Source: an uncultured Pelagibacteraceae bacterium (lineage in GTDB: Bacteria; Pseudomonadota; Alphaproteobacteria; Pelagibacterales; Pelagibacteraceae). From it: 64,000 nt of DNA. Both the position numbers and the translations under genes were made by a program. Positions 1 to 64,000 of this stretch are shown one piece after another. The stretch covers positions 124,001 to 188,000 of the forward strand of contig CACHEF010000002.1 of assembly GCA_902578775.1 (NCBI GenBank). The letters are read 5' to 3'. The notes beneath the pieces are model-generated. The model was not told where the DNA came from and made no database searches. It was given only the letters and a program-made list of their open reading frames with translations. Position 1 is the first letter of the stretch; each line of letters opens with the position of its first letter.

Positions 1-184
1 TGGACCAACTTACCATTTGATGGGATTTGATACTGATTTTTTTACTCCAATTTTCGTTATTTCAAGAATAACTGGGTGGTCTGCACACATAATGGAACAA
101 CATGCTGCCAACAAACTTATTCGTCCTCTTGCTAGCTACAAAGGAAATAAGCATCGAAAGGTTATGGAGCTAAATTACAGGTAA
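1..184 (+). CDS. gltA: Citrate synthase, C-terminal end (partial)
   Basis: Only the last 60 codons are inside the window; the gene enters from the left. The frame reads ...TDFFTPIFVISRITGWSAHI, then MEQ, an RPLASY segment and a terminal ELNYR before TAA. The SRITGW.AH..EQ stretch with a following RP is the conserved C-terminal part of hexameric bacterial citrate synthase (oxaloacetate + acetyl-CoA to citrate, entry to the TCA cycle). The stop codon directly abuts the stop of the convergent methyltransferase gene, so there is no space for a separate terminator. Confidence 0.9.
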   Translation, partial: GPTYHLMGFDTDFFTPIFVISRITGWSAHIMEQHAANKLIRPLASYKGNKHRKVMELNYR

Positions 185-814
185 TTACTTTTTTTCAATT
201 TTTGCAAATCTATCATTGCAAATAATATTACATGATAGATCATATTCCTCCACAAATTCATCAATAGCTTTTCTAACTCCAGGTGCGTAAGACAAGTCAT
301 AGTCATCACACATAATTGTTCCATTATTTTTAATAACATCAATACAGCAATGTAAATCATTTATGACTGTTTTGTAATCATGGCCTCCATCTAAAAATAC
401 ATAATTGATTTTTGACATATCAATTTTTTTTAAAATATCATTTGAATTTCCTTGTATTAAAGAAACATTATTTTCAAATTTTTTCAGAAGGTCATTTACA
501 CCTTCTAGACTATAGGGGTTTAGTCTTTTTATATAATTAAAATAGATATTTTTTAATGGATTTGAGAATTTAGTATTTGGAATTATTTCATTTTTATTTT
601 CAAAACTTTCTTTGAAGAGGTCTAAACCTATATATTTAAAATCATATTTATGAATTGAGTACAGTAACTCACAGACATTTCTGCTTGTAACACCATGAAA
701 AACCCCTATCTCAAGAAATACTTTTGGTTTTTTTAAAGCGACTTCTTTTAAAAAAAAATCACCAACACCTTTTTGTTTAAGGCTTGTTTTTCGAAAATAT
801 TTTTTATATTTCAA
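185..814 (-). CDS. Class I SAM-dependent methyltransferase (Methyltransf_24-like)
   Basis: 209 aa. The SAM-binding motif I is visible near residues 32-45 (VFLEIGVFHGVTSR), followed by an acidic residue after the next strand (YIGLDLF). A VFLDGGHDYKTV block and a later GTIMCDDYD block are typical of the class I methyltransferases found among surface-polysaccharide genes. The substrate cannot be read from the sequence. It sits immediately after nrdB on the same strand with almost no gap, so it may be cotranscribed with nrdAB, although the functional link is unclear. Two further methyltransferases of similar style occur at about 18.4 and 22.7 kb. Confidence 0.75.
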   Translation of the reverse strand: MKYKKYFRKTSLKQKGVGDFFLKEVALKKPKVFLEIGVFHGVTSRNVCELLYSIHKYDFKYIGLDLFKESFENKNEIIPNTKFSNPLKNIYFNYIKRLNPYSLEGVNDLLKKFENNVSLIQGNSNDILKKIDMSKINYVFLDGGHDYKTVINDLHCCIDVIKNNGTIMCDDYDLSYAPGVRKAIDEFVEEYDLSCNIICNDRFAKIEKK

Positions 815-815
815 A

Positions 816-1841
816 TTAACTAAAAGCTTCTACCCAAGTACCTTGTGTTGATGCTTTAGAATATTCGGTTGCACGTCCTTCAAAGAAATTCATATGTTCG
901 ACTGCGTTTAACATAGTATCAAGCCATCCTAAAGGATTTTTCTCTACATCGTAAATTGGCTCCAAACCTAATTGAACTAATCTTCTATTCCCAATAAATC
1001 TTATATAGTCTTTAACTTCTTGTGCAGTTAACCCTTCCATTGGACCCATTTCAAAAGCTAGATCAATGAAAGCATCTTCATGTGAAATAATAGTTCTACA
1101 TGCTTCATAAATTTCTTTTTTTAATTTTGGTGTCCAAATTTCAGGATTTTCTTTAATAAATTCTTTGAAAATTCTAATCATCGAATTGCAATGGAGAGTT
1201 TCATCTCTAACAGACCAAGTAACAATCTGACCCATGCCTTTAAGTTTATTGTGTCTTGGAAAGTTTAATAAAATTGCAAAACTCGCAAACAGTTGCAAGC
1301 CTTCTGTAAAGGCACTAAATACTGCAACTGTTTTTGCAATATCTTCTTTAGAATTTACATTAAAACCTTGCATGTAATCATATTTATCTTTCATCTCTTT
1401 GTATTTCATGAAAGCCGAATATTCAGACTCGGGCATACCAATCGTATCCAACAAGTGAGAGTATGCAGCTACATGCACTGTTTCCATAGCAGCAAAAGCT
1501 GTCATCATCATTAAAACTTCTGTTGGCTTAAAAACTGTTGTGTAGTGTCTCAAATAACAATTGTTTACCTCAACATCTGCTTGTGTAAAAAATCTAAATA
1601 TTTGAGTGACTAGGTTTTTTTCAGGTTGAGATAAATTTTTTTGCCAATCTCTTACATCATCACCTAATGGCACTTCTTCAGGTAACCAGTGAATTCTTTG
1701 TTGAGTTAACCATGCATCGTAACACCATGGATATCTAAACGGTTTATAAACTGGATTTTCAACTAATAATCCCATTTTTTTTGGTTGAATTATCTCTTTT
1801 TTTTCCTCTTTAGTTTTTGTGATTATTGACATGATAGACAT
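816..1841 (-). CDS. nrdB: Ribonucleoside-diphosphate reductase beta subunit, class Ia
   Basis: 341 aa. R2 subunit carrying the di-iron/tyrosyl radical cofactor for ribonucleotide reduction. Diagnostic residues are visible: D89 (TQADVEVN), E120 and H123 in METVH, and the radical tyrosine Y127 four residues after H123, the spacing of E. coli E115/H118/Y122. A second ligand set is provided by later E and E..H motifs (DETLH near residue 213). The start at 1841 overlaps the end of nrdA by 19 bases, implying translational coupling; a second in-frame Met three codons later is an alternative start. The radical tyrosine argues for a conventional Ia enzyme rather than a Tyr-less R2. Confidence 0.95.
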   Translation of the reverse strand: MSIMSIITKTKEEKKEIIQPKKMGLLVENPVYKPFRYPWCYDAWLTQQRIHWLPEEVPLGDDVRDWQKNLSQPEKNLVTQIFRFFTQADVEVNNCYLRHYTTVFKPTEVLMMMTAFAAMETVHVAAYSHLLDTIGMPESEYSAFMKYKEMKDKYDYMQGFNVNSKEDIAKTVAVFSAFTEGLQLFASFAILLNFPRHNKLKGMGQIVTWSVRDETLHCNSMIRIFKEFIKENPEIWTPKLKKEIYEACRTIISHEDAFIDLAFEMGPMEGLTAQEVKDYIRFIGNRRLVQLGLEPIYDVEKNPLGWLDTMLNAVEHMNFFEGRATEYSKASTQGTWVEAFS

Positions 1842-3763
1842 TCCTCATATTCTGGTTGTTCTTCTTTTTGTTTGTTTTTGGATTTATATACATTAGCCGT
1901 AATATCAGTTGAATTTGCGTTATTGATATTTTCGGCCCTTTGAATTGATTTTGATCTGCAATAGTAAAGGCTTTTAAGACCTTTTTTCCATGCATCAAAA
2001 TGAATTCTATGTAATTCTTTTTTGTGAACATCTGCTGGTAGAAATAAATTAACTGATTGTGCTTGTGAAATGAATGGAGTTCGATCACCACTTAACTCTA
2101 TAATCCATTTTTGGTTTAACTCAAAAGCAGTTTTGAAAACGTCTTTTTCTAATTCTGTCAAAAAGCTTAAGTGAGATACGGATCCTTGGTTTGTGGTAAT
2201 TGTAGACCATGTTTCATCATCATTTTTTCCATGCCCCTCTAAAATTTCTTCTAAATATCTATTTCTAACATTAAAAGATCCTGACAAAGTTTTGTGTGTA
2301 TAACTATTAGCTGCTATAGGTTCAACTCCTGGTGAAGCGCCTCCGCATATAATAGAAATAGACGCTGTAGGAGCAATTGCTGTTTTATTTGAAAATCTTT
2401 CTTTAAAACCATATTCAGCAGCATCTGGGCAAGCTCCTCTTTCCTCTGCTAAATCGTTTGATGCTTTATTTACTTGTTCATCTATTTGTTTAAATATTTT
2501 TTTATTCCATGATTTGGCCATAACAGATTCCAGAGGAATTCTGTTTTTTTGTAAAAAGGAATGAAAACCCATCACTCCTAATCCTACACTTCTTTCTCTT
2601 TCAGCAGAATATTTTGCATCTTTAAATTGTTCTGGAGCTTTGTTGATAAAATCAGTCAAAACATTATCTAAAAATCTCATCACATCTCCAATCATATCTG
2701 GATCATCTTTCCACTCATCATATTTTTCTAAATTTAATGAAGACAAACAGCAAACAGCTGTTCTATCTCTTCCGTCTTTATCAATGCCAGTAGGTAAAGT
2801 TATCTCACTGCAAAGATTTGAGGTTTTAACTGTAAGGTTTGCTAATTTATGATGTTGAGGAATTTGTCTGTTAACGGTATCAATATAAATAATATAAGGC
2901 TCACCTGTTTCGATTCTTGCAGTTAGTAATCTTATCCATAAGTTTCTTGCAGATATAGTTTGTTGAATGGATCCGTCAGCTGGACTCTTTAATGCCCATT
3001 GCTCATCATTTTCTACGGCTCTCATAAATGCATCAGAAACCAAAACACCATGGTGTAAGTTTAATGCTTTTCTATTAGGGTCTCCTCCTGTTGGCCTTCT
3101 CATTTCCATAAATTCTTCAATTTCAGGGTGATCAACTGGAAGATAACATGCTGCAGAACCTCTTCTTAGAGAACCTTGGCTTATTGCCATAGTTAATGAA
3201 TCCATAACTTTAATGAAAGGAATTATTCCAGAAGTTTTTCCAACTTTACCTATTTTTTCTCCAATAGATCTTAAATTTCCCCAATAGCTACCAATTCCTC
3301 CACCTTTAGCAGCCAACCAAACGTTTTCGCTCCATAGATCTAAAATTCCTCCTAAACTGTCAGATGCTTCATTTAGAAAACAAGAAATTGGTAATCCTCT
3401 TTTAGTTCCACCATTTGATAAAACTGGTGTAGCTGGCATAAACCACAAATTACTAATGTAGTTATAAATTCTTTGCGCATGTAAATTATCATCAGCATAA
3501 GTACTAGCTACTCTTGCAAATAAATCTTGGAAAGACTCATTGTGACCAAGATATCTATCTTTTAAAGTTGCCTTACCAAAATCAGTTAAGTTTGCATCTT
3601 TTGATCTGTCAATTTTAATTATTATGCCTTTATCATTTTGAAACAACTCGGTTTCATTATTTAACGAGAATAAATCTGGTCTATTGTTTTTTTGGACTTC
3701 TTTGACTTCGGGGCTATATTCAGAGACAGCTTTCTTTAATGCCTGTGATAGTATTTTATTCAT
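1823..3763 (-). CDS. nrdA: Ribonucleoside-diphosphate reductase alpha subunit
   Basis: 646 aa catalytic R1 subunit. The active-site pieces are in order: C128 (LPISCFL), N316-C318-E320 in SNLCSEI (thiyl radical site), C338/C339 in AVCCLSSLNL, the tyrosine pair in SLYYCRSKS for radical transfer, and a C-terminal ECLSCQ redox cysteine pair that takes electrons from thioredoxin or glutaredoxin. It is shorter than E. coli NrdA (about 760 aa): catalytic-domain sequence begins within about 60-100 residues, leaving no room for an N-terminal ATP-cone. dATP overall-activity control is therefore probably absent. It is followed by the overlapping nrdB. The leader holds repeats described separately. Confidence 0.95.
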   Translation of the reverse strand: MNKILSQALKKAVSEYSPEVKEVQKNNRPDLFSLNNETELFQNDKGIIIKIDRSKDANLTDFGKATLKDRYLGHNESFQDLFARVASTYADDNLHAQRIYNYISNLWFMPATPVLSNGGTKRGLPISCFLNEASDSLGGILDLWSENVWLAAKGGGIGSYWGNLRSIGEKIGKVGKTSGIIPFIKVMDSLTMAISQGSLRRGSAACYLPVDHPEIEEFMEMRRPTGGDPNRKALNLHHGVLVSDAFMRAVENDEQWALKSPADGSIQQTISARNLWIRLLTARIETGEPYIIYIDTVNRQIPQHHKLANLTVKTSNLCSEITLPTGIDKDGRDRTAVCCLSSLNLEKYDEWKDDPDMIGDVMRFLDNVLTDFINKAPEQFKDAKYSAERERSVGLGVMGFHSFLQKNRIPLESVMAKSWNKKIFKQIDEQVNKASNDLAEERGACPDAAEYGFKERFSNKTAIAPTASISIICGGASPGVEPIAANSYTHKTLSGSFNVRNRYLEEILEGHGKNDDETWSTITTNQGSVSHLSFLTELEKDVFKTAFELNQKWIIELSGDRTPFISQAQSVNLFLPADVHKKELHRIHFDAWKKGLKSLYYCRSKSIQRAENINNANSTDITANVYKSKNKQKEEQPEYEECLSCQ

Positions 3764-3766
3764 TTT

Positions 3767-3792
3767 TTGTTAATATAACTTGTTAATATAAC
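3767..3792. repeat. Tandem 13-bp direct repeat in nrdA leader
   Basis: Two perfect head-to-tail copies of TTGTTAATATAAC lie at 3767-3779 and 3780-3792, ending four bases before the nrdA start codon (minus strand). Each copy contains a GTTA-ATA-TAAC near-palindrome. Together with the inverted repeat just upstream they look like a regulator-binding array rather than a chance AT-rich run. Confidence 0.6.
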
Positions 3793-3796
3793 GAAA

Positions 3797-3843
3797 ACAA
3801 CTATATGTTGTGTGCGCTTGGTGTTGATATACTAAATATTATA
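3797..3843 (-). promoter_or_regulatory. Candidate nrdA promoter with NrdR-box-like dyad
   Basis: On the minus strand a perfect TATAAT occurs at 3838-3843, although I see no good -35 at 17 bases. Downstream lies CAACTATATGTTG (3798-3810), a CAAC/GTTG dyad around TATAT, resembling the NrdR box consensus (acaCwAtATaTwGtgt). Its centre is 30 bases from the centre of the distal 13-bp repeat copy. NrdR boxes typically occur as pairs about three helical turns apart. The assignment to NrdR is inference. Confidence 0.45.
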
Positions 3844-3921
3844 TAAATCAACAGAACATTTATAGAACATTAAAAAAATAATTCAACTATAAAAATGAAA
3901 AAAATGTAAGTAATTAACAGC

Positions 3922-5376
3922 ATGACTCAATCTATAAAAATAGACCCCTTCGGCTTTAGGGAATATGACGCACGATGGATTTATGAAAAAGATATCAACG
4001 AGCTTGGAATCACGAATCTCGGAAAGGGTCTAGGTACCCAAATTAAAAAACATACTAAGAAAAAAAATCCAAGAGTAATAGTCGGACATGATTACAGATC
4101 GTACAGTGAGAAAATAAAGTCAGCATTAAAAAAAGGTTTGGTTTCAACTGGGTGTTTTATTGAAGATGTTGGATTATCATTATCACCAATGGTTTATTTC
4201 GCACAATTTAACTTAGATGCAGATGCAGTTGCAATGGTAACAGCTAGTCATAATGAAAACGGCTGGACAGGAGTAAAAATGGGAATCAAAAAAGGATTAA
4301 CTCATGCCCCTGAAGAAATGACAGAATTGAAAGAAATCACTTTAAATCAAAATTTTACTAAAGATGAAGGTAATGAAAAAAAAATAAACAATTTTGATAA
4401 AGTCTATAAAGAGGATTTAATTAATAAGAATAAATTAACAAAAAAAATAAAAGCTGTTGTTGCTTGTGGTAATGGTACAGCAGGAATTTTTGCACCTGAT
4501 GTACTAAGAGGTATAGGATGTGAAGTGGTAGAATTAGACTGTAGTTTAGATTGGAATTTTCCAAAATATAATCCAAACCCTGAGGATCTTGAGATGCTTC
4601 ATGCTATAGCAAAATCAGTAAAAGAAAACAATGCAGATATAGGTTTTGGTTTTGATGGAGATGGCGATCGTGTTGGTGTAATTGATAACGAAGGAAACGA
4701 AATTTTTTCTGATAAAATAGGATTGTTAATTGCTAGGAACCTATCAAATTCACATAAAAATTCAAAGTTTATTGTAGATGTAAAATCTACTGGTCTTTAC
4801 TCAACTGACAAAATTTTAAGTAAAAATCAATGTGAAACTTTATATTGGAAAACAGGTCATTCTCACATTAAAAGGAAAGTACATAGCGAAAATGCTTTAG
4901 CTGGATTTGAAAAAAGTGGACACTTTTTTTTCAATCAACCATTGGGTTATGGTTATGATGATGGAATTAATTCAGCAATTCAAGTATGTCACTTATTAAA
5001 TAATCAAAATAAGAAGATGAGTGAAATAATTAAAGAACTTCCTATTACTTACCAATCACCAACAATGGCACCATTTTGTAAAGATGAGGAAAAATATAAT
5101 GTCGTTGATGAAATGGTGAGAGAGTTTAAAAAGATAAAAGACCAAAAAATAAAGATAGATAATCAAGAAATAAAAGAAATTATAACTGTAAATGGAATTA
5201 GATTTTCTTTTGAAGATGGTTCTTGGGGTTTAATAAGAGCATCATCAAACAAACCATCTTTAGTTGTAGTGACTGAAAGTCCGACGTCAGATGAGAGGAA
5301 ATTAAATATTTTCAAATTTATTGATAAAACATTAATGAAAACTGGTAAGATAGGAGAATACGACCAGAAAATTTAG
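3922..5376 (+). CDS. Phosphomannomutase/phosphoglucomutase family protein
   Basis: 484 aa, an alpha-D-phosphohexomutase that interconverts hexose 6- and 1-phosphates to feed nucleotide-sugar synthesis. All four signature regions are visible: the phosphoserine loop TASHNENG (S109), the Mg2+ loop GFDGDGDRVGVID near residue 245, the sugar-specificity loop FEKSGH, and the C-terminal phosphate-binding RASSNKPSLVV. This is the ManB/AlgC type; mannose versus glucose preference cannot be decided here. It fits as the source of hexose-1-phosphate for the dTDP-, UDP- and CDP-sugar pathways further right. The stop is directly adjacent to the stop of the convergent coiled-coil gene. Confidence 0.88.
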   Translation: MTQSIKIDPFGFREYDARWIYEKDINELGITNLGKGLGTQIKKHTKKKNPRVIVGHDYRSYSEKIKSALKKGLVSTGCFIEDVGLSLSPMVYFAQFNLDADAVAMVTASHNENGWTGVKMGIKKGLTHAPEEMTELKEITLNQNFTKDEGNEKKINNFDKVYKEDLINKNKLTKKIKAVVACGNGTAGIFAPDVLRGIGCEVVELDCSLDWNFPKYNPNPEDLEMLHAIAKSVKENNADIGFGFDGDGDRVGVIDNEGNEIFSDKIGLLIARNLSNSHKNSKFIVDVKSTGLYSTDKILSKNQCETLYWKTGHSHIKRKVHSENALAGFEKSGHFFFNQPLGYGYDDGINSAIQVCHLLNNQNKKMSEIIKELPITYQSPTMAPFCKDEEKYNVVDEMVREFKKIKDQKIKIDNQEIKEIITVNGIRFSFEDGSWGLIRASSNKPSLVVVTESPTSDERKLNIFKFIDKTLMKTGKIGEYDQKI

Positions 5377-6459
5377 TTAATTTTTCTCATCTTTGTTTTC
5401 ACTATCATTTATTTCATTTTCATCTTTTAGTGGTGTTGAATTATCACTGTAAAATTTTTTAATTAATTCTTCTTCTCTTGCTCTTTGTTCTTGATCAAAT
5501 TTATCTTCCCATTCTTTTATTCTACGATTTTCCTCTTTAATTCTCTCTTCTTCTTCATCTTTTTCTCTCAATAACTTAGCCCTCTCCTCATCAATAATCC
5601 TCTGTTTTTCCTGTTCTTTTCTAATTTCCTCAACTCTTTCTCTCTCCTCTTTTTCTTTTAATAATTTTTCAGATTCTGCATCCTTTATTTGCTGTTCTTT
5701 TTCCCTTAACTCTTCCTCTTTAGCTCTTTGCTCTGCTTGTTCTTCTAAGATTTGTCTTTCTAGATCTTGTTTTCTATCTAATTCAAGTTGTCTTAATCTA
5801 TTTTCAGTTTCTCTTAATTTTTCTTCCTCATATTTTAACTTTCTTGCAGCTTCTCTTAGTTTTTGCTCTTCATCTAACCTTTTTTGTCTTTCTAAGTCTC
5901 TCAATCTATTTCTTTCTTTTCTCTCACTCTCCTTTTCCTCTCTTCGTTTTTGAGCTTCTAATTCTTTAGACTTTATCTCCTCCAATTTAATTCTATTTTT
6001 TTCTTCTCTAACTTTTTGTCTTTCTAGTATTTTTATTCTAAGTTCTTCCTCTTTTAGTCTTCTTGCGTCTTCTCTTAATTTTTTTGCTTCCTCATCCTTA
6101 ATTTTTTGTTGTTCAATTTTTAAACGTTTCTCCTCAATTTTTTTCCTTTTTTCCTCATTTTTTTGAATTTGTTTCTCATTTTCTGTAATTAATTTTTTTT
6201 GAGCTAATATTTGAAGCTTCTCTTCTTTGGCTCTCTTAATTTTATCTTTCTGAGCTTGCTTCTTTTGTTCTTGAATTTCTTTTTTTTCTTGTATTTTTTT
6301 TTCTTTTTCTATTCTTAATTTATTTTTTTCTCTATCTTTTTTTAAGTTTTGGAAAAAGTTTTCCATTTTTTTTTTTGTTCCGCCAATAATATTCTCTGGA
6401 GAAAATTTGAAAATTTTTGAATTATTTTGAGTATTTTTTTTTATCTTTTTTTTACTCAT
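5377..6459 (-). CDS. Long highly charged helical (coiled-coil / single alpha-helix) protein
   Basis: 360 aa using the Met of MSKKKIKK as start; a 40-residue upstream extension is possible but is hydrophobic and unlike the rest. From about residue 60 to 335 almost every residue is E, K, R, Q, L, I, D or A, with quasi-repeated blocks such as KKLREDARRLKEEE and QKLREAARKLKYEEE. No glycine, proline, cysteine or enzymatic motif appears in this span. It should form a long coiled coil or a free-standing charged single helix. The N-terminus (MSKKKIKKNTQ...FSPENIIGG) is basic; the C-terminus is acidic and probably disordered. I recognise no family; a structural or scaffold role is a guess. Confidence 0.7.
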   Translation of the reverse strand: MSKKKIKKNTQNNSKIFKFSPENIIGGTKKKMENFFQNLKKDREKNKLRIEKEKKIQEKKEIQEQKKQAQKDKIKRAKEEKLQILAQKKLITENEKQIQKNEEKRKKIEEKRLKIEQQKIKDEEAKKLREDARRLKEEELRIKILERQKVREEKNRIKLEEIKSKELEAQKRREEKESERKERNRLRDLERQKRLDEEQKLREAARKLKYEEEKLRETENRLRQLELDRKQDLERQILEEQAEQRAKEEELREKEQQIKDAESEKLLKEKEERERVEEIRKEQEKQRIIDEERAKLLREKDEEEERIKEENRRIKEWEDKFDQEQRAREEELIKKFYSDNSTPLKDENEINDSENKDEKN

Positions 6460-6563
6460 TTTATAAAATACCAATTTTTCATCATTGTTGCATACAAAAG
6501 TTGTGTTTAATTTGAGTGCAATTTTTGAGTGAAAACTTTGATATACCAAGTAAATTAAAATAA

Positions 6564-6666
6564 TAACACTTAAATTCAACTATTAAGTGTTAATAAAAAT
6601 TTAAAGAATCAATTAAATTCAACTTGTGAGGTGATGGAGGGAGACTGAAGTCACCTCTTTTTTTTT
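6564..6666 (+). promoter_or_regulatory. Structured leader upstream of DUF2061 gene
   Basis: Non-coding stretch between divergent genes. It contains a 10-bp AT-rich inverted repeat (6564-6573 with 6583-6592, core AACACTTAA/TTAAGTGTT), then a GC-rich hairpin with a U9 tail ending at the AUG. The 12-mer TTAAATTCAACT occurs twice: once across the 3' side and loop of the first hairpin (6570-6581) and once just before the second hairpin (6613-6624). The layout could be an attenuator or a small RNA ending at the terminator. I do not recognise a known riboswitch class. Confidence 0.5.
6628..6666 (+). terminator. Intrinsic terminator hairpin directly abutting a start codon
   Basis: GAGGTGA (6628-6634) pairs perfectly with TCACCTC (6651-6657) around a 16-base loop and is followed by nine Ts that run directly into the ATG of the DUF2061 gene. 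The GC-rich stem stands out sharply in this AT-rich background. It either ends a short upstream RNA or attenuates the downstream gene. Confidence 0.7.
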
Positions 6667-6867
6667 ATGGCAGACAAAAAAATTAGATCAGTCGCTAAAA
6701 CCTTCTCATGGAGGCTTTTAATTTTTATTTACTGGGTTATTTTTGGCTACATATATACTGGAACATTTATAGGTGCAGGAATATTAGGGATTGGTTCAAT
6801 TATTCCACTTTTTTTCTATTATTTTCATGAAAGAATTTGGAATAAAATTAAATGGGGAACTAATTAA
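6667..6867 (+). CDS. DUF2061 small membrane protein
   Basis: 66 aa. The sequence opens MADKKIRSVAKTFSWR, matching the start of DUF2061 domains, with two hydrophobic segments (about residues 15-30 and 34-52) separated by a short glycine-rich turn, so it is a two-pass inner-membrane protein. The function of DUF2061 is not established; in other bacteria the domain occurs near sulfate-assimilation genes. No Shine-Dalgarno sequence is possible, because the nine bases before ATG are the U-tract of a terminator-like hairpin. Expression therefore probably depends on readthrough or leaderless-like initiation. The stop lies six bases from the convergent decarboxylase stop. Confidence 0.75.
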   Translation: MADKKIRSVAKTFSWRLLIFIYWVIFGYIYTGTFIGAGILGIGSIIPLFFYYFHERIWNKIKWGTN

Positions 6868-6873
6868 AATTTT

Positions 6874-8178
6874 TTAAATATATTTATTAATTTTATCAGA
6901 AATGATTACATTTTTATTATTAATGTAATCCTCGTGATTTTTTTCGATATTTTTTAGTTCATACAAATAATTAACCATTACACCAAAAGATCTATTAAAT
7001 CCAACCTCAGATATATTTGCATTTATGATTATGTCTTCAATTATTGCTCCATTACCTAAGTGAAATCTAGTTACATCATTAATAGGTAATAGCTTATGAT
7101 TTTTTTCATTAATTAAATAATGGGCAACTAATCTTAATATCGCATCTTTATTAGAAACAATTCTAGGATCTCCTATTTTCAAATCAGAAGATTTTAAAAA
7201 AGATATATTTTCTGTTGGTATATTTTTTAATATATTTTTTATTTTATTTTCTTCTAAATATGAAAACCAATCTCTAAAACCTGGGATAGGTGATAATGTG
7301 CCAAAGTATTTAATATTAGGCAATTCTTCCTGTATTTCATAAACAACTCTTTTTATCAAAAAATTTCCCAATGTAACTCTTGATAAACCCTCTTGACAAT
7401 TACTAATAGAATAGAAGGTCGCTGTATCATATTTTTTGTCTCCCTCAGAATGAGGTTTAGTTATTTCTTGAATTGATTTACCAAGTCCGTTTGTAAGTGC
7501 TACTTGAACAAAAATTATTGGTTCATCCTCTAATGCTGGATGAAAATAAGAAAAAAATCTTCTATCTTCCCCTAACCTTCTTTTGAGTTCATTCATATTC
7601 TTAATTTCATGAACTCTTTCATATTTCATAATTTTTTCTAAAATAGCTGCTTTTGTATCCCATGTAATTTTTGCCAATCTTAAAAATCCAGGATTAAACC
7701 AAGATTTAAATAATTCTCTTAAATCGTTATCTAGTGATTTTAGTTCTGGATTATCTTTCAATATCTTTAATAAATCTTCTCTTAATGCAACTATTGTTGA
7801 TATGCCATTTGGAGCCATATTCATTCTCCTAAATAACTCTCTTCTTTTTCCCTCTGATACAACAAACAAGTTATATAAATTTATATCATTTTGTGTCTTT
7901 TGATAATTTTCAATAGCATTAGAAACTTTGTTATGACTAGGTTTATATTTTTCATTAATTTTTTTAAAAAACTGAATCTTATTTTCAAGACTTAATGTTT
8001 TGTAAAGATCAGTAACATCCCTCGCAACAGTAATACCAAAAGCTGCACCTTTGTTTGATATTAAATCATCGCACAAAGAAATTATTGTTTCTAGATCATT
8101 CTTTTTAAGGTCTTTTTTTCTGAATAACTTTTGACCAACATCTGCTATCGATGAAATAATATCTTTTAAATTAAACAT
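6874..8178 (-). CDS. Malonyl-CoA decarboxylase
   Basis: 434 aa, within the usual length of the MCD family (malonyl-CoA to acetyl-CoA + CO2). The catalytic C-terminal domain shows the FGTLSPIPGFRDWF block carrying the conserved serine and the RFHLGNGA block carrying the conserved histidine, followed by GVMVNYLY. The N-terminal helical oligomerisation part is present. The gene follows the TauE-like gene by 11 bases and lies downstream of a TRAP transporter on the same strand. That suggests a role in catabolism of malonate or a malonyl-CoA-yielding acid rather than fatty-acid control. Confidence 0.9.
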   Translation of the reverse strand: MFNLKDIISSIADVGQKLFRKKDLKKNDLETIISLCDDLISNKGAAFGITVARDVTDLYKTLSLENKIQFFKKINEKYKPSHNKVSNAIENYQKTQNDINLYNLFVVSEGKRRELFRRMNMAPNGISTIVALREDLLKILKDNPELKSLDNDLRELFKSWFNPGFLRLAKITWDTKAAILEKIMKYERVHEIKNMNELKRRLGEDRRFFSYFHPALEDEPIIFVQVALTNGLGKSIQEITKPHSEGDKKYDTATFYSISNCQEGLSRVTLGNFLIKRVVYEIQEELPNIKYFGTLSPIPGFRDWFSYLEENKIKNILKNIPTENISFLKSSDLKIGDPRIVSNKDAILRLVAHYLINEKNHKLLPINDVTRFHLGNGAIIEDIIINANISEVGFNRSFGVMVNYLYELKNIEKNHEDYINNKNVIISDKINKYI

Positions 8179-8189
8179 TTATTTTTCAA

Positions 8190-9029
8190 CTAAATAATAC
8201 TTAAATATTCATAAAATGATCTAATTGAAACAATTATCAGAAAAGATCCAAAAATTTTACTCAACAAACTTTTATTTATCTTATACACTGCCTTAGCACC
8301 TATCCTCGCCATTATCATCGTCACAGGCACAAATACAATAAAGCCTAATAGATTAATATAACCTAAGCTAAAAGGAGAAATAACATTATTTATAATCTTG
8401 CCTCCAATTACCATTGATATTGTACCTGTAACAGCTATCAAAAACCCTACGGCTGCAGCGGTACCGATTGATTTTCTGATATCATAGCCAAAAGTCCTCA
8501 TAAACGGTACCATTAAAGAGCCTCCACCTATTCCAAGAGGGACTGAAATAAACCCAATAATTACTCCTGAAATATTTTTAACTATATCAGAAATTTTTTT
8601 AGGATTTTCCATTAACTTGTCTCTAATAAATATAAAAAATACACCTACAATAAATGCGAATATAGAAAAAAATAGAACCAAAGATGGAGTCTTTAAATTT
8701 ACTGCAAGAAAAGTTCCTGCAATTACTCCAAATAAAATAAAAATACCAAATGATTTAACCATCTTAAAATCTACTGCATCATATTCCATGTGAGTTTTTG
8801 TAGAAATTATTGAAGTAGGTATTATGATTGCTAAGGATGTTCCTACAGAGAGATGCATTCTAGTTAAAATATCAAATTCTAAAACTGTAAAAGCATAGTA
8901 TAAAGCTGGAACCATAATTATACCCCCACCGACTCCTAACAAGCCGGCCATAAAACCCGCAACAGCAGCAGCAATAGCCAATACAACTAACAAATTAATA
9001 ATTTCATTTATATTTGAAATATCCATCAA
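8190..9029 (-). CDS. TauE/SafE family anion permease (sulfite-exporter type)
   Basis: 279 aa with about eight membrane segments and the two family repeats GLLGVGGGIIMVPAL near residues 29-43 and PLGIGGGSLMVPFM in the second half. The family exports sulfite or organosulfonates (TauE, SafE) in some bacteria, but substrate cannot be predicted from sequence. Its start overlaps the dusA stop in an ATGA-type junction, so it is in one transcription unit with dusA. A sulfite exporter would fit an organism that degrades taurine or other sulfonates, which this window also suggests. Confidence 0.82.
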   Translation of the reverse strand: MMDISNINEIINLLVVLAIAAAVAGFMAGLLGVGGGIIMVPALYYAFTVLEFDILTRMHLSVGTSLAIIIPTSIISTKTHMEYDAVDFKMVKSFGIFILFGVIAGTFLAVNLKTPSLVLFFSIFAFIVGVFFIFIRDKLMENPKKISDIVKNISGVIIGFISVPLGIGGGSLMVPFMRTFGYDIRKSIGTAAAVGFLIAVTGTISMVIGGKIINNVISPFSLGYINLLGFIVFVPVTMIMARIGAKAVYKINKSLLSKIFGSFLIIVSIRSFYEYLSII

Positions 9030-10030
9030 GAATTAGCCTGAATTGCTTTCTCATTATTTTGAACAATGGTCATAATATGTTTTGCTTTTTGAAAATCAGA
9101 ATCTCTTGCCATCATATTATCGCTTAAATATCTTTTCCACTCTTTAGAACCAACTTGTCCATGATATAAACCTACAGTATGTCTCATAATATGATTTATT
9201 TTTGTACCTAATTTTACTTCTCTATCAGCATATTCTAAAAGTTTTTCTACCACTTGTTCCCTTGTTGGACTATTCTTTGTCTTAAATATTTCCTTTTCAA
9301 TTTCAATTAAAGAATATGGATTTTGGTATATTGATCTTCCTATCATTACACCATCGCAAAATTTTAAATGATCATTAATCTCTCCAACTTTTGTAATTCC
9401 ACCATTTATAATTATTTCTAGATTAGGATTTTCTTTTTTAATATCGTAAACCATTTTGTAATTTAATTTTGGAATATTCAAATTTTGCTTCGGAGATAAA
9501 CCTGTCAAAATTGCTTTCCTTGCATGCAAAATAAATGTTTTTGAACCGGCATCTCTCATCTTATGTATAAAATTGTTTAAATAATTGAATTCTTCTGTGT
9601 CATCGAAACCAATTCTTGTCTTAGCCGTAACAGGAATTTTACAAGCGTTCACCATTGAGCTTATACATTCAGCAACTAAGTTGGGTTCTTTTATTAAACA
9701 TGCACCAAATTTATTTTTTTGAACTTTTTTGCTAGGACAACCTAAATTAATGTTTATTTCATCATAACCCATATCCTCTGCAATTTTAGCTACTTCTGCT
9801 AACTCTTCTTTATTAGATCCACCAACTTGTAAAGCTAATGGTTTTTCTTCAGGACTATAGGATAAAATTTTTTTTTGATCACCGTGAATTGCTGATTTTG
9901 TAGCAACCATCTCCGTATAGAGCATTACATTTTTGCTCATCAGTCTTAAAAAGAAACGATCATGTCTATCGGTGCAATCCATCATAGGAGCAACTGATAT
10001 TTTTCTATTTATTTCTTTTTTAGAATCCAA
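9026..10030 (-). CDS. dusA: tRNA-dihydrouridine synthase DusA
   Basis: 334 aa FMN enzyme reducing uridines in the tRNA D-loop. Visible features are the N-terminal SVAPMMDCTDRHDRFF, the ININLGCPSKKVQ motif and the catalytic cysteine in FGACLIKEP, then the phosphate-binding NGGI and GVMIGRSIYQNP loops. The RHDRFF after CTD and the IMRHTVGLYHG tail are DusA-type rather than DusB/C. It overlaps the end of dctM by 11 bases, so a tRNA-modification gene is embedded in a transport operon, as often happens in streamlined genomes. Confidence 0.92.
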   Translation of the reverse strand: MDSKKEINRKISVAPMMDCTDRHDRFFLRLMSKNVMLYTEMVATKSAIHGDQKKILSYSPEEKPLALQVGGSNKEELAEVAKIAEDMGYDEININLGCPSKKVQKNKFGACLIKEPNLVAECISSMVNACKIPVTAKTRIGFDDTEEFNYLNNFIHKMRDAGSKTFILHARKAILTGLSPKQNLNIPKLNYKMVYDIKKENPNLEIIINGGITKVGEINDHLKFCDGVMIGRSIYQNPYSLIEIEKEIFKTKNSPTREQVVEKLLEYADREVKLGTKINHIMRHTVGLYHGQVGSKEWKRYLSDNMMARDSDFQKAKHIMTIVQNNEKAIQANS

Positions 10031-11351
10031 GGTCTTTACCCATTATTTTATCAGGTAACCATGTAACAATCTCAGGAAAAATACATAAAATTACTATTGC
10101 TAAAGCCATAATTATCATAAATGGTATAGATCCTTTCAAAATTTCTGACAAACTAACATCTGGGGTAATTCCCTTTATAATATAAAGATTTAATCCAACT
10201 GGTGGTGTAATTAAACCAATCTCCATATTAATTGTAAATACTATTGCGAACCAATATGGGTCAAAGCCTAAAGTGGTAATCACTGGCAATAATATAGCCG
10301 AAGTCATTACAATAACTGCAACCGGCGGTAAAAAGAAACCAGCTATCAAAAGAAATATATTTATTAAAATGAACACAACCCACTTATTAGAGCTTAATTC
10401 AACCATGCTTTGAGCTAAAGATTGAGTTACGTAAAGTTGTGAAAGAGTGAATGCAAAAAGATAAGAGGCAGCAATAATAAACATTATCATTACACTTTCT
10501 TTCATTGAAACTTTAACAATGTTCCAAATCTTTTTTGGTTGATAAATTTTATAAACAACAGCAATTAACACAAAAACTAAAAATGCTCCTACCCCAGATG
10601 CTTCAGATGGTGTTGCAACTCCTCCATATAATACATATAAAACTCCTGCTATAATTGCTAAGAAAGGAAGAATTCTTGGTAAAACTTCAAGTTTTTCTTT
10701 AAGTGTTGGTCTTACTCTATTTCTAAGCGCTTTTGCTGCATCCTTGTCAATAAAATAACTATGAATTAGAGCCCAAATCGCAAACATACCTGCCAACATA
10801 AAACCTGGGATCAGACCACATAAAAATAATCTTCCAATTGAAGTACCTGTTGCGATTCCGTAGACAATTAAAACAATACTAGGAGGAATTAAAACTCCTA
10901 ATGTTCCACCAGCCGCAATAGTTCCTGTTGCGATTTGGTCGGAATAACCTCTTTTCCTCATTTCTGGTATTCCCATTGTTCCAATTGCTGCACAGGTTGC
11001 AGGACTAGATCCACTTAAAGCTGCAAAAATTGAACAAGCACCAATATTAGAAATTACTAATCCGCCTGGCACTCTCCAAAGCCATCTATCTAATCCTGTA
11101 TATAAATCTTTTCCTGCAGGAGAATTAGCAACTGCCATTCCCATTAAAATAAACATTGGTATCGAAAGTAAAACAAATGAGTTTAGGCCCGCAAAAAATG
11201 TTTCTGCAAAAACATCAAGCATTTGAAAACCTTCAAATGATACTAGAAGAGCTATCGAGACAAAACTCAAACCAAAAGCAATTGGAATTCCAGAAAAAAG
11301 TACCAATAAAGTAAAAACTGCAACAATTAATGCTATAATGAGTGGATCCAT
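10020..11351 (-). CDS. dctM: TRAP transporter large permease (DctM type)
   Basis: 443 aa, the 12-TM Na+-coupled channel subunit of a tripartite ATP-independent periplasmic transporter. The protein is very hydrophobic throughout with the typical MGMAVANSPAGKDLYTGLDRW, GALSGSSPATCAAIGTMG-like and GTLGVLIPPSIVLIVYG blocks, and PPVGLNLYIIKGI near the C-terminus. The start abuts dctQ. The substrate is set by the DctP protein and is unknown; the neighbouring malonyl-CoA decarboxylase and CoA-transferase suggest a short dicarboxylate or related acid. Confidence 0.93.
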   Translation of the reverse strand: MDPLIIALIVAVFTLLVLFSGIPIAFGLSFVSIALLVSFEGFQMLDVFAETFFAGLNSFVLLSIPMFILMGMAVANSPAGKDLYTGLDRWLWRVPGGLVISNIGACSIFAALSGSSPATCAAIGTMGIPEMRKRGYSDQIATGTIAAGGTLGVLIPPSIVLIVYGIATGTSIGRLFLCGLIPGFMLAGMFAIWALIHSYFIDKDAAKALRNRVRPTLKEKLEVLPRILPFLAIIAGVLYVLYGGVATPSEASGVGAFLVFVLIAVVYKIYQPKKIWNIVKVSMKESVMIMFIIAASYLFAFTLSQLYVTQSLAQSMVELSSNKWVVFILINIFLLIAGFFLPPVAVIVMTSAILLPVITTLGFDPYWFAIVFTINMEIGLITPPVGLNLYIIKGITPDVSLSEILKGSIPFMIIMALAIVILCIFPEIVTWLPDKIMGKDLGF

Positions 11352-11846
11352 TTAATTATAATCCTTTTCATCTATTAATTTTATAATTTCTGCGATGTAC
11401 TGTAATATCATTAATAAAGCACCTAACATCATTGATGAATATGGTATCCATAAAGGTGGATCCCATACAGTGCCTGTGGAGTAATTTTTGGTAAATGCTT
11501 CCTCAACCATTATAAAACCAAAATAAAATAGAATTAAAAAAAACAGTAAACTTATAGATGATGTAAAAATTTTTAATCTAACTACATTTTTTTTCGATAA
11601 AAAATCGTAGATCCATTCCATGCTAACATGGGCTTTTTCACTTAAGACGTATACACTCCCAATAAAAGTTGAGGCAACTAATAACATTGTGACAAGTTCT
11701 GTTTGCCATGTAATTGCTCTTTGAAAAAAATATCTTTCAAAAACAAGTTCAACGATAACCAAAATTGATAAGAGCAATGCTAATACAGCGAAAGCACCAC
11801 AGGCTTTAGCTATCAGATCACAAAATTGAAGATATTTTTTTTTCAT
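11352..11846 (-). CDS. dctQ: TRAP transporter small permease (DctQ type)
   Basis: 164 aa with four predicted membrane helices and the family pattern of ITWQTELVTMLLVASTFIGS in helix 2, AHVSMEWIYDFLS after it, and a WIPYSSMMLGALLMILQY last helix. It pairs with DctM to form the membrane complex. The start codon is reached directly after a hairpin plus nine Us separating it from dctP, so dctQM translation depends on readthrough of that structure. That arrangement would give excess binding protein over permease. Confidence 0.88.
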   Translation of the reverse strand: MKKKYLQFCDLIAKACGAFAVLALLLSILVIVELVFERYFFQRAITWQTELVTMLLVASTFIGSVYVLSEKAHVSMEWIYDFLSKKNVVRLKIFTSSISLLFFLILFYFGFIMVEEAFTKNYSTGTVWDPPLWIPYSSMMLGALLMILQYIAEIIKLIDEKDYN

Positions 11847-11884
11847 AAAAAAAAACCCCTATTTAATAAGAATAAACAGGGGTT
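11847..11884 (-). terminator. Attenuating hairpin between dctP and dctQ
   Basis: Read on the minus strand, AACCCCT pairs with AGGGGTT (plus-strand 11878-11884 with 11854-11860), with an inner TTTA/TAAA extension across one mismatch, followed by a U9 tract ending at the dctQ AUG. This is a classical intrinsic terminator placed after the binding-protein gene. Confidence 0.75.
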
Positions 11885-11898
11885 CTTTATATATTATT

Positions 11899-12909
11899 TT
11901 ATTTAACTGCTAAAGCCATTTCCATCAGCTTATCACCGCCTGGAACTTTATCAGCAAATGCCTTATGAGAAGATTTTTTTGCAATCTCTACCCATGCAGC
12001 GTGGTCTTTTGCATCCATGTACACTAATTTTACACCTGCAGCTTTATAAGCATCTTCAAACTTTTTATCTAAGTTTTCGACTTGAGCTGTCATGTATTTC
12101 TCAGCAACTTTCCCGGCTTTCATTAAAGCTTTTTGTTGCTTAGAATTTAGAGCATCGAAAGATTTTTTCGACATCAGAATTGGTTCATACATAAACCATA
12201 AACCAAATTTTCCTGGAGGAGTTGCGCATGAAACTTGTTCATAAATTTTGTAACTTACAAAACTTCCTGAACTAGTGTTTGCACCTGTTAATACACCTGT
12301 TTGTAAACCTGTGTAAATTTCAGAGGATGGCATACTTTGTATACCTGCCCCTGCAGCTTCTAACATTTGGTTAAATGCTTTTCCTGCAGCTCTCATTACT
12401 TGACCTTTTGCATCGCTAGGATTTTTGATACATTTTGTTTTTGAAGCAAAACCACCACCTAACCAAGCATCAGATAAAACCACAACACCTGCATCATTAA
12501 TAATTTTTTTAATTTCAGTCATCATTGGACCTTTATTAAATCTTAATGCATGATCATGATTTTTTACCGTTCCAGGCATTAAAGTTGCATCAAATTCTGG
12601 ATGGAATTTAGAAGCATAAGCTAATGGAAAAGCAGAAATATCTAATTGACCAGTTGTCATTGGTTTCCACTGTTCTTTTGGTTTATACAATGATTTAGCT
12701 GGATAGATTCTGATATCTATTCCAACATTTGCTTTTTTAACCTCGTCAGCAATGATTTGAACCATTTCATGACGTGGGTCATAAGATCCATCAGCTCTTG
12801 GAGTACCAGGCCATTGGTGACTTGCTTTAAGCGTAACCGCATAAGCAGAACCAATAGTAGTTAAAATAAAAACTAATGAAGTTAAATATAAAGATATTCT
12901 TTTTAACAT
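11899..12909 (-). CDS. dctP: TRAP transporter periplasmic substrate-binding protein (DctP type)
   Basis: 336 aa with a clear Sec signal peptide (MLKRISLYLTSLVFILTTIG...AYA) and the DctP fold order: LKASHQWPG strand, IADEVKK helix, IYPAKSLYKPKEQW, and the SSEIYTGLQTGVLTGA block that includes the conserved region contacting the ligand carboxylate. A strong GAGGG Shine-Dalgarno precedes the ATG. It is the first gene of dctPQM-dusA-tauE-mcd and has a good sigma-70-like promoter. A carboxylic acid ligand is expected for the family; which one cannot be told here. Confidence 0.92.
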   Translation of the reverse strand: MLKRISLYLTSLVFILTTIGSAYAVTLKASHQWPGTPRADGSYDPRHEMVQIIADEVKKANVGIDIRIYPAKSLYKPKEQWKPMTTGQLDISAFPLAYASKFHPEFDATLMPGTVKNHDHALRFNKGPMMTEIKKIINDAGVVVLSDAWLGGGFASKTKCIKNPSDAKGQVMRAAGKAFNQMLEAAGAGIQSMPSSEIYTGLQTGVLTGANTSSGSFVSYKIYEQVSCATPPGKFGLWFMYEPILMSKKSFDALNSKQQKALMKAGKVAEKYMTAQVENLDKKFEDAYKAAGVKLVYMDAKDHAAWVEIAKKSSHKAFADKVPGGDKLMEMALAVK

Positions 12910-12944
12910 TATTTTTTCCCTCTATTGTTATTTTTAATAATTCA

Positions 12945-12973
12945 ATTAAAATGAACTTATTAATAAGAGTCAA
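12945..12973 (-). promoter_or_regulatory. dctP promoter with palindromic spacer
   Basis: Minus-strand -35 TTGACT (12968-12973) and -10 TTTAAT (12945-12950) are separated by exactly 17 bases. The spacer contains the perfect 12-bp palindrome CTTATTAATAAG (12956-12967). A palindrome lodged between -35 and -10 is where a repressor would block RNA polymerase, so this is a candidate operator. The regulator is not evident nearby. Confidence 0.6.
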
Positions 12974-13004
12974 GTCGACAAAAACTCATATAAGATGAAA
13001 TAAT

Positions 13005-14147
13005 ATGGATGGACCGTTAAAAAACCTACTAGTAGTTGATTTAACAAGGGTATTAGTTGGTCCTTACTGCACAATGATATTATCAGATTTAGGAGCTAGA
13101 GTAATTAAAGTTGAGGCTCCTGAAATTGGTGATGATTCAAGAAAGTTTGGCCCATTTGTGAAAAATTATTCTGCATACTTTATGTCTCTTAATAGAGGCA
13201 AAGAAAGTATTGCACTTAATTTAAAAAATGAAGATGATAAAAAAATATTTGATAAAATTTTATCTAAAGCAGATATTTTAGTTGAAAACTTTAAACCAGG
13301 TACTTTAGAAAAATGGGGATATGGCTGGAAAGATGTAAATAAAAAATATCCAAAATTAATTTATGCTTCTGCTTCTGGTTTCGGACAAACAGGTCCTTTA
13401 AAAGAATTACCTGCTTATGATATGGTTGTACAAGGTATGGGTGGTTTAATGAGTGTAACAGGTCAACCTAACTCTGAACCCACAAGAGTTGGAACATCTA
13501 TAGGAGATATTACAGCGGGTTTATTTACTACTATTGGAATTAATGCTGCGCTTTATGATAGACAAAAAACAGGTAAGGGTATGTACATAGATGTTTCTAT
13601 GCTTGATTGTCAGATAGCCATCTTAGAAAATGCTATAGCTCGATATCTGGCAAAAAATGAAATCCCAAAACCAATGGGATCAAGACATCCATCGATTGCA
13701 CCATTTGAGGCTTTTAAAACTCAGGATAGCTATATAATTATTGCTGCTGGTAACGACAAACTATTTGAAAAACTTTGTACTCTTTTAAAATTACCAGAGT
13801 TAATTCAAAATCCAAAATTTTCTGATAATTCATCAAGAGCCCAAAATATGGATGAACTTAAAAAAATTTTAGAAAATAAATTATCCTCAAGAAAAACTAA
13901 TGAATGGGTCAAGGATATGGAAAATAAAAAAATTCCTTGTGGTCCAATATTTAACATTAAAGAAGCTGTTGAAAATCCTCAAGTAGATTCAAGAAATATG
14001 ATTGTCAAAGCTTATCATAAAGTCATTGGAGATTTTAAATTAGCTGGAAATCCAATAAAAATGTCAGCTTACAAAGATGAAAAAACTAGAGGTGATATTC
14101 CAGATTTAGATGAGCACAGAGAAAAAATTTTAAAAGAATTTAATTAA
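13005..14147 (+). CDS. Class III CoA-transferase (CaiB/BaiF family)
   Basis: 380 aa. Family III CoA-transferase, moving CoA between carboxylic acids through an aspartyl-CoA thioester. Visible are the N-terminal [20 protein letters not shown] and VIKVEAP motifs, [12 protein letters not shown], and the catalytic aspartate D168 in [12 protein letters not shown], followed by the C-terminal [12 protein letters not shown] block. It is divergent from dctP across a 95-base region, so it may share regulation with the TRAP operon. A job of activating the imported acid to a CoA ester is a plausible inference. Its stop overlaps the rpoZ stop (TTAATTAA). Confidence 0.88.
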
Positions 14148-14671
14148 TTCGTCTCTGTTTCGTCAGAGTTAGTTTCTGTAATTTGTTCTTCTGACTTGGA
14201 AATTTGATCTAGAGAAACATCTTCATCGGTTTGAGGCTCATCTGATACTGCATCCTCTATAGTTGGTTGAGCTGTTTCAGATAGTTCTGCTAAATCTTCT
14301 TTAGATACTTGAATTTTTTCTGGAGCTTTTCTAGCTCTTTTTGATGGTAGAATTGGAGTTCCACTTTTTGAAATTTCACCTTTGTATAAACTTTCAAAAT
14401 CATCACCTACTTCTTCATCATCTTCGGATCCATCATCAACTTGTTCAACATGTTTTCTTAATTTATAAATTGCACTATCAGTTAAGTCTAGAACTTTAAT
14501 TTTTTCTTCTGCAATTTCCCTTAATGCTATGACTGTATTTTTGTCATTATCTTTATCTAGGGTAGGTTCTATTCCTGAGTTTAATTGTGTAGCTCTTTCT
14601 TTGGCAACAAGAACTAGTTCATAAGGACTGTCTACTTTATCTATACAATCTTCTACGGTAACTCTAGCCAT
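14144..14671 (-). CDS. rpoZ: RNA polymerase omega subunit, with long acidic tail
   Basis: 175 aa. The first roughly 65 residues are canonical omega: [13 protein letters not shown], a [14 protein letters not shown] helix and [15 protein letters not shown], which bind and chaperone the beta-prime subunit. The remaining 110 residues are a low-complexity acidic tail ([15 protein letters not shown], then many E/D/S/T) with a short basic SKRARK patch. E. coli omega is about 90 aa, so the tail more than doubles it. Its position beside unrelated metabolic genes, not the usual gmk/spoT, is also notable. The tail's function is unknown. Confidence 0.9.
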
Positions 14672-14702
14672 GCGCAGTATCTATACAGTGAAGTTTAAAA
14701 AA

Positions 14703-15920
14703 TCAAGCAGATTTTGATACATATATTGGATTTAGCTTATTTTTTACAAAATAAAGAAAGAGAATTGAGGCAAAGATATAAGCTCCTGAAACAACGGCAA
14801 TTTTTTCGATTGAAAAACCAATATCAATAAGAAAACCAAATAAAGCAGTACCAAAAGCAGTTGAAAATACCATTAATGCAGTAGTTAATGCCTTTATAGA
14901 TCCAATATATTTAACTCCATAAATCTCAGCCCAGGTTGAGGAACCCAAAACATTTGCCAGTCCATTGGTAACCCCAAGTAGACCAAAAAACACAAAAGAG
15001 AAAAATGGAGCATCAAAATAGTAAAGAACAAAAGTCCCAAAAAAAAGAGGAATATTCATGTAAATTAATAATTTTCTACTTGAAAATTTATCAATTAAAA
15101 AACCTGATAAAAAAAGAGTAATTACCGATAGAATTGAGTAAGCCATAAATGATTGAGCGATAACATAGGAGCCCCATTCTTTAGATGAAGAAATATATGA
15201 TTGATAAACAAAAGAGCCAGTAGCAATCCATGGCATAGCTAACATGGTCATGCATATTATATAAAACCTATAATCTTTTAAAACTTCTGCTCTTTTCCAT
15301 TGTTTAATTTTTTTATTATTTTCCTCAATTTTAGACTCTTCTCTTGTATCAAGTTTAATCTCTTTTACTAAAATGAAAGTTGCAACAGGTAAAACAAGTA
15401 TTACCAAAATTGAAATTGAAACCCAGATATCTCTCCATTCAATAAAAGTTAATAAAAAAACAATTAAAACTGGCATTATGAATTCAGCCAATGACAATCC
15501 CAACCAACCCACACTTAAAGCTCTTCCTCTATTTTTTTCAAAAAAACGAGATATGGTTGTTGTTGCGGTATGACTTGATAATCCTTGTCCAGATAAACGC
15601 ATTAAAAAAATTCCTATAAATAAAAAGATTACTGATGAAATTTTTGAAAATATAAAGCAGGAGGCGGATAGGAAAATTATCACATAAGATGCAAATTTTA
15701 ATATTTTTACATCATCAATTTTTTTTCCAATCCAAATTAAAACAATACTACTCAATAATGTAGCTGATGCATAAATTGAGCCAAATTGTCCATGAGTTAT
15801 CGATAAAGTATCTCTTATACTAGAATTAAATAAACCAAGAAAAAAACTCTGTCCAAAACTAGAAAAAAATGTAAATATAAATCCAAATATAATTACTTTT
15901 AAATTTAAACTCTTAAACAT
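14703..15920 (-). CDS. MFS transporter
   Basis: 405 aa with about 12 hydrophobic segments and a central charged cytoplasmic loop (about residues 190-215, KLDTREESKIEENNKKIKQW), the usual 6+6 major facilitator layout. The segment after TM2 (WIGKKIDDVK) resembles the family loop 2-3 motif. The protein resembles the oxalate/formate or monocarboxylate porter-like branch in general style, but substrate is not predictable. It is separated by 31 bases from rpoZ downstream and is divergent from the dehydrogenase gene only 11 bases away, so promoters must lie within coding sequence. Confidence 0.8.
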   Translation of the reverse strand: MFKSLNLKVIIFGFIFTFFSSFGQSFFLGLFNSSIRDTLSITHGQFGSIYASATLLSSIVLIWIGKKIDDVKILKFASYVIIFLSASCFIFSKISSVIFLFIGIFLMRLSGQGLSSHTATTTISRFFEKNRGRALSVGWLGLSLAEFIMPVLIVFLLTFIEWRDIWVSISILVILVLPVATFILVKEIKLDTREESKIEENNKKIKQWKRAEVLKDYRFYIICMTMLAMPWIATGSFVYQSYISSSKEWGSYVIAQSFMAYSILSVITLFLSGFLIDKFSSRKLLIYMNIPLFFGTFVLYYFDAPFFSFVFFGLLGVTNGLANVLGSSTWAEIYGVKYIGSIKALTTALMVFSTAFGTALFGFLIDIGFSIEKIAVVSGAYIFASILFLYFVKNKLNPIYVSKSA

Positions 15921-15931
15921 ATAGAAAATTT

Positions 15932-16801
15932 ATGACTTGTAACGTTGCTTTCATAGGTCTTGGTGTCATGGGTTATCCGATGGCAGGTTATATATCAAAA
16001 GGTGGACACAATGTAACTGTTTTTAACAGAACTAAATCTAAAGCAGAAAAATGGGTCAAAGAATATAAAGGTAAAATGGCAGTTACTCCTGCAGAGGCTG
16101 CAAAAGATGCTGAATATGTCTTTACTTGTGTTGGAAATGATAACGATTTAAGAGAAGTTACTTTTGGTGATAATGGTGCATTCAAAACTATAAAAAAAGG
16201 TGCAATCTATATTGATAACACTACAGCATCAGCAACGATTGCTAGAGAAATTTTTGAATACGCAAAAAAAAATGGATTTGGTGCATTAGATGCTCCAGTA
16301 TCTGGAGGACAAGCTGGCGCAGAAAATGGCGCATTAACAGTTATGATTGGTGGTGATCAGACTGATTTTGAGAAAGCAAAAGATAAAATCGATTGTTATA
16401 GCAAAAAAATGAAGTTACTTGGCAAAGCTGGTTCTGGACAATTAGCAAAAATGGTTAATCAAATTTGTATAGCAGGTTTAGTTCAGGGATTATCTGAAGG
16501 AATAAACTTTGGAATGAAAGCTGGATTAAAAATGGAAGATGTTATCGAAGTAATTTCAAAAGGTGCTGCTCAATCATGGCAAATGGAAAATAGATATAAA
16601 ACAATGATCGATGATAAGTTTGATTTTGGCTTTGCAGTTGATTGGATGAGAAAAGATTTAAAAATTGCAATGGATGAAGCAAAAAATAATGGGTCTTTAC
16701 TGCCTGTCACTGAAATTGTAGATAAATTTTATGGTGAAGTTCAAGATATTGGTGGAAATCGATGGGATACATCAAGTTTAATTAAAAGATTCAGAAAGTA
16801 A
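15932..16801 (+). CDS. NAD(P)-dependent beta-hydroxyacid dehydrogenase (3-hydroxyisobutyrate dehydrogenase family)
   Basis: 289 aa. The Rossmann motif GLGVMGYPMAGYIS lies at residues 9-22 and the next strand ends FNRT, with R33 following N32, suggesting NADP preference. Substrate-binding DAPVSGGQAGAENGALT sits at about 120-136 and the catalytic lysine K173 with N176 in GQLAKMVNQ. The family includes MmsB, GarR and glyoxylate/succinic-semialdehyde reductases, so exact substrate is uncertain. The PNPOx gene begins three bases after its stop, implying an operon. Confidence 0.88.
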   Translation: MTCNVAFIGLGVMGYPMAGYISKGGHNVTVFNRTKSKAEKWVKEYKGKMAVTPAEAAKDAEYVFTCVGNDNDLREVTFGDNGAFKTIKKGAIYIDNTTASATIAREIFEYAKKNGFGALDAPVSGGQAGAENGALTVMIGGDQTDFEKAKDKIDCYSKKMKLLGKAGSGQLAKMVNQICIAGLVQGLSEGINFGMKAGLKMEDVIEVISKGAAQSWQMENRYKTMIDDKFDFGFAVDWMRKDLKIAMDEAKNNGSLLPVTEIVDKFYGEVQDIGGNRWDTSSLIKRFRK

Positions 16802-16804
16802 AGT

Positions 16805-17404
16805 ATGCAACCAGCATACTACGAAAATTTAGAAGAAATCCAAAATAAATATTGGTCAATGCTAGATGATGCTATAATTAATAGAAGCTCACCTTTTAGA
16901 ATTCCAGTATTTATCTGTGCTCATCAAGATGAGGTGGATGGTAGAATTGTTGTTTTAAGAAAATCAGACAGAAAAAATAATTTATTACAATTTCATACTG
17001 ATCTAAGATCACCAAAGGTTAATATTCTTCAAAAAAATAAAAATGCCTCTCTAGTATTTTATGATAAAGAAGAAAAAATACAGTTAAGAATTAAGGTTGA
17101 ATGTGAGGTAAACAATCAAAACTCTATAACTGAAGTGTCTTGGAAAAAAACTCAGCATATAAGTAGACGTTGTTATCTGACAGATAGTCCTCCTGGTAAT
17201 ATATCAAAAACCCCAACTTCTGGAATGATTTCTAAATTAGAAGATTTTGATTACACGATGGAACAAAGTGAAAAAGGCTATGTGAATTTTACAGTCATAA
17301 AATGTAGAATTAAATCTATTGAGTGGCTTTATCTTGCAGCCAAAGGTCATCGTAGAGCAAAATTTGATATAGAAAATCATACAAATACTTGGTTAGTTCC
17401 ATAA
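16805..17404 (+). CDS. Pyridoxamine 5'-phosphate oxidase-family FMN-binding protein
   Basis: 199 aa split-barrel protein. The stretch around residues 47-75 (GRIVVLRKSDRKNNLLQFHTDLRSPKV) matches the FMN-phosphate-binding face of the family, followed by NASLVFYDKEEKIQLRI and a C-terminal strand with IKSIEWLYLAAKGHRRAKF. True PdxH enzymes have the C-terminal substrate loop with RxH in different context, so this is better called a general family member. It sits in an operon with the upstream dehydrogenase and shortly before an HmoA-like monooxygenase. Some family members (HugZ/HutZ) bind heme, which makes the pairing worth noting. Confidence 0.78.
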   Translation: MQPAYYENLEEIQNKYWSMLDDAIINRSSPFRIPVFICAHQDEVDGRIVVLRKSDRKNNLLQFHTDLRSPKVNILQKNKNASLVFYDKEEKIQLRIKVECEVNNQNSITEVSWKKTQHISRRCYLTDSPPGNISKTPTSGMISKLEDFDYTMEQSEKGYVNFTVIKCRIKSIEWLYLAAKGHRRAKFDIENHTNTWLVP

Positions 17405-17484
17405 CACAAATAATAATTACTTTATTTTATTTATTAGTCTAAATATCGCATCGATAGATAATTCTAATCTGATAAATTTAATTC

Positions 17485-17601
17485 ATGAGAAAAAATCTTA
17501 AAAAGTATTTATTAGTTGGTACTTTTTCCTTTTTTTTAATTAAAGGAATAATTTGGTTAATAATAATTGCGGGTGCTTTTTTTGGAATAGGAAAAATATA
17601 G
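17485..17601 (+). CDS. Small single-pass membrane protein
   Basis: 38 aa: a basic N-terminus (MRKNLKKYLL) and one long hydrophobic helix (FFLIKGIIWLIIIAGAFFGIG). The stop is followed with no gap by the GGAG Shine-Dalgarno of the next gene, so the two are almost certainly translated from one mRNA. I do not recognise a characterised family. Confidence 0.6.
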   Translation: MRKNLKKYLLVGTFSFFLIKGIIWLIIIAGAFFGIGKI

Positions 17602-17609
17602 GAGAAAAA

Positions 17610-17912
17610 ATGTTCGTTGCAATGAATAAATTTAAGATTGTAAAAGGTAAAGAAATTGAATTTGAAAATGTTTGGAAAAATCGAGAGACTCATTTAGCTG
17701 ATGTCCAAGGTTTTAAAAATTTTAATCTAATGAAAGGTGAAGAAAATCTTGATCACACCTTATATGCATCCCACAGTATTTGGGAGTCAAAAGAGGATTT
17801 TTGGAATTGGACCAAATCAGAGGCATTTAGGCTTGCGCATAAAGACGCGGGCAAACATAAAGAATTATATATTGGTTCACCAAATTTTGAAGGATATGAA
17901 AAAGTATTATAA
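17610..17912 (+). CDS. Antibiotic-biosynthesis-monooxygenase family / HmoA-like heme-degrading protein
   Basis: 100 aa from the ATG preceded by GGAGAAAAA; this start is chosen over an upstream in-frame ATG inside the previous gene. The fold signature of a dimeric ferredoxin-like ABM domain is visible: MFVAMNKFKIVKGKEIEFENVW, a GF..F.L strand, then the HSIWESKEDFWNW segment and a helix with AFRLAHKDAG. Asparagine 6, the tryptophans and the late histidine correspond in kind to the N/W/H set of IsdG/HmoA enzymes that open the heme ring. Heme as substrate is inference; small ABM proteins have other roles. Confidence 0.68.
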   Translation: MFVAMNKFKIVKGKEIEFENVWKNRETHLADVQGFKNFNLMKGEENLDHTLYASHSIWESKEDFWNWTKSEAFRLAHKDAGKHKELYIGSPNFEGYEKVL

Positions 17913-17987
17913 AATTATTAATTATAAATGATTAATAATGTTTTTGAGTCGCAGTGATATAAAAATTTAACGTACTATATCAACATC

Positions 17988-18110
17988 ATGGAAACATTAA
18001 TTATCCTAGCTTTAGCAATTGTTGTTGGGTTAATACTTTTCAGACCTTTCTCAAAAAAAGAACTGGATGAGTATAATGACAAAGATAATTGGTCTAATAT
18101 GGGATTTTAA
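17988..18110 (+). CDS. Small single-TM hypothetical protein
   Basis: 40 aa: METLIILALAIVVGLILF forms one N-terminal membrane helix, followed by a charged tail (SKKELDEYNDKDNW). No clear Shine-Dalgarno precedes the ATG. It lies in the 200-base gap between HmoA and the small periplasmic protein, same strand. The hydrophobic-then-charged composition is protein-like, but there is no homology evidence I can cite. Confidence 0.45.
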   Translation: METLIILALAIVVGLILFRPFSKKELDEYNDKDNWSNMGF

Positions 18111-18123
18111 CTACAGGAAAATT

Positions 18124-18330
18124 ATGAAAAATTTTTTAATTACAGCTTTTCTAATTTTATTTTCTAATGCTGCATTCGCGGGTTCTTGTCCAATGATGGC
18201 TAAAAATATTGATGCCAAAATTTCAGAGGCTCAAGAATTAAGAGATGCTGGTATGAAAGCACACGAAAGTGGTGATCATGCTAAATCGGAAGAATTACTA
18301 AATAAAGCTTTAGAATTGTTTAAAGGCTAA
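18124..18330 (+). CDS. Small secreted helical protein
   Basis: 68 aa from the Met of MKNFLITAFLILFSNAAFA, a textbook signal peptide with an AFA cleavage site; upstream in-frame starts would bury it. The mature part starts GSCPMMAKNID and is otherwise helical with a TPR-like stretch (AHESGDHAKSEELLNKALEL), matching half of a tetratricopeptide repeat. One cysteine follows the cleavage site by two residues, so it is not a standard lipobox. Periplasmic, function unknown. Confidence 0.68.
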   Translation: MKNFLITAFLILFSNAAFAGSCPMMAKNIDAKISEAQELRDAGMKAHESGDHAKSEELLNKALELFKG

Positions 18331-18343
18331 ATTTTTGGGGTTT

Positions 18344-18370
18344 GGGGCACCTGGCAACAGAACGCCCTTT
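18344..18370 (+). terminator. Hairpin between convergent genes
   Basis: GGGC (18345-18348) pairs with GCCC (18364-18367). Inside, CTG pairs with CAG around a GCAA tetraloop, with an AC/AAC internal loop, and TTT follows. It sits between the small secreted protein gene and the convergent methyltransferase. The T-tract is short, so it is a weak terminator or another structured element. Confidence 0.4.
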
Positions 18371-19172
18371 AAAACCTTAATAACAATATCCTCTTTATCA
18401 TAGTAAATATCAAAAAAACTAGTGTGAAGATTTTATAGGAAATTTTGTACTTTAAATAATATCTAAATGAATTACCAGTTCGTGAAGATTTTTCAATGAA
18501 CTTCATATCTTCATAAGAGTGGTTAATTACTTCTTTACTTAATTTATCATTCACTCCTTTTCTTACAAAGACCAGATTGTGATAAAAAGAAACATTCGTA
18601 ATTTTAGCATCATATTTATTTGCAACATAAAAGGGATTTGCTATTTCTTGATAATTTAGCCTATCGGTTAAATGTTTAAAAAAATTCATATGAGAATTTG
18701 AATATTTCAAATCAAATGGGTTTCCTCCAAAAAAATGGTTGTAACTTGTTTGCATATCTTCAACTACATATAAACCTTCATTGTTTAGATAAGGAAAAAG
18801 TAAGTGAAAGCTTTTGATAACATCTTTTTTTAAATGACTTCCATCATCAATGATAATATCAAAATTTCCGTATTTATTTACGATTTCTTTTATAAAGTTT
18901 TCATCACTTTGTGATCCTTGGTGAACTTTAATATTTGTTCTAACTAAGTTTTTTTCTATTAGATTTATTTTATGAATATCAATACCAATTATAGTTGAGT
19001 TCTTAAAATAATCTGACCATGTTAATAAAGATTTTCCATCTGCAACTCCTATCTCAAGGATTTGTAATTTCTTTTCTCTTAAATTATCAAAATATTTTTC
19101 ATACGTCTTCGTATAGCCATGCTCGTATTTATCTGTTTTATAATACTCAGCTATTGATGTGAGATTTTTCAT
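18369..19172 (-). CDS. Class I SAM-dependent methyltransferase (CmcI/sugar O-methyltransferase-like)
   Basis: 267 aa. N-terminal LTSIAEYYKTDKYEHGYTKTYEKYF is characteristic of a branch annotated in polysaccharide and macrolide clusters as sugar O-methyltransferases. SAM motif I is LEIGVADGKSLLTW and the acidic residue is in IIGIDIHK; then FDIIIDDGSHLKKDV (metal-binding style Asp pair) and GLYVVEDMQTSY. The last 25 residues are hydrophobic (TLVFLIFTMIKRILLL), suggesting membrane association. It is likely to act on a surface glycan, which fits the nearby glycosyltransferases; the acceptor is unknown. Confidence 0.75.
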   Translation of the reverse strand: MKNLTSIAEYYKTDKYEHGYTKTYEKYFDNLREKKLQILEIGVADGKSLLTWSDYFKNSTIIGIDIHKINLIEKNLVRTNIKVHQGSQSDENFIKEIVNKYGNFDIIIDDGSHLKKDVIKSFHLLFPYLNNEGLYVVEDMQTSYNHFFGGNPFDLKYSNSHMNFFKHLTDRLNYQEIANPFYVANKYDAKITNVSFYHNLVFVRKGVNDKLSKEVINHSYEDMKFIEKSSRTGNSFRYYLKYKISYKIFTLVFLIFTMIKRILLLRF

Positions 19173-19189
19173 TTAAGTCATCTTTAATC

Positions 19190-19702
19190 TTAGAATATTG
19201 ATTTAGAGTATTTTTTCCAATTTTCCTGATAGTGTTTCGTATTCTCAAATACTGCTTTTTTTTCCTCTTCAGTGACTTCTCTTACAACTTTGCCTGGTGA
19301 ACCAACTACTAAAGAATTATCTGGTATTACTTTATTTTCTGTAATTAAAGCTTTAGCGCCTATGATACAATTCTTTCCAATTTTAGCTTTATTTAGAATA
19401 ACTGCACCAATTCCGATTAGACTATTATCCCCTATAGTACATCCATGAAGCATAACTAAATGTCCAATTGTTACATCTTTACCAACTTTTAAAGGACAGC
19501 CTGGATCTGTGTGTAAAACACTTCCGTCTTGAACATTTGAGCCCTCACCTATGTGAATATTTTCAATATCACCTCTCAAAGTTGCATTAAACCAAATACT
19601 TGAATTTTTTTCTAGAGTAACATCCCCTATTATAGTTGCATTAGGAGCTACCCAATTTTCACCAGAGTTTTTTGTTTTTTTATCTTTTAAATCATAAAAC
19701 AT
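19190..19702 (-). CDS. Gamma-carbonic anhydrase-like hexapeptide-repeat protein
   Basis: 170 aa left-handed beta-helix protein. Hexapeptide repeats run from about residue 20 to 130 (PNATIIGDVTLEKNSSIWF, LIGIGAVILNKAKIG, NCIIGAKALI). The zinc-ligand histidines of the gamma-CA class are present in SVLHTDPG and in GHLVMLHGCTIG. It resembles YrdA/CaiE/PaaY proteins, which are often thioesterases or weakly active anhydrases rather than true CO2 hydratases. It lies 17 bases upstream of the methyltransferase on the same strand and diverges from the thioredoxin-like gene. Confidence 0.85.
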   Translation of the reverse strand: MFYDLKDKKTKNSGENWVAPNATIIGDVTLEKNSSIWFNATLRGDIENIHIGEGSNVQDGSVLHTDPGCPLKVGKDVTIGHLVMLHGCTIGDNSLIGIGAVILNKAKIGKNCIIGAKALITENKVIPDNSLVVGSPGKVVREVTEEEKKAVFENTKHYQENWKKYSKSIF

Positions 19703-19722
19703 AATTTATATATTATTACATT

Positions 19723-20274
19723 ATGCCAATACAAACTCCAATATGTGATTTTGGTCAAAAAGCACATGACTTTGAGCTTAAATCAACTGATGGTAAAGTT
19801 ATTTCTTTAAATGATATTAAAGGTGAAAATGGAACTTTAATAATGTTTATTTGTAATCATTGTCCTTATGTTAGGGCTGTAACAAAAGATATCGTTGAGG
19901 ATTGTAAAAAATTAAAAAATTTGGGAATAAATTCAGTGGCCATATGTGCAAATGATGCTGAAAATTATCCTGAAGACTCATTTGACAACATGATCTTGTT
20001 TGCAAAAAAAAATCAATTTGATTTTCATTATTTAATCGACGAAACACAGGAGATTGCAAAGACTTATAATGCTGTATGCACTCCAGATTTCTTTGGTTAC
20101 AATAAAAACTTAGAACTTCAATATAGAGGCAGGTTAAGACAACTTAAAAATTTAGTTCCTGTAAGAGAAGGTGAAAGTGATCTTCTTAGAGCAATGAAAC
20201 AAATTTGTGAAACAGGAAAAGGGCCCGAAAAACAAACACCTAGTGCTGGTTGTGGCATTAAGTGGAAACAATAA
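19723..20274 (+). CDS. Thioredoxin-fold redoxin family protein
   Basis: 183 aa. AhpC/TSA-Redoxin type domain with opening PDFELKSTDGK-like strand (AHDFELKSTDGKVISL) and an active-site CNHCPYVRA, where the CxxC pair replaces the usual CGPC. The C-terminus ends PSAGCGIKWKQ, a conserved cysteine segment of this small family (thioredoxin family protein with CNHCPYV signature). No signal peptide, so cytoplasmic. Likely thiol-disulfide or peroxide-reducing role; partners unknown. Followed three bases later by a glycosyltransferase. Confidence 0.83.
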   Translation: MPIQTPICDFGQKAHDFELKSTDGKVISLNDIKGENGTLIMFICNHCPYVRAVTKDIVEDCKKLKNLGINSVAICANDAENYPEDSFDNMILFAKKNQFDFHYLIDETQEIAKTYNAVCTPDFFGYNKNLELQYRGRLRQLKNLVPVREGESDLLRAMKQICETGKGPEKQTPSAGCGIKWKQ

Positions 20275-20277
20275 TTA

Positions 20278-21360
20278 ATGTATTTAATTGTAACTAGAGC
20301 TTTCCCACCAGAATTAGGTGGTATGCAAAGTTTAATGTGGGGTTTATCTAAAGAATTATCCAAAAACTTTATGATAAAGGTTTTTGCAGATTATATTGAG
20401 GGTCATAGAGATTTTGATGAACATGCATCTTTTTCAATAGAAAGAGTCGGAGGAATCAAATTTTTAAGAAAAATTAGAAAAGCTCAATTAATAAATGAAG
20501 TTTTAAAAGAAAAAAAAATTGATGGTATCATTAGCGATCATTGGAAAAGTTTAGAGCTTCTTAAAACAGATAAAAAAAAATACTGCCTTATTCATGGAAA
20601 AGAAATTAATTATCCAAAAGGAAGTAGATTAAATAATCGTATTTTAAAAGTTCTAAATAATGTTGAAAAAGTTATAGCAAACTCAAATTATACTAAAAAT
20701 TTAGCAATTGAAATTGGTTTAAATGAGGAGAAAATTGTAGTGATCAATCCGGGCGTTGGTCAAAATGAAAAACTTGATAAAAAATCAGTTGAAAATATTG
20801 AAAGCTTATTAAGGATAAAGTCACCTAGATTAATTACAGTTTCAAGATTTGATAAAAGAAAAAATCATGAAAAAGTAATAATGGCTATCAGAAATCTAAA
20901 ACAAATTTATCCAGATATTGTTTACATTTGTATTGGATATGGAGATGAGGAAAAAAATATTAAAAAATTGGTAAAAGAGCTTAATTTAGACTCGCAAGTA
21001 ATGTTTTTTAAAAACATTTCAGAAAATCTTAAAAATGCATTAGTTGCAAAATCAAATATTTTTGTAATGCCGTCCATAAAATATAAAACTTCAGTAGAAG
21101 GGTTTGGAATAGCTTATGTAGAGGCTGCCCAATATGGTGTCCCATCTCTTGGAGGAAAAGACGGAGGAGCCTCTGATGCCATTGTGCACGAAAAGACTGG
21201 ATTAATTTGTGATGGTAGCAATCTTGATGATATCTATTCATCATTAAATTCCATGATTGAAAATAAGAAATATGATGAACTTGGAAAAAATGCAAAAGAA
21301 TATGTTTTAAAATTTCAATGGAAAAAAATAATAGAGGAATATAAAAAAATTCTTAAATAA
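20278..21360 (+). CDS. Glycosyltransferase family 4
   Basis: 360 aa, GT-B fold. N-terminal TRAFPPELGGMQSLMWGLSKEL is the GT4 donor/acceptor loop with GG motif; the C-terminal half has LITVSRFDKRKNHEKVI and the EX7E-type region VEGFGIAYVEAAQYGVPSLGG with two glutamates spaced about eight apart. It transfers a sugar from an NDP donor with retention, most probably for lipopolysaccharide or capsule. Its end overlaps the end of the convergent GT9 gene by eight bases. Confidence 0.87.
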   Translation: MYLIVTRAFPPELGGMQSLMWGLSKELSKNFMIKVFADYIEGHRDFDEHASFSIERVGGIKFLRKIRKAQLINEVLKEKKIDGIISDHWKSLELLKTDKKKYCLIHGKEINYPKGSRLNNRILKVLNNVEKVIANSNYTKNLAIEIGLNEEKIVVINPGVGQNEKLDKKSVENIESLLRIKSPRLITVSRFDKRKNHEKVIMAIRNLKQIYPDIVYICIGYGDEEKNIKKLVKELNLDSQVMFFKNISENLKNALVAKSNIFVMPSIKYKTSVEGFGIAYVEAAQYGVPSLGGKDGGASDAIVHEKTGLICDGSNLDDIYSSLNSMIENKKYDELGKNAKEYVLKFQWKKIIEEYKKILK

Positions 21361-22291
21361 AATTAGTTAACCTCTCAAAAACTTTTTCTGCACTTAAATT
21401 ATTCAAATCATTAACTTCAATTGCTTTAAAATTGTCTCTTTCAATACTAACTTTATAAGCAGTTGTATGTTTACCAAATAATGCAAAACCTTTAGTTCCT
21501 GTATGTGCAGAAATATGTGCAGGTCCAGTATCATTAGCAACTACAAAAGAGCTTGCTTTTATTAAAGAAGTTAATTGAGATATATCAAGTGCTCTTCCAT
21601 TATCTAAAATCGCTATAGCATTTATGTTTTTTGCGTCATTTATTTCACTTGGACCAGGTGCTGTCACAATTTTATATTCGTCACCATATTTGTTAAAAAT
21701 TTTTTGTATTAGTTCGTTATAATAAGGCCATTTTTTAATTTTTAAATGAGATGAGCAAAAAGGAAATATTAAAATATATTTTTCCAACTTATAAAAATTT
21801 TTTATTTCACTTATGTCTGAAGAGGCCCAACTAAATTCAGGTTTTAATGTGTTAGACGTATTTAAACCAGACTCTTTTAGTTGATAATCGAATCTTTCAA
21901 GTACAGAGCTTTTATCGAATTCTTCTTTATTTCTATTTAAAGGTAATGTTGTGATCGAACTTGACCAAACGTTTTTATCAGCTTTTGGAAAAAGAATATT
22001 TTTGTAAAAATTAGTTCTAGATGAGTTTTGAAGATCAAAAATTTTTGAGAAATTATGTTTCTTAAGATCTCTCATTAAAAAATATAAATAAATTAAGTTA
22101 TATCTGGGGAGTCTTTTGTCTAAAATTAATTCATGAATAAAAGGATTTTTTTGAAATAAATCAAAGTAAGGTTTAGTTGTAAGTAGAAATATTTGATCAT
22201 TTTTATGGTTTTCAGATATATCTTGAATTGCACCACTCGCTTGAGCTATATCTCCTAATGATCCATGTTTAATAATCAAAATATTAGACAT
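21353..22291 (-). CDS. Glycosyltransferase family 9 (heptosyltransferase-like)
   Basis: 312 aa. Start MSNILIIKHGSLGDIAQASGAI matches the N-terminal GT9 nucleotide-free face (IKxxxLGDxxxxxP), and the C-terminal donor site shows FPFCSSHLKIKKWPYYNELI and VANDTGPAHISAHTGTKGFALFG with the conserved D..GP.H. GT9 enzymes add heptose to lipid A-core in Gram-negatives, but whether this organism has heptose is not shown here, so donor identity stays open. Confidence 0.87.
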   Translation of the reverse strand: MSNILIIKHGSLGDIAQASGAIQDISENHKNDQIFLLTTKPYFDLFQKNPFIHELILDKRLPRYNLIYLYFLMRDLKKHNFSKIFDLQNSSRTNFYKNILFPKADKNVWSSSITTLPLNRNKEEFDKSSVLERFDYQLKESGLNTSNTLKPEFSWASSDISEIKNFYKLEKYILIFPFCSSHLKIKKWPYYNELIQKIFNKYGDEYKIVTAPGPSEINDAKNINAIAILDNGRALDISQLTSLIKASSFVVANDTGPAHISAHTGTKGFALFGKHTTAYKVSIERDNFKAIEVNDLNNLSAEKVFERLTNFI

Positions 22292-22323
22292 ATTTATAAC
22301 AAGATAACACAGTATTAATTTTT

Positions 22324-22713
22324 ATGAATAAAATTATAGTAGAAGTTTCGATAGGAGAACTTTTAGACAAAATTTCGATTTTGGAGATTAAACAAGAAAA
22401 AATAAAAGATCCTGATAAGTTAAAATTCATAAATATTGAACATTCAATTTTAAAAGATCAATTAAAAACAAATGTTAAGTATGATGAAAAACTCAAAAGT
22501 ATGTACCTATTACTGAAAGATATAAATGCTAAACTTTGGGTTATAGAAGATGAAAAGAGAGAATGTGAAAAAAATAAAGATTTTGAAGAAAAGTTTATAA
22601 AACTTTCAAGAGATATTCATTTTTTAAATGATGATAGAGCTAAGATTAAACTTGAAATGAATATTTATTCAGGTTCAAAAATCAGAGAAATTAAAGAGTA
22701 TAAGAAATATTAA
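22324..22713 (+). CDS. DUF6165-like hypothetical protein
   Basis: 129 aa soluble helical protein, beginning MNKIIVEVSIGELLDKISIL and rich in K and E with a conserved-looking LWVIEDEKRECE and a FLNDDRAKIKLEMNIYSGS end. I recognise this pattern as the DUF6165 family, found among polysaccharide genes with no established activity. The stop TAA overlaps the ATG of the following TylF-type methyltransferase (TAATG), so the two are translationally coupled and probably act in the same glycan pathway. Confidence 0.65.
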   Translation: MNKIIVEVSIGELLDKISILEIKQEKIKDPDKLKFINIEHSILKDQLKTNVKYDEKLKSMYLLLKDINAKLWVIEDEKRECEKNKDFEEKFIKLSRDIHFLNDDRAKIKLEMNIYSGSKIREIKEYKKY

Positions 22714-23438
22714 TGTTTAAAAACATAATTAAAAAAATTACTGGATATAGTGGTTACAAATTTATAAAAAAGATAGACCATGAATTAGAGAATACATCTA
22801 ATTTCAACAAAGAATTAATCAAAGATTTTTCTAAATATACCATGACGTCAAATATGAAAATTTTTTCGCTTATAAAAGCATTTGAATATATTCATAAATT
22901 TAATATCGCTGGAGATTTTGTTGAATGTGGTGTTTTTACAGGTGGAAATATTATGCTACTGAAAAAATTAATAGAAAAAAACAATTTAGATAAAAAAATT
23001 TATGCCTATGATACTTTTGAAGGAATGACAAATCCAACATCTAATGACATAAAAATCGATGGAACTGTAGCCAGTGAAAAAATTTTAAAAAAAAATAACT
23101 GGTCTAGTTGTTCTTTAGAAAAAGTAAAAGAAAATTTTGCTGAAATGAATTTAGAATTAAATAATATTCAATTTGTAAAAGGAAAAGTGGAGGAAACATT
23201 AAAAAATGATGAAAACTTACCAAAAAAAATATCAATATTAAGGCTCGATACTGATTTTTATGAAAGTACTAAAATTGAGTTAAAATACTTATATCCTTTA
23301 CTCGTTGAAGGTGGGATTTTGATTATTGATGACTATGGCAGTTGGTTAGGTTCAAAAAAAGCTACAGATGAATATTTTTCAGAAAAAAAAATTTTTATGC
23401 ATTTTATTGATCACTCAGCTAGAATGATAATAAAATAA
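22713..23438 (+). CDS. TylF/MycF-family O-methyltransferase
   Basis: 241 aa. The TylF family signature is visible: GDFVECGVFTGGNIMLLKKL as SAM motif I, then IYAYDTFEGM after the second strand, FVKGKVEETL, LRLDTDFYESTKIELKYLYPLL and GGILIIDDYGSW with the metal-coordinating aspartates. In natural-product clusters these methylate deoxysugar hydroxyls; among glycan genes they probably methylate surface sugars. Coupled to the DUF6165-like gene. The stop is directly adjacent to the stop of the convergent permease gene. Confidence 0.85.
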   Translation: MFKNIIKKITGYSGYKFIKKIDHELENTSNFNKELIKDFSKYTMTSNMKIFSLIKAFEYIHKFNIAGDFVECGVFTGGNIMLLKKLIEKNNLDKKIYAYDTFEGMTNPTSNDIKIDGTVASEKILKKNNWSSCSLEKVKENFAEMNLELNNIQFVKGKVEETLKNDENLPKKISILRLDTDFYESTKIELKYLYPLLVEGGILIIDDYGSWLGSKKATDEYFSEKKIFMHFIDHSARMIIK

Positions 23439-24113
23439 TTAATTAAATTTATATTTTTTTTCTAAAAGTCTTATTACATTATGAATAATAAAAGTCATAA
23501 ATAAATAAATCCCACCAGCAACAATAAAAACTTCTATAGGTTTAAATGTTGTCGAAATAATATATTTTGCCACTCCCGTTAAATCCATCAAAGTAACAGT
23601 GCTTGCTAGTGAGGTTCCTTTCATCATTAAAATTATTTCATTTCCATAAGCTGGTAACGATTGCCTAATTGCTATTGGAATTTGTATTTTATAAAAAATT
23701 ATTTTTTTTGATATGCCTAAACTCTTACCAGCTTCAATAATTCCTGGTTTGATTGTTTGAAATGCTGATCTTAAAATTTCTGACGTATAAGCACCGGTAT
23801 TCAGTGCAAACGCTATAATAGCACACCAGTAAGGTTCTTTAAGAATTACCCATAAAAATGTAGTTCTCAAATATTCAATTTGGCCTAAACCAAAATAAAT
23901 TATAAATATCTGAACTAATAATGGTGTGCCTCTAAATAAATAAGAGTAACCGTAAGCAAATTTATTTACAATTGAGTTTTTGTTTATTCTAAGAATTGCA
24001 AACAACAATCCAATAAATAAACCTACAATTAAAGAAACTGATAAAAGTTTTAAAGTAATAACAGCTGCGCTAATTAATTTAGGAAAGCTATTTATCATTA
24101 ATTCAAAATCCAT
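23439..24113 (-). CDS. Polar amino acid ABC transporter permease (HisM type)
   Basis: 224 aa with about five membrane helices and the inner-membrane EAA loop ...IEAGKSLGISKKIIFYKIQIP, where G and the spacing are conserved. N-terminal LLSVSLIVGLFIGLLFAILR and YLFRGTPLLVQIFIIYFGL are HisM/ArtM family signatures. It overlaps by one base the other permease, so the pair forms a heterodimeric channel for a basic or polar amino acid. The cognate ATPase gene is not next to it. Confidence 0.9.
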   Translation of the reverse strand: MDFELMINSFPKLISAAVITLKLLSVSLIVGLFIGLLFAILRINKNSIVNKFAYGYSYLFRGTPLLVQIFIIYFGLGQIEYLRTTFLWVILKEPYWCAIIAFALNTGAYTSEILRSAFQTIKPGIIEAGKSLGISKKIIFYKIQIPIAIRQSLPAYGNEIILMMKGTSLASTVTLMDLTGVAKYIISTTFKPIEVFIVAGGIYLFMTFIIHNVIRLLEKKYKFN

Positions 24114-24805
24114 TAATACCCCTTGCTATATCTAATTTCTAATTTGTTAATTAATTTCATGCTTAAAAATGTCAGCAGTAAATATAAAACTGCAGCGAAA
24201 GAATAAAAAAATAATGGATCTCTAGTAGAACCTGCTGCGATATATGATTGTCTCATAATTTCAACTAAACCTGTTACTGAAATTAAAGATGTGTCTTTTA
24301 AAGTTATTTGCCAAACATTACTTAGATTGGGGATAGCAAGTCGTAAAACTTGAGGAAAAATTATTTTAAAAAATTGGGCAAATTTACTTAAACCTAAAAC
24401 TTTTGCAGCTTCAAATTGACCTTTATCAATTGATTGAACTGCTCCTCTAAAAACTTCTGTTGAATACGCTCCAGAGATTATGCCAATTGCAAAAGCACCT
24501 GTTATAAATGCATTTATTTCAATATATTCATTATATCCAAATATTGAGGCAACAAACATTACTGCACCACTTCCACCAAAAAAGAAAAGGTAAATAACCA
24601 ATAATTCTGGAACCCCTCTAATTATTGTTGTGTAAGAATTTGCTATTAAATTAAATATTTTTTTCTTTGAAAGTTTTAAAGGAGTAAAAATTGCTGCAAA
24701 ACAAAAACCAATTATAATTGCTGTTATTGAAACAGCTATCGTCATTAAGGTTGCATAAAATAATTCATCACCCCAACCAGTATCTCCAAATGCTAGAAGT
24801 TCCAT
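24113..24805 (-). CDS. Polar amino acid ABC transporter permease (HisQ type)
   Basis: 230 aa, five-helix permease. Family markers are TIIRGVPELLVIYLFFFGG and the EAA-type loop FEAAKVLGLSKFAQFFKIIFPQVLRLAIP, then LKDTSLISVTGLVEIMRQ. These residues are typical of HisQ/ArtQ/opine permeases. Located between the binding protein (45 bases upstream on the minus strand) and the HisM-type gene, making binding protein-Q-M order. Confidence 0.9.
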   Translation of the reverse strand: MELLAFGDTGWGDELFYATLMTIAVSITAIIIGFCFAAIFTPLKLSKKKIFNLIANSYTTIIRGVPELLVIYLFFFGGSGAVMFVASIFGYNEYIEINAFITGAFAIGIISGAYSTEVFRGAVQSIDKGQFEAAKVLGLSKFAQFFKIIFPQVLRLAIPNLSNVWQITLKDTSLISVTGLVEIMRQSYIAAGSTRDPLFFYSFAAVLYLLLTFLSMKLINKLEIRYSKGY

Positions 24806-24850
24806 ACAGATTGGCGACTATATATTATAGCCGCCTAATCTAAAATTTAA

Positions 24851-25678
24851 TTACATAGAAGCGTCGAAACCGAACCATTTAGTAGCAATTCTACTAATAT
24901 CTCCGTTCTTTCTTGCTTTATTAATTGCAGCGTTAAACTTTTTTAAAAGTTCAGTATCATCTTTTCTAATACCAACTCCAACTCCATTACCAAAAGCTCC
25001 ACCTGAAAAAGTTGGACCTGTTAATACAACAGGCTTACCAGATTTTTCCGCATAATCACTAAATGCAACAGCAGCAGCTAATGCAGCATCACATCTTCCT
25101 GATGCTAAATCTAGGTTAACTTCATCTTGAGTTTTGTAAGTTCTTACATTTACATTTCCTACGTCACCTGAGTCTAAAAAGTTTTGGTGAATTGTAGCAG
25201 TTTGAACACAAACTGTTTTGCCTGCTAAAGCACCTGTAAGAGTTTTTAAAGCTTTTTTCGCTGCAGCATTAGGTTTTGTTAAATTTATTCCAGCAGGTGT
25301 ATCTAAACCTTCTAGACTAGATCCTTTCATAACAGCTAATGAGGCTACTTCATCTGCATAACCCTGAGAAAAACTTATTGCTTTCTGTCTTTCAGCAGTA
25401 ATTGACATACCAGCCATTATTGCATCAAACTTTCTCATAATTAATGCTGGTATCATTCCATCCCAGTCTTGTTCAACAATTTCACACTGTTGACCAATGT
25501 ATCTACATAAAGTGTAGGCCAATTCAACTTCAAACCCGATTAATTTACCTGCCTCATTTTTTGAGTTCCATGGTGGATAGGCACCTTCTGTTCCAATTTT
25601 TATTTTGTCAGCATTAACATTTCCTATTACTAATAAAGAAAGTAAAACTGAAAAAATAGTTTTTTTGAATATATTCAT
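24851..25678 (-). CDS. Polar amino acid ABC transporter substrate-binding protein
   Basis: 275 aa with signal peptide (MNIFKKTIFSVLLSLLVIGNVNA) and the family-3 binding fold: IKIGTEGAYPPWNSKNEAGKL, then GFEVELAYTLC, CEIVEQDWDGMIPALIMRKFD and MSITAERQKAISFSQGY, the last including the conserved arginine for the alpha-carboxylate. It looks like the LAO/HisJ/octopine group rather than the PotD polyamine group. A strong AAAGGAGAG Shine-Dalgarno precedes it. It lies 61 bases after the spermidine-synthase gene on the same strand. Import of arginine/ornithine-like precursors would fit polyamine synthesis but is inference. Confidence 0.9.
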   Translation of the reverse strand: MNIFKKTIFSVLLSLLVIGNVNADKIKIGTEGAYPPWNSKNEAGKLIGFEVELAYTLCRYIGQQCEIVEQDWDGMIPALIMRKFDAIMAGMSITAERQKAISFSQGYADEVASLAVMKGSSLEGLDTPAGINLTKPNAAAKKALKTLTGALAGKTVCVQTATIHQNFLDSGDVGNVNVRTYKTQDEVNLDLASGRCDAALAAAVAFSDYAEKSGKPVVLTGPTFSGGAFGNGVGVGIRKDDTELLKKFNAAINKARKNGDISRIATKWFGFDASM

Positions 25679-25739
25679 TATTCTCTCCTTTAATAAAAGA
25701 AATAGTATTTCACAAATTACAGATTTAAAAAAGAAAAAA

Positions 25740-26780
25740 TTAATGATTTATTGATGATGAAAAATTCCATGAGCAATCAAAACTAGGCACATAAACCCTA
25801 GATAATTTAGTATTTCCAAAGTGATGGTGAAAAACATTTAACCAATTTTCAACTTGGTGGGGTTTTTTGTCTTGGCTCCCAACTTGCGCTGTGATTACAC
25901 CTTTTGGTTTTAAAATTCTTACTAAGGAGTCCATATTTTTTGCTGCTAAATCAATACAAAATTGATCATCATTTAAATCAACAAAAATATGATCATACGC
26001 ATCATCGCCAACAGATTTTATGCTTTCAAAAGCATCACCCCAAACACATCTAACTGAATTTTTTTCTGTAGCCTTATTTCCGATTTTACCTAAGTGCTTA
26101 TTACAAACCTCAACCACTTCTGGGTCAAGTTCATACCAATCTATGAAATTAAATTTTTTTGAAATACATTCTCTAGCAACACCTCCATCGCCCCCACCAA
26201 TTATTGCACCTCTTTCATTGTTTTTGTTTAATTTTAATCCAGCTCCAACAAAAGTTTCGCTATATAAATGCTCATCAGATGTAGCTACTTGTATCTCTCC
26301 ATCAATAAATAAAGATTTTCCAAATTGCTCTAGCTCCAAAATTTCTATATGTTGTCCAACTTTAGATTTAAAATCTTCTAATACTTCATTTACAACATAT
26401 GATTTTTGTAATCCAGGTGAGCTATAAATATCATGATAAAGATATCTAGTATCTCTATTAAATTCCTTTTTAACAATTCTTTTATGTTCAAATTCTTTTT
26501 TAACAATATTAATTGCGACAGATGGACTTATTTTACCGCAGGTAAAAAAATCAAAACTTATTATTCCTTTTTCTGGAAATGTATGAAAACTAATATGGCT
26601 TTCAGCTAATAAAGCTAAAATAGTAAAACCCTGGGGTTCAAATTTGTATTTTGAGATATTTAAAATAGTTACATCTGCTGCTTTCGCAATTTTGTTAATA
26701 ACTTTTTCGTAAACTGAAGGATCGTACTCTTTTGTAGTACCTATGATATCTAAAGTAATATGCTCACCAACTTTAATCAT
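25740..26780 (-). CDS. speD/speE: Fused S-adenosylmethionine decarboxylase-spermidine synthase
   Basis: 346 aa, two enzymes in one chain. Residues 1 to about 120 are a class 1b prokaryotic AdoMet decarboxylase: the self-cleavage site E60-S61 (AESHISFHTFPE) that makes the pyruvoyl group, H65, and the catalytic cysteine C81 (TCGK). Residues about 125-346 are an aminopropyltransferase: EQFGKSLFIDGEIQVATSDEH opening, GGGDGGVAREC for decarboxylated-AdoMet binding, YELDPEVVEVC and FVDLNDD with the catalytic acidic residue. The product, spermidine, comes with 5'-methylthioadenosine (MTA). Fusions of these two domains are known in bacteria. It starts one base after the aldolase stop, as the last of an MTA-salvage operon. 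Confidence 0.93.
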   Translation of the reverse strand: MIKVGEHITLDIIGTTKEYDPSVYEKVINKIAKAADVTILNISKYKFEPQGFTILALLAESHISFHTFPEKGIISFDFFTCGKISPSVAINIVKKEFEHKRIVKKEFNRDTRYLYHDIYSSPGLQKSYVVNEVLEDFKSKVGQHIEILELEQFGKSLFIDGEIQVATSDEHLYSETFVGAGLKLNKNNERGAIIGGGDGGVARECISKKFNFIDWYELDPEVVEVCNKHLGKIGNKATEKNSVRCVWGDAFESIKSVGDDAYDHIFVDLNDDQFCIDLAAKNMDSLVRILKPKGVITAQVGSQDKKPHQVENWLNVFHHHFGNTKLSRVYVPSFDCSWNFSSSINH

Positions 26781-26781
26781 T

Positions 26782-27435
26782 TTAACCTTTTTTATAATTC
26801 TTAGCTTTAACTAAAACTTTTTTCATTTCTTCTAATGAAAGAATCTTAGGCTGTCCTAACTTTAGAGCAATAGTGTATTGATGACAAATATTTTCTATCT
26901 CTTGTGCAAGTTCAAATGCATCCTCTAAATTTTTTCCAAAAGCAACCTGACCGTGATTAGACATTAAACAAGCGCTTCTATTTTCTAAAGCTTTAATTAC
27001 ATTTTTAGATAACTCTTCAGTTCCAAAAGTGGCGTATTCAGCACATTTGATGTCATCTCCTCCAGCGAGAGCAATCATGTAATGAAAAGGTGGTATTGAT
27101 TTACCATGTGAAGATACAGCTGCTGCGTGTGGAGAATGAGCATGAACAATTGCATGTGCCTCTTTTTTGTTAGTATAAATATCTCGATGAAATCTCCATT
27201 CAGATGATGGATTGTTAGTTGAGTCATTTTTTTCTTCTTCATTTAAACCCATAAAAACAATATCTTCAGGTTTTAATGTTTCGTATTTTTTTCCTGATGG
27301 AGTAATTAAGTAACCTTCTATATTGTTTTCCTTTCCCCTCAAAGATATGTTGCCGGATCTTAATGGTGAAAGATTTGTAGAATTTAATTTTAATGAATAT
27401 TCAATAATTTGATTTCTTTGATCTAAATTCTTCAT
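26782..27435 (-). CDS. Class II aldolase/adducin family; probable 5-methylthioribulose-1-phosphate aldolase
   Basis: 217 aa. Zinc-site residues of the FucA fold are in place: E79 (PSSEWRFH), H98 and H100 (VHAHSPH), H161 (SNHG). LRSGNISLR and ITPSGKKYETL bind the phosphate. Two family members use MTRu-1-P: the dehydratase MtnB and the DHAP-shunt aldolase. The overall FucA-like pattern (E as catalytic/zinc residue, PPFHYMIALAGGDDIKCA) and the absence of mtnC/mtnD favour cleavage to DHAP and a methylthio-aldehyde, but dehydratase activity is not excluded. It overlaps mtnA by four bases, an ATGA junction. Confidence 0.78.
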   Translation of the reverse strand: MKNLDQRNQIIEYSLKLNSTNLSPLRSGNISLRGKENNIEGYLITPSGKKYETLKPEDIVFMGLNEEEKNDSTNNPSSEWRFHRDIYTNKKEAHAIVHAHSPHAAAVSSHGKSIPPFHYMIALAGGDDIKCAEYATFGTEELSKNVIKALENRSACLMSNHGQVAFGKNLEDAFELAQEIENICHQYTIALKLGQPKILSLEEMKKVLVKAKNYKKG

Positions 27436-28502
27436 TTAAATAATTCTTTAAGTCCTTTTTCTGAAGCCTCACATACACCTTTTTCGGTAATTAATCCTGT
27501 AACATATTTTGCTGGTGTTACATCAAAAGCTAAATTCATAGCTTTACTTTTTTTTGGATAAATTTGTATTTTCTTTATATCTCCTTTTTCATCTAAACCT
27601 TCAACATGAGATAATTCATCTGAATTTCTCTCTTCTATTGGAATATCTTTATGATCTTTTATATTCCAGTCAATTGTTGAACTTGGAAGTGCAACATAAA
27701 AAGGAATCTTATTATCATAAGCTGCTAGTGCTTTAAGATAAGTTCCAACTTTATTGCAGACATCTCCATTGCCTAGAGTTCTGTCTGTTCCAACAATACA
27801 CATATCAACTTCACCTCTTTGCATTAAAATGCCACCTGTATTATCAGCGATGATAGTGTTTTTTATTCCCTCTTCATTCAACTCATAAGAAGTAAGATTT
27901 GCCCCTTGATTTCTTGGTCTAGTTTCATCAGCCCAAACATGAACAGGAATTCCTTTTTTGTGCGCATGATAAATTGGAGAAGTTGCGGTACCCCAATTTA
28001 TTGTTGCAAGCCAACCTGCATTACAATGAGTAAGAATATTAACTGTATCTTTTTTTTTATTATAGATTTCCTCTATGATTTTTGCCCCATTTAGTCCTAT
28101 ATTTTCACAAAATTTTATATCTTCTTCACATATATCTTTTGCCTCATTAAGAGCTATTTCTAAAATTTTATCACTATTAACTCCTGATAATTTTTTCATC
28201 ATTCTATCCACGGCCCACTTAAGATTTATTGCTGTTGGTCTTGAACTAACTAAATCTTCTACAGATTTCTTCAAAAATGATTGATCATTATTTTCAATTA
28301 TAGCTAAAACTATTCCATAAGCTGCTGTAGCTCCTATTAGAGGTGCACCTCTTACTTCCATTGTTTTAATTGCATTTACTGTGTCCTTAAAAGTTTTAAG
28401 ATCTTTTATTATAAATTGGTGAGGAAGTTTTGTCTGATCAATAATTTTAACAAGATTATTTTCAAACCAAATAGTACGATATTCTTTTCCTTCAATTTTC
28501 AT
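27432..28502 (-). CDS. mtnA: S-methyl-5-thioribose-1-phosphate isomerase
   Basis: 356 aa, the normal length for MtnA, an eIF2B-alpha-fold enzyme turning MTR-1-P into 5-methylthioribulose-1-P. Visible blocks: VRGAPLIGATAAYG for phosphate binding, TINLKWAVDRM, ILTHCNAGWLATINWGTA with the catalytic cysteine, ETRPRNQGANLTSYEL, and CIVGTDRTLGNGDVCNKVGTY with the catalytic aspartate, then FYVALPSSTID. It overlaps both flanking genes by four bases (ATGA-type), so translation is coupled across the operon. Confidence 0.95.
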   Translation of the reverse strand: MKIEGKEYRTIWFENNLVKIIDQTKLPHQFIIKDLKTFKDTVNAIKTMEVRGAPLIGATAAYGIVLAIIENNDQSFLKKSVEDLVSSRPTAINLKWAVDRMMKKLSGVNSDKILEIALNEAKDICEEDIKFCENIGLNGAKIIEEIYNKKKDTVNILTHCNAGWLATINWGTATSPIYHAHKKGIPVHVWADETRPRNQGANLTSYELNEEGIKNTIIADNTGGILMQRGEVDMCIVGTDRTLGNGDVCNKVGTYLKALAAYDNKIPFYVALPSSTIDWNIKDHKDIPIEERNSDELSHVEGLDEKGDIKKIQIYPKKSKAMNLAFDVTPAKYVTGLITEKGVCEASEKGLKELFK

Positions 28503-29431
28503 TTTAATCTTGAGGCAATAAAACTAAGAATTTCTGGATTATAGTATTGAAAACAAAGTCCTTGGTTCATTTCATGACCCGAATTTTTTCGAGCTGAAAC
28601 ATTTTCTTGCCAATTGTCTCCTTTTACAACACAAGATTTTCCGTTAATTTCATAATCTTCAGAAATAACAATTCTCTTAACTCCTGGAACTTCTTCTAAC
28701 CAATCAGATAACAGTCCCTCAAATTTATCCTTAGGGTGAGTAAAAGCTAAAACAGGAACATTATTAGATTGTTTAATATTATTAATTTGTCTTACTCGTA
28801 ATTCAGCAGGTCCTGGATATTTTTTAGCAAATTTTTTTAATGCCTCTTCAGGGCCTACTTTTTTTACTTTGTAACTTGAGGAAAGCTTTCCAAAACAAGC
28901 TTGCATATATGATATGCCCCCACCTACTTTTTCAGGGTGATCTGATAACAACATTAGGGTTAATAGACCCCCGCATGAATGACCTGATATAATAATTTGT
29001 TTTCTTGGAACTCCTATACTTATAAATTTTTCAACTAATTCTAAATTTTTTTCAACTCTTTTATCTAACTTGTGTTTACCTACATAAGGAGTTTTGGACT
29101 TCCACCAGTGTTTTTTTAATGACATATCACCTGCAAAATTATTTGAGCAGAAATTATAAACCATAATTTTTTTACCATTAATTTCCTTATCAACTAATGA
29201 AGCTTGATTTCTTATTTGATTTACCCAAATACATTCACTCTTGTGAGCTTTATCATTTGAATTTTGACCATGATTGTAAATTATTATAATTTTATTTTTA
29301 GGGTCATCAATATTCATACCTTCTTTTACCGAAGCTGATTTAGTAACAAAACCACTTTTTAAAATTTTTCCATTTGCATAGACTGTATTTGCAGCTACTA
29401 ACAATATTAGAATTAATAATAGTTTTTTCAT
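28499..29431 (-). CDS. Secreted alpha/beta-hydrolase-like protein inside MTA-salvage operon
   Basis: 310 aa from the Met of MKKLLLILILLVAANTVYA, a signal peptide; the longer upstream frame only overlaps mtnP. The hydrolase nucleophile elbow ISGHSCGGLLTLML (GHSCG) is seen near residue 150, preceded by IIIYNHGQNSNDKAHKSE with the HG oxyanion turn, and a late GHEMNQGLCF holds a candidate catalytic histidine. No characterised subfamily recognised. It overlaps mtnP and mtnA by four bases each, so it is firmly in the operon although an exported hydrolase has no known role in MTA salvage. Confidence 0.75.
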   Translation of the reverse strand: MKKLLLILILLVAANTVYANGKILKSGFVTKSASVKEGMNIDDPKNKIIIIYNHGQNSNDKAHKSECIWVNQIRNQASLVDKEINGKKIMVYNFCSNNFAGDMSLKKHWWKSKTPYVGKHKLDKRVEKNLELVEKFISIGVPRKQIIISGHSCGGLLTLMLLSDHPEKVGGGISYMQACFGKLSSSYKVKKVGPEEALKKFAKKYPGPAELRVRQINNIKQSNNVPVLAFTHPKDKFEGLLSDWLEEVPGVKRIVISEDYEINGKSCVVKGDNWQENVSARKNSGHEMNQGLCFQYYNPEILSFIASRLK

Positions 29432-30300
29432 TTTTTTAAAACCCTTCCTGCAACCGTATTTAATTTTTCTATAGTTTTTTTTGTTCTTTTTTCTGGAGCA
29501 GTTATAATTGCAACATCCAAACAATTATTTGTAGGATCATTTGGATCAATATAATTTTCAAAAATTTCAATTAAATTTTTAATCATATTTTTTGCTTTAG
29601 CAGCATTGCCTAATAAAACTTTTACAACTTTTTGAACATCAACATTTTCGTGATCAGGATGCCAACAATCATAATCAGTAACCATAGAAACAGATGCATA
29701 TCTAATTTCTGCCTCTCTAGCTAATTTTGCTTCAGGCATGTTGGTCATTCCAATAACATCTGCTTTCCAAGATCTATATAAATTTGATTCTGCCAAGGTT
29801 GAAAACTGAGGCCCTTCCATAACAACGTAAGTACCATTCCTTTGATAATCAATTTTTTCTTTTTTAATTGCTTCTTCACATGCGTTCATTAAAGCATTAG
29901 ATGTTGGATGAGCCATTGACACGTGAGCTACAATTTCATCATCAAAAAAAGTTTTTTCTCTAGCAAAAGTTCTATCTATGAATTGATCAACTATTACAAA
30001 TTTTCCTGGTTGCAAATCTTCTGTTAGAGAACCTACGGCAGAAACTGATACTATATCTGTAACACCCAACTGTTTGAGAGCATCAATATTGGCTCTAAAG
30101 TTTATTTTCGATGGAGAAATAAAATGACCTCTCCCATGTCTTGGCAAGAAATAAACCTCTTTATTTTTATAATTAGTTTTTAAAATTTGATCAGAAGGTT
30201 TACCCCAAGGAGTATTTAAATCCAATAATTCTCTATTTTTAAACTCTTCAACATCATAAAGACCACTACCACCTATGATTGCTAATTTATTTATTGTCAT
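29428..30300 (-). CDS. mtnP: S-methyl-5'-thioadenosine phosphorylase
   Basis: 290 aa, trimeric class I purine phosphorylase. Motifs: LAIIGGSGLYDVEEF at the N-terminus (phosphate loop), LPRHGRGHFISPSKINFRANI, a SVSAVGSLTEDLQPG block, YVVMEGPQFSTLAESNLYRSW, and VIGMTNMPEAKLAREAEI with the substrate-binding M/T; VTDYDCWH provides the purine-binding Asp. It splits MTA into adenine and methylthioribose-1-P. First gene of the minus-strand operon and divergent from apt, which recycles the adenine, with only 41 bases between their starts. Confidence 0.95.
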   Translation of the reverse strand: MTINKLAIIGGSGLYDVEEFKNRELLDLNTPWGKPSDQILKTNYKNKEVYFLPRHGRGHFISPSKINFRANIDALKQLGVTDIVSVSAVGSLTEDLQPGKFVIVDQFIDRTFAREKTFFDDEIVAHVSMAHPTSNALMNACEEAIKKEKIDYQRNGTYVVMEGPQFSTLAESNLYRSWKADVIGMTNMPEAKLAREAEIRYASVSMVTDYDCWHPDHENVDVQKVVKVLLGNAAKAKNMIKNLIEIFENYIDPNDPTNNCLDVAIITAPEKRTKKTIEKLNTVAGRVLKK

Positions 30301-30341
30301 GTCTCAAAATTAATTTATTTATGTTTTTATATTTAAGTATT

Positions 30342-30869
30342 ATGAATTTAAAAGACTTTATCAGATCTATTCCTGATTATCCAAAAAAAGGTATATTATT
30401 TAGGGATATAACAACACTTATAAAAAATGAAAAAGCTTTTGAGGATTGTATTAACCAAATAGTTGAGAGGTCTAAGAATTATAAAATAGACAAAATTGCT
30501 GCTATAGAATCTAGAGGTTTCGTATTTGCTTCAGCAGTTTCATACTTATTAAAAAAACCTTTTGTGATGTTGCGTAAAAAAAATAAGTTACCCGCAGATG
30601 TTTATTCAGTTGATTTTGAACTTGAATATGGAACTGCAACAATAGAAGTTCATAAAGACTCCATTCAAACAAATGATAATGTTTTAGTTGTCGATGATCT
30701 TATTGCTACAGGAGGTACCGCACAGGCTGCAGCTAAATTAATTGAAATCTCAGGTGGTAAAGTTTCCTGTTTTATATTTGTTATCAATCTTTTTGATTTA
30801 AATGGATGTGAAAATTTAATTAAAAAAGGTTATAAAGTTGAAAATTTAATAGAATTTCCAGGACACTAA
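30342..30869 (+). CDS. apt: Adenine phosphoribosyltransferase
   Basis: 175 aa from the Met of MNLKDFIRSIPDYPKKGI; upstream in-frame Mets would give an atypical extension reaching into the mtnP start. The APT opening (IPDYPKKGILFRDITTLI), AIESRGFVFASAVSYLL, and the PRPP-binding VLVVDDLIATGGTAQA are intact. It converts adenine + PRPP to AMP. Divergent placement beside mtnP indicates it salvages adenine released from MTA. It is followed nine bases later by rfbB. Confidence 0.95.
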   Translation: MNLKDFIRSIPDYPKKGILFRDITTLIKNEKAFEDCINQIVERSKNYKIDKIAAIESRGFVFASAVSYLLKKPFVMLRKKNKLPADVYSVDFELEYGTATIEVHKDSIQTNDNVLVVDDLIATGGTAQAAAKLIEISGGKVSCFIFVINLFDLNGCENLIKKGYKVENLIEFPGH

Positions 30870-30877
30870 AATTTGAA

Positions 30878-31891
30878 ATGAAAAAAATTATTGTTACAGG
30901 CGGACTAGGCTTTATAGGAAGTAACTTGATAGAATTGTTAATTAATAAAAATTATTATGTTATTAATGTTGATAAAGTAACTTATTCTTCAAATTTTTAT
31001 AATACTCGAGAATTTAAAAAATCAAAAAAATATAAATTTGTAAAGTGTGATATAAAAGACAAAAAAATAAGAAAAATATTATATCAACATAAACCTGTAG
31101 CAATATTTAATCTTGCCGCTGAAACTCATGTTGATAGATCAATAGACAGTCCTAAAAATTTTATTCAAAGTAACATAGTTGGAATTTTTAATCTTTTAGA
31201 GTGTTTTAGAGAATATACAAAAAAATATAATTCAAAATTGATTCATATCTCTACTGATGAAGTTTACGGTGATATTTTATCTGGAAGATCATCAGAAAAT
31301 TATCCTTACAAACCAAGTTCACCCTATGCTGCAAGTAAAGCTGCGTCTGATCATTTGGTTTATTCATATGTTAGAACATTCAAAATTCCTGCAATCGTTA
31401 CAAATTGCTCAAATAATTATGGTCCTAAACAACATCCAGAAAAATTAATACCAAAACTTATCTACAATATTTTAAATAATAAGCCATTACCGATTTATGG
31501 AAAAGGAACAAATTCAAGAGAATGGATTTACGTAAAAGATCACTGTGAAGCTTTACTTAAAGTATTTTATAAGGGTAAAATTGGAGAGTTTTATAATATA
31601 GGCTCAAACAAAAATTTAAATAATTTACAAGTTTCAAAAGAATTAATAAAAATTTCAAAATCTGTAATTAAAATTGGAAAAAAAGTAAAAATTTTATTTG
31701 TAAAAGATAGACCAGGTCACGATATTAGATATGCTTTAAATAGTAATAAAATAAAGAGTAAACTTAACTGGAAACCAAGAACAAATTTTAGACAAGGTAT
31801 TAAATTAACTTTTAATTGGTATTTAAAAAACAAAAATTATTACAAATCATTAGCTAAAAAAGATATTATAAAAAGACTAGGCACTAAATGA
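30878..31891 (+). CDS. rfbB: dTDP-glucose 4,6-dehydratase
   Basis: 337 aa extended SDR. Markers: VTGGLGFIGSNLIELL for NAD, AAETHVDRSIDSP, ISTDEVYGD with catalytic D/E, YAASKAASDHLV (YxxxK) and TNCSNNYGPKQHPEKLIP. This set is specific for RmlB. It makes dTDP-4-keto-6-deoxyglucose, the branching intermediate for rhamnose and other deoxysugars. Its stop overlaps the rfbA start (ATGA), and no rmlC homologue is seen in the window. Confidence 0.93.
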   Translation: MKKIIVTGGLGFIGSNLIELLINKNYYVINVDKVTYSSNFYNTREFKKSKKYKFVKCDIKDKKIRKILYQHKPVAIFNLAAETHVDRSIDSPKNFIQSNIVGIFNLLECFREYTKKYNSKLIHISTDEVYGDILSGRSSENYPYKPSSPYAASKAASDHLVYSYVRTFKIPAIVTNCSNNYGPKQHPEKLIPKLIYNILNNKPLPIYGKGTNSREWIYVKDHCEALLKVFYKGKIGEFYNIGSNKNLNNLQVSKELIKISKSVIKIGKKVKILFVKDRPGHDIRYALNSNKIKSKLNWKPRTNFRQGIKLTFNWYLKNKNYYKSLAKKDIIKRLGTK

Positions 31892-32766
31892 TAAAAAAAG
31901 GAATTATATTAGCTGGAGGTCAAGGAACAAGAATGAGCCCCCTAACCAAAGCTGTAAATAAACAATTACTTCCTGTTTATGATAAACCATTAATTTTTTA
32001 TCCATTATCAATATTAATGTTAGCTAAAATTAGAGATATTTTAATTATCGTAAACAAAGGTCAATTAGACCAATATAAAAAAATTTTACCAAATGGGAAT
32101 AATTTAGGAATTAAGATCACTTATAAAGAACAAGATAAACCAAGAGGATTGCCAGATGCTTTTATCTTAGGGGAGAAGTTTATAGGAAAAAGTAATGTTG
32201 CCATGATTCTCGGTGATAATTTTTTCTACGGTCAAAATCTATCTAGCAAGCTCATGCAGAATACAAAGCTTAAGAATGGTGCAAAAATTGTGCTACACAA
32301 AGTACAAAAACCTGAAGCATTTGGTGTTGCTAAGATAAAATCTAATAATAAAATTATATCAATAAAAGAAAAACCAAAAAAATTTTTTTCAGATCTTGCT
32401 ATTACTGGGTTATATTTTTTTGATAATAAAGTTGTCAATTATGCAAAAAGATTAAAACCGTCTAAAAGAAATGAATTAGAAATAGTTGACTTATTAAACA
32501 TTTATAGAAAAAAAAATAAATTGACTGCTGACTTAATTGGAAGAGGTGGCGCGTGGTTAGATACTGGATCGATAGAAGATTTTTACAAAACATCAGCATT
32601 TGTATCTGCAATTGAAAATAGACAAGGTTTAAAAATTGCTTGCTTAGAAGAGATTGCTTTTAATTCTGGATGGATAAATAAAAAACAAATAAATAATGCT
32701 GTTAATTTTTATGGTAATTGTGATTACTCAAAATATTTAAAAAGGCTTCTCAAAATTCATAAGTAG
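31888..32766 (+). CDS. rfbA: Glucose-1-phosphate thymidylyltransferase
   Basis: 292 aa. Nucleotidyltransferase opening GIILAGGQGTRMSPLTKAVN, KQLLPVYDKPLIFYPLS, then LGDNFFYGQ and the substrate-binding GRGGAWLDTGSIEDF block, all as in RmlA. It makes dTDP-glucose for the adjacent RfbB. One member of the usual quartet (rmlC) is absent and the fourth (rmlD) is replaced by a short divergent SDR. Confidence 0.93.
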   Translation: MIKKGIILAGGQGTRMSPLTKAVNKQLLPVYDKPLIFYPLSILMLAKIRDILIIVNKGQLDQYKKILPNGNNLGIKITYKEQDKPRGLPDAFILGEKFIGKSNVAMILGDNFFYGQNLSSKLMQNTKLKNGAKIVLHKVQKPEAFGVAKIKSNNKIISIKEKPKKFFSDLAITGLYFFDNKVVNYAKRLKPSKRNELEIVDLLNIYRKKNKLTADLIGRGGAWLDTGSIEDFYKTSAFVSAIENRQGLKIACLEEIAFNSGWINKKQINNAVNFYGNCDYSKYLKRLLKIHK

Positions 32767-32778
32767 ATTTAGATTTAA

Positions 32779-33486
32779 ATGAATAAAAAAAAAATTCTTG
32801 TAACGGGTGGTGATGGCAGATTTTCAAAGGTTTTAAAAGAAAAAAATAAAAATCTAAATCTTTTTTTTGCATCAAAAAAAGAATGTAACATTCTTAGTGA
32901 ATTATCGATTACAAAGATTATAAAAAAAGTTAAACCAAGTATTATTTTACATACAGCTGGTCTATCAAGGCCAATGAACATTCATGAAACTAACATAGAA
33001 AGAAGTATAGATCTAAATATTATCGGAACCGCTAACTTAGTAAAAATTTGTAAAAGATATAATATCAAGTTAATTTATTTTTCCACAAGTTATGTCTATG
33101 AAGGTGTAAGAGGAAACTATAAAGAGTCAGACCCAGTAAAACCCTTCAATAATTACGGGATTTCTAAATTAGGAGGTGAATGTTCAGTTCTTATGTATAA
33201 AAATTCATTAATTCTCAGAATAACAATGACTGAAAAACCATTTATGTTCAAAAAGGCTTACGGTAATCTAATTGCAAACTATATGTATCACGAGGATTTA
33301 GTAAAAATTTTACCAAAGATAATCAATAAAAAAGGAATATTAAATATAGGTGGTAAAACTCAATCAATATATAGTTTTGCAAGATCAAAAAATCTAAAAG
33401 TTAAAAAGGTTAAATTAATTAAAACAGAAAAAATGCCACTTAATCAAGGTATGAATATTAAAAAACTCACAAAAATTATTAGATAA
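32779..33486 (+). CDS. Short SDR-family dTDP-4-dehydrorhamnose reductase-like protein
   Basis: 235 aa, shorter than typical RmlD (about 290). ILVTGGDGRFSKVL is a Rossmann loop, HTAGLSRPMNIHETN follows the RmlD pattern, and YGISKLGGE gives the YxxxK pair. The C-terminal substrate domain is trimmed. With rfbBA upstream it probably reduces a dTDP-4-keto sugar, but which product (not necessarily rhamnose, as rmlC is missing) is open. The stop lies three bases from the 3' end of a convergent tRNA. Confidence 0.7.
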   Translation: MNKKKILVTGGDGRFSKVLKEKNKNLNLFFASKKECNILSELSITKIIKKVKPSIILHTAGLSRPMNIHETNIERSIDLNIIGTANLVKICKRYNIKLIYFSTSYVYEGVRGNYKESDPVKPFNNYGISKLGGECSVLMYKNSLILRITMTEKPFMFKKAYGNLIANYMYHEDLVKILPKIINKKGILNIGGKTQSIYSFARSKNLKVKKVKLIKTEKMPLNQGMNIKKLTKIIR

Positions 33487-33489
33487 TTA

Positions 33490-33566
33490 TGGTAGCGGGA
33501 AGTGGGATCGAACCACTGACCTCAGGCTTATGAGTCCTGCGCTCTAACCAACTGAGCTACCCCGCC
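33490..33566 (-). tRNA. tRNA with CAU anticodon, probably elongator tRNA-Met
   Basis: A 77-nt cloverleaf including encoded CCA. The anticodon CAU lies at 33530-33532 in loop CTCATAA; D-arm GCTC/GAGC, T-arm AGTGG/CCACT with TTCGATC, acceptor GGCGGGG/TCCCGCT with G1-U72 and G7-U66 wobbles, discriminator A. It lacks the initiator features (1-72 mismatch, three G-C pairs in the anticodon stem). tRNA-Ile(CAU) is possible, but positions 4-69 and 5-68 are G-C rather than the C-G pairs favoured by TilS. Position 31-39 is an A-G mismatch. Confidence 0.8.
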
Positions 33567-33688
33567 ATTATGTTTAAATTTTATACTACTTATTATTTTT
33601 CTTTCAAACAAGATATTTAGAAATTAAGTTTAATAGTATTTTCTATGAGTTTTAAACACTGTTAATTGATTAAATATAAAAAAAATCT

Positions 33689-33895
33689 TTAAAATATTAT
33701 TACACCAAACAACAGAGCGCCTGTTGATATTGCTACTGTGAACAATAATTTTTTTCTACTCTCTATTTTTTGATCCATTCTAACTCTATTCAACAATACG
33801 TTAATATTAGTTGATTTCTTTTCATATAAACTTTCATCATTTAAAGTATATTTTTGGACCATTTTGTCTCTTATTGATGAAAACACATTTTTCAT
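33689..33895 (-). CDS. Small tail-anchored membrane protein (paralogue of next gene)
   Basis: 68 aa. Soluble charged N-terminal half, then NINVLLNRVRMDQKIESRKK and one C-terminal helix (LLFTVAISTGALLFGVIIF). The INVL..R.R..Q..E..KK pattern followed by a helix containing IS.G is shared with the 76-aa protein 40 bases upstream, so they look like tandem paralogues. Single-pass, N-in tail anchor predicted. I recognise no characterised family. Confidence 0.6.
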   Translation of the reverse strand: MKNVFSSIRDKMVQKYTLNDESLYEKKSTNINVLLNRVRMDQKIESRKKLLFTVAISTGALLFGVIIF

Positions 33896-33935
33896 AATTA
33901 TTATTTAACCACCAATGTTAGAGATTTACAAACAA

Positions 33936-34166
33936 TTAAATTGAAAAGAAAATTCCTGCTCCGCCAAGAGATATTAAGAAAAGAATTATAATTATTTTAT
34001 TTTTTGTATTTTCTTTATCCTGTAAAGCTTTTGCTCTTGCTTTAAGAACGTTAATATCAACTCTTTTTTTTTGAATATTAATTGAATTTAAAGGCTTATC
34101 AGCGTTTGTTTTTAGGTTTGGGGTCTTCTCTAAATTAACTTCTGCTTCAAAGCCTTTAATTGTCAT
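33936..34166 (-). CDS. Small tail-anchored membrane protein (paralogue of previous gene)
   Basis: 76 aa. Begins MTIKGFEAEVNLEKTPNLKT, continues with VDINVLKARAKALQDKENTKN, and ends in one hydrophobic helix IIIILFLISLGGAGIFFSI. The linker shares INVL..R...Q..E..K and the IS.G helix motif with its neighbour. Same strand, likely one transcript. It lies beside a divergent two-HTH regulator, which might control it; that is inference. Confidence 0.6.
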   Translation of the reverse strand: MTIKGFEAEVNLEKTPNLKTNADKPLNSINIQKKRVDINVLKARAKALQDKENTKNKIIIILFLISLGGAGIFFSI

Positions 34167-34278
34167 GATCTAAATAAATCATAATCATTCTAGACTATCA
34201 ATTTACTGGAAGTCCAAAGTGGGTCACTATTTGGTTGACAGCTGTTCATTTTGGGTTTCATATCTTGTTTTTACAACT

Positions 34279-35259
34279 ATGAGCTTAAGACAAATAGATT
34301 TTTCAAAAGTTCTCAGTGATGATCAAGTTTATGATCATATGATGAGTAGCTATGACCAGCTAGGAAGTGACTGGATTGTTCATCAATGGAGTTGGATGAA
34401 CAATGTATATAAAGCTTTTAATGATCATTATAAATACTTTATTGTAATTTCTTTAGTTGAAAAAACTTTACAATTTTATGATCAAATGAATATCAAATAT
34501 TCTTTTGATCAATTTTATTCAAAATCAAATCTTCAAATAGAAAAGTTTAGTATCACAGAATTATGTGATAAACTGCAATTACCTAAAGAAACTGTTAGAC
34601 GAAAAGTTTTAGAACTTGAAAAGTTAGGTGCTTTAAAAAGATTGAAAAAACAGATAATAATTGATCGATCTGTTTTTGCTCAAGTAAAACCTGAAAGACA
34701 AATAAAATTAACTGCTAAATATATTTATTTAGTATCTAAAATTTTAAGTAAAGATAATATTTATTCAAAAAATTTGAATCCAAAACTTATTGAAGATACA
34801 ATTAAAAAAAACTTTAGTTTATGTTGGAGATGGTTTTATAGAATGCAAATTCCTATAGTCATTGGTTACCATGAAATGTTTGAAGATGTATCAACTTTCC
34901 ATGTTTGGGGAACAGTAGCCATGAATCAAGCTTTTAATTACAAAAAAAATATAAATAAAACAAAGCATCTCTCTTTAACTCCAGACTATTTAAAATTTAA
35001 TAAAGGTGTTATTAAAGAAGAAGGTGCTGTAACTGGTATAAGTGCTATGTCATTATCTGATATGACTAGTATTCCACGAGCAACAGTAATAAGAAAATGT
35101 AAATATTTAGTTGATCAAGGTTATTTAAAAATTAATGATAAAAAACAATATGTGATGACAGATTTTAATTTTTCAAAAATTCTTCCTTATCAAAGAAAAG
35201 TTTTTCGGAACAAGGCAAAATTTTTACGAAAAGTTCTCAATCTTCTTACTATTTCATAA
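34279..35259 (+). CDS. Transcriptional regulator with two winged-HTH segments
   Basis: 326 aa, start at the Met of MSLRQIDFSKVLS; an upstream extension adds non-homologous-looking residues. Two helix-turn-helix segments can be seen: about residues 95-130 (ITELCDKLQLPKETVRRKVLELEKLGALKR) and about 258-292 (SLSDMTSIPRATVIRKCKYLVDQGYLKI). Each has the S..ET/AT VxRK...L...G wing signature of IclR/GntR/MarR-like folds. Between them is an aromatic-rich domain (CWRWFYRMQIP). No known family recognised. A TTGACA at 34235-34240 may be a -35. Confidence 0.7.
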   Translation: MSLRQIDFSKVLSDDQVYDHMMSSYDQLGSDWIVHQWSWMNNVYKAFNDHYKYFIVISLVEKTLQFYDQMNIKYSFDQFYSKSNLQIEKFSITELCDKLQLPKETVRRKVLELEKLGALKRLKKQIIIDRSVFAQVKPERQIKLTAKYIYLVSKILSKDNIYSKNLNPKLIEDTIKKNFSLCWRWFYRMQIPIVIGYHEMFEDVSTFHVWGTVAMNQAFNYKKNINKTKHLSLTPDYLKFNKGVIKEEGAVTGISAMSLSDMTSIPRATVIRKCKYLVDQGYLKINDKKQYVMTDFNFSKILPYQRKVFRNKAKFLRKVLNLLTIS

Positions 35260-35297
35260 TCTTCTTTTAATTTTGAAAAATATAGAATATATTTTTT

Positions 35298-36161
35298 ATG
35301 GGGTTTCAAATGGGGATTGTAACAACAATAGCACCAATAGCATTAGCTTTAATTATGTTGGCTCTAGGAGCGTCTTTAACTGTCAAAGATTTTACAAGAG
35401 TAGTTCAAAATCCAAAAAATTTTTTTATAGGAATAGTTTGTCAGTTAGTATTGCTTCCTATAATTGCATATTTATTAATAATTATTTTAAAAACACCAAT
35501 TGAATTAGCTTTAGGTGTAATGTTAATTGCTGCAGCACCTGGTGGTGTAACTTCAAATGTATTAACAAAATTTGCAAATGGAGATGTAGCTCTTTCAATA
35601 ACTTTAACAGCAATAACTAGTTTAATTAGTATTGTATCTGTTCCTTATGTAGTTTTTTTATCAATTGAGTTATTTGACATTACATATGTCAAAAAAGAAG
35701 TTTCAATGCTTAGTATATCTTTAAAGATGTTTTTTGTTGTAACAGTTCCAGTAATAATTGGAATGATTATAAGAAAAATTGCAAATGATTTTATTATTAA
35801 TAATATGAGGATTATCAATAAAATATCTATTGCTTTATTCATAATTGTTTTTATTGCTATCTACATACAAGAATGGGATAGCATTATAATGTTTCTTACA
35901 AAGGCTGGATTAGTTACTTTAATCTTAAATGTTACAATGATGATTGTAGCTTTTTACGTAGCTAAATTTTTTGCAACAGGTATTGCTCAAAGAAGATGTA
36001 TATCTTTAGAAGCTGGACTTCAAAATGGAACTTTAGCAGTTTTTGTTGGTGTACAATTATTTGGCAATAATATGACTTATATGGTTCCAACTGCAGCTTA
36101 TGCATTAATCATGATGATGACATCAATAATTTTTGTATTAATTTTGAGAAGACAAACTTAA
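35298..36161 (+). CDS. Bile acid:sodium symporter (BASS) family transporter
   Basis: 287 aa, almost entirely hydrophobic, with nine to ten membrane segments. Characteristic pieces are LGASLTVKDFTRVVQNPKNF near the start, AAPGGVTSNVLTKFANGDVALS (the crossover with the family PGG..SN...A.GD..L motif) and EAGLQNGTLAVF. Family members take up organic acids, keto acids or sterols with Na+; the ligand is not predictable. Closely follows the two-HTH regulator gene (38 bases), so the two may be functionally linked. Confidence 0.87.
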   Translation: MGFQMGIVTTIAPIALALIMLALGASLTVKDFTRVVQNPKNFFIGIVCQLVLLPIIAYLLIIILKTPIELALGVMLIAAAPGGVTSNVLTKFANGDVALSITLTAITSLISIVSVPYVVFLSIELFDITYVKKEVSMLSISLKMFFVVTVPVIIGMIIRKIANDFIINNMRIINKISIALFIIVFIAIYIQEWDSIIMFLTKAGLVTLILNVTMMIVAFYVAKFFATGIAQRRCISLEAGLQNGTLAVFVGVQLFGNNMTYMVPTAAYALIMMMTSIIFVLILRRQT

Positions 36162-36224
36162 TTAAAGATTTTTAAATTTATTTATTATAAATATAGCATC
36201 AAAATGAATAAAGAAATTTAAAAA

Positions 36225-37235
36225 ATGAAAATATTAATTACAGGTTCTTCAGGTTTTATTGGATTTCATTTATCAAAAAAAATTCTGGATCAAGGTCATA
36301 ACGTTCTAGGCATAGACTGCATGAATAATTATTATGATGTCAAATTAAAGAAAGCACGATTAAATATATTAAAAAAATATAAAAATTTTTCATTTAGAAA
36401 GATTAACCTGGAGAATGAAAAAAAAATCAAATCGATCTTTATAAAGTTTAAACCAAGGATTGTTGTTCATTTAGCTGCACAGGCTGGTGTTAGATATAGT
36501 ATTGATAAACCAAGATTATATTTAAAATCTAATATTGATGGAACTTTTAACGTTATAGAGGCTTCATATAATGTTAATGTAAAGCATTTAATTATGGCAT
36601 CAAGCTCTTCAGTATACGGTGCAAATCGAAATATTCCATTTAAAGAAATCGACAAAACGGAAAATCAATTAAGTATCTATGCCGCAACAAAAAAAGCTAA
36701 TGAAAGCATGGCACATTCATATTCAAATATATGGAAAATTCCCATAACTATGCTTAGATTTTTTACAGTGTACGGTCCTTGGGGAAGACCAGATATGGCT
36801 TTATTTAAATTTACTAAAGGAATTTTAAACAATAAGCCAATTGATATCTATAATAATGGTTATATGTACAGAGATTTCACATATATAGATGATATAGTTA
36901 ATGGAATTTATTTATTAATAAACAAAATACCCAATAAAAAACAAATTGGTAAATATAAAAATGATAGTCTTTCAAAAGTTGCTCCCTTTAGAATTTTAAA
37001 TATTGGAAATTCTAAAAAAGTTCTTTTGCTTAATTTTTTAAAAGAAATTGAATTAAGATTAAATAAAAAATCAAATAGAAAATATATGCCATTACAAAAA
37101 GGGGATGTTGTAAAAACATTGTCAAATATCAAGCTTATTAAATCTATAGCAAAATATAATCCTAAGACTAATTATAAAAAAGGAATAAAAGAATTTATTA
37201 AATGGTATAAAACTTATTATAAAATTATCAATTAA
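36225..37235 (+). CDS. UDP-glucuronate 4-epimerase-like NAD-dependent epimerase
   Basis: 336 aa extended SDR. ITGSSGFIGFHLSKKIL, GIDCMNNYYDVKLKKARL (typical of UDP-GlcA epimerases), AAQAGVRYSIDKPRLYL, SSSSVYGANRNIPF, YAATKKANESMAHSY and FTVYGPWGRPDMALFKF are all diagnostic of the CapI/UDP-glucuronate 4-epimerase branch. Product UDP-galacturonate would feed acidic surface polysaccharide. Followed by a convergent GT4 whose stop overlaps it by eight bases. Confidence 0.88.
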   Translation: MKILITGSSGFIGFHLSKKILDQGHNVLGIDCMNNYYDVKLKKARLNILKKYKNFSFRKINLENEKKIKSIFIKFKPRIVVHLAAQAGVRYSIDKPRLYLKSNIDGTFNVIEASYNVNVKHLIMASSSSVYGANRNIPFKEIDKTENQLSIYAATKKANESMAHSYSNIWKIPITMLRFFTVYGPWGRPDMALFKFTKGILNNKPIDIYNNGYMYRDFTYIDDIVNGIYLLINKIPNKKQIGKYKNDSLSKVAPFRILNIGNSKKVLLLNFLKEIELRLNKKSNRKYMPLQKGDVVKTLSNIKLIKSIAKYNPKTNYKKGIKEFIKWYKTYYKIIN

Positions 37236-38385
37236 GAATTCCTTTTAAAACTAAACAATGGTGAAAGACAGAAAAGCTTTTTAATCTTTTTTTTAATTTA
37301 ATTTTTTTCGATAATTTATTTTTTTCACTATCTTGTAGAAAAAATTTTATTGTTTTTATAAAACTTTCAGTATTGTTAGATTGGAAAAGATAACCACCAT
37401 CAGCATTTATAATCTCTTTTGGACCATTTGGACAATTACTTGAAACAACTTGACAATTATTATAACCAGCTTCTACCAAAACAAAACCTGGATCTTCCCA
37501 TAAAGATGTTAAGACAAAGCATTTAGCTTTTTTCATGAAATAATGAACATTATCAGTGCTCTTAATTAAGATTATACGTTCCAAAATGTTTAATTTTTTT
37601 GCTGTTTTCAAAAAAAATTCTTCGTCTTCACCTTGACCAATAAAAATGAAATAGAGGTTTTTATTTAATTTCAAAATTTCTGGTATGCAATTGAGATAAA
37701 AAATAAAATTTTTTTGTTTAGTAAATCTACCTATAGATAAAAAAAAATCTTTACTTGATATAATTTTATCAATATTTTTTGAAAAATTAACACTTTTTAA
37801 TTTTGTTTTTTTAATCTCAGCACATTTAATTATTGGATCTTTTAATATTACTAATTTTTCTCTTAGGAATGAAAATTTATATAAATCTTTATATGTATCT
37901 TGGGTCGGACATGTTATTTTGTAAATTTTTTTACTACTTAACTTCCAGATAATTTTTCGAAAAAATGTCATTTTTGGTAAACCTGAAACTCTTAAAATTA
38001 ATTTAGTTTCATAATTTTTAAAGATAAATAATAATAATGGTAAAGATGTAATAAGATGAATTATCAAATATTTTGGTTTATTTTTTATTAGCTCAGTATG
38101 CAGCGGCATTAGGCTTTTAAAAAAAATGTACAAATAAATTAATCTTCCTCTTATGAATCCCTCCTTTTTAAATGAATTAAATATAGTGCTCTTATTTAGA
38201 TGAATTACTTCTATTTTTTTTTCATCTAGTTCTTTTAAATAATCTTTCCATTCATTGACAGCATCAACGATAATTGCTTTATATCTATCATCAAGATATT
38301 TATTAACCGCCTCAACTGAATTTATAACTGATTTAACAGTAGCAACTTTTGATGTAAATGGAGACCAGTAGAATATTTTATTCAT
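37228..38385 (-). CDS. Glycosyltransferase family 4
   Basis: 385 aa, GT-B fold. The C-terminal nucleotide-binding half shows FLSIGRFTKQKNFIFYLNC, YFIFIGQGEDEEFF, SLWEDPGFVLVEAGYNNCQVVSSN with the paired-glutamate motif, and GGYLFQSNN. The N-terminal half is divergent and includes a hydrophobic stretch (IIHLITSLPLLLFIF) that may dock at the membrane. Donor and acceptor unknown; the neighbouring uronic-acid genes suggest capsule or O-antigen work. Confidence 0.83.
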   Translation of the reverse strand: MNKIFYWSPFTSKVATVKSVINSVEAVNKYLDDRYKAIIVDAVNEWKDYLKELDEKKIEVIHLNKSTIFNSFKKEGFIRGRLIYLYIFFKSLMPLHTELIKNKPKYLIIHLITSLPLLLFIFKNYETKLILRVSGLPKMTFFRKIIWKLSSKKIYKITCPTQDTYKDLYKFSFLREKLVILKDPIIKCAEIKKTKLKSVNFSKNIDKIISSKDFFLSIGRFTKQKNFIFYLNCIPEILKLNKNLYFIFIGQGEDEEFFLKTAKKLNILERIILIKSTDNVHYFMKKAKCFVLTSLWEDPGFVLVEAGYNNCQVVSSNCPNGPKEIINADGGYLFQSNNTESFIKTIKFFLQDSEKNKLSKKIKLKKRLKSFSVFHHCLVLKGILN

Positions 38386-38438
38386 TAAAATGTTAATTGA
38401 TAATATTATAGTTTAATATAATAAAATATAGTTTTTTT

Positions 38439-39650
38439 ATGAAAAAAATTTATCCATGTATAATTGGTCTTGGCTATGTTGGGCTACCTCTCTTCGTCTC
38501 TTTAAAAAAAAAATTTAAAATCGTAGGTTACGACATCAGTAAAAGAAGGATTTCCGAACTTAATAATTTCAAAGATAGAAATAAAGAATTTAGTAGAAAA
38601 GAACTTACATTAAACAAGGGATGTTTATTTACATCTAATAAAGCTGATATTAAAGATTCAAATTTTTATATTGTTGCTGTGCCAACACCAATAAAAAATA
38701 ATAAAGATCCTAATTTGATATATGTAAAATCAGCATTTACTTTGATTGCAAATTTTATAAAAAACAATGATATAATTTTTTTAGAATCCACAGTTTACCC
38801 TGGAACAACATTGGAGATCTGTAAACGTATTATTCAAAAAAAAAATAAAAATATTCATTTTTCCATAGGATATAGCTCAGAGAGAATTAATCCAGGTGAT
38901 AAAATTCATAATATTAAAAATATATCAAAAGTTGTATCAATAGATGCAGATAATAAAACTATTTCATCGGTAAAAAGTGTTTACAAAAATGTTTCAAAAA
39001 AAATTGTTTTTACAAAGAAAATTAATGAAGCTGAATTATCTAAGTTAATAGAAAATACTCAAAGAGATCTTAACATTGGTTTAATGAATGAAATAATGAT
39101 ATTATGTGAAAGAGCTAATCTAGATTTTAATGAAGTCTTACGATTAGCAAAAACAAAATGGAATTTTTTAAAATTTAAGCCTGGACTTGTTGGAGGTCAC
39201 TGCTTACCAGTGGATCCTTACTATCTAAGCTACTTCGCAAAAAAATTAAGATTTAACACAAAAATTACTCTTGCGGCTAGAAAAACAAATAACTCAATGG
39301 AAGAATTTATTTTTAAAAAAATAATTTTAGAACTTAAAAAAATAAAGAATTATAAAAAAAATAAAATTGTAGTAATGGGGTTAACATATAAATCTGATGT
39401 ACCAGATTACCGAAATTCGTTAGCTATAAATATTTTTAATAAGTTAAAAAAACAAAATAAAAATATTAAAGCATTCGATCCAATAATTGAGAACAGTTTT
39501 ATTGAAATAAATAAAATTAATAATAATTTTAAAGAAATAATGAAATCAGAAATATTTATTATACTGGTAAAACATAAACAGATAGATAAAGCAGTTAAAT
39601 TTGCAAAAAAAAATAAAAAAATAATTATAGACCCTTTATCATTAATTTAG
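38439..39650 (+). CDS. Nucleotide-sugar dehydrogenase (UDP-GalNAc/ManNAc 6-dehydrogenase type, TviB/WbpO-like)
   Basis: 403 aa, three-domain UDP-sugar dehydrogenase. PCIIGLGYVGLPLF binds NAD; VPTPIKNNKDPNL and ESTVYPGTT follow; GYSSERINPGDKIH is the marker of the TviB/WbpO HexNAc branch, and the catalytic cysteine sits in GLVGGHCLPVDPYYL. The C-terminal VMGLTYKSDVPDYRNS completes the enzyme. It oxidises the C6 of a UDP-HexNAc to the uronate. Transcribed with the following GT4 (three-base gap). The start codon follows a U-rich tract with no clear Shine-Dalgarno. Confidence 0.88.
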   Translation: MKKIYPCIIGLGYVGLPLFVSLKKKFKIVGYDISKRRISELNNFKDRNKEFSRKELTLNKGCLFTSNKADIKDSNFYIVAVPTPIKNNKDPNLIYVKSAFTLIANFIKNNDIIFLESTVYPGTTLEICKRIIQKKNKNIHFSIGYSSERINPGDKIHNIKNISKVVSIDADNKTISSVKSVYKNVSKKIVFTKKINEAELSKLIENTQRDLNIGLMNEIMILCERANLDFNEVLRLAKTKWNFLKFKPGLVGGHCLPVDPYYLSYFAKKLRFNTKITLAARKTNNSMEEFIFKKIILELKKIKNYKKNKIVVMGLTYKSDVPDYRNSLAINIFNKLKKQNKNIKAFDPIIENSFIEINKINNNFKEIMKSEIFIILVKHKQIDKAVKFAKKNKKIIIDPLSLI

Positions 39651-39653
39651 TTA

Positions 39654-40775
39654 ATGAATACAAAAAATAAGAAACATAGAATAATATTTTATTTACCTGT
39701 ATTTGGTTTTGGGGGCGCATCTGAATCGATCATTAAATTAGCTAAATTTTTATGTGATCGTAACTTTTCCATATCATTAATTTCAATTGGTAAAAATGTA
39801 CATAAAAAGTATTTAAAAAAAATAGGATGTGAAGTTCATGAACTTAATGTTAGTAGGGCTTTATTGTCAATATTTTTGCTCAGAAGTTTAATTAAAAAAG
39901 ATCTAAATGAAAAATATTTTCAAACTACCTTAATTTCAAATATACATTATGCAAATATTATATCATTAATTTCTTGTTTTGGATTAAAAGGTATCAAAAT
40001 AATCTTTACTGAAAGAAGTTCATTACATGAATTAACTATTAAAGATAATTTTTTAAAATTTATAAAAAATAGATTAATTTATTATATGGCAAAAAATCTA
40101 TATAGGCATGCCAATCTTGTTATAGCTAACTCAAAATATGAAAAAGATTTTATTAAAAAAAAATTTAAAGTTAAGAATATTGAATATATATATCCACCAT
40201 CAATTTTAAAAATCAAGCCGAGTTATAAAAGGAATAGAAATCACAATAATTTAAAAAAAATAATTTATGTTGGCAACTTATTCAAAGAAAAAGGTGCAAT
40301 TACAATAGTAAAAGCTGTATCAAAAATTAAAAGTGATTTGAACCTCATATTAGAAATATATGGTGAAGGATACGAAAAACAAAATATCAAGAATTTCGTT
40401 TCAGAAAAAAAATTGTCAAAAAAAGTTTTTTTTAGAGGATTTCATAAAGACAAATCAAAAATTTTTAAAAACAAAGATTTGTTTATAAATGCTTCATGGT
40501 ATGAAGGTTTACCGAACGCACTGGTGCAATCAATTAATAATAATATTTTTCCTATATGTAGTAAATCTCCTGGTGGAAATTCTGAGGTAATTAAATATGG
40601 TAAATTAGGTTTATATTTTACAGCTGGAGATAGCAATGATCTTAAAAAAAAAATTTTGTTTTTTTTCAAAAAAAAATTAAAACTAAATGAAAAATTAAGA
40701 ATAGATCATTTAAAAAATTTTACTGAGGAAAAATCAAATGAAAAATATTTAATGATACTTAAAAAGATAAAATAA
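39654..40775 (+). CDS. Glycosyltransferase family 4
   Basis: 373 aa. N-terminal YLPVFGFGGASESIIKLAKFL provides the GG loop, and the C-terminal half has IIYVGNLFKEKGAITIVKAV, YGEGYEKQNIK, FINASWYEGLPNALVQSI and CSKSPGGNSEVI. This resembles capsule and O-antigen GT4s acting on HexNAc acceptors. The acceptor is unknown. Very lysine- and isoleucine-rich, as in the rest of this island. Ends in an AT-rich inverted repeat shared with the convergent gene. Confidence 0.85.
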   Translation: MNTKNKKHRIIFYLPVFGFGGASESIIKLAKFLCDRNFSISLISIGKNVHKKYLKKIGCEVHELNVSRALLSIFLLRSLIKKDLNEKYFQTTLISNIHYANIISLISCFGLKGIKIIFTERSSLHELTIKDNFLKFIKNRLIYYMAKNLYRHANLVIANSKYEKDFIKKKFKVKNIEYIYPPSILKIKPSYKRNRNHNNLKKIIYVGNLFKEKGAITIVKAVSKIKSDLNLILEIYGEGYEKQNIKNFVSEKKLSKKVFFRGFHKDKSKIFKNKDLFINASWYEGLPNALVQSINNNIFPICSKSPGGNSEVIKYGKLGLYFTAGDSNDLKKKILFFFKKKLKLNEKLRIDHLKNFTEEKSNEKYLMILKKIK

Positions 40776-40789
40776 AAATTTTTATCTTT
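40763..40789. terminator. AT-rich bidirectional hairpin between convergent genes
   Basis: AAAGATAAAA (40763-40772) pairs perfectly with TTTTATCTTT (40780-40789) around a seven-base loop that includes the stop codon of the glycosyltransferase. It has T- and A-runs on both sides, so it could stop transcription of both convergent units, though its lack of GC makes it weak. Confidence 0.4.
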
Positions 40790-40819
40790 AGTTTTCAGAA
40801 CAATGTAATTGAAATTAAA

Positions 40820-42166
40820 TTAGATATTAAATTTATCTTTTATATTATAATACAAAACAGCCAGTCTAAAATAAAATACTCTTAATTTTGGAAAAATAAA
40901 TTTTTTAGGTAATCCTTTATATATTTTCGATATATTTAGATTTTTACTATTCGAAGAAAAAACTAATTTTGAAAGTTGCTTGCCAGTCCATGGAGCTGTA
41001 CTTACGCCTACACCATGATATCCAAAACCATAATATATTTCCTCATCTTCTATCTTGCCAATTGAAGGAGTTAATTTTTGCGACATGGCGATAAATCCTC
41101 GCCAACTATAATCTATTGAGATTTCAGACCAATCTGGAAAAATGTTTTTAAAAAATTTTTCCATTATTTTTGATCTATTGAAATTTGATTGGTCGCTCCC
41201 AATAAAATCACCTCTTGTACCAAATAAAATACGATTATCGGGCAACTTCCTATAATAATATAAAAGATTTTTAGTATTCATTATCGGTGAATAAGTTTTA
41301 AAATTATGTAAATCAATTTCATTTTTTGATAACTTTCTAGTTACTATAATATTTGATATTACTGGTAGAATTCTTGAATTCATTTGGGGTACTAAACCTT
41401 CTTGATAAAACCCGTTAGTTGCAACTACAATTTTTTTTGTATTAACAGATCCTTCACTAGTTCTTAAAATGTAAGAATTGTTATTTTTTTCAATTTTTTT
41501 TACTAAAGAGTGATCAAATATTTTAAGTTTTTTTGACAAAGCATACTTTGCAATTCCATTAACAAATTTTAGGGGATTTATTGCAAAACCAGGCTTATAT
41601 GATAATGCTCCGTGTTGCTCAGTTCCCGTGTGACCAATCTTATCGAACTCTTCTTTAGAATAAATTTCAGTTTCAATGCCAAATTCATTTTTATATATTT
41701 CAGCTTGCTCCCTAATTTGTTTAAATTTATTTGGGTGGTGGGCCAAAATAAAATTGCACTCACCGGAGACGTCACAATCAATATTGTAATTTTGAATTAT
41801 ACTCTTTGTATAATTGGATCCCTCGACCGAATTTTTAAAAAATTTTTTTGTCTCATCTTTTCCATAAATTTTCTGTAAATTTTTAAAATTTGTTTTTGTT
41901 GGTGGAAATGCGCAAAAACCTCCATTTCGTGATGAAGCACCCCATCCTACTTTTCCTGCTTCAAGTAAAATTACATCTAAATTATAATTTTCAATTAAAT
42001 TTATAGCACATAATAAGCCTGTATAACCACCACCAATAACAACTACTTCAGAATTAATATCTTTAGTTAATTTATTTAAATTAAAATTTTCTTTCGTTGT
42101 ATCTTCCCAATAACTATTTACTGGTTTTTCAAATTTATAAATATCAGAATGGTAGATATTTTTCAT
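40820..42166 (-). CDS. FAD-dependent amine/amino-acid oxidoreductase (DAO family)
   Basis: 448 aa. N-terminal Rossmann VVVIGGGYTGLLCAINLIE near residue 41, LLEAGKVGWGASSRNGGFC as the second FAD motif, a later KIVVATNGFY strand and the C-terminal YYGFGYHGVGVSTAPWTGKQL FAD-closing motif. Similar to gamma-glutamylputrescine oxidase (PuuB) and to TauY, the FAD subunit of taurine dehydrogenase; the sequence alone does not choose. It is two bases after ald in the same operon, opposite the taurine transporter, so oxidative deamination of taurine or a related amine is plausible. Confidence 0.82.
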   Translation of the reverse strand: MKNIYHSDIYKFEKPVNSYWEDTTKENFNLNKLTKDINSEVVVIGGGYTGLLCAINLIENYNLDVILLEAGKVGWGASSRNGGFCAFPPTKTNFKNLQKIYGKDETKKFFKNSVEGSNYTKSIIQNYNIDCDVSGECNFILAHHPNKFKQIREQAEIYKNEFGIETEIYSKEEFDKIGHTGTEQHGALSYKPGFAINPLKFVNGIAKYALSKKLKIFDHSLVKKIEKNNNSYILRTSEGSVNTKKIVVATNGFYQEGLVPQMNSRILPVISNIIVTRKLSKNEIDLHNFKTYSPIMNTKNLLYYYRKLPDNRILFGTRGDFIGSDQSNFNRSKIMEKFFKNIFPDWSEISIDYSWRGFIAMSQKLTPSIGKIEDEEIYYGFGYHGVGVSTAPWTGKQLSKLVFSSNSKNLNISKIYKGLPKKFIFPKLRVFYFRLAVLYYNIKDKFNI

Positions 42167-42168
42167 TT

Positions 42169-43284
42169 TTATCTAAGTATAGATAAAGGCTCTACAAATT
42201 CATGTCCAAAAGCATCAGCAACTGCTTTATAAGTCACATGACCTTTATGAACATTCAATCCTGCTAAAAAATTTTTGTCCTCACTTAAAGTTTTTTGATA
42301 TCCATTATTTGCTAATTTTACCAAATACGGCAAAGTTGCTTGGTTTAATGCAAATGTGGAAGTTCTTGGAACTCCTCCAGGCATGTTTGCAACGCAATAA
42401 TGCACAACATCATCGACTATATATGTTGGATCTCCATGGGTTGTTGGTTTACTAGTTTCTACACATCCTCCTTGGTCAATAGCAACATCAACAATTACTG
42501 ATCCTCTCTTCATAAGTTTTAACATATCTTTTGAAACCAATTTTGGAGCTTCTGCACCAGGAATTAAAACTCCACCTACTATTAGATCTGCTTCAGAAAC
42601 TAATTTATTTAAATCTATTTTGTCACTTTGTTCTGGAATAATTTTATCACCAAATTTTTGGAACAATTCTTTTAATCTTGCCTCTGATTTGTCCACAACA
42701 TGAACTTTAGCTTTCATGCCAGTAGCTATAATCGCAGCATTCTCACCTACTACTCCTCCACCAAGAATTAATACATTTGCTGGCTCTCCTCCTGGTGCTC
42801 CACCTAGTAATACTCCTCTACCTTTTTGATTTTTTTCTAAACAATGTGCTCCAGCCTGAACGGACATTCGCCCTGCAACTGCGCTCATTGGTGCTAGCAA
42901 CGGAAGTCTACCATCATCATCGGTAACAGTTTCATATGCAATATTTATACTTTTTGATTTAATCAATCCCTCTGTTAATTCTTTTGCAGCAGCTAAATGG
43001 AGATAAGTATAAATAATTTGATTTTCTCTAATCATATCTACCTCTATTTTTTGAGGTTCTTTTACTTTAACAATTATTTCTGCATCATTAAAAATATCAG
43101 AAGCTTTACTAACAATTTTTGCTCCAGCATTTTTATATTGATCATTTTCAAAACCTGCTTCGAATCCACCGTTATTTTCAACTAAAACTTCATGACCCTC
43201 TGAGACTAAAGTTTTTACACTTTCAGGTGTTAAACCTATTCTATTTTCTTGTGGTTTAATTTCTTTAGGTACGCCAATTCTCAT
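42169..43284 (-). CDS. ald: Alanine dehydrogenase
   Basis: 371 aa, standard length. MRIGVPKEIKPQENRIGLTP and the KVKEPQKIE lysine motif, THLHLAA-equivalent YTYLHLAAAKELTEGL with the catalytic histidine, then NVLILGGGVVGENAAIIATGM for NAD and the C-terminal GGVPRTSTFALNQATLPY. It interconverts alanine and pyruvate with NH4+. Placed between a pyruvate-dependent aminotransferase and an FAD oxidase, it would regenerate pyruvate from the alanine the transaminase makes and release ammonium. Confidence 0.95.
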   Translation of the reverse strand: MRIGVPKEIKPQENRIGLTPESVKTLVSEGHEVLVENNGGFEAGFENDQYKNAGAKIVSKASDIFNDAEIIVKVKEPQKIEVDMIRENQIIYTYLHLAAAKELTEGLIKSKSINIAYETVTDDDGRLPLLAPMSAVAGRMSVQAGAHCLEKNQKGRGVLLGGAPGGEPANVLILGGGVVGENAAIIATGMKAKVHVVDKSEARLKELFQKFGDKIIPEQSDKIDLNKLVSEADLIVGGVLIPGAEAPKLVSKDMLKLMKRGSVIVDVAIDQGGCVETSKPTTHGDPTYIVDDVVHYCVANMPGGVPRTSTFALNQATLPYLVKLANNGYQKTLSEDKNFLAGLNVHKGHVTYKAVADAFGHEFVEPLSILR

Positions 43285-43293
43285 TAACGAAAT

Positions 43294-44640
43294 TTAATTT
43301 TTCTTAGTTTTTGCGTAATTAGTTATTCCTGTTCGTAATTTTTCAATAATTTCATCAATATGTTTTTTTTCACAGATAAACATTGGTGCTATAATTAAGC
43401 AATCACCAGTAGCTTTGAAATTTACTCCTGCATTGTAACAATGTTTGAAAGTAGCTAAACCTGCCTTACCTGGTCTTCCATCAGTTTTAATATCTATACC
43501 ACCCATCATTCCATAACCTCTTATGTTATCAACAACATCAATATCTTTAAGAGAAAATAGACCTTCTTGGAAATAAGGACCAAGTTCTTTTGCTCTGTTA
43601 AAAATATCTTCTTTTTCAAAAATATCTTGAACTGCTAATGCTGCTGCTACTGAAACCGGAATACCAGAGTAAGTATATCCATGAAATAATTCTATTGCAC
43701 CTTTTGGAGAATTATCCATAACAGCATCATAAATTTCCTCTTTACAGGCAACTACACCAAATGGAACGATTCCATTAGTTGTTGCTTTTGCCATTGTCAT
43801 TATATCTGGTGTTACACCAAACTCTTGAGCTCCAAAAGCTGAACCAGTTCTTCCCCAACCAGTAATAACTTCATCAAAAATTAAAAGTATTTTATGTTTG
43901 TCACATAATTCTCTTAGTCTTTGCAAATATCCAACTGGTGGTACTAGAGTTCCTGTTGAACCTGCAATAGGTTCTACAATACATGCTGCAATATTTTCAG
44001 ATCCAAAATTAGTACAAATTCTCTCTAAGTCATTAGCAATCTCAGCTCCTGTTTCGGGTTGACCTGAAATATATTTATGTTCATCTAGATGCGTATGTCT
44101 CATATGAACTACACCTGGCATCAATACACTTGCATAAGCTTTAACATTATTAATCATACCACCTACTGACGTTGCTCCAATATTCATGCCATGGTAAGCA
44201 CGTTCTCTTCCAACAAATCTAAATCTTTGTCCTTCACCTCTTGCTTTATGATAGGCAATACTAATTTTAATTGCTGTCTCTACTGCCGTAGATCCACATA
44301 TTGTATAAAAAATTTTATTTAAGTTTCCTGGTGTATGTTTTGAAATTCTTGTTGCTAATTCAAATGAACCACCAAAACCTTGTTGAAATGGCTGACAATA
44401 ATCAAGAGTGTTTAATTGATTTGTTATTGCCTCTATAATCTCTTTTCTTCCATGTCCTAATGGATTACAGAATAATCCTGAGCTGGCATCAATTTGTGTT
44501 TTGCCATGATGATTTTTTAAATAAACACCTTTTGCCTCAACAATTAATTTTGGATTTTCTTTAAAATCCTTATTAGATGTAAATGGCATCCAATGTTCAT
44601 TAAGTGAATTAGGTACTGATGTTCTTTTTTCTGAGCTCAT
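43294..44640 (-). CDS. Class III omega-amino acid:pyruvate aminotransferase (taurine- or beta-alanine-type)
   Basis: 448 aa PLP enzyme. SLNEHWMPFTSNKDFKENP is the taurine/beta-alanine:pyruvate aminotransferase start; GSTAVETAIK binds PLP phosphate, FRFVGRERAYHG stacks the ring, LLIFDEVITGWGRTG holds the PLP aspartate and the Schiff-base lysine lies in MTMAKATTNG. It faces the tauABC operon across a 180-base divergent region and is followed by ald. The taurine-pyruvate aminotransferase role (giving sulfoacetaldehyde and alanine) is inferred from context; beta-alanine:pyruvate is the main alternative. Confidence 0.88.
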   Translation of the reverse strand: MSSEKRTSVPNSLNEHWMPFTSNKDFKENPKLIVEAKGVYLKNHHGKTQIDASSGLFCNPLGHGRKEIIEAITNQLNTLDYCQPFQQGFGGSFELATRISKHTPGNLNKIFYTICGSTAVETAIKISIAYHKARGEGQRFRFVGRERAYHGMNIGATSVGGMINNVKAYASVLMPGVVHMRHTHLDEHKYISGQPETGAEIANDLERICTNFGSENIAACIVEPIAGSTGTLVPPVGYLQRLRELCDKHKILLIFDEVITGWGRTGSAFGAQEFGVTPDIMTMAKATTNGIVPFGVVACKEEIYDAVMDNSPKGAIELFHGYTYSGIPVSVAAALAVQDIFEKEDIFNRAKELGPYFQEGLFSLKDIDVVDNIRGYGMMGGIDIKTDGRPGKAGLATFKHCYNAGVNFKATGDCLIIAPMFICEKKHIDEIIEKLRTGITNYAKTKKN

Positions 44641-44722
44641 AAAAAATTATTTATTTTTAAAATTAAAATCTAAAATCTCTTTAGACTAAAAATAATACAT
44701 TAACTACAACATTATTGACACA

Positions 44723-44739
44723 ACTATAGATTGTATAGT
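44723..44739. promoter_or_regulatory. Candidate operator between aminotransferase and tauA
   Basis: Perfect inverted repeat ACTATA-GATTG-TATAGT in the divergent intergenic region, immediately downstream of a TTGACA (44715-44720). The two units it separates are the taurine uptake genes and the probable taurine catabolic operon, so a shared regulator binding here would make sense. No known consensus matched. Confidence 0.4.
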
Positions 44740-44820
44740 CTGCTTTTTTTGTTTTACTTCGGTGGAAAATTCAAATTAAATACGAGCAATTTATATATAA
44801 ATAACAAACGGAGAGATTAA

Positions 44821-45762
44821 ATGAAAAAAATAGTTAGTTTTCTTTTAGGATGTTTCGTGGCTCTTAACTTAACTGTTAGCGCAGCTAATTCTGCTGCTAA
44901 TGAAGTTAGAGTTGCTTACTTTCTAGAATGGCCAAGTCCAAATCTAGAAGACATGATTAAAAAGAATTATGCAAAAGCTTTAGGTGTCCCAGTTAAATGG
45001 ACAAACTTCACTAATGGTGGAGCAATGACTGATGCTATGTTAGCGGGAGATATTGATATTTCTTACTCTCAAGGATTAGTTCCATTTATTAATGCTGTAA
45101 AATCTAAAGCACCAATTAAATTAGTTGATGTTGCTATGGAGTACGGAATGGGAGGAACAACTTGTGTTACTTCTAATGCTTCTGGAATTACAAAAGCAAA
45201 TGGTTCTGAACTAGAAGGTAAAAAAGTTGCTGTTCCACTTGGAACAATGGCTGAGTACGTTTTTGATGAAAGTATGAAAGTAATCGGAGCTGACAGAAAT
45301 AAAATGGATATCATTCAAATGGACCCTGAAGAAGGTGCTGCTGCATTAGTAAGCGGTGATGTTGTAATGGCATGTTTATTTGGTGGTAATTCAATTAAAG
45401 CTGCTCTTGCAGTTGGAACAAAAGTATTAACCGTTCAAGAAGCTAGAGATGCGGGTATCTTGGGTATAGATATTACTTCAGTAACTACAAAGTTCATGAA
45501 AGAAAACCCAGGAATGCTAAGAACTTTTGTAGAAGTTACTCATGAAGCTAATGCAAGATATCATGCGGGTAAACATGATGTAAATGCATTATCTAAAGCT
45601 TCTGAAATGAAAGTTGCAGACTTGAAAGAAACTTTAGCTGGAATGAAATTTTTAACTCCAGAAGAAACTAAAGAGTCAATGGAGAGCGGAAATCTTCATA
45701 AATTCCTAGAGGGTATGGGTACACCTAGAGGAAATGTGGATACAAGTTTCTTACCTTTATAA
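44821..45762 (+). CDS. tauA: Taurine ABC transporter substrate-binding protein
   Basis: 313 aa, signal peptide MKKIVSFLLGCFVALNLTVSA. The mature protein shows the TauA/SsuA-type opening (RVAYFLEWPSPNLEDMI), GGAMTDAMLAGDIDISYSQG, EGKKVAVPLGTMAEYVFDE and EGAAALVSGDVVMACLFGG, which shape the sulfonate/amine pocket. A strong GGAGAG Shine-Dalgarno precedes the ATG. Followed by a terminator-like hairpin before tauB, so the binding protein is probably made in excess. Confidence 0.9.
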   Translation: MKKIVSFLLGCFVALNLTVSAANSAANEVRVAYFLEWPSPNLEDMIKKNYAKALGVPVKWTNFTNGGAMTDAMLAGDIDISYSQGLVPFINAVKSKAPIKLVDVAMEYGMGGTTCVTSNASGITKANGSELEGKKVAVPLGTMAEYVFDESMKVIGADRNKMDIIQMDPEEGAAALVSGDVVMACLFGGNSIKAALAVGTKVLTVQEARDAGILGIDITSVTTKFMKENPGMLRTFVEVTHEANARYHAGKHDVNALSKASEMKVADLKETLAGMKFLTPEETKESMESGNLHKFLEGMGTPRGNVDTSFLPL

Positions 45763-45785
45763 AATAAAGGTAAACTAGATTTAAG

Positions 45786-45822
45786 TAGGCGCCAATTTAA
45801 TAAAATTGGTGCCTATTTTTTT
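45786..45822 (+). terminator. Attenuating intrinsic terminator between tauA and tauB
   Basis: A 13-bp stem (45786-45798 with 45803-45815, reading TAGGCGCCAATTT and its near-perfect complement, one G-U pair) with the four-base loop AATA, then seven Ts. It is the strongest terminator in the window and sits inside the tauABC operon, 28 bases before the tauB start. Confidence 0.85.
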
Positions 45823-45850
45823 AAAAGAAATTCAATTATAAAATTATTTT

Positions 45851-46648
45851 ATGAGTGATTTAGTTTCTCAAAATCTAAATATGATTTTTAAAACTCCAAA
45901 AGGAGAAACTGTTCATGCATTAAAAGACTTAAATTTCACACTAAAAAAGGGAGAGCTATTAACAGTTCTAGGACCTTCGGGATGTGGAAAAACTACTTTG
46001 TTAAACATAACCGCGGGATTTATCAGACCAACTTCTGGAAGCATCACTTTAAATAATAATGAAATTGATGGACCAGGTGTTGAAAGAGGTATGGTTTTTC
46101 AACAAGGTGCTTTATTTGAGTGGTTAACAGTGGCAGAAAATGTGAATTTTGGATTAAGAATGAAAAAAAAAGATCCAGAAGAAACTCAAAGAAAAGTTGA
46201 TGAATGGTTAGAAATAGTTGGATTAAAAGGTTTTGGAAATACTCCAACTTATCAGTTATCTGGTGGTATGCAGCAAAGAGTTGCTCTTGCAAGATGTCTT
46301 ATAAATGATCCAGATCTAATTTTAATGGATGAACCGTTAGGAGCTCTTGATGCATTAACAAGAGAAAAAATGCAGTCTTTAGTTTTAAAAATTTGGAAAG
46401 AAACGGGAAAAACAATTATTTTGATCACTCACTCTGTTGAGGAAGCTTTGTTACTTGGTGAAAGGTTATATGTAATGGCTCCTAGACCAGGCCGAATACA
46501 TAAAGAATACAATCTTCCTTTTGCTTCAATGGGGCTCAAAGAAGATTTAAGAGAAATAAAAAAAAACAAAGATTTTTCTGCTAAACGAGAAGAAATATTA
46601 GAAATGATATGGAATATGGAGGAGGAAATTATGGGGAAAGAAATCTAA
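45851..46648 (+). CDS. tauB: Taurine ABC transporter ATP-binding protein
   Basis: 265 aa. Walker A GPSGCGKTTLL near residue 42, Q-loop MVFQQGALFEWLTV, signature LSGGMQQRVALARCL, Walker B LILMDEPLGALDALT, and H-loop ITHSVEEALLL. This is the nitrate/sulfonate/taurine subfamily. The stop is adjacent to the tauC start with no gap. Confidence 0.93.
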   Translation: MSDLVSQNLNMIFKTPKGETVHALKDLNFTLKKGELLTVLGPSGCGKTTLLNITAGFIRPTSGSITLNNNEIDGPGVERGMVFQQGALFEWLTVAENVNFGLRMKKKDPEETQRKVDEWLEIVGLKGFGNTPTYQLSGGMQQRVALARCLINDPDLILMDEPLGALDALTREKMQSLVLKIWKETGKTIILITHSVEEALLLGERLYVMAPRPGRIHKEYNLPFASMGLKEDLREIKKNKDFSAKREEILEMIWNMEEEIMGKEI

Positions 46649-48574
46649 ATGCTTACCCAGATAGTAACTTTCTTGATATTATTTTCTATTATCGGATGCA
46701 TTCTTTACGGAAGAAGATTAATTAAAACAGAAAAAGTTGATGCCGTTTTTGGTAACCCTGAAAGAGCGTTAGGTGGTACACACTGGGTAATTGTTGGAAG
46801 TAGTTTTATTCTTTTAATATGGCTTTATTATTCATGGGATATTGCTAAAGGATTTTATCCTCAATCTGCTAATGAACTTTGCCAAGTGGGTAAAGTTAAT
46901 GACTCTCTGCTTGGGCTAAAATATCAATTTCCTATTGATGAAAGAGAATTAAAAAGTACTTCACAAATTAAAAAAGAAAATAAAAATCTAAAGTTAATTT
47001 CAGTAGAGATACAGAACTCTGATAAGCTTAATGATCAACAAAAAATGGTACTTGATAGATTTATTGATAAAACCAATCAATTAATTCCATTATTAACTAA
47101 CGAAGATTTGCTTGAGAATGCAACTAAACAAAAAATAATCAATTTAACAGGTAAAATTAATCTTTTAACTGAAAATTTTCAAAAACCAGATTATCCATTA
47201 GAGACTGAACAAGAACTAAACGAAAGACTAAGAGCTGTTGAGGAGGAAGGTGGTTGGGGTATTACAAAAGTAAATGCTGGATCAGGATCTATAGAAAATA
47301 CATTAGAAGTTCCTCTAATCCCAGCAACTAATAGAGGTTTAAAATTTCATGCAGCAGCTCAGGAATTAAATTTAATAAGTGATGAATTTTTTAAATTACG
47401 AAACCATAATCCACAATTTAAAAACAAGATAAAAGAAATAAAAGATCAAATTAAAGCTTACAGAAAAGATTTAGATGATAATGAGGAAGTTGCATCTGAA
47501 TATGCAAAGAATATTTTAAAGATTGCTAGAAGAATAGAATTTGCAAGTATATATCCACCCGATGCATTAGATAAAATGCAGAGTGCAATTGTTAAATTTG
47601 ATAATGCACAACTCAAGGCTCAAGGTGGGTTAAGGTTCATAGATATTTTTTTATTTCCTGCAGGAACAATTGTTGCCAGTGGATCAAATTGCTCAGAACA
47701 AGGCTCAGGTAGGTGGCTTCCTAAACCATCTGATACTTTTAATAAATTTGTCTTAATGTCAAAACCAAGTGTTGGATATAAAGATGTTCCTCTTTTATGG
47801 ATAAAAATGGTTGATGTCAGTAATGTAGTTGGTTTTATTATACCTGATTGGATAGCTGACATTTTGCCAGGTGAATATCCTGTTCATAATAAAGATGGAA
47901 TAGTAAAACAAAATTTTAAAGGTACAGTGCTTAAAATTGCTACAGGTGATTTTAGACTATTAAAAGTACCTGTTCCTCATGGACATATATGGGACTCATT
48001 TTTAAGAGTCTTCTTAGGCTTAGTTTTTGGAATACTTATAGGTGTTCCGTTAGGATTATTTATGGGGTTAAATAGATTTGCAAAAGGTTTTTTTGATCCA
48101 CTTATTGAGTTATACCGACCAGTTCCTCCATTGGCTTGGGCGCCACTAATTATTTCTGTTCTTGGAATTGATAACACTGGTAAAGTTTTCTTATTATTTA
48201 TGGTCTCTCTTTCAATAATGATAATATCTGCTAGAGCTGGTGCTTCAGGTACACAACTTTCAAAAATTCATGCAGCTCATTCATTAGGTGCTTCTAAAAA
48301 ACAAATACTCAGATATGTAATTTTTCCTAATTCTTTACCAGAAATCCTTACAGGTATAAGAGTAGCTGTAGGTATGTGTTGGGGAACTTTAGTAGCAGCA
48401 GAATTTTTAGCTGGAACAACTGGTATTGGGTTTGTAGAAAATGTTGCAAAAAAATATTTTCAATATGAAGTAATTTGGATCACGATTTTTATCATGGGGA
48501 TGCTTGGTTTGTTATTTGATATAACTTTAAGAAAACTTATAGATAAATACATTCCATGGCGTGGAAAAGGTTAG
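46649..48574 (+). CDS. tauC: Taurine ABC transporter permease with long N-terminal extension
   Basis: 641 aa, about 250-270 being usual for TauC. The last 200 residues are the permease: WDSFLRVFLGLVFGILIGVPLG, RPVPPLAWAPLIISVLG, EAA loop AAHSLGASKKQILRYVIFP and the C-terminal AEFLAGTTGIGFVEN. Before it lie two TM segments (residues about 3-20 and 47-68) and roughly 370 residues of soluble sequence, including helical, Glu/Lys-rich stretches and a PLIPATNRGLKFHAAAQ block, which I cannot assign to a domain. By topology this region should be extracytoplasmic. No frameshift or internal stop: it is one open frame. Confidence 0.9.
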   Translation: MLTQIVTFLILFSIIGCILYGRRLIKTEKVDAVFGNPERALGGTHWVIVGSSFILLIWLYYSWDIAKGFYPQSANELCQVGKVNDSLLGLKYQFPIDERELKSTSQIKKENKNLKLISVEIQNSDKLNDQQKMVLDRFIDKTNQLIPLLTNEDLLENATKQKIINLTGKINLLTENFQKPDYPLETEQELNERLRAVEEEGGWGITKVNAGSGSIENTLEVPLIPATNRGLKFHAAAQELNLISDEFFKLRNHNPQFKNKIKEIKDQIKAYRKDLDDNEEVASEYAKNILKIARRIEFASIYPPDALDKMQSAIVKFDNAQLKAQGGLRFIDIFLFPAGTIVASGSNCSEQGSGRWLPKPSDTFNKFVLMSKPSVGYKDVPLLWIKMVDVSNVVGFIIPDWIADILPGEYPVHNKDGIVKQNFKGTVLKIATGDFRLLKVPVPHGHIWDSFLRVFLGLVFGILIGVPLGLFMGLNRFAKGFFDPLIELYRPVPPLAWAPLIISVLGIDNTGKVFLLFMVSLSIMIISARAGASGTQLSKIHAAHSLGASKKQILRYVIFPNSLPEILTGIRVAVGMCWGTLVAAEFLAGTTGIGFVENVAKKYFQYEVIWITIFIMGMLGLLFDITLRKLIDKYIPWRGKG

Positions 48575-48621
48575 TGTAATATAATAGTTGTATATTTTAA
48601 AATATTAAAAAAAGTAATAAA

Positions 48622-49893
48622 GTGTTTAATTATTTCAATAAAGACTTAAATAAAATTTTTATATCAATAATATTTTTCCTATTAACTATTTTCATAATTA
48701 ATAATGAATTAGTAAGTAAAATTATTTGGTGGTTTCCAGATTTATTTGGTGATTATAAATTGCCAATTAAATGGTTAGAATGTACCAATTTAGGCTTTAA
48801 TTATTATGAAAATAAAGATGAATTTATTGGATGCTCAAAGAGAGGCTTTCTTTACGGGAAAATTTTCTTAGAAATACCCTATACTCAAAAATTAAATTTA
48901 TTTTATAATAATATTTTACCATATATTTTAATTTATTTGTCAATCTATCTCATAATTAAAATATTTAATATTCAAAACCTTACAAGTTTGGCTATTTTAA
49001 CATTAGTGGTATTTAATCCTTCTACTTTTTTTATATTTTCAAGTCTAAACATAGATGTTTTAATTTTTATATTATTAATTTTTACATCATTAAATCGATT
49101 ATATTTTATAAATTGGTTTTTATATTTTTTTTTAACATTTGTTAAAATTTATCCAGTAATTTTATTTTTAAATATATTTTTTGAAAATCATAAAAGAAGT
49201 ATAGGGCGTATTTTTACTATTTTTTTTATAATGTTTTTGATATCTTTATCATATCTATATTTTAACTTTTCTGAATATGTCTACATGTTAAATAACCTTA
49301 GTGGTGCTAAAGCAGGTTATCATTATTTATTCTCTTTAAATTCTTTTGCAAAAATTGGAAAATATTTATTTAGTTTAAATTATATCTTCTTGTTATTTGT
49401 TACTTATTCAATATTTTTTTATCTTGTTGCAAGAACATTTAAGAAAATAAGTTTCAACTTCAATGAAATTAGTGATCAAAATATATTTTTTAATAGTTCA
49501 GAATTTAAATTATTTATAATATCCTCTTATCTATCAATAACCTGCTACATTTTTTTCTCAAACTTTTTTCATAGGGAAATTTTTCTGATTGGAACGTTTC
49601 CTTTAATTCTAAAGCTTGACGAAATTTTTAAAAAATTCCCTGTTAGATTAATTATAAATTTATATTTAATAAAACTAATATATTCTTATTTTTATTCATA
49701 TTTTAATGTAAATGATGGTATTCAACATATTGATGGAGAACGAGTTTTTTCAAGTTTATTCATTATTATAATAACTATTAAAAGTATAATTGATTATATG
49801 CTAATGATTTTAATTTCTGCATTATCGTTATATTATACAAATAGATATTTTAATGATTTCAAAAAAAAATTTTTAATTTTTAAACAAACTTAA
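48622..49893 (+). CDS. Multi-pass membrane protein, GT-C/GT87-like glycosyltransferase candidate
   Basis: 423 aa starting at GTG. About ten to twelve hydrophobic helices; in the loops are acidic residues (NIDVLIFILL with D, FPDLFGDYKL) typical of the first-loop catalytic aspartate region of polyprenyl-phosphate-dependent GT-C enzymes, and FVKIYPVILF as in GT87. Assignment is by topology and weak motif only. Extremely AT-rich and lysine-poor in helices. Starts the second half of the glycan island, right after tauC. A polymerase or flippase-like role is an alternative. Confidence 0.5.
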   Translation: MFNYFNKDLNKIFISIIFFLLTIFIINNELVSKIIWWFPDLFGDYKLPIKWLECTNLGFNYYENKDEFIGCSKRGFLYGKIFLEIPYTQKLNLFYNNILPYILIYLSIYLIIKIFNIQNLTSLAILTLVVFNPSTFFIFSSLNIDVLIFILLIFTSLNRLYFINWFLYFFLTFVKIYPVILFLNIFFENHKRSIGRIFTIFFIMFLISLSYLYFNFSEYVYMLNNLSGAKAGYHYLFSLNSFAKIGKYLFSLNYIFLLFVTYSIFFYLVARTFKKISFNFNEISDQNIFFNSSEFKLFIISSYLSITCYIFFSNFFHREIFLIGTFPLILKLDEIFKKFPVRLIINLYLIKLIYSYFYSYFNVNDGIQHIDGERVFSSLFIIIITIKSIIDYMLMILISALSLYYTNRYFNDFKKKFLIFKQT

Positions 49894-50041
49894 TATCTTA
49901 AATATTTGGAGTATGATTAATATTGATAAAAACATTAAAAACCTCGATATATCTATTATTACAGATGTTGTTTTTTATAATAAAAACTTTATTAAGATAT
50001 GAAATATTGAATAGGTTTAAAAAATTTACTTTAAAGCTTTA

Positions 50042-51829
50042 ATGAAACTTTCTGATTATACACTTAAATTTCTCCAGAAGAAAAAAGTTAAAGATGTTTT
50101 TTTAATTAATGGCGGAGCGATTTCTTTCATGATAGATGCGTTTTCTAGAAATAAAAAAATTAATTATATTTCTGTAGCTCATGAACAAAGTGCAGCAATG
50201 ATGGCTGATGCATATTCAAGAATGGGCCCAAATTTTTCTTGCACAATGGTAACTTCTGGGCCTGGCGCAACAAATTTAATCACAGGAATTGCTTGTTCTT
50301 ATTTTGACTCAATTCCTGCTTTGCATATCTGCGGTCAAGTAAACACATTTGAGCAAAAAGATGCATCGACTAGTACAAAAAAAGTTAGACAGATAGGATT
50401 TCAAGAAACTGAAATAGTGGAAATTGCAAGACCAATTACAAAATATAGTTATAAATTAAAAAGCCCTTATGAAATTAGATATGTTTTAGAAAAAGCATAT
50501 CATATTGCTACATCTGGCAGACCTGGCCCTGTATTAATTGATATTCCATTAAACTTTCAAAATTTTAATATTAATGAAAATAAACTTAAGTCTTTTAAAC
50601 CTAAAAAAGAAATAAGTAAAAACAATTATAAAAAAATTACAAAAAAAATTGAATTCCTTTTTAAAAATTCAAAGAGACCAGTTGTGGTTCTTGGTGGTGG
50701 TATAAAATATGCTAAGGCTGAAAATATATTAAACAAATTTTTGAAAAAAATAAAAATACCAATCTTAACGACTTGGAGTGGCACTGATTTAATTGATCAC
50801 AATAATAAAAATTATATTGGAAATATTGGTGTGTATGGCTCAAGATGTGCAAATTTTAGTGTGCAAAATTCTGATTTAGTTTTTTGCTTAGGTACTCGAC
50901 TAGACACAAGAACTACTGGAGGAGTGCCTAGAACTTTTGCAAGAAATGCTAAAAAAATAGTTGTAGATATTGACAAACATGAATTGAATAAAAAAAGAGG
51001 ATTAAAAATTGATTTAAAAATCAATTCAGATGTAAAGATTTTCCTAAATAATTTTGTCAAACATAGTAATAAATACTCTGCAAAAAATGAATGGTTTAAT
51101 AGAAATTTTTTATGGAAAGAAAAATTTCCAATAATTCAAAAAAAATATTTCAACGAAAAAAAATTTGTTAATCCATATGTGCTCATGGATAAACTATCAA
51201 AATTTACTAATAAAGATGAAATTATTATTGCTGACGATGGTGCTCATCTTAGCTGGGCCCTTCAAGCATATAAAGTTAAATATAATCAAAAACTATTCTC
51301 AGCATTTGGAAATTCACCAATGGGATATTCATTACCTGCCAGTATTGGTGCATCTATCGCAAAAAATAAAAAAAGAATTATATGCATCGATGGTGATGGA
51401 AGTATTCAAATCAACTTACAAGAACTTCACACAATAGATAAACTGAAGCTACCCATTAAAATCTTGATTCTTAATAATGATGGTTTTGGTATTATAAAAC
51501 AGTTTCAAGATCTTTATTTAGGTGGAAGATATGAAGCAGCTGGGAAAGGTGTAACGAATCCAGATTTTAAAAAAGTATCAGCAGCATTTAATATTAATTA
51601 TAATGTCATCAAGAATCACAAAAACTTAAACAAACTAGCTAAAATCATTAGATCAAAAAGGGCTGAAATTATTGAAATTAAGATAAAGCCCAACCAGAAA
51701 ATAATTCCAAAACTACAGTTTGGAAATCCAATTGAGGATCTATTTCCCCTACTGCCTAGAAAAGAATTTTTGTCCAATATGATTGTTCCAACAATTAAAA
51801 AAAAGTCTAAAATTATAGAGATAAACTAA
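50042..51829 (+). CDS. Thiamine-diphosphate-dependent enzyme (acetolactate-synthase-like)
   Basis: 595 aa, three-domain ThDP fold. Catalytic glutamate E48 in AHEQSAAMMADAYSR, FAD-domain-like central region (RPVVVLGGGIKYA), and the ThDP-Mg2+ motif G451-D452-G453 (CIDGDGSIQINLQEL) with NNDGFGI about 27 residues on. Found at the head of a CDP-deoxysugar cluster rather than with branched-chain amino acid genes, and no small regulatory subunit follows. In Yersinia a ThDP/FAD enzyme (YerE) adds a two-carbon acetyl branch to a CDP-keto-deoxysugar; an equivalent role here is plausible but unproven. Confidence 0.82.
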   Translation: MKLSDYTLKFLQKKKVKDVFLINGGAISFMIDAFSRNKKINYISVAHEQSAAMMADAYSRMGPNFSCTMVTSGPGATNLITGIACSYFDSIPALHICGQVNTFEQKDASTSTKKVRQIGFQETEIVEIARPITKYSYKLKSPYEIRYVLEKAYHIATSGRPGPVLIDIPLNFQNFNINENKLKSFKPKKEISKNNYKKITKKIEFLFKNSKRPVVVLGGGIKYAKAENILNKFLKKIKIPILTTWSGTDLIDHNNKNYIGNIGVYGSRCANFSVQNSDLVFCLGTRLDTRTTGGVPRTFARNAKKIVVDIDKHELNKKRGLKIDLKINSDVKIFLNNFVKHSNKYSAKNEWFNRNFLWKEKFPIIQKKYFNEKKFVNPYVLMDKLSKFTNKDEIIIADDGAHLSWALQAYKVKYNQKLFSAFGNSPMGYSLPASIGASIAKNKKRIICIDGDGSIQINLQELHTIDKLKLPIKILILNNDGFGIIKQFQDLYLGGRYEAAGKGVTNPDFKKVSAAFNINYNVIKNHKNLNKLAKIIRSKRAEIIEIKIKPNQKIIPKLQFGNPIEDLFPLLPRKEFLSNMIVPTIKKKSKIIEIN

Positions 51830-51889
51830 TATTTATATTTATTTTATTTTTTTCAAAATCATAATATATAAATTAATTTAAATATTTTA

Positions 51890-52831
51890 ATGAATAAATT
51901 TTTTCAAAAAGATTCAATAATTTTTAATAATCTTAGCAAAAAAAGATTTTTAATTACTGGTGGTTCTGGCATGCTAGCAAATTCATTTTTAAGGCAACTT
52001 AAGAAGTATACAAAAAATACAAAAATATATTGTTTAAGTAAAAATAAACTTGATGTATCAAAAAAAAATAGTTTTAATAAGTTTAAATTTGTTAAACCTG
52101 ATTATATTATTCATTGTGCAGCTTTAGTAAATGCAGATTTATGTGAAAAAAAAATTAAATTAGCAAAAAAAAATATTTACGACGGTACAAAAAATATTAT
52201 TGAATTTGCGAAAAAAAATAAATCTAAAATTTTTTATCCACAATCTTTTTTAATTTATAAAAATTCAAATAAAAAAGTTAGTGAAAATACATCTCCTAAA
52301 CCTTTGTCAGTTTATGGCAAATATAAACTCAAATCTGAACAACTCATACTTAAATCTTATAAAAATTCTTTAATAGTTAGAATGGGTGGTTTTTTTGGTG
52401 GTGAAAAAATAGATAATAATTTTGTTGGTAAAATCACTAGACATCTCTCTAGTCTTATTAAATCAGGTACAACAGAATTAAAAATTGGAGATAGAGTTTG
52501 GCAACCAACCTACACTGAAGATTTAGCATATAATTCATTAGTTTTGTTAGCTCATAAAAAATTTGGAGTGTATAATATGGCATCGCAAGGTTATTGTTCG
52601 TTTTTTCAACTGACTAAAAAAATTGTTGAATTTTTGAATTTATCAAAAAAAATTAAAATAAAAAAAATCAGCGCAAAAATACTCAATCAAAAAGAATTGG
52701 CAAAAAGACCGTCAAGATTAATAATGAATAATAAAAGATTAATTAGAGAAGGTCTTAATAGACAAAGAAATTGGAAATTAAGCTTAAAAGAATATTTATC
52801 AAATAAATATTTCAGAAACTTGTATAAATGA
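51890..52831 (+). CDS. SDR-family sugar-nucleotide reductase/epimerase (RmlD-like)
   Basis: 313 aa. FLITGGSGMLANSFLRQL is the NAD(P) loop, HCAALVNADLCEKKI the RmlD-type motif, and YGKYKLKSEQL the YxxxK. The catalytic threonine/serine region is replaced by FYPQSFLIYKNSN, so activity is probably reductase. Four-base overlap (ATGA-type) with the flavin oxidoreductase gene, implying joint expression. Likely to reduce a keto group in the CDP-sugar pathway; the actual substrate cannot be stated. Confidence 0.78.
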   Translation: MNKFFQKDSIIFNNLSKKRFLITGGSGMLANSFLRQLKKYTKNTKIYCLSKNKLDVSKKNSFNKFKFVKPDYIIHCAALVNADLCEKKIKLAKKNIYDGTKNIIEFAKKNKSKIFYPQSFLIYKNSNKKVSENTSPKPLSVYGKYKLKSEQLILKSYKNSLIVRMGGFFGGEKIDNNFVGKITRHLSSLIKSGTTELKIGDRVWQPTYTEDLAYNSLVLLAHKKFGVYNMASQGYCSFFQLTKKIVEFLNLSKKIKIKKISAKILNQKELAKRPSRLIMNNKRLIREGLNRQRNWKLSLKEYLSNKYFRNLYK

Positions 52832-53871
52832 AATCGAAATTATTTTCAAAGTTTAATATAAATGGAATTGGTGAATTAAAAAATCGGTTTGTTATGTCCG
52901 CGATGACAAGAGGATTTGCAGACAAAGAGCATTGTTCCACTAATGAAATTTCAAACTATTACGCTAAAAGAGCTAAAAATGGTGTGGGTCTGATTCTCAC
53001 TGAGGGTATTATTGTTCATCCCTCTGGCGATGGATATAATAATGTACCCCATTTGTGTAACGAAAAACAAATGCAGAGCTGGAAAAAAGTGTGTGATAAT
53101 GTTCATTCTTATAATACTAAAATTTATGCACAACTTTGGCATTGTGGAAGAATTTCACATGAGGATTATACTAAAGGACATGATGTTGTAAGTTCTACTA
53201 ACAATGCTGCGGGAGGTATAAATCGTCAAAATCAAAAACCTTATGGAAAACCGAGAGCTTTAGCTAAAAATGAAATGAATAAAATTTATGATATGTTTCA
53301 ATATTCAGCTGAATTATCTATTAAGGCTGGATTTGATGGTATTCAAATTCATATGGGACATGGATATTTAATCGATCAATTCTTAGATGCAAATGTTAAT
53401 AATCGTCAAGATGAATATGGGGGATCAATTGATAATAGAATAAGATTTTCATTAGAACTTTTAGAGTCATTAAAAAATAAAATAAACTTAGATCGAGTTT
53501 CAGTAAGAATATCACCATCAAGAATAATGAATGGCTTATATGAATGGCCAGACAAATATTCAATGTTAACAAAACTTTTAAAAGAGTTTGATTTAATTGG
53601 ATTAAGACAATTAGACATAAGTTGTGCTAATTCAAATTATTATGAGACTTCTGGAAAAATAATTAGAGAAATAAGACATTTATGGCCTCACATTTTGATT
53701 GGTGGTGCATCATTAACAAAAAAAGAGGCCTTAGAAGAAGTCAATAAAGGATACTTGGATATGGTAACTTGGGGTAGAGCATTTATTGCAAATCCTAATT
53801 TAGTAGATTTAATGTTAAAAGATTTGCCTTTAAAAAAATTTGACAATTCTATGAGAGGGTCACTAATTTAG
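52828..53871 (+). CDS. Old Yellow Enzyme-family NADH:flavin oxidoreductase
   Basis: 347 aa TIM-barrel flavoprotein. LKNRFVMSAMTRGFADKEHC is the FMN-binding start; NVHSYNTKIYAQLWHCGRIS follows, with active-site GFDGIQIHMGHGYLIDQFL and NRQDEYGGSIDNRIRF, and GASLTKKEALEEV near the end. OYE enzymes reduce activated C=C bonds. It is unusual among sugar genes, sitting between an RmlD-like reductase and the cytidylyltransferase; it might reduce an enone intermediate of deoxysugar synthesis. No C-terminal iron-sulfur extension is seen, so it is a single-domain OYE. Confidence 0.87.
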   Translation: MKSKLFSKFNINGIGELKNRFVMSAMTRGFADKEHCSTNEISNYYAKRAKNGVGLILTEGIIVHPSGDGYNNVPHLCNEKQMQSWKKVCDNVHSYNTKIYAQLWHCGRISHEDYTKGHDVVSSTNNAAGGINRQNQKPYGKPRALAKNEMNKIYDMFQYSAELSIKAGFDGIQIHMGHGYLIDQFLDANVNNRQDEYGGSIDNRIRFSLELLESLKNKINLDRVSVRISPSRIMNGLYEWPDKYSMLTKLLKEFDLIGLRQLDISCANSNYYETSGKIIREIRHLWPHILIGGASLTKKEALEEVNKGYLDMVTWGRAFIANPNLVDLMLKDLPLKKFDNSMRGSLI

Positions 53872-53875
53872 AATT

Positions 53876-54646
53876 ATGAAAGTATTTATTTTATGTGGGG
53901 GTTATGGCACAAGATTAGATCATGAGGGAACCTTAATAGCTAAACCAATGGTGCGTATTGGTAAAGATCCAATTTTAATGCACTTAATAAGGACTTATCA
54001 TGACCAAGGATTTAAAGAATTTGTATTTTGTTTAGGGCATAAATCAAAGACAATTATAGATTATTTTTTAATTGAAAATAAAAGATATACAAAAAAAATT
54101 AATTCCAAAAAAACCTACACAGAATTTTCTTTTAAATCAAAAAAACTAGAATTTAAAGGAAGCTTAATTTTTACTGGTTTAAAATCAGGAACCGGTGGGA
54201 GAATTAAAAAAGCCTATAATAAGTTAAAATTAAATGAAGATTTTTTAATGACATATGGTGATGGATTAGGAAATATTTCCATAAAAAAATTAATTAAATT
54301 TCATTATCGTAATAAATCTAAGGTAACATTGACTGCAGTAAGACCAAAACAAAGATACGGTGTTTTAAAAATAAATAAAAAAATAATTACAAACTTTAAT
54401 AATGAAAATCAAAAAGCTGATACATATGTAAATGGTGGTTTTTTTGTAATTGATAAATCGGCTATTAAAACTATTGCTAATGATAAGATATATTGGGAAC
54501 AACAACCGATGGTATTTTATACAAAGAAAAAACAATTATTTGCTTTTAAGCATGAAGGTTTTTGGAAAAGTCTTGACACTTTAAAAGATAAAAATGATTT
54601 TAATAATTTGTATAAAAATAAAAAAAAAATTCCATGGAAAATTTAA
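53876..54646 (+). CDS. rfbF: Glucose-1-phosphate cytidylyltransferase
   Basis: 256 aa. VFILCGGYGTRLDHEGTLIAKPMVRIGKDPI opening in pieces typical of RfbF (GGxGTRL...KPM), FVFCLGHKSKTIIDYF, GTGGRIKKAY and MTYGDGLGNISIKKL with catalytic aspartate, then GVLKI and VNGGFFVID with EQQPM...HEGFWKSLDTLKD as substrate and closing elements. It makes CDP-glucose for the overlapping rfbG. This pair defines a CDP-sugar pathway distinct from the dTDP pathway at 31 kb. Confidence 0.92.
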   Translation: MKVFILCGGYGTRLDHEGTLIAKPMVRIGKDPILMHLIRTYHDQGFKEFVFCLGHKSKTIIDYFLIENKRYTKKINSKKTYTEFSFKSKKLEFKGSLIFTGLKSGTGGRIKKAYNKLKLNEDFLMTYGDGLGNISIKKLIKFHYRNKSKVTLTAVRPKQRYGVLKINKKIITNFNNENQKADTYVNGGFFVIDKSAIKTIANDKIYWEQQPMVFYTKKKQLFAFKHEGFWKSLDTLKDKNDFNNLYKNKKKIPWKI

Positions 54647-55707
54647 GAAAATTTTGGAAAAAAAAAAAAGTTTTGATAACTGGTCATACTGGTTTTAAGG
54701 GATCTTGGCTAAGTATAATTTTAAATTTTCTGAATTCTAAAATATATGGTTATTCTTTAACCCCAAAAACAAATAGTTTATATATTAAATCAAAAATTAA
54801 AAATTGTTTTGCAGAGAGTGCTTATGGAGATATTAACGATTTAAATAAATTAAAAAAATTCATAAAAAGAATCAAACCTGAAATAATCTTTCACATGGCT
54901 GCTCAGCCATTAGTTTTGGACTCATACAAAGATCCTTTAAATACATTTTCAACAAACGTTTTAGGAACAGTTAATTTATTAGAAATAATAAAAAGCACTA
55001 ATTCAATTAAATCAGTCGTAATTATTACAACTGATAAAGTTTATAAAATCAATAATAAAAACAAGGCCTATTCTGAAACTGACGAACTTGGTGGTTATGA
55101 TCCGTATAGTTCATCTAAGGTTTGTGCCGAGATAGCTGTAAATAGTTATGTACAATCTTTTTTCAACAAAACAAAACTTAAAAATAAAGTTGCAACTGCG
55201 AGAGCCGGAAACGTAATCGGTGGTGGAGATTTTGCAAAAAATAGATTGGTTCCAGATATTTTAAATGCATTAAATAAAAAAAGAAAACTTGTTATCAGAA
55301 ATCCTAGTCAAATAAGACCTTGGCAACATGTCCTTGACCCTTTAATGGGATATTTGCTGTTAGCCGAAAAGCAATACAATGGAAAAATTAGGAGTTTAAA
55401 TAATTGTTGGAATTTTGGTCCCGACAAAAGTAATTTTAAAAAAGTAATTGAAATTGTTAAATATATTAAAAAAAATTCAAAATTAGAATATAGAATAAAA
55501 AAAAATAAAAATTATAAAGAAACAGATATTTTGAAATTAAATAGCTTTAAGACAAAAAAAATACTCGGATGGTTTACAAAATGGAGTATAAATGAGTCAT
55601 TAAATAGAACTATTGAGTGGAATAATTTAGTAATTAAAGGTAAATCTGCCAAAAATATTTGTGAAAATCAATTTCTTGAGCTTTTAAAGACAAAAAAAAT
55701 AAAGTAG
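54634..55707 (+). CDS. rfbG: CDP-glucose 4,6-dehydratase
   Basis: 357 aa extended SDR overlapping rfbF by 13 bases. ITGHTGFKGSWLSIIL (characteristic of RfbG), AAQPLVLDSYKDP, TTDKVYKI, YDPYSSSKVCAEIA with YxxxK-type pair, ARAGNVIGGGDFAKNRLVPD and IRPWQHVLDPLMGYLLLAE. It forms CDP-4-keto-6-deoxyglucose, the precursor of 3,6-dideoxyhexoses and branched octoses. Canonical length, all motifs intact apart from GGGDFA where GGGDWA is usual. Confidence 0.93.
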   Translation: MENLRKFWKKKKVLITGHTGFKGSWLSIILNFLNSKIYGYSLTPKTNSLYIKSKIKNCFAESAYGDINDLNKLKKFIKRIKPEIIFHMAAQPLVLDSYKDPLNTFSTNVLGTVNLLEIIKSTNSIKSVVIITTDKVYKINNKNKAYSETDELGGYDPYSSSKVCAEIAVNSYVQSFFNKTKLKNKVATARAGNVIGGGDFAKNRLVPDILNALNKKRKLVIRNPSQIRPWQHVLDPLMGYLLLAEKQYNGKIRSLNNCWNFGPDKSNFKKVIEIVKYIKKNSKLEYRIKKNKNYKETDILKLNSFKTKKILGWFTKWSINESLNRTIEWNNLVIKGKSAKNICENQFLELLKTKKIK

Positions 55708-55719
55708 ACAAAGTTATTT

Positions 55720-56922
55720 ATGAAAAACAAATTAAGTAAAATTTCATATGGTAAAAATGTATATAATTTTGAGGAGATAAACGCAGTTTTAAAAACTTTG
55801 AAAAACTCCACTCAAATGGGTGTATCTGTAAATAAGTTTGAGACAAGAATTGCAAAATTATTCAATAAGAGATTTGGGCTAATGGTTAATTCTGGATCTT
55901 CTGCACTAATCCTTGCCTTAAAAGTATTAAATCTAAAAAAAGATAGTGAAGTTATAATTCCTTGTTTAAATTTTGGTACAGCAATCTCCTCGATTGTACT
56001 TAATAATCTTAAACCTGTTTTTGTTGATTGTGAAGTAAATACCTTACAAATTGATATCAGTAAAATTGAAAAAAAAATTAATAAGAAAACAAAAGTATTA
56101 TTGATACCTAATTTGATTGGTAATATTCCAGATTGGAGAAAAATTAAAAAAATTGCGAATAAATATAAACTTTTTATCATTGAAGATTCCGCCGATACTT
56201 TGGGCGCTACTATCAAATCAAAACCAACAGGTAAATACAGTGATATATCAATAACAAGTTTTTATGGATCACATATAATCAGTTGTGCAGGAAATGGTGG
56301 AATGTTTTTAACAAATAATAAGAAATTTTTAGACCAAGCAAAAGTAATAAGAAGCTGGGGAAGAATGTCCACTTTAATAAAAGATTCTGAAAACATAAAA
56401 AAAAGACTTGGAATAAAACTTAAAGGAGTTAATTATGACCAGAAATTTGTTTTTTCAGAAATAGGCTATAATTTTGAACCATCTGAGATTGGTGCCTCTT
56501 TTGGATTAATCCAGCTTAAAAAATTCAAAAAATTTAATTCTATAAGAAACAGAAATTTTAAAATGCATGTAGATTTCTTCAAAAAATTCAAAAAATATTT
56601 TATCGTTCCACAAGTTTTAAAAGGTATTAAAACAAATTTTCTTGCTTATCCAATAATAATTAAAGATAATAACTACTTTGGTAGAAAGGAACTTCAAATT
56701 TATTTAGAAAAAAATAATATCCAAACTAGACCGATCTTTAGTGGAAATATCCTAAGACACCCTGCATTTTCTAATCTTGCCAATAAAAGAAACAAAATAA
56801 CATCTTTTAAAAATGCTGATTATATAATGAAACATGGAATTCTTATAGGTTGTCATCAAGGATTATCTACAAATAATATAGGCTATATCCACACAAAAAT
56901 TTTAAATTTTATTAATAAATAA
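55720..56922 (+). CDS. PLP-dependent sugar 3-dehydrase (RfbH/ColD-like DegT-fold enzyme)
   Basis: 400 aa, DegT/DnrJ/EryC1 fold. VNSGSSALILALKVL, D156 in FIIEDSADTLGA (PLP pyridine contact) and, at the position where aminotransferases have lysine, H185 in SFYGSHIISCAGNGGM. Histidine there marks PMP-dependent dehydratases such as RfbH and ColD, which remove the 3-hydroxyl. The Cys-rich loop that binds the [2Fe-2S] cluster in RfbH (E1) is absent: the region after WGRMSTLIKD has no cysteines. So it is more ColD-like, yet next to CDP-sugar genes. Confidence 0.8.
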   Translation: MKNKLSKISYGKNVYNFEEINAVLKTLKNSTQMGVSVNKFETRIAKLFNKRFGLMVNSGSSALILALKVLNLKKDSEVIIPCLNFGTAISSIVLNNLKPVFVDCEVNTLQIDISKIEKKINKKTKVLLIPNLIGNIPDWRKIKKIANKYKLFIIEDSADTLGATIKSKPTGKYSDISITSFYGSHIISCAGNGGMFLTNNKKFLDQAKVIRSWGRMSTLIKDSENIKKRLGIKLKGVNYDQKFVFSEIGYNFEPSEIGASFGLIQLKKFKKFNSIRNRNFKMHVDFFKKFKKYFIVPQVLKGIKTNFLAYPIIIKDNNYFGRKELQIYLEKNNIQTRPIFSGNILRHPAFSNLANKRNKITSFKNADYIMKHGILIGCHQGLSTNNIGYIHTKILNFINK

Positions 56923-56947
56923 TTTAGATAATATTTATTTAATAAAT

Positions 56948-57913
56948 ATGACTCAAAAAAGAAAATTATTAATACTAGGTGGAAGTGGATTTATTGGTAA
57001 ATCAATTGTTGAATGCATTAAACAAAGAAAATTATCAAATCATAAAATAAATGAATTAATTTCAATTTCTAGATCTGATACGTATCAGGATTTTAATACT
57101 AATAAAATTAAATTTAAATTTATAAAAAAAAATATACTAAAATTAAAAAAAATTCCTGAGGTTGATTTTATAATTTATTGTTTAAGATCTGATAATATCA
57201 AAATAAGTGAAAAATATTTTGGTCATTTTTTAAAGTTAATTAGAAAATATAAAAAAAAACCAAAAATTTTATTTACTAGCTCTGGTGCTGTTTATGGTAA
57301 CAGATTATATAAAAAATCAGATAAACAAGTGAAATTCAGTGAAAATGATATCATTGACAAAAAAAAAATTAATAAACTTAATAAAAAAAAAATTAAATAT
57401 GCTTTGGAGAAATTTCACATAGAAAAAAAATTTCGTAATCTTGGGAAAAAAAATTACAAAGTTTCAATTGCCAGATGTTTTAATTTTATTGGTAAAGAAA
57501 TGGCCTATAGTAATCAAGCAGTTGGGTCAATGATGAGAGATGTAATCAAAAATAAATCGATAATAAAACTCAATACAACAATGAATGTATATAGGGGATA
57601 CTTAAATGATATTGATATGGTTAATTGGCTATTTACAATAATGCATTATTCAAATTATAAATGTCCTGTCTTTAATGTAGGATCTAGTAAATCAATAAAT
57701 ATAAGAACATTGGCAAAATTAATAGCAAAAATATATAAAAAGAAGGTATTATTAAAAAAATTAAATAATAAAACGTTTGAATGTTATGTGCCATCAATTA
57801 ACAAGGCTAAAAGATTGCTTAAATTAAAAGATTCAATTAGTTTAAATAAATCAATTAATTTGATTAGGACTTACAAATATGAAAAAAATTTCTATAGTAA
57901 CACCAACATTTAA
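56948..57913 (+). CDS. NAD-dependent epimerase/dehydratase (SDR), putative 4-keto-sugar reductase
   Basis: 321 aa. ILGGSGFIGKSIVECI Rossmann loop, LFTSSGAVYGNRLYK with catalytic serine, IKYALEKFHIEKKF with a YxxxK pair, FNFIGKEMAYSNQAVGSMM and YLNDIDMVNWLF. The frame is intact but lysine runs are dense. Likely ends the CDP-deoxysugar pathway by reducing or epimerising the sugar. Overlaps the following GT2 gene by 35 bases. Confidence 0.78.
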   Translation: MTQKRKLLILGGSGFIGKSIVECIKQRKLSNHKINELISISRSDTYQDFNTNKIKFKFIKKNILKLKKIPEVDFIIYCLRSDNIKISEKYFGHFLKLIRKYKKKPKILFTSSGAVYGNRLYKKSDKQVKFSENDIIDKKKINKLNKKKIKYALEKFHIEKKFRNLGKKNYKVSIARCFNFIGKEMAYSNQAVGSMMRDVIKNKSIIKLNTTMNVYRGYLNDIDMVNWLFTIMHYSNYKCPVFNVGSSKSINIRTLAKLIAKIYKKKVLLKKLNNKTFECYVPSINKAKRLLKLKDSISLNKSINLIRTYKYEKNFYSNTNI

Positions 57914-58808
57914 CGAAGAAGAAAACATTGAGAGACTTTGTGAGGAAATACAATCAGTATTTAAAAATCTTAATTATGATTACGAACATATAGTTATTGA
58001 TAATAATTCAACTGACTCAACAATTACTAAATTAAGAGAATTAGCTAAAAATGATAAAAGATTAAAAGTTATAATTAATGCAAAAAATTATGGACATTTA
58101 AAATCGCCATATTACGGAATTTTACAGTCAAGTGGAGATGCTTGTATTCTTATGGTTTCTGACTTTCAAGAACCGATTGAACTTATTCCTCAATACATAA
58201 AAAAATGGGAACAAGGTTCTAAAATAATCCTTTGTCAAAAAAATAACTCAGAAGAAAATAAAATATTTTTTTCATTGAGGAAATTATTTTATAATTTTAT
58301 CAACAAAATTTCTGATACAAAATTAAATATTAATACATCTGGAACAGGGTTGTTTGATAAAGAAGCAATCAATAGATTGAGACAAATTAATGATCCATAC
58401 CCTTATTTCCGAGGTCTTGTCTCGGAATTAGGTTTTGAAATAGATATTATTGAATTTTATCAACCTTTGAGAAAACGTGGATCTACTAAGAATAATATTT
58501 TTACACTTTATGATTTGGCTATACTTGGAATAGTAAAACATTCTAGAGCTCCTCTTAGGTTTATGACATTATTAGGATTTATTTCTAGTTTAATTTGCTT
58601 AGTAGTAGCTTTTGTTTATTTTATTTTAAAAGTATTATTTTGGGACTCTTTCACTTTTGGATCAGCACCCACAATATTAGGCTTATTCACAATAAGTTCC
58701 ATTCAAATTATATTATTAGGATTATTGGGTGAATATATAGGAATTATTCTTTTACATCAAAGAAACATGCCACTCGTTGTAGAAAAAGAAAGAATTAATT
58801 TCGAATAA
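57879..58808 (+). CDS. Glycosyltransferase family 2, DPM1/ArnC/GtrB type
   Basis: 309 aa. SIVTPTFNEEENIERLCEEI, HIVIDNNSTDSTITKL, VIINAKNYGHLKSPYYGI (DXD-equivalent MVSDFQEPIELI follows) and RKRGSTKNNIFTLYDLAILG, then two C-terminal membrane helices (about residues 228-252 and 262-288). This layout is typical of enzymes charging undecaprenyl phosphate with a sugar for O-antigen or lipid modification. It lies at the end of the CDP-sugar block and overlaps the previous gene. Confidence 0.88.
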   Translation: MKKISIVTPTFNEEENIERLCEEIQSVFKNLNYDYEHIVIDNNSTDSTITKLRELAKNDKRLKVIINAKNYGHLKSPYYGILQSSGDACILMVSDFQEPIELIPQYIKKWEQGSKIILCQKNNSEENKIFFSLRKLFYNFINKISDTKLNINTSGTGLFDKEAINRLRQINDPYPYFRGLVSELGFEIDIIEFYQPLRKRGSTKNNIFTLYDLAILGIVKHSRAPLRFMTLLGFISSLICLVVAFVYFILKVLFWDSFTFGSAPTILGLFTISSIQIILLGLLGEYIGIILLHQRNMPLVVEKERINFE

Positions 58809-58832
58809 AGATAAATTTTAGAATAAAAAATT

Positions 58833-59729
58833 TTATTTATGTTTGTGTCTTGTTGATATTATATTCTTAATATACTCAACCAAACTCTTTTTACCAAAAT
58901 GTCTATAAACTTTGTTTGAAAGATTCATTTTTGTTAAAGCAGATGAATATCTTTCTCCAGGTCGTTTCTTTAAAAATTTAATTTTTGATTTAAACATTTT
59001 TGCTACTTCAAAAATTGAAAAACTTTTTTTATTTGATATAGAGTAATGTCTAGACATATTTTTTTTCCAAGCTAAATAACAAATTTCAACTGTGTCATCT
59101 ATATGTGTAAATCTTCTTGATTGACTTCCAGGTAATACTACAGGTAAAGGTTTGTCTTTTTTAAATGCTTCCTCAAAAATACCTATAACTGTCGCCATTT
59201 TTCCTTTACATATTTGACCTGGTCCATAAACATTATAAAAATAAATAACCTCATATTTAAAATTAAACCATTTTTTTAAATTTTCTAATAATTCTAAGTT
59301 TTTGGCTTTTGTAAATGCATATGGAGATAGATTTTTATCTGTTCCTCCATTACCGAGTGAGGCAGAAGTTGCTGAATAAATTAATTTTATTTTGTTAACT
59401 AAACAAAAATTAAAAACAGAATTAGTTCCTATGCTATTAGCATCAATGCATTTATTCATATTTACAAAACTTTGGTATATTCTTGCAAATTCACCAAAAT
59501 GAAATACTGAGTGAATTTTTTTAGGTTGTTTAATTATCGTACTTATATCTTTTGTTTCACCTTTAAAGTATTTTACTCTTTTATTCTTAATATGATTTTT
59601 TTTTGAACCAGATGAATAATTATCTAGACTAATTATATTAAATTTTGTTTTTTGAAGAAATAATCTAATCAAATTTGAACCAACAAAACCTGCACCACCA
59701 GTAATTAGTATACTTTTTTTACCACTCAT
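58833..59729 (-). CDS. NAD-dependent sugar epimerase (UDP-glucose 4-epimerase-like)
   Basis: 298 aa, convergent to the GT2. ILITGGAGFVGSNLIRLFL and LDNYSSGSKKNHIK, FHFGEFARIYQSFVN, SATSASLGNGG, YAFTKAKNLELLE (YxxxK) and FYNVYGPGQICKGKMATVIG. The Y-F-T-K version and the atypical FGEFARIYQS loop suggest a divergent branch (UDP-GlcNAc/GlcA type); reaction not certain. Part of the right edge of the glycan island. Confidence 0.8.
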   Translation of the reverse strand: MSGKKSILITGGAGFVGSNLIRLFLQKTKFNIISLDNYSSGSKKNHIKNKRVKYFKGETKDISTIIKQPKKIHSVFHFGEFARIYQSFVNMNKCIDANSIGTNSVFNFCLVNKIKLIYSATSASLGNGGTDKNLSPYAFTKAKNLELLENLKKWFNFKYEVIYFYNVYGPGQICKGKMATVIGIFEEAFKKDKPLPVVLPGSQSRRFTHIDDTVEICYLAWKKNMSRHYSISNKKSFSIFEVAKMFKSKIKFLKKRPGERYSSALTKMNLSNKVYRHFGKKSLVEYIKNIISTRHKHK

Positions 59730-59805
59730 TATTTTACTTTAAGAATTGTATACACGATAATTTATTATTATTATTTATTATATATGTTATAGGGATACTT
59801 TTTAG

Positions 59806-60810
59806 ATGAAAATTAAAAAACTTAAACCCTTATTAATAAATATTTTTAAAAAACATGGTCTAAATATTAAACATGCAGAGATTTCTTCAAATGCGCTTTT
59901 AAATGCAGAATTAGTTGGAGCTTATGGACATGGCTTATCAAGATTGAAAATGTACTGTGACCGAATAAATAAAAAAGTTATTAATCCAAAGCCTAAAATT
60001 AAAATTAAAAAAATTTCTCAGTCTATTTCTCATATAGACGCTAACAATAGTATTGGTTTTGTAGCTGCTGATATTGCTATTAAAAAAGCTATTCAAAATG
60101 CAAAAAAAACAGGAATAGGATTGGTTGCGGTAAAAAATAGTGGACACTATGGTCTTTCAGGTTATTACGCTGAGCAAGCAGTTAAAAAGAATTTGATAAC
60201 AATGATTTTTACAAATGCCCCTCCAGCTGTAGCTCCTCATGGCGCGCTTAAAAGTTTGTTTGGAACTAACCCGATCTGCTTTGGGACACCTACAGGATCA
60301 AAAATCCCTTTTATTCTAGATACATCTATTTCTATGATTAATAGAGGAAAGATAAGAGTTGCTGCAAGAAATAATCAAAAAATTCCTGAAGGTGTTGCAT
60401 TAGATAAATTTGGTAAACCAACTACAGATGCAAAAAAAGCTCTTGAGGGTGTTCAATTACCAATAGCGGGCTTTAGAGGTTCTGGACTAGCTTGGATGGT
60501 GGATATTTTAAGTGGAGTATTAACTGGAGGGAACCATTCTGGAAAAGTTAAAGATCCATTTGATGATTTTTCAGGTCCACAAAATATTGGTCATTTGTTT
60601 ATCACATTTAAAACAAATTTATTTGTAAATAATTTTAATAATAGAATAATAAATAACATAAAAACAATTAAAAATTTGCCAAAAATAAAAGGAATAAAAG
60701 AAATAATGTATCCTGGTCAAAATAAGTATAAGAGATTTAAAATGAATTCAAAAAAAGAAATAAAAATCTCTCAGATTATTAGAAAAGATTTAAGAATTCT
60801 TCAAAATTAA
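59806..60810 (+). CDS. Ldh_2-family dehydrogenase (malate/L-lactate/sulfolactate dehydrogenase type)
   Basis: 334 aa. ELVGAYGHGLSRLKMYC, IGFVAADIAIKKAIQNA, VAVKNSGHYGLSGYYAEQAV with the conserved histidine, GTNPICFGTPT and GFRGSGLAWMVDILSGVLTGG are signatures of the ComC/YlbC/AllD family. These NAD(P) enzymes oxidise 2-hydroxyacids such as malate, ureidoglycolate or (R)-sulfolactate. It is four bases upstream of the phosphotransacetylase-like gene; sulfolactate or lactate oxidation is plausible. Confidence 0.82.
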   Translation: MKIKKLKPLLINIFKKHGLNIKHAEISSNALLNAELVGAYGHGLSRLKMYCDRINKKVINPKPKIKIKKISQSISHIDANNSIGFVAADIAIKKAIQNAKKTGIGLVAVKNSGHYGLSGYYAEQAVKKNLITMIFTNAPPAVAPHGALKSLFGTNPICFGTPTGSKIPFILDTSISMINRGKIRVAARNNQKIPEGVALDKFGKPTTDAKKALEGVQLPIAGFRGSGLAWMVDILSGVLTGGNHSGKVKDPFDDFSGPQNIGHLFITFKTNLFVNNFNNRIINNIKTIKNLPKIKGIKEIMYPGQNKYKRFKMNSKKEIKISQIIRKDLRILQN

Positions 60811-60814
60811 AATT

Positions 60815-61726
60815 ATGATCTCAAATAAAGAAATTATTTGTCCAGTTAATCTTTTAAATGTAGCTCATAAAAAAAAGAGTGTTAAGGCTGGAATAGTTAA
60901 TGCTGGTAAGCCTTTACCAATGTTATCTGTTATAGACGCTGTAAATGAAAATTTAATTGAACCAATTTTTATTGGTGATGAAAAAGAAATATTAAGATGT
61001 GCAGAAAATTTAAAATGGGATATTTCAAAATTTGAAATAATTCATGAACCAGTAGAAAACAAAACTGCTGCTATAGCTGCCAAATTAGCAAGTGAAAAAA
61101 AAATTAAAATTATAGTTAAAGGCCACATTCATACTGATGTTCTTATGAAAGAAGTATTAAAAAGAGAATATGATTTATTGGGAAAAACCCGATTAAGTCA
61201 CATTTGGCATATGACAGTTAATAAAGAAGATAAGCCACTGATTATAACCGATGGTGCTTTAAATGTTTTACCAAATGTAAAAACAAAAATGCATATCTTA
61301 AAAAATGTAATTAATTTTTCGAACAGAATTGGTATAGAAAGACCAAAAATAGCAATTCTTTCAGCAACCGAAGAAGTATTAGATAGTATTCCAAGCTCCA
61401 AAGATGCTGAAGAATTAACAAAGCTTGCTAAAAAAGAAAATTTAAATGCCGATGTATTTGGTCCTTTAGCTTTTGATAATAGTATTTCAAAAAAATCAGC
61501 TGCAATAAAAGGTATTAAAAATGATGTTGCTGGAATGGCAGATGTTTTATTAGTGCCAAGTGTTGAAACAGGAAATGGTTTAGTAAAAATGTTAATATAT
61601 TTCTCTGGAGCGTGTGCCGCGGGAGTTGTTGTTGGTGGAAAAGTTCCAGTTGTAATAACAAGTCGTTCAGATGAAGCTCAAGCAAGATTAGCTTCCATTG
61701 CAGCAGCTGTTGTTGCTTTAGATTGA
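60815..61726 (+). CDS. Phosphate acetyl/butyryltransferase family protein
   Basis: 303 aa. VKAGIVNAGKPLPMLSVIDAV, IGDEKEILRCAENL, VKGHIHTDVLMKEVL, RLSHIWHMTV, LIITDGALNVLPNVKTK, VAGMADVLLVPSVETGNGLVKML and VVGGKVPVVITSRSDEAQARLAS match the PTA_PTB catalytic domain (as in the C-terminal domain of some enoyl-CoA hydratase/Pta fusions). It moves an acyl group between CoA and phosphate. A Pta is the enzyme that takes up acetyl phosphate after sulfoacetaldehyde acetyltransferase, so it would complement taurine degradation. Confidence 0.84.
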   Translation: MISNKEIICPVNLLNVAHKKKSVKAGIVNAGKPLPMLSVIDAVNENLIEPIFIGDEKEILRCAENLKWDISKFEIIHEPVENKTAAIAAKLASEKKIKIIVKGHIHTDVLMKEVLKREYDLLGKTRLSHIWHMTVNKEDKPLIITDGALNVLPNVKTKMHILKNVINFSNRIGIERPKIAILSATEEVLDSIPSSKDAEELTKLAKKENLNADVFGPLAFDNSISKKSAAIKGIKNDVAGMADVLLVPSVETGNGLVKMLIYFSGACAAGVVVGGKVPVVITSRSDEAQARLASIAAAVVALD

Positions 61727-61750
61727 TTATGAATAAAATTTCATGATTTT

Positions 61751-61779
61751 TAAGTTCTTGATTGAAATAAAAGAACTTA
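61751..61779. repeat. Inverted repeat upstream of HisD-family gene
   Basis: TAAGTTCTT (61751-61759) and AAGAACTTA (61771-61779) form a perfect 9-bp stem with an 11-base loop in the 91-base gap between the Pta-like and HisD-like genes. No strong T-run follows, so it is either a weak terminator or a binding site. Confidence 0.4.
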
Positions 61780-61817
61780 TACTTTAAAAACTCCCAGATA
61801 ATTAAAGGAAACTATCA

Positions 61818-63104
61818 ATGACAATAAAATATTTAAAAAAATCACCAAAAACTCCATCGACAGATGACTCTAAAACTACAGAAATAGTAAAAAAACTCCT
61901 AAAAGAAATTGAAACTTCAAAAGAGGAGGCTTGCATTAGTTTAACTAAAAAGTTTGATAAATATGATGGTGAAATAGTTGTTTCAAAAGAAAGAATTGAA
62001 AAAATTAATAAAGAATTAGATCAAAAAACAAAAGATGATATTCAATTTTCTTATGAACGTGTAAGAAAATTTGCAGAAGCACAATTAAAAAATTACGGTC
62101 AAGATTTTGAAGTTGAATTATCACCAGGATTATATGCGGGTCAAAAATTAATACCTATTAACACAGCTGGATGTTATATACCTGGAGGAAGATATGCACA
62201 TATTGCATCAGCGGTTATGAGTGTAACAACAGCTAAAGTGGCTGGAGTTAAAAACATAATTGCTTGTAGCCCTCCTAAAGAAGGTGTGGGTGCTCATCCT
62301 GCAATTATTTATACTGCGAATTTATGTGGTGCAGATGTAATATTAAATTTAGGAGGAGTTCCGGGTATTGCAGCTATGACAAATGGATTATTTAAAAATC
62401 CTCCTGCAGATATTCTTGTAGGACCAGGAAATCAGTTTGTAGCTGAAGCAAAAAGAATATTATTTGGAAAAGTTGGTATAGATCTATTTGCAGGACCAAC
62501 AGAAATAGCAGTCATTGCAGATGATAAAGCTGATGCTGAAATGGTTGCTGTAGATTTAGTAGGACAAGCTGAACATGGTTATAATTCTCCTGCTTGGTTA
62601 TATACAACTAGTAAAAGGTTAGCTGAGGAGGTGATGAAAAAAGTTCCTGAACTAATTGCTGAATTACCTGAAGTACCTAGGACTAGTGCTGAAGCTGCTT
62701 GGAGAGATTATGGTGAAGTTATCCTATGTGATACCGATGAAGAAATAGCAAAAATAAGTGATGAATATGCACCTGAACATCTAGAGGTTCAAACACAAAA
62801 CCTTGAATGGTTTCATAAAAGATTAAAAAATTATGGTTCTTTATTTATAGGGGAAGAAACTACTGTTGCTTATGGTGACAAATGCTCAGGCACAAACCAT
62901 ATATTACCAACAAAAGGTGCAGGAAGATACACGGGTGGCTTGTTTGTAGGAAAATTTATTAAAACTTTAAGTTTCCAAAGAATGACAAAAGAGTCTACTA
63001 AGTCAGTTGGTGCTGCATGTGCAAGAATATCAAGATATGAGGGCATGGAAGCACATGCAAGAACAGGTGATGTTAGACTAAGAAAATATGGTTTTTCAAA
63101 TTAA
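61818..63104 (+). CDS. HisD-family dehydrogenase, sulfopropanediol dehydrogenase (HpsN)-like
   Basis: 428 aa. The histidinol dehydrogenase catalytic set is intact: GQAEHGYNSP (Q and H), APEHLEVQ (E/H), GDKCSGTNH (D) and EAHARTGDVRLR (H). However, GPTE replaces GPSE of biosynthetic HisD, and the lines GQAEHGYNSP and GRYTGGLFVGKFIKT are those of HpsN, which oxidises 2,3-dihydroxypropane-1-sulfonate. Neighbouring Ldh_2 and Pta, rather than his genes, also argue for a catabolic role. The terminal stop overlaps the convergent LysE gene. Biosynthetic HisD remains possible. Confidence 0.82.
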   Translation: MTIKYLKKSPKTPSTDDSKTTEIVKKLLKEIETSKEEACISLTKKFDKYDGEIVVSKERIEKINKELDQKTKDDIQFSYERVRKFAEAQLKNYGQDFEVELSPGLYAGQKLIPINTAGCYIPGGRYAHIASAVMSVTTAKVAGVKNIIACSPPKEGVGAHPAIIYTANLCGADVILNLGGVPGIAAMTNGLFKNPPADILVGPGNQFVAEAKRILFGKVGIDLFAGPTEIAVIADDKADAEMVAVDLVGQAEHGYNSPAWLYTTSKRLAEEVMKKVPELIAELPEVPRTSAEAAWRDYGEVILCDTDEEIAKISDEYAPEHLEVQTQNLEWFHKRLKNYGSLFIGEETTVAYGDKCSGTNHILPTKGAGRYTGGLFVGKFIKTLSFQRMTKESTKSVGAACARISRYEGMEAHARTGDVRLRKYGFSN

Positions 63105-63710
63105 AGAAGTTGTTTCCTTTATTATATAAATTGTGAGTAATAACATGAAAGCAATTATAAAATTATTTATGAATTTCCATATTTTTTCACTTCGAGCATA
63201 TTTTGATAAATAAGTAGATAAATAGCCTAATAAAAAAAAGAAGATAAAAGATGCTATAGAAGCACCAATTCCAAAATATATTTTTTCATATAATAAAAAG
63301 TTTTTTGAAAAATTTCCTAAAAAAAAAACAGTATCAGAATATACATGAGCATTTAGATATGTAAAACCAAGTGTCTTCAAGACAATATTTATTTTGGATA
63401 TATCTTTTGTTTGAGTATTAAAACTTATATTTTTTTTTATAGATTTAATTTTAGAAAAGATAAAATAAATTAAAAAAATTATTAATAATATATTTAGAAT
63501 TAATTCTACAAGAATATTAAAATATTGATGAAAAAAGTGGAATAAAAGAATGCCTGAAAATATTAGAATTAAGTCTGAACAGGAACAAATTAAACAGACT
63601 AAAAAAACATACTGTTTTTTAAGCCCTTGTTCTATTACAAAGATATTTTGAGCACCAATCGCTAGGATTAAACTAAGCCCGGTAACAAAACCTAGTACCA
63701 GGTATTCCAT
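63096..63710 (-). CDS. LysE/ArgO-family amino acid exporter
   Basis: 204 aa with about six membrane segments. GAQNIFVIEQGLKKQYVFLV is the LysE/ArgO N-terminal motif and TLGFTYLNAHVYSDTVFFLG the conserved second-half motif (usually F.NPH..LDT). The proline is replaced, giving LNAHVYSDT as in the ArgO branch. It exports basic amino acids or related amines in known members. Stops within the last codons of the convergent HisD-like gene (nine-base overlap). Confidence 0.84.
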   Translation of the reverse strand: MEYLVLGFVTGLSLILAIGAQNIFVIEQGLKKQYVFLVCLICSCSDLILIFSGILLFHFFHQYFNILVELILNILLIIFLIYFIFSKIKSIKKNISFNTQTKDISKINIVLKTLGFTYLNAHVYSDTVFFLGNFSKNFLLYEKIYFGIGASIASFIFFFLLGYLSTYLSKYARSEKIWKFINNFIIAFMLLLTIYIIKETTSLI

Positions 63711-63721
63711 CTAAGCTAAAA

Positions 63722-64000
63722 TTATTCTGGATTAGCTGTTAAAGTTTTAATCTCTAGAATATTTTCGTTAGGGTCTTTTACAAAAAATGTTTCTTGCTCG
63801 TATTTAGTTCCTTTAAATCTTAGATAAGGTTCATCATAATACTTTGCACCTTTTTCTTTCAATCTATTTTTTAAAGTATCAAAATCTTTTCTTGATAAAT
63901 GAACTCCAAAATGTGGAACAGAAACGTTACCCATATCTACATCGTGTCTTTCGTTATCTAGTTTATGCTCACTTGCATGGAGAGTTAATTCATTTCCCCA
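63722..64000 (-). CDS. VOC (glyoxalase/dioxygenase fold) family protein, partial
   Basis: The frame runs off the right window edge; 92 residues are visible, beginning inside the protein with WGNELTLHASEHKLDNERHD. HFGVHLSRKDFDTLKNRLKE and FFVKDPNENILEIKTL form the second half of a VOC module with the terminal metal-ligand glutamate (LEIK). An internal ATG at 63934 is not the start, because the frame is open upstream and carries family sequence. Function unspecified. Confidence 0.78.
   Translation of the reverse strand, partial: WGNELTLHASEHKLDNERHDVDMGNVSVPHFGVHLSRKDFDTLKNRLKEKGAKYYDEPYLRFKGTKYEQETFFVKDPNENILEIKTLTANPE

Follow-up and report, generated by a model that had tools for sequence, protein, structure and literature searches.

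An eight-gene cluster of a SAR11-like ocean bacterium probably encodes a C4-branched CDP-deoxysugar pathway with a YerE-like carboligase, a 3-dehydrase lacking Fe-S ligands and a predicted ene-reductase

We describe an eight-gene cluster of a SAR11-like ocean bacterium whose product is, very probably, a rare branched sugar of the cell surface. From its gene content, protein families, residues, phylogeny and synteny we consider it likely that the operon produces a deoxysugar, CDP-linked and branched at C4, that is destined for a surface glycan, a core reading that leaves the ene-reductase step aside. The best reading of the cluster appears to be a CDP-4-keto-3,6-dideoxyhexose branched at C4. 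Two unusual parts, a 3-dehydrase free of Fe-S ligands and a pair made of an SDR reductase and an Old Yellow Enzyme (OYE), suggest that the end product differs from plain yersiniose.

The genes form a tight run at positions 50042-58808 of the window (the whole 64-kb stretch of DNA analysed), all on the forward strand and spaced by -35 to +60 bases, and are presumably co-transcribed. The candidate YerE-like ThDP-dependent carboligase (50042-51829), so named from its PDB sequence matches, tree position and residues, is followed by SDR1, an RmlD-like SDR reductase with a YGKYK motif (51890-52831; PF04321, 137.3 bits; TIGR01214, 140 bits, below the cut-off of 224.05), and by the predicted OYE, an ene-reductase (52828-53871; PF00724, 234 bits). 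Next comes a glucose-1-phosphate cytidylyltransferase (53876-54646), which we call RfbF-like because its best family, TIGR02623, scores 240.1 bits, under the equivalog cut-off of 300.25 (the next family reaches 64.9 bits). The predicted CDP-glucose 4,6-dehydratase RfbG (54634-55707) passes the NCBIfam equivalog cut-off of TIGR02622 (435.8 against 278.45 bits) and has the motifs TTDK and YSSSK. An RfbH-like PMP-dependent 3-dehydrase (55720-56922; best NCBIfam family PRK15407, 285.7 bits, under the cut-off of 423) and SDR2, an extended SDR with a YALEK motif and a candidate branch ketoreductase (56948-57913; PF01370, 45 bits), complete the set that the initial annotation had named, and all of these genes were found in place on the same strand. 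The run extends past the end given there (57913) into a GT2 glycosyltransferase (57879-58808; PF00535, 76.4 bits) with PgfS as its nearest family (NF047588, 177.1 bits, below the cut-off of 500). An Rfam search of the window returned one tRNA and no rRNA, which led us to reject rRNA borders of the kind seen at the SAR11 HVR2 island.

The ThDP enzyme found its best PDB sequence matches in 5ahk (316.5 bits) and JanthE (8rph, 293.7 bits), the AHAS 1jsc coming next (264.6 bits). Solved structures exist for PpYerE and JanthE, and PpYerE has V479 (PMC12247030); we take 5ahk to be PpYerE because its Val becomes residue 479 once a 20-residue offset is removed. The initial annotation had called for a tree of the enzyme against YerE and IlvB. 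In trees of 116 and 50 proteins it sided with PpYerE and JanthE, the genome's own IlvB, encoded elsewhere, went with the acetolactate synthases, and no grouping of the window enzyme with the latter was seen. The split between the two sides had support of 100/100 and appeared in 100% of 200 bootstrap trees for the 50-protein set, in which a long PpYerE branch is basal on the YerE-like side, and had an SH-aLRT of 98 for the 116-protein set; both tree programs flagged long branches and uneven composition, here and in the RfbH tree described below. Matches under 400 residues and one in-frame-stop stretch each of L064, L065, L076, L098, L112 and L115 were left out of the larger tree. The smaller one samples 30 YerE-like rows out of 34 and 20 AHAS rows out of 81, without L003, and the characterised YpYerE and ErwE sequences are in neither.

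Three residues typical of AHAS, M351, H352 and D376 in Arabidopsis AHAS numbering, are conserved in 75, 80 and 80 of the 81 AHAS rows, respectively, and in 0 of the 34 YerE-like rows. The window enzyme has V, Y and T in their place and retains R373 and R377; W stands at the AHAS W574 position in 7 of the 34 YerE-like rows, and thus some AHAS residues do not separate the groups. Beyond the common tree side and the absence of the M351/H352/D376-type residues, it shares with PpYerE and JanthE the catalytic Glu, and its GDG motif is that of PpYerE, whereas JanthE, 28-30% identical in the fold alignment, has CDG. That the protein might instead be a biosynthetic or catabolic acetolactate synthase located in a sugar cluster by chance is suggested by its top NCBIfam matches, which are acetolactate synthases, and by its AlphaFold model (pLDDT 76.7), for which the fold matches after JanthE, the best, are AHAS among the matches listed, with 5ahk absent from the best 50 Foldseek matches. 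Its score for the best family, biosynthetic acetolactate synthase, is 437.3 bits, however, below the TIGR00118 cut-off of 538.35. This score, the trees and the three replaced residues led us to reject an AHAS identity, and with a separate IlvB in the genome we regard the chance placement of such an enzyme as highly improbable. Matches in plasmid records (best 40 of 1480) and phage records (best 10 of 54) were labelled acetolactate synthase or unlabelled, at 28-36% identity.

Alignments of the RfbH-like dehydrase with E1 and ColD revealed a catalytic His (H185) in place of Lys, which bears out its earlier description as a His-type enzyme, and replacement of the four E1 [2Fe-2S] cysteines. E1 carries four cysteines for [2Fe-2S] and a catalytic His marks 3-dehydratases (PMC8987622). 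Among the 20 SAR11 clade members aligned, the His is present in 20 and the Fe-S motif absent from 20. The RfbH-like clade, 30 rows from SAR11 and from contigs classed as viral (support 100/99), is sister to E1 (99/93); ColD lies outside on a separate long branch, without grouping with the clade, and five Lys-type aminotransferases form a clade of their own. The RfbH-like clade contains no characterised member in this tree. E1 is likewise the best sequence match and, for the AlphaFold model (pLDDT 90.3), the best PDB match (3bcx). The window dehydrase and its clade resemble the E1 CDP-4-keto-6-deoxyglucose 3-dehydrase in the His-for-Lys exchange, the fold and the sister position, and differ from it in lacking the four cysteines and in one additional loop residue after the His. 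ColD, a GDP-4-keto-6-deoxymannose 3-dehydratase, is also His-type and free of an Fe-S cluster but differs in its tree position and its GDP-sugar substrate (PMC8987622). For this tree, viral matches that were under 150 bits, under 300 residues, identical or with stops were dropped (62; 56 in the tree), as were non-viral matches under 95 bits; leaving out L154-L156 took away the G177 dehydrase and two duplicates, and Fe-S labels were assigned by a scripted motif rule.

A FAD_binding_6 domain search found no E3-type protein in the source genome, an absence that is suggestive only, given a genome completeness of 88.7% and the breadth of the FAD_binding_6 family. Among SAR11-family genomes with an Fe-S-free dehydrase, 0 of 6 encode a protein of this family; where the dehydrase is of the Fe-S type, 8 of 9 genomes do. 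G080 (60% complete) combines a dehydrase of the latter type with no FAD_binding_6 match. Together, the missing cysteines and the lack of a FAD_binding_6 protein make a ColD-like hydrolytic route likely for the window dehydrase, and hydrolytic release is plausible because ColD, too, is a His-type enzyme without an Fe-S cluster.

The OYE gene overlaps that of SDR1 by 4 bases. Its product has T27, H175, H178 and Y180, in line with the catalytic His/His plus Tyr motif of the family, and is the sole PF00724 match in the source genome. The nearest relative found (51-52% identity) lies in G727, a distant genome of the same phylum, all others with a listed identity being at 39% or less, and a 45% identical SDR1 homologue adjoins it there. 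Seen in these two genomes only, the pair stands in G727 near rfbF, rfbG, rfbH and a sugar C-methyltransferase gene, with rfbG/rfbH about 12 kb away on the opposite strand. This recurrence near CDP-sugar genes suggests that the ene-reductase is probably part of the sugar pathway. The idea that the OYE replaces the missing E3 reductase is weakened by the same genome, because the rfbH-type gene about 12 kb from the pair keeps its Fe-S cysteines and the genome has seven FAD_binding_6 matches. Two scans of viral contigs found no OYE; relatives on plasmids reached 39% at best for the OYE (best 15 of 1328 records) and 24-30% for SDR1 (best 15 of 70 records), and a literature search returned no paper joining 'old yellow enzyme' with 'deoxysugar'.

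YerE-like genes elsewhere keep such company more often than chance would give. Homologues of RfbF, RfbG and RfbH (at least 120 bits) lie near 6, 8 and 8 of 12 YerE-like loci versus 0 of 68 other loci (Fisher p = 3e-6, 2e-8 and 2e-8), the RfbG count dropping to 7 of 12 at a 140-bit threshold. The 80 loci come from one genome scan, with median stretches of 20.4 kb (YerE-like) and 17.1 kb (others); L064, absent from the trees, was counted as YerE-like by resemblance and neighbours, and L063 and L122, on the AHAS side of the tree, were counted among the others. Just 3 of 12 SAR11-family YerE-like loci (L041, L042 and L051 among L041-L052, read over 15-20 kb) carry RfbG with a score of at least 120 bits, which suggests that the sugar acceptor may vary among them. 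One other SAR11-family genome carries a homologous cassette (L174) with a putative split transketolase pair and no YerE-like gene; SDR2 has a 40% homologue there and 36-38% homologues in the YerE-like cluster L051, and the glycosyltransferase a 62% homologue at L174. Split transketolases have been proposed for the branching of miharamycin and amipurimycin, and in a survey cited by PMC12247030 the 13 putative ones are all from Streptomycetes, whereas the L174 pair is from SAR11. Of eight SAR11 loci of the RfbH-like clade whose surroundings were read (L174-L181), four lie beside RmlA/RmlB-type genes and two beside CDP-type genes, as called by clustering with L178. Pelagibacter and CDP-glucose were not paired in any paper among the matches listed in a literature search.

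In the pathway that we propose, the RfbF-like enzyme would form CDP-glucose and RfbG would convert it to CDP-4-keto-6-deoxyglucose. The Fe-S-free RfbH-like enzyme would remove the 3-hydroxyl by PMP chemistry, and, in place of the electron transfer of the E1/E3 route, the product would be freed by hydrolysis as in ColD, while glutamate regenerates PMP. Next, the carboligase would decarboxylate a 2-oxo acid of short chain, pyruvate being the likeliest, and transfer the resulting acyl unit to the CDP-sugar's C4 ketone to give a tertiary alcohol; SDR2 (or SDR1) would reduce the branch ketone, and the GT2 enzyme would hand the sugar on, presumably to a surface glycan. SDR1 and the OYE could act as an additional reducing module, the most conjectural part of this order of steps: after C3 deoxygenation the C2-hydroxyl would be beta to the C4 ketone, and its elimination would yield an enone that the OYE might reduce to a 2,3,6-trideoxy sugar ahead of branching. 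The YerE-type branching of a CDP-4-keto-3,6-dideoxysugar put forward in the initial annotation stands up to the ThDP tree, but that proposal had not foreseen the dehydrase without E1 Fe-S ligands, the lack of a FAD_binding_6 protein or the SDR1-OYE pair.

These same features separate the window from the yersiniose pathway, the CDP-glucose route with YerE, which it resembles in its RfbF/RfbG/RfbH-type genes, YerE-like carboligase and SDR reductases (in part after PMC12247030). Since that gene set, with two SDRs, is all present and E1 is the best sequence and structural match of the dehydrase, the cluster might yield yersiniose A or B by the known route, with the OYE a passenger and the dehydrase merely a divergent E1. 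We think this rather unlikely given the replaced ligands, with the motif absent in all 20 aligned SAR11 clade members, the missing FAD_binding_6 protein and an OYE gene that overlaps SDR1 in a pair recurring in G727. A possible, if doubtful, variation concerns the donor, which could be a longer or hydroxylated 2-oxo acid and not pyruvate, as with ErwE in erwiniose, giving a longer-branched sugar. YerE-like enzymes do differ in donor range: ErwE, which does not accept pyruvate, favours longer acids bearing a hydroxyl, and JanthE accepts donors from pyruvate up to 4-methyl-2-oxopentanoate (PMC12247030). The active-site surroundings of the window enzyme (LDTR, IKQFQ) hint slightly at pyruvate, being nearer those of PpYerE (MDVR, VRGFQ) than those of JanthE (LAIP, IKHTQ).

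The acceptor, in turn, might not be a CDP-3,6-dideoxyhexose: the branch could be placed on CDP-4-keto-6-deoxyglucose, with the RfbH-like enzyme an aminotransferase or isomerase. The lack of a characterised relative in its clade and the neighbours at the eight SAR11 loci read (RmlA/RmlB-type at 4, CDP-type at 2) would fit this, yet the His that marks 3-dehydratases (PMC8987622) is invariant in the 20 members aligned and the Lys-type aminotransferases stand apart, and we regard it as improbable. We retain the C4-branched CDP-4-keto-3,6-dideoxyhexose as the preferred reading.

Three enzymes of the cluster invite study: its YerE-like carboligase; the dehydrase, which stands beside classic E1 as a form without Fe-S and is relevant to how the mechanisms of E1 and ColD came to differ; and an ene-reductase that seems to work on a nucleotide sugar. 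More speculatively, and with low confidence, these parts could belong to a modular system for branched sugars in ocean bacteria and in contigs classed as viral. It would combine a clade of Fe-S-free 3-dehydrases, sister to E1 and working on NDP-4-keto sugars by ColD-like chemistry with no partner for electron transfer, interchangeable ThDP carboligases (YerE-like or split transketolase) that install different branches at C4 and, here, an SDR-OYE enone route to a branched 2,3,6-trideoxy sugar. If true, such enone chemistry would be a route of 2-deoxygenation that dispenses with an EvaA-type 2,3-dehydratase. The results also bear on annotation: the 'acetolactate synthase' SAR11_0527 of SAR11 strain HTCC1062, which lies among nucleotide-sugar genes in the LPS hypervariable region (PMC2217521), may be an enzyme of the YerE-like type as well.

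The cluster comprises eight genes in series on the plus strand (50042-58808), with intergenic gaps of -35 to +60 bases, encoding in order a YerE-like ThDP enzyme, an RmlD-like SDR (SDR1), an Old Yellow Enzyme (OYE), an RfbF-like protein, RfbG, an RfbH-like dehydrase, a second SDR (SDR2) and a GT2 glycosyltransferase. Neighbouring genes overlap by 4 bases (SDR1/OYE), 13 bases (RfbF/RfbG) and 35 bases (SDR2/GT2). RfbG scored above its equivalog cut-off; RfbF and RfbH fell below theirs, though each had that family as its best match. The genome is 1.13 Mb (completeness 88.7%), the window being positions 124001-188000 of contig C2, and the G+C content of the cluster (25.7%) is lower than that of the window (28.2%). 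The initial annotation had read most of these genes (50042-57913) as a candidate branched CDP-deoxysugar cluster. Both trees and gene neighbourhood support this well, and we consider it very likely that the cluster is of the YerE type; yersiniose itself is a possible product, and not the one that we favour.

The assignment of the ThDP enzyme was examined against acetolactate synthases (AHAS). By sequence, its best solved structures were 5ahk (316.5 bits) and JanthE (8rph; 293.7 bits), followed by a yeast-type AHAS (264.6 bits). Although 5ahk is labelled acetolactate synthase II, the valine of its GMVRGF motif is residue 479 once a 20-residue N-terminal offset is subtracted. It has been reported that PpYerE has V479 and that structures are known for PpYerE and JanthE (PMC12247030), and we therefore read 5ahk as PpYerE. 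One side of a 116-protein tree (SH-aLRT 98) comprised the window enzyme together with PpYerE, JanthE and 31 others, whereas the genome's own IlvB was placed with SAR11 and other acetolactate synthases. A tree of 50 proteins recovered the same split (100/100, and 100% of 200 bootstrap trees); here PpYerE formed a long basal branch among the YerE-like proteins, and the window enzyme lay next to a homologue from genome G103 (99/91). Thus the tree comparison named in the initial annotation placed the enzyme on the YerE side and not with IlvB. At positions M351, H352 and D376, which we take to be in Arabidopsis AHAS numbering, AHAS rows carried M in 75/81, H in 80/81 and D in 80/81, whereas none of the 34 YerE-like rows had the AHAS residue. 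R373 and R377 do not divide the groups cleanly, being kept in 33/34 and 11/34 YerE-like rows, respectively, the latter including the window enzyme; the W574 position is W in 72/81 AHAS rows and also in 7/34 YerE-like rows, and F in the window enzyme. The window enzyme retains its catalytic Glu and an intact GDG motif. An AlphaFold model (pLDDT 76.7) best matched JanthE, then acetolactate synthases; 5ahk was absent among the 50 structure matches listed. The nearest named relative of the ThDP gene (55%) belongs to a Candidatus Pelagibacterales genome; together with the genome size and a G+C content of 28%, this makes SAR11 the probable source. We also observed YerE-like genes in Candidatus Ryanbacteria, a CPR bacterium (L054, 48% identity), and in the archaeon Candidatus Pacearchaeota (41%).

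YerE-like genes and CDP-sugar genes were found together in other genomes. Among the best 80 loci kept from a scan of named genomes, homologues of at least 120 bits accompanied the 12 YerE-like loci in 6 (RfbF), 8 (RfbG) and 8 (RfbH) cases, and none of the 68 other loci; examples include Zoogloea, Sphingomonas, Verrucomicrobia, Bacteroidetes and another Pelagibacterales genome. Counting only genes placed by a tree, at least 18 of the 197 SAR11-family genomes have a YerE-like gene, and the window genome is one of these. Since RfbG (at least 120 bits) was found at only 3 of 12 such loci (15-20 kb each), the sugar acceptor probably varies. SAR11_0527 in HVR2 of HTCC1062 may also be YerE-like; Table 5 of PMC2217521 lists it under amino-acid metabolism as an acetolactate synthase, next to nucleotide-sugar epimerases. 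YerE-like ThDP genes were also present on many IMG/VR contigs classed as viral, where 201 stretches were related. The fetched stretches of the best 80 (34-45% identity) contained RfbH-like matches in 63 and RmlB-like matches in 54 (at least 90 bits each).

The dehydrase shares its catalytic His (H185) with E1, the Fe-S 3-dehydrase (3bcx), but carries other residues at the four cysteine positions 193, 251, 253 and 261, presumably the E1 numbering of the [2Fe-2S] ligands. Matches of at least 48% occurred in 27 of 197 SAR11-family genomes (one partial, one with a stop), and among 20 distinct clade members aligned, the His was present in all and the cysteine motif in none. In a tree of 93 proteins, the window dehydrase belonged to a 30-row clade (100/99; 19 SAR11 rows including the window and 11 of the 56 viral-classed dehydrases), sister (99/93) to a 56-row E1 side. 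ColD, a GDP-sugar 3-dehydratase, is likewise His-type without these cysteines, yet it sat on another, long branch, with five Lys-type aminotransferases apart. The L054 dehydrase, weakly placed on the E1 side, lacks three of the four cysteines; with the Lys types as root, the simplest history would be one Fe-S gain on the E1 side and a loss in L054. PMC8987622 describes a catalytic His common to E1, SpnQ and ColD, and a [2Fe-2S] cluster held by four cysteines in E1 and SpnQ and absent from ColD; E1 uses electron transfer, whereas ColD releases its product by hydrolysis and regenerates PMP with glutamate. FAD_binding_6 proteins, the family of the E1 partner reductase E3, were found neither in the window genome (88.7% complete) nor in any of the six SAR11-family genomes with a window-type dehydrase, the window's included, and were present in 8 of 9 genomes with an Fe-S-type dehydrase (the exception, G080, is 60% complete). 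Because the family is broad, this distribution is support, not proof.

OYE is the sole PF00724 match in its genome. Matches occurred in 24 of 197 SAR11-family genomes including its own, the others at most 35% identical, and a search of 385 genomes of the class (E 1e-58) found only OYE itself. Among 398 genomes of the phylum there was one close relative (51%), in the distant genome G727, with the rest at most 38%; across 203 genomes of that class only G727, itself part of the query model, exceeded 280 bits. There, homologues of SDR1 (45%) and OYE (52%) overlap and keep the gene order of the window; next come genes for an epimerase, a glycosyltransferase, RfbF (38%) and a PF08484 sugar C-methyltransferase. 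About 12-14 kb beyond OYE, the other strand carries RfbG (42%) and an RfbH of the Fe-S type (31%). Among 40 OYE loci (39 places, as G727 appears twice) read with about 1.5 kb on either side, G727 alone had an SDR1 neighbour. Thus, the pair occurs in two genomes together with genes for a CDP-3,6-dideoxysugar and for a C-branching enzyme, which is of ThDP type in the window and a methyltransferase in G727. OYEs are known to reduce enones, and elimination of a C2 hydroxyl beta to a C4 ketone fits general reactivity; on these grounds, we offer the proposal that the C2-OH would be eliminated and OYE would reduce the enone formed on the sugar.

The SAR11-family genome G177 carries, in one run (L174), homologues of the window GT2 (62%), SDR2 (40%), RfbH (72%) and RfbG (50%). 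Between SDR2 and RfbH lies a split transketolase (N-terminal part of 265 aa, PF00456; pyrimidine-domain part of 297 aa, PF02779). We found neither a YerE-like nor an RfbF gene in the 20 kb stretch, and the list of 161 genomes with a match to the ThDP enzyme does not include G177. It has been proposed that split transketolases branch keto sugars (PMC12247030); those in a survey cited there all come from Streptomycetes. This one locus suggests that a YerE-like enzyme and a split transketolase may be exchanged as carboligase. The parts of the literature searched contained no split-transketolase cassette of this kind, no Fe-S-free sister clade of E1 and no SDR-OYE pair in a CDP-sugar cluster. Split pairs are common across the SAR11 family and distinct from the fused transketolase; their N-terminal halves share 34-50% identity with the L174 half. 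For this half, the 50 best family matches listed are encoded by open frames of 188-321 aa, and most remaining matches are fused transketolases of 649-713 aa. The partner gene adjoined in all 30 loci read; 5 of these had an RfbH-like gene no more than about 1.5 kb away, so most other split transketolases occur in other settings.

Names taken from translations alone place a taurine-type transporter-like set upstream of the cluster (42169-48574; substrate-binding protein, ABC ATPase and permease), and an aminotransferase plus an alanine dehydrogenase on the opposite strand. Just past the operon, a third SDR (58833-59729, minus strand) has a 78% identical homologue in genome G165, where an Fe-S-free dehydrase and genes of the RmlA/RmlB type lie nearby.
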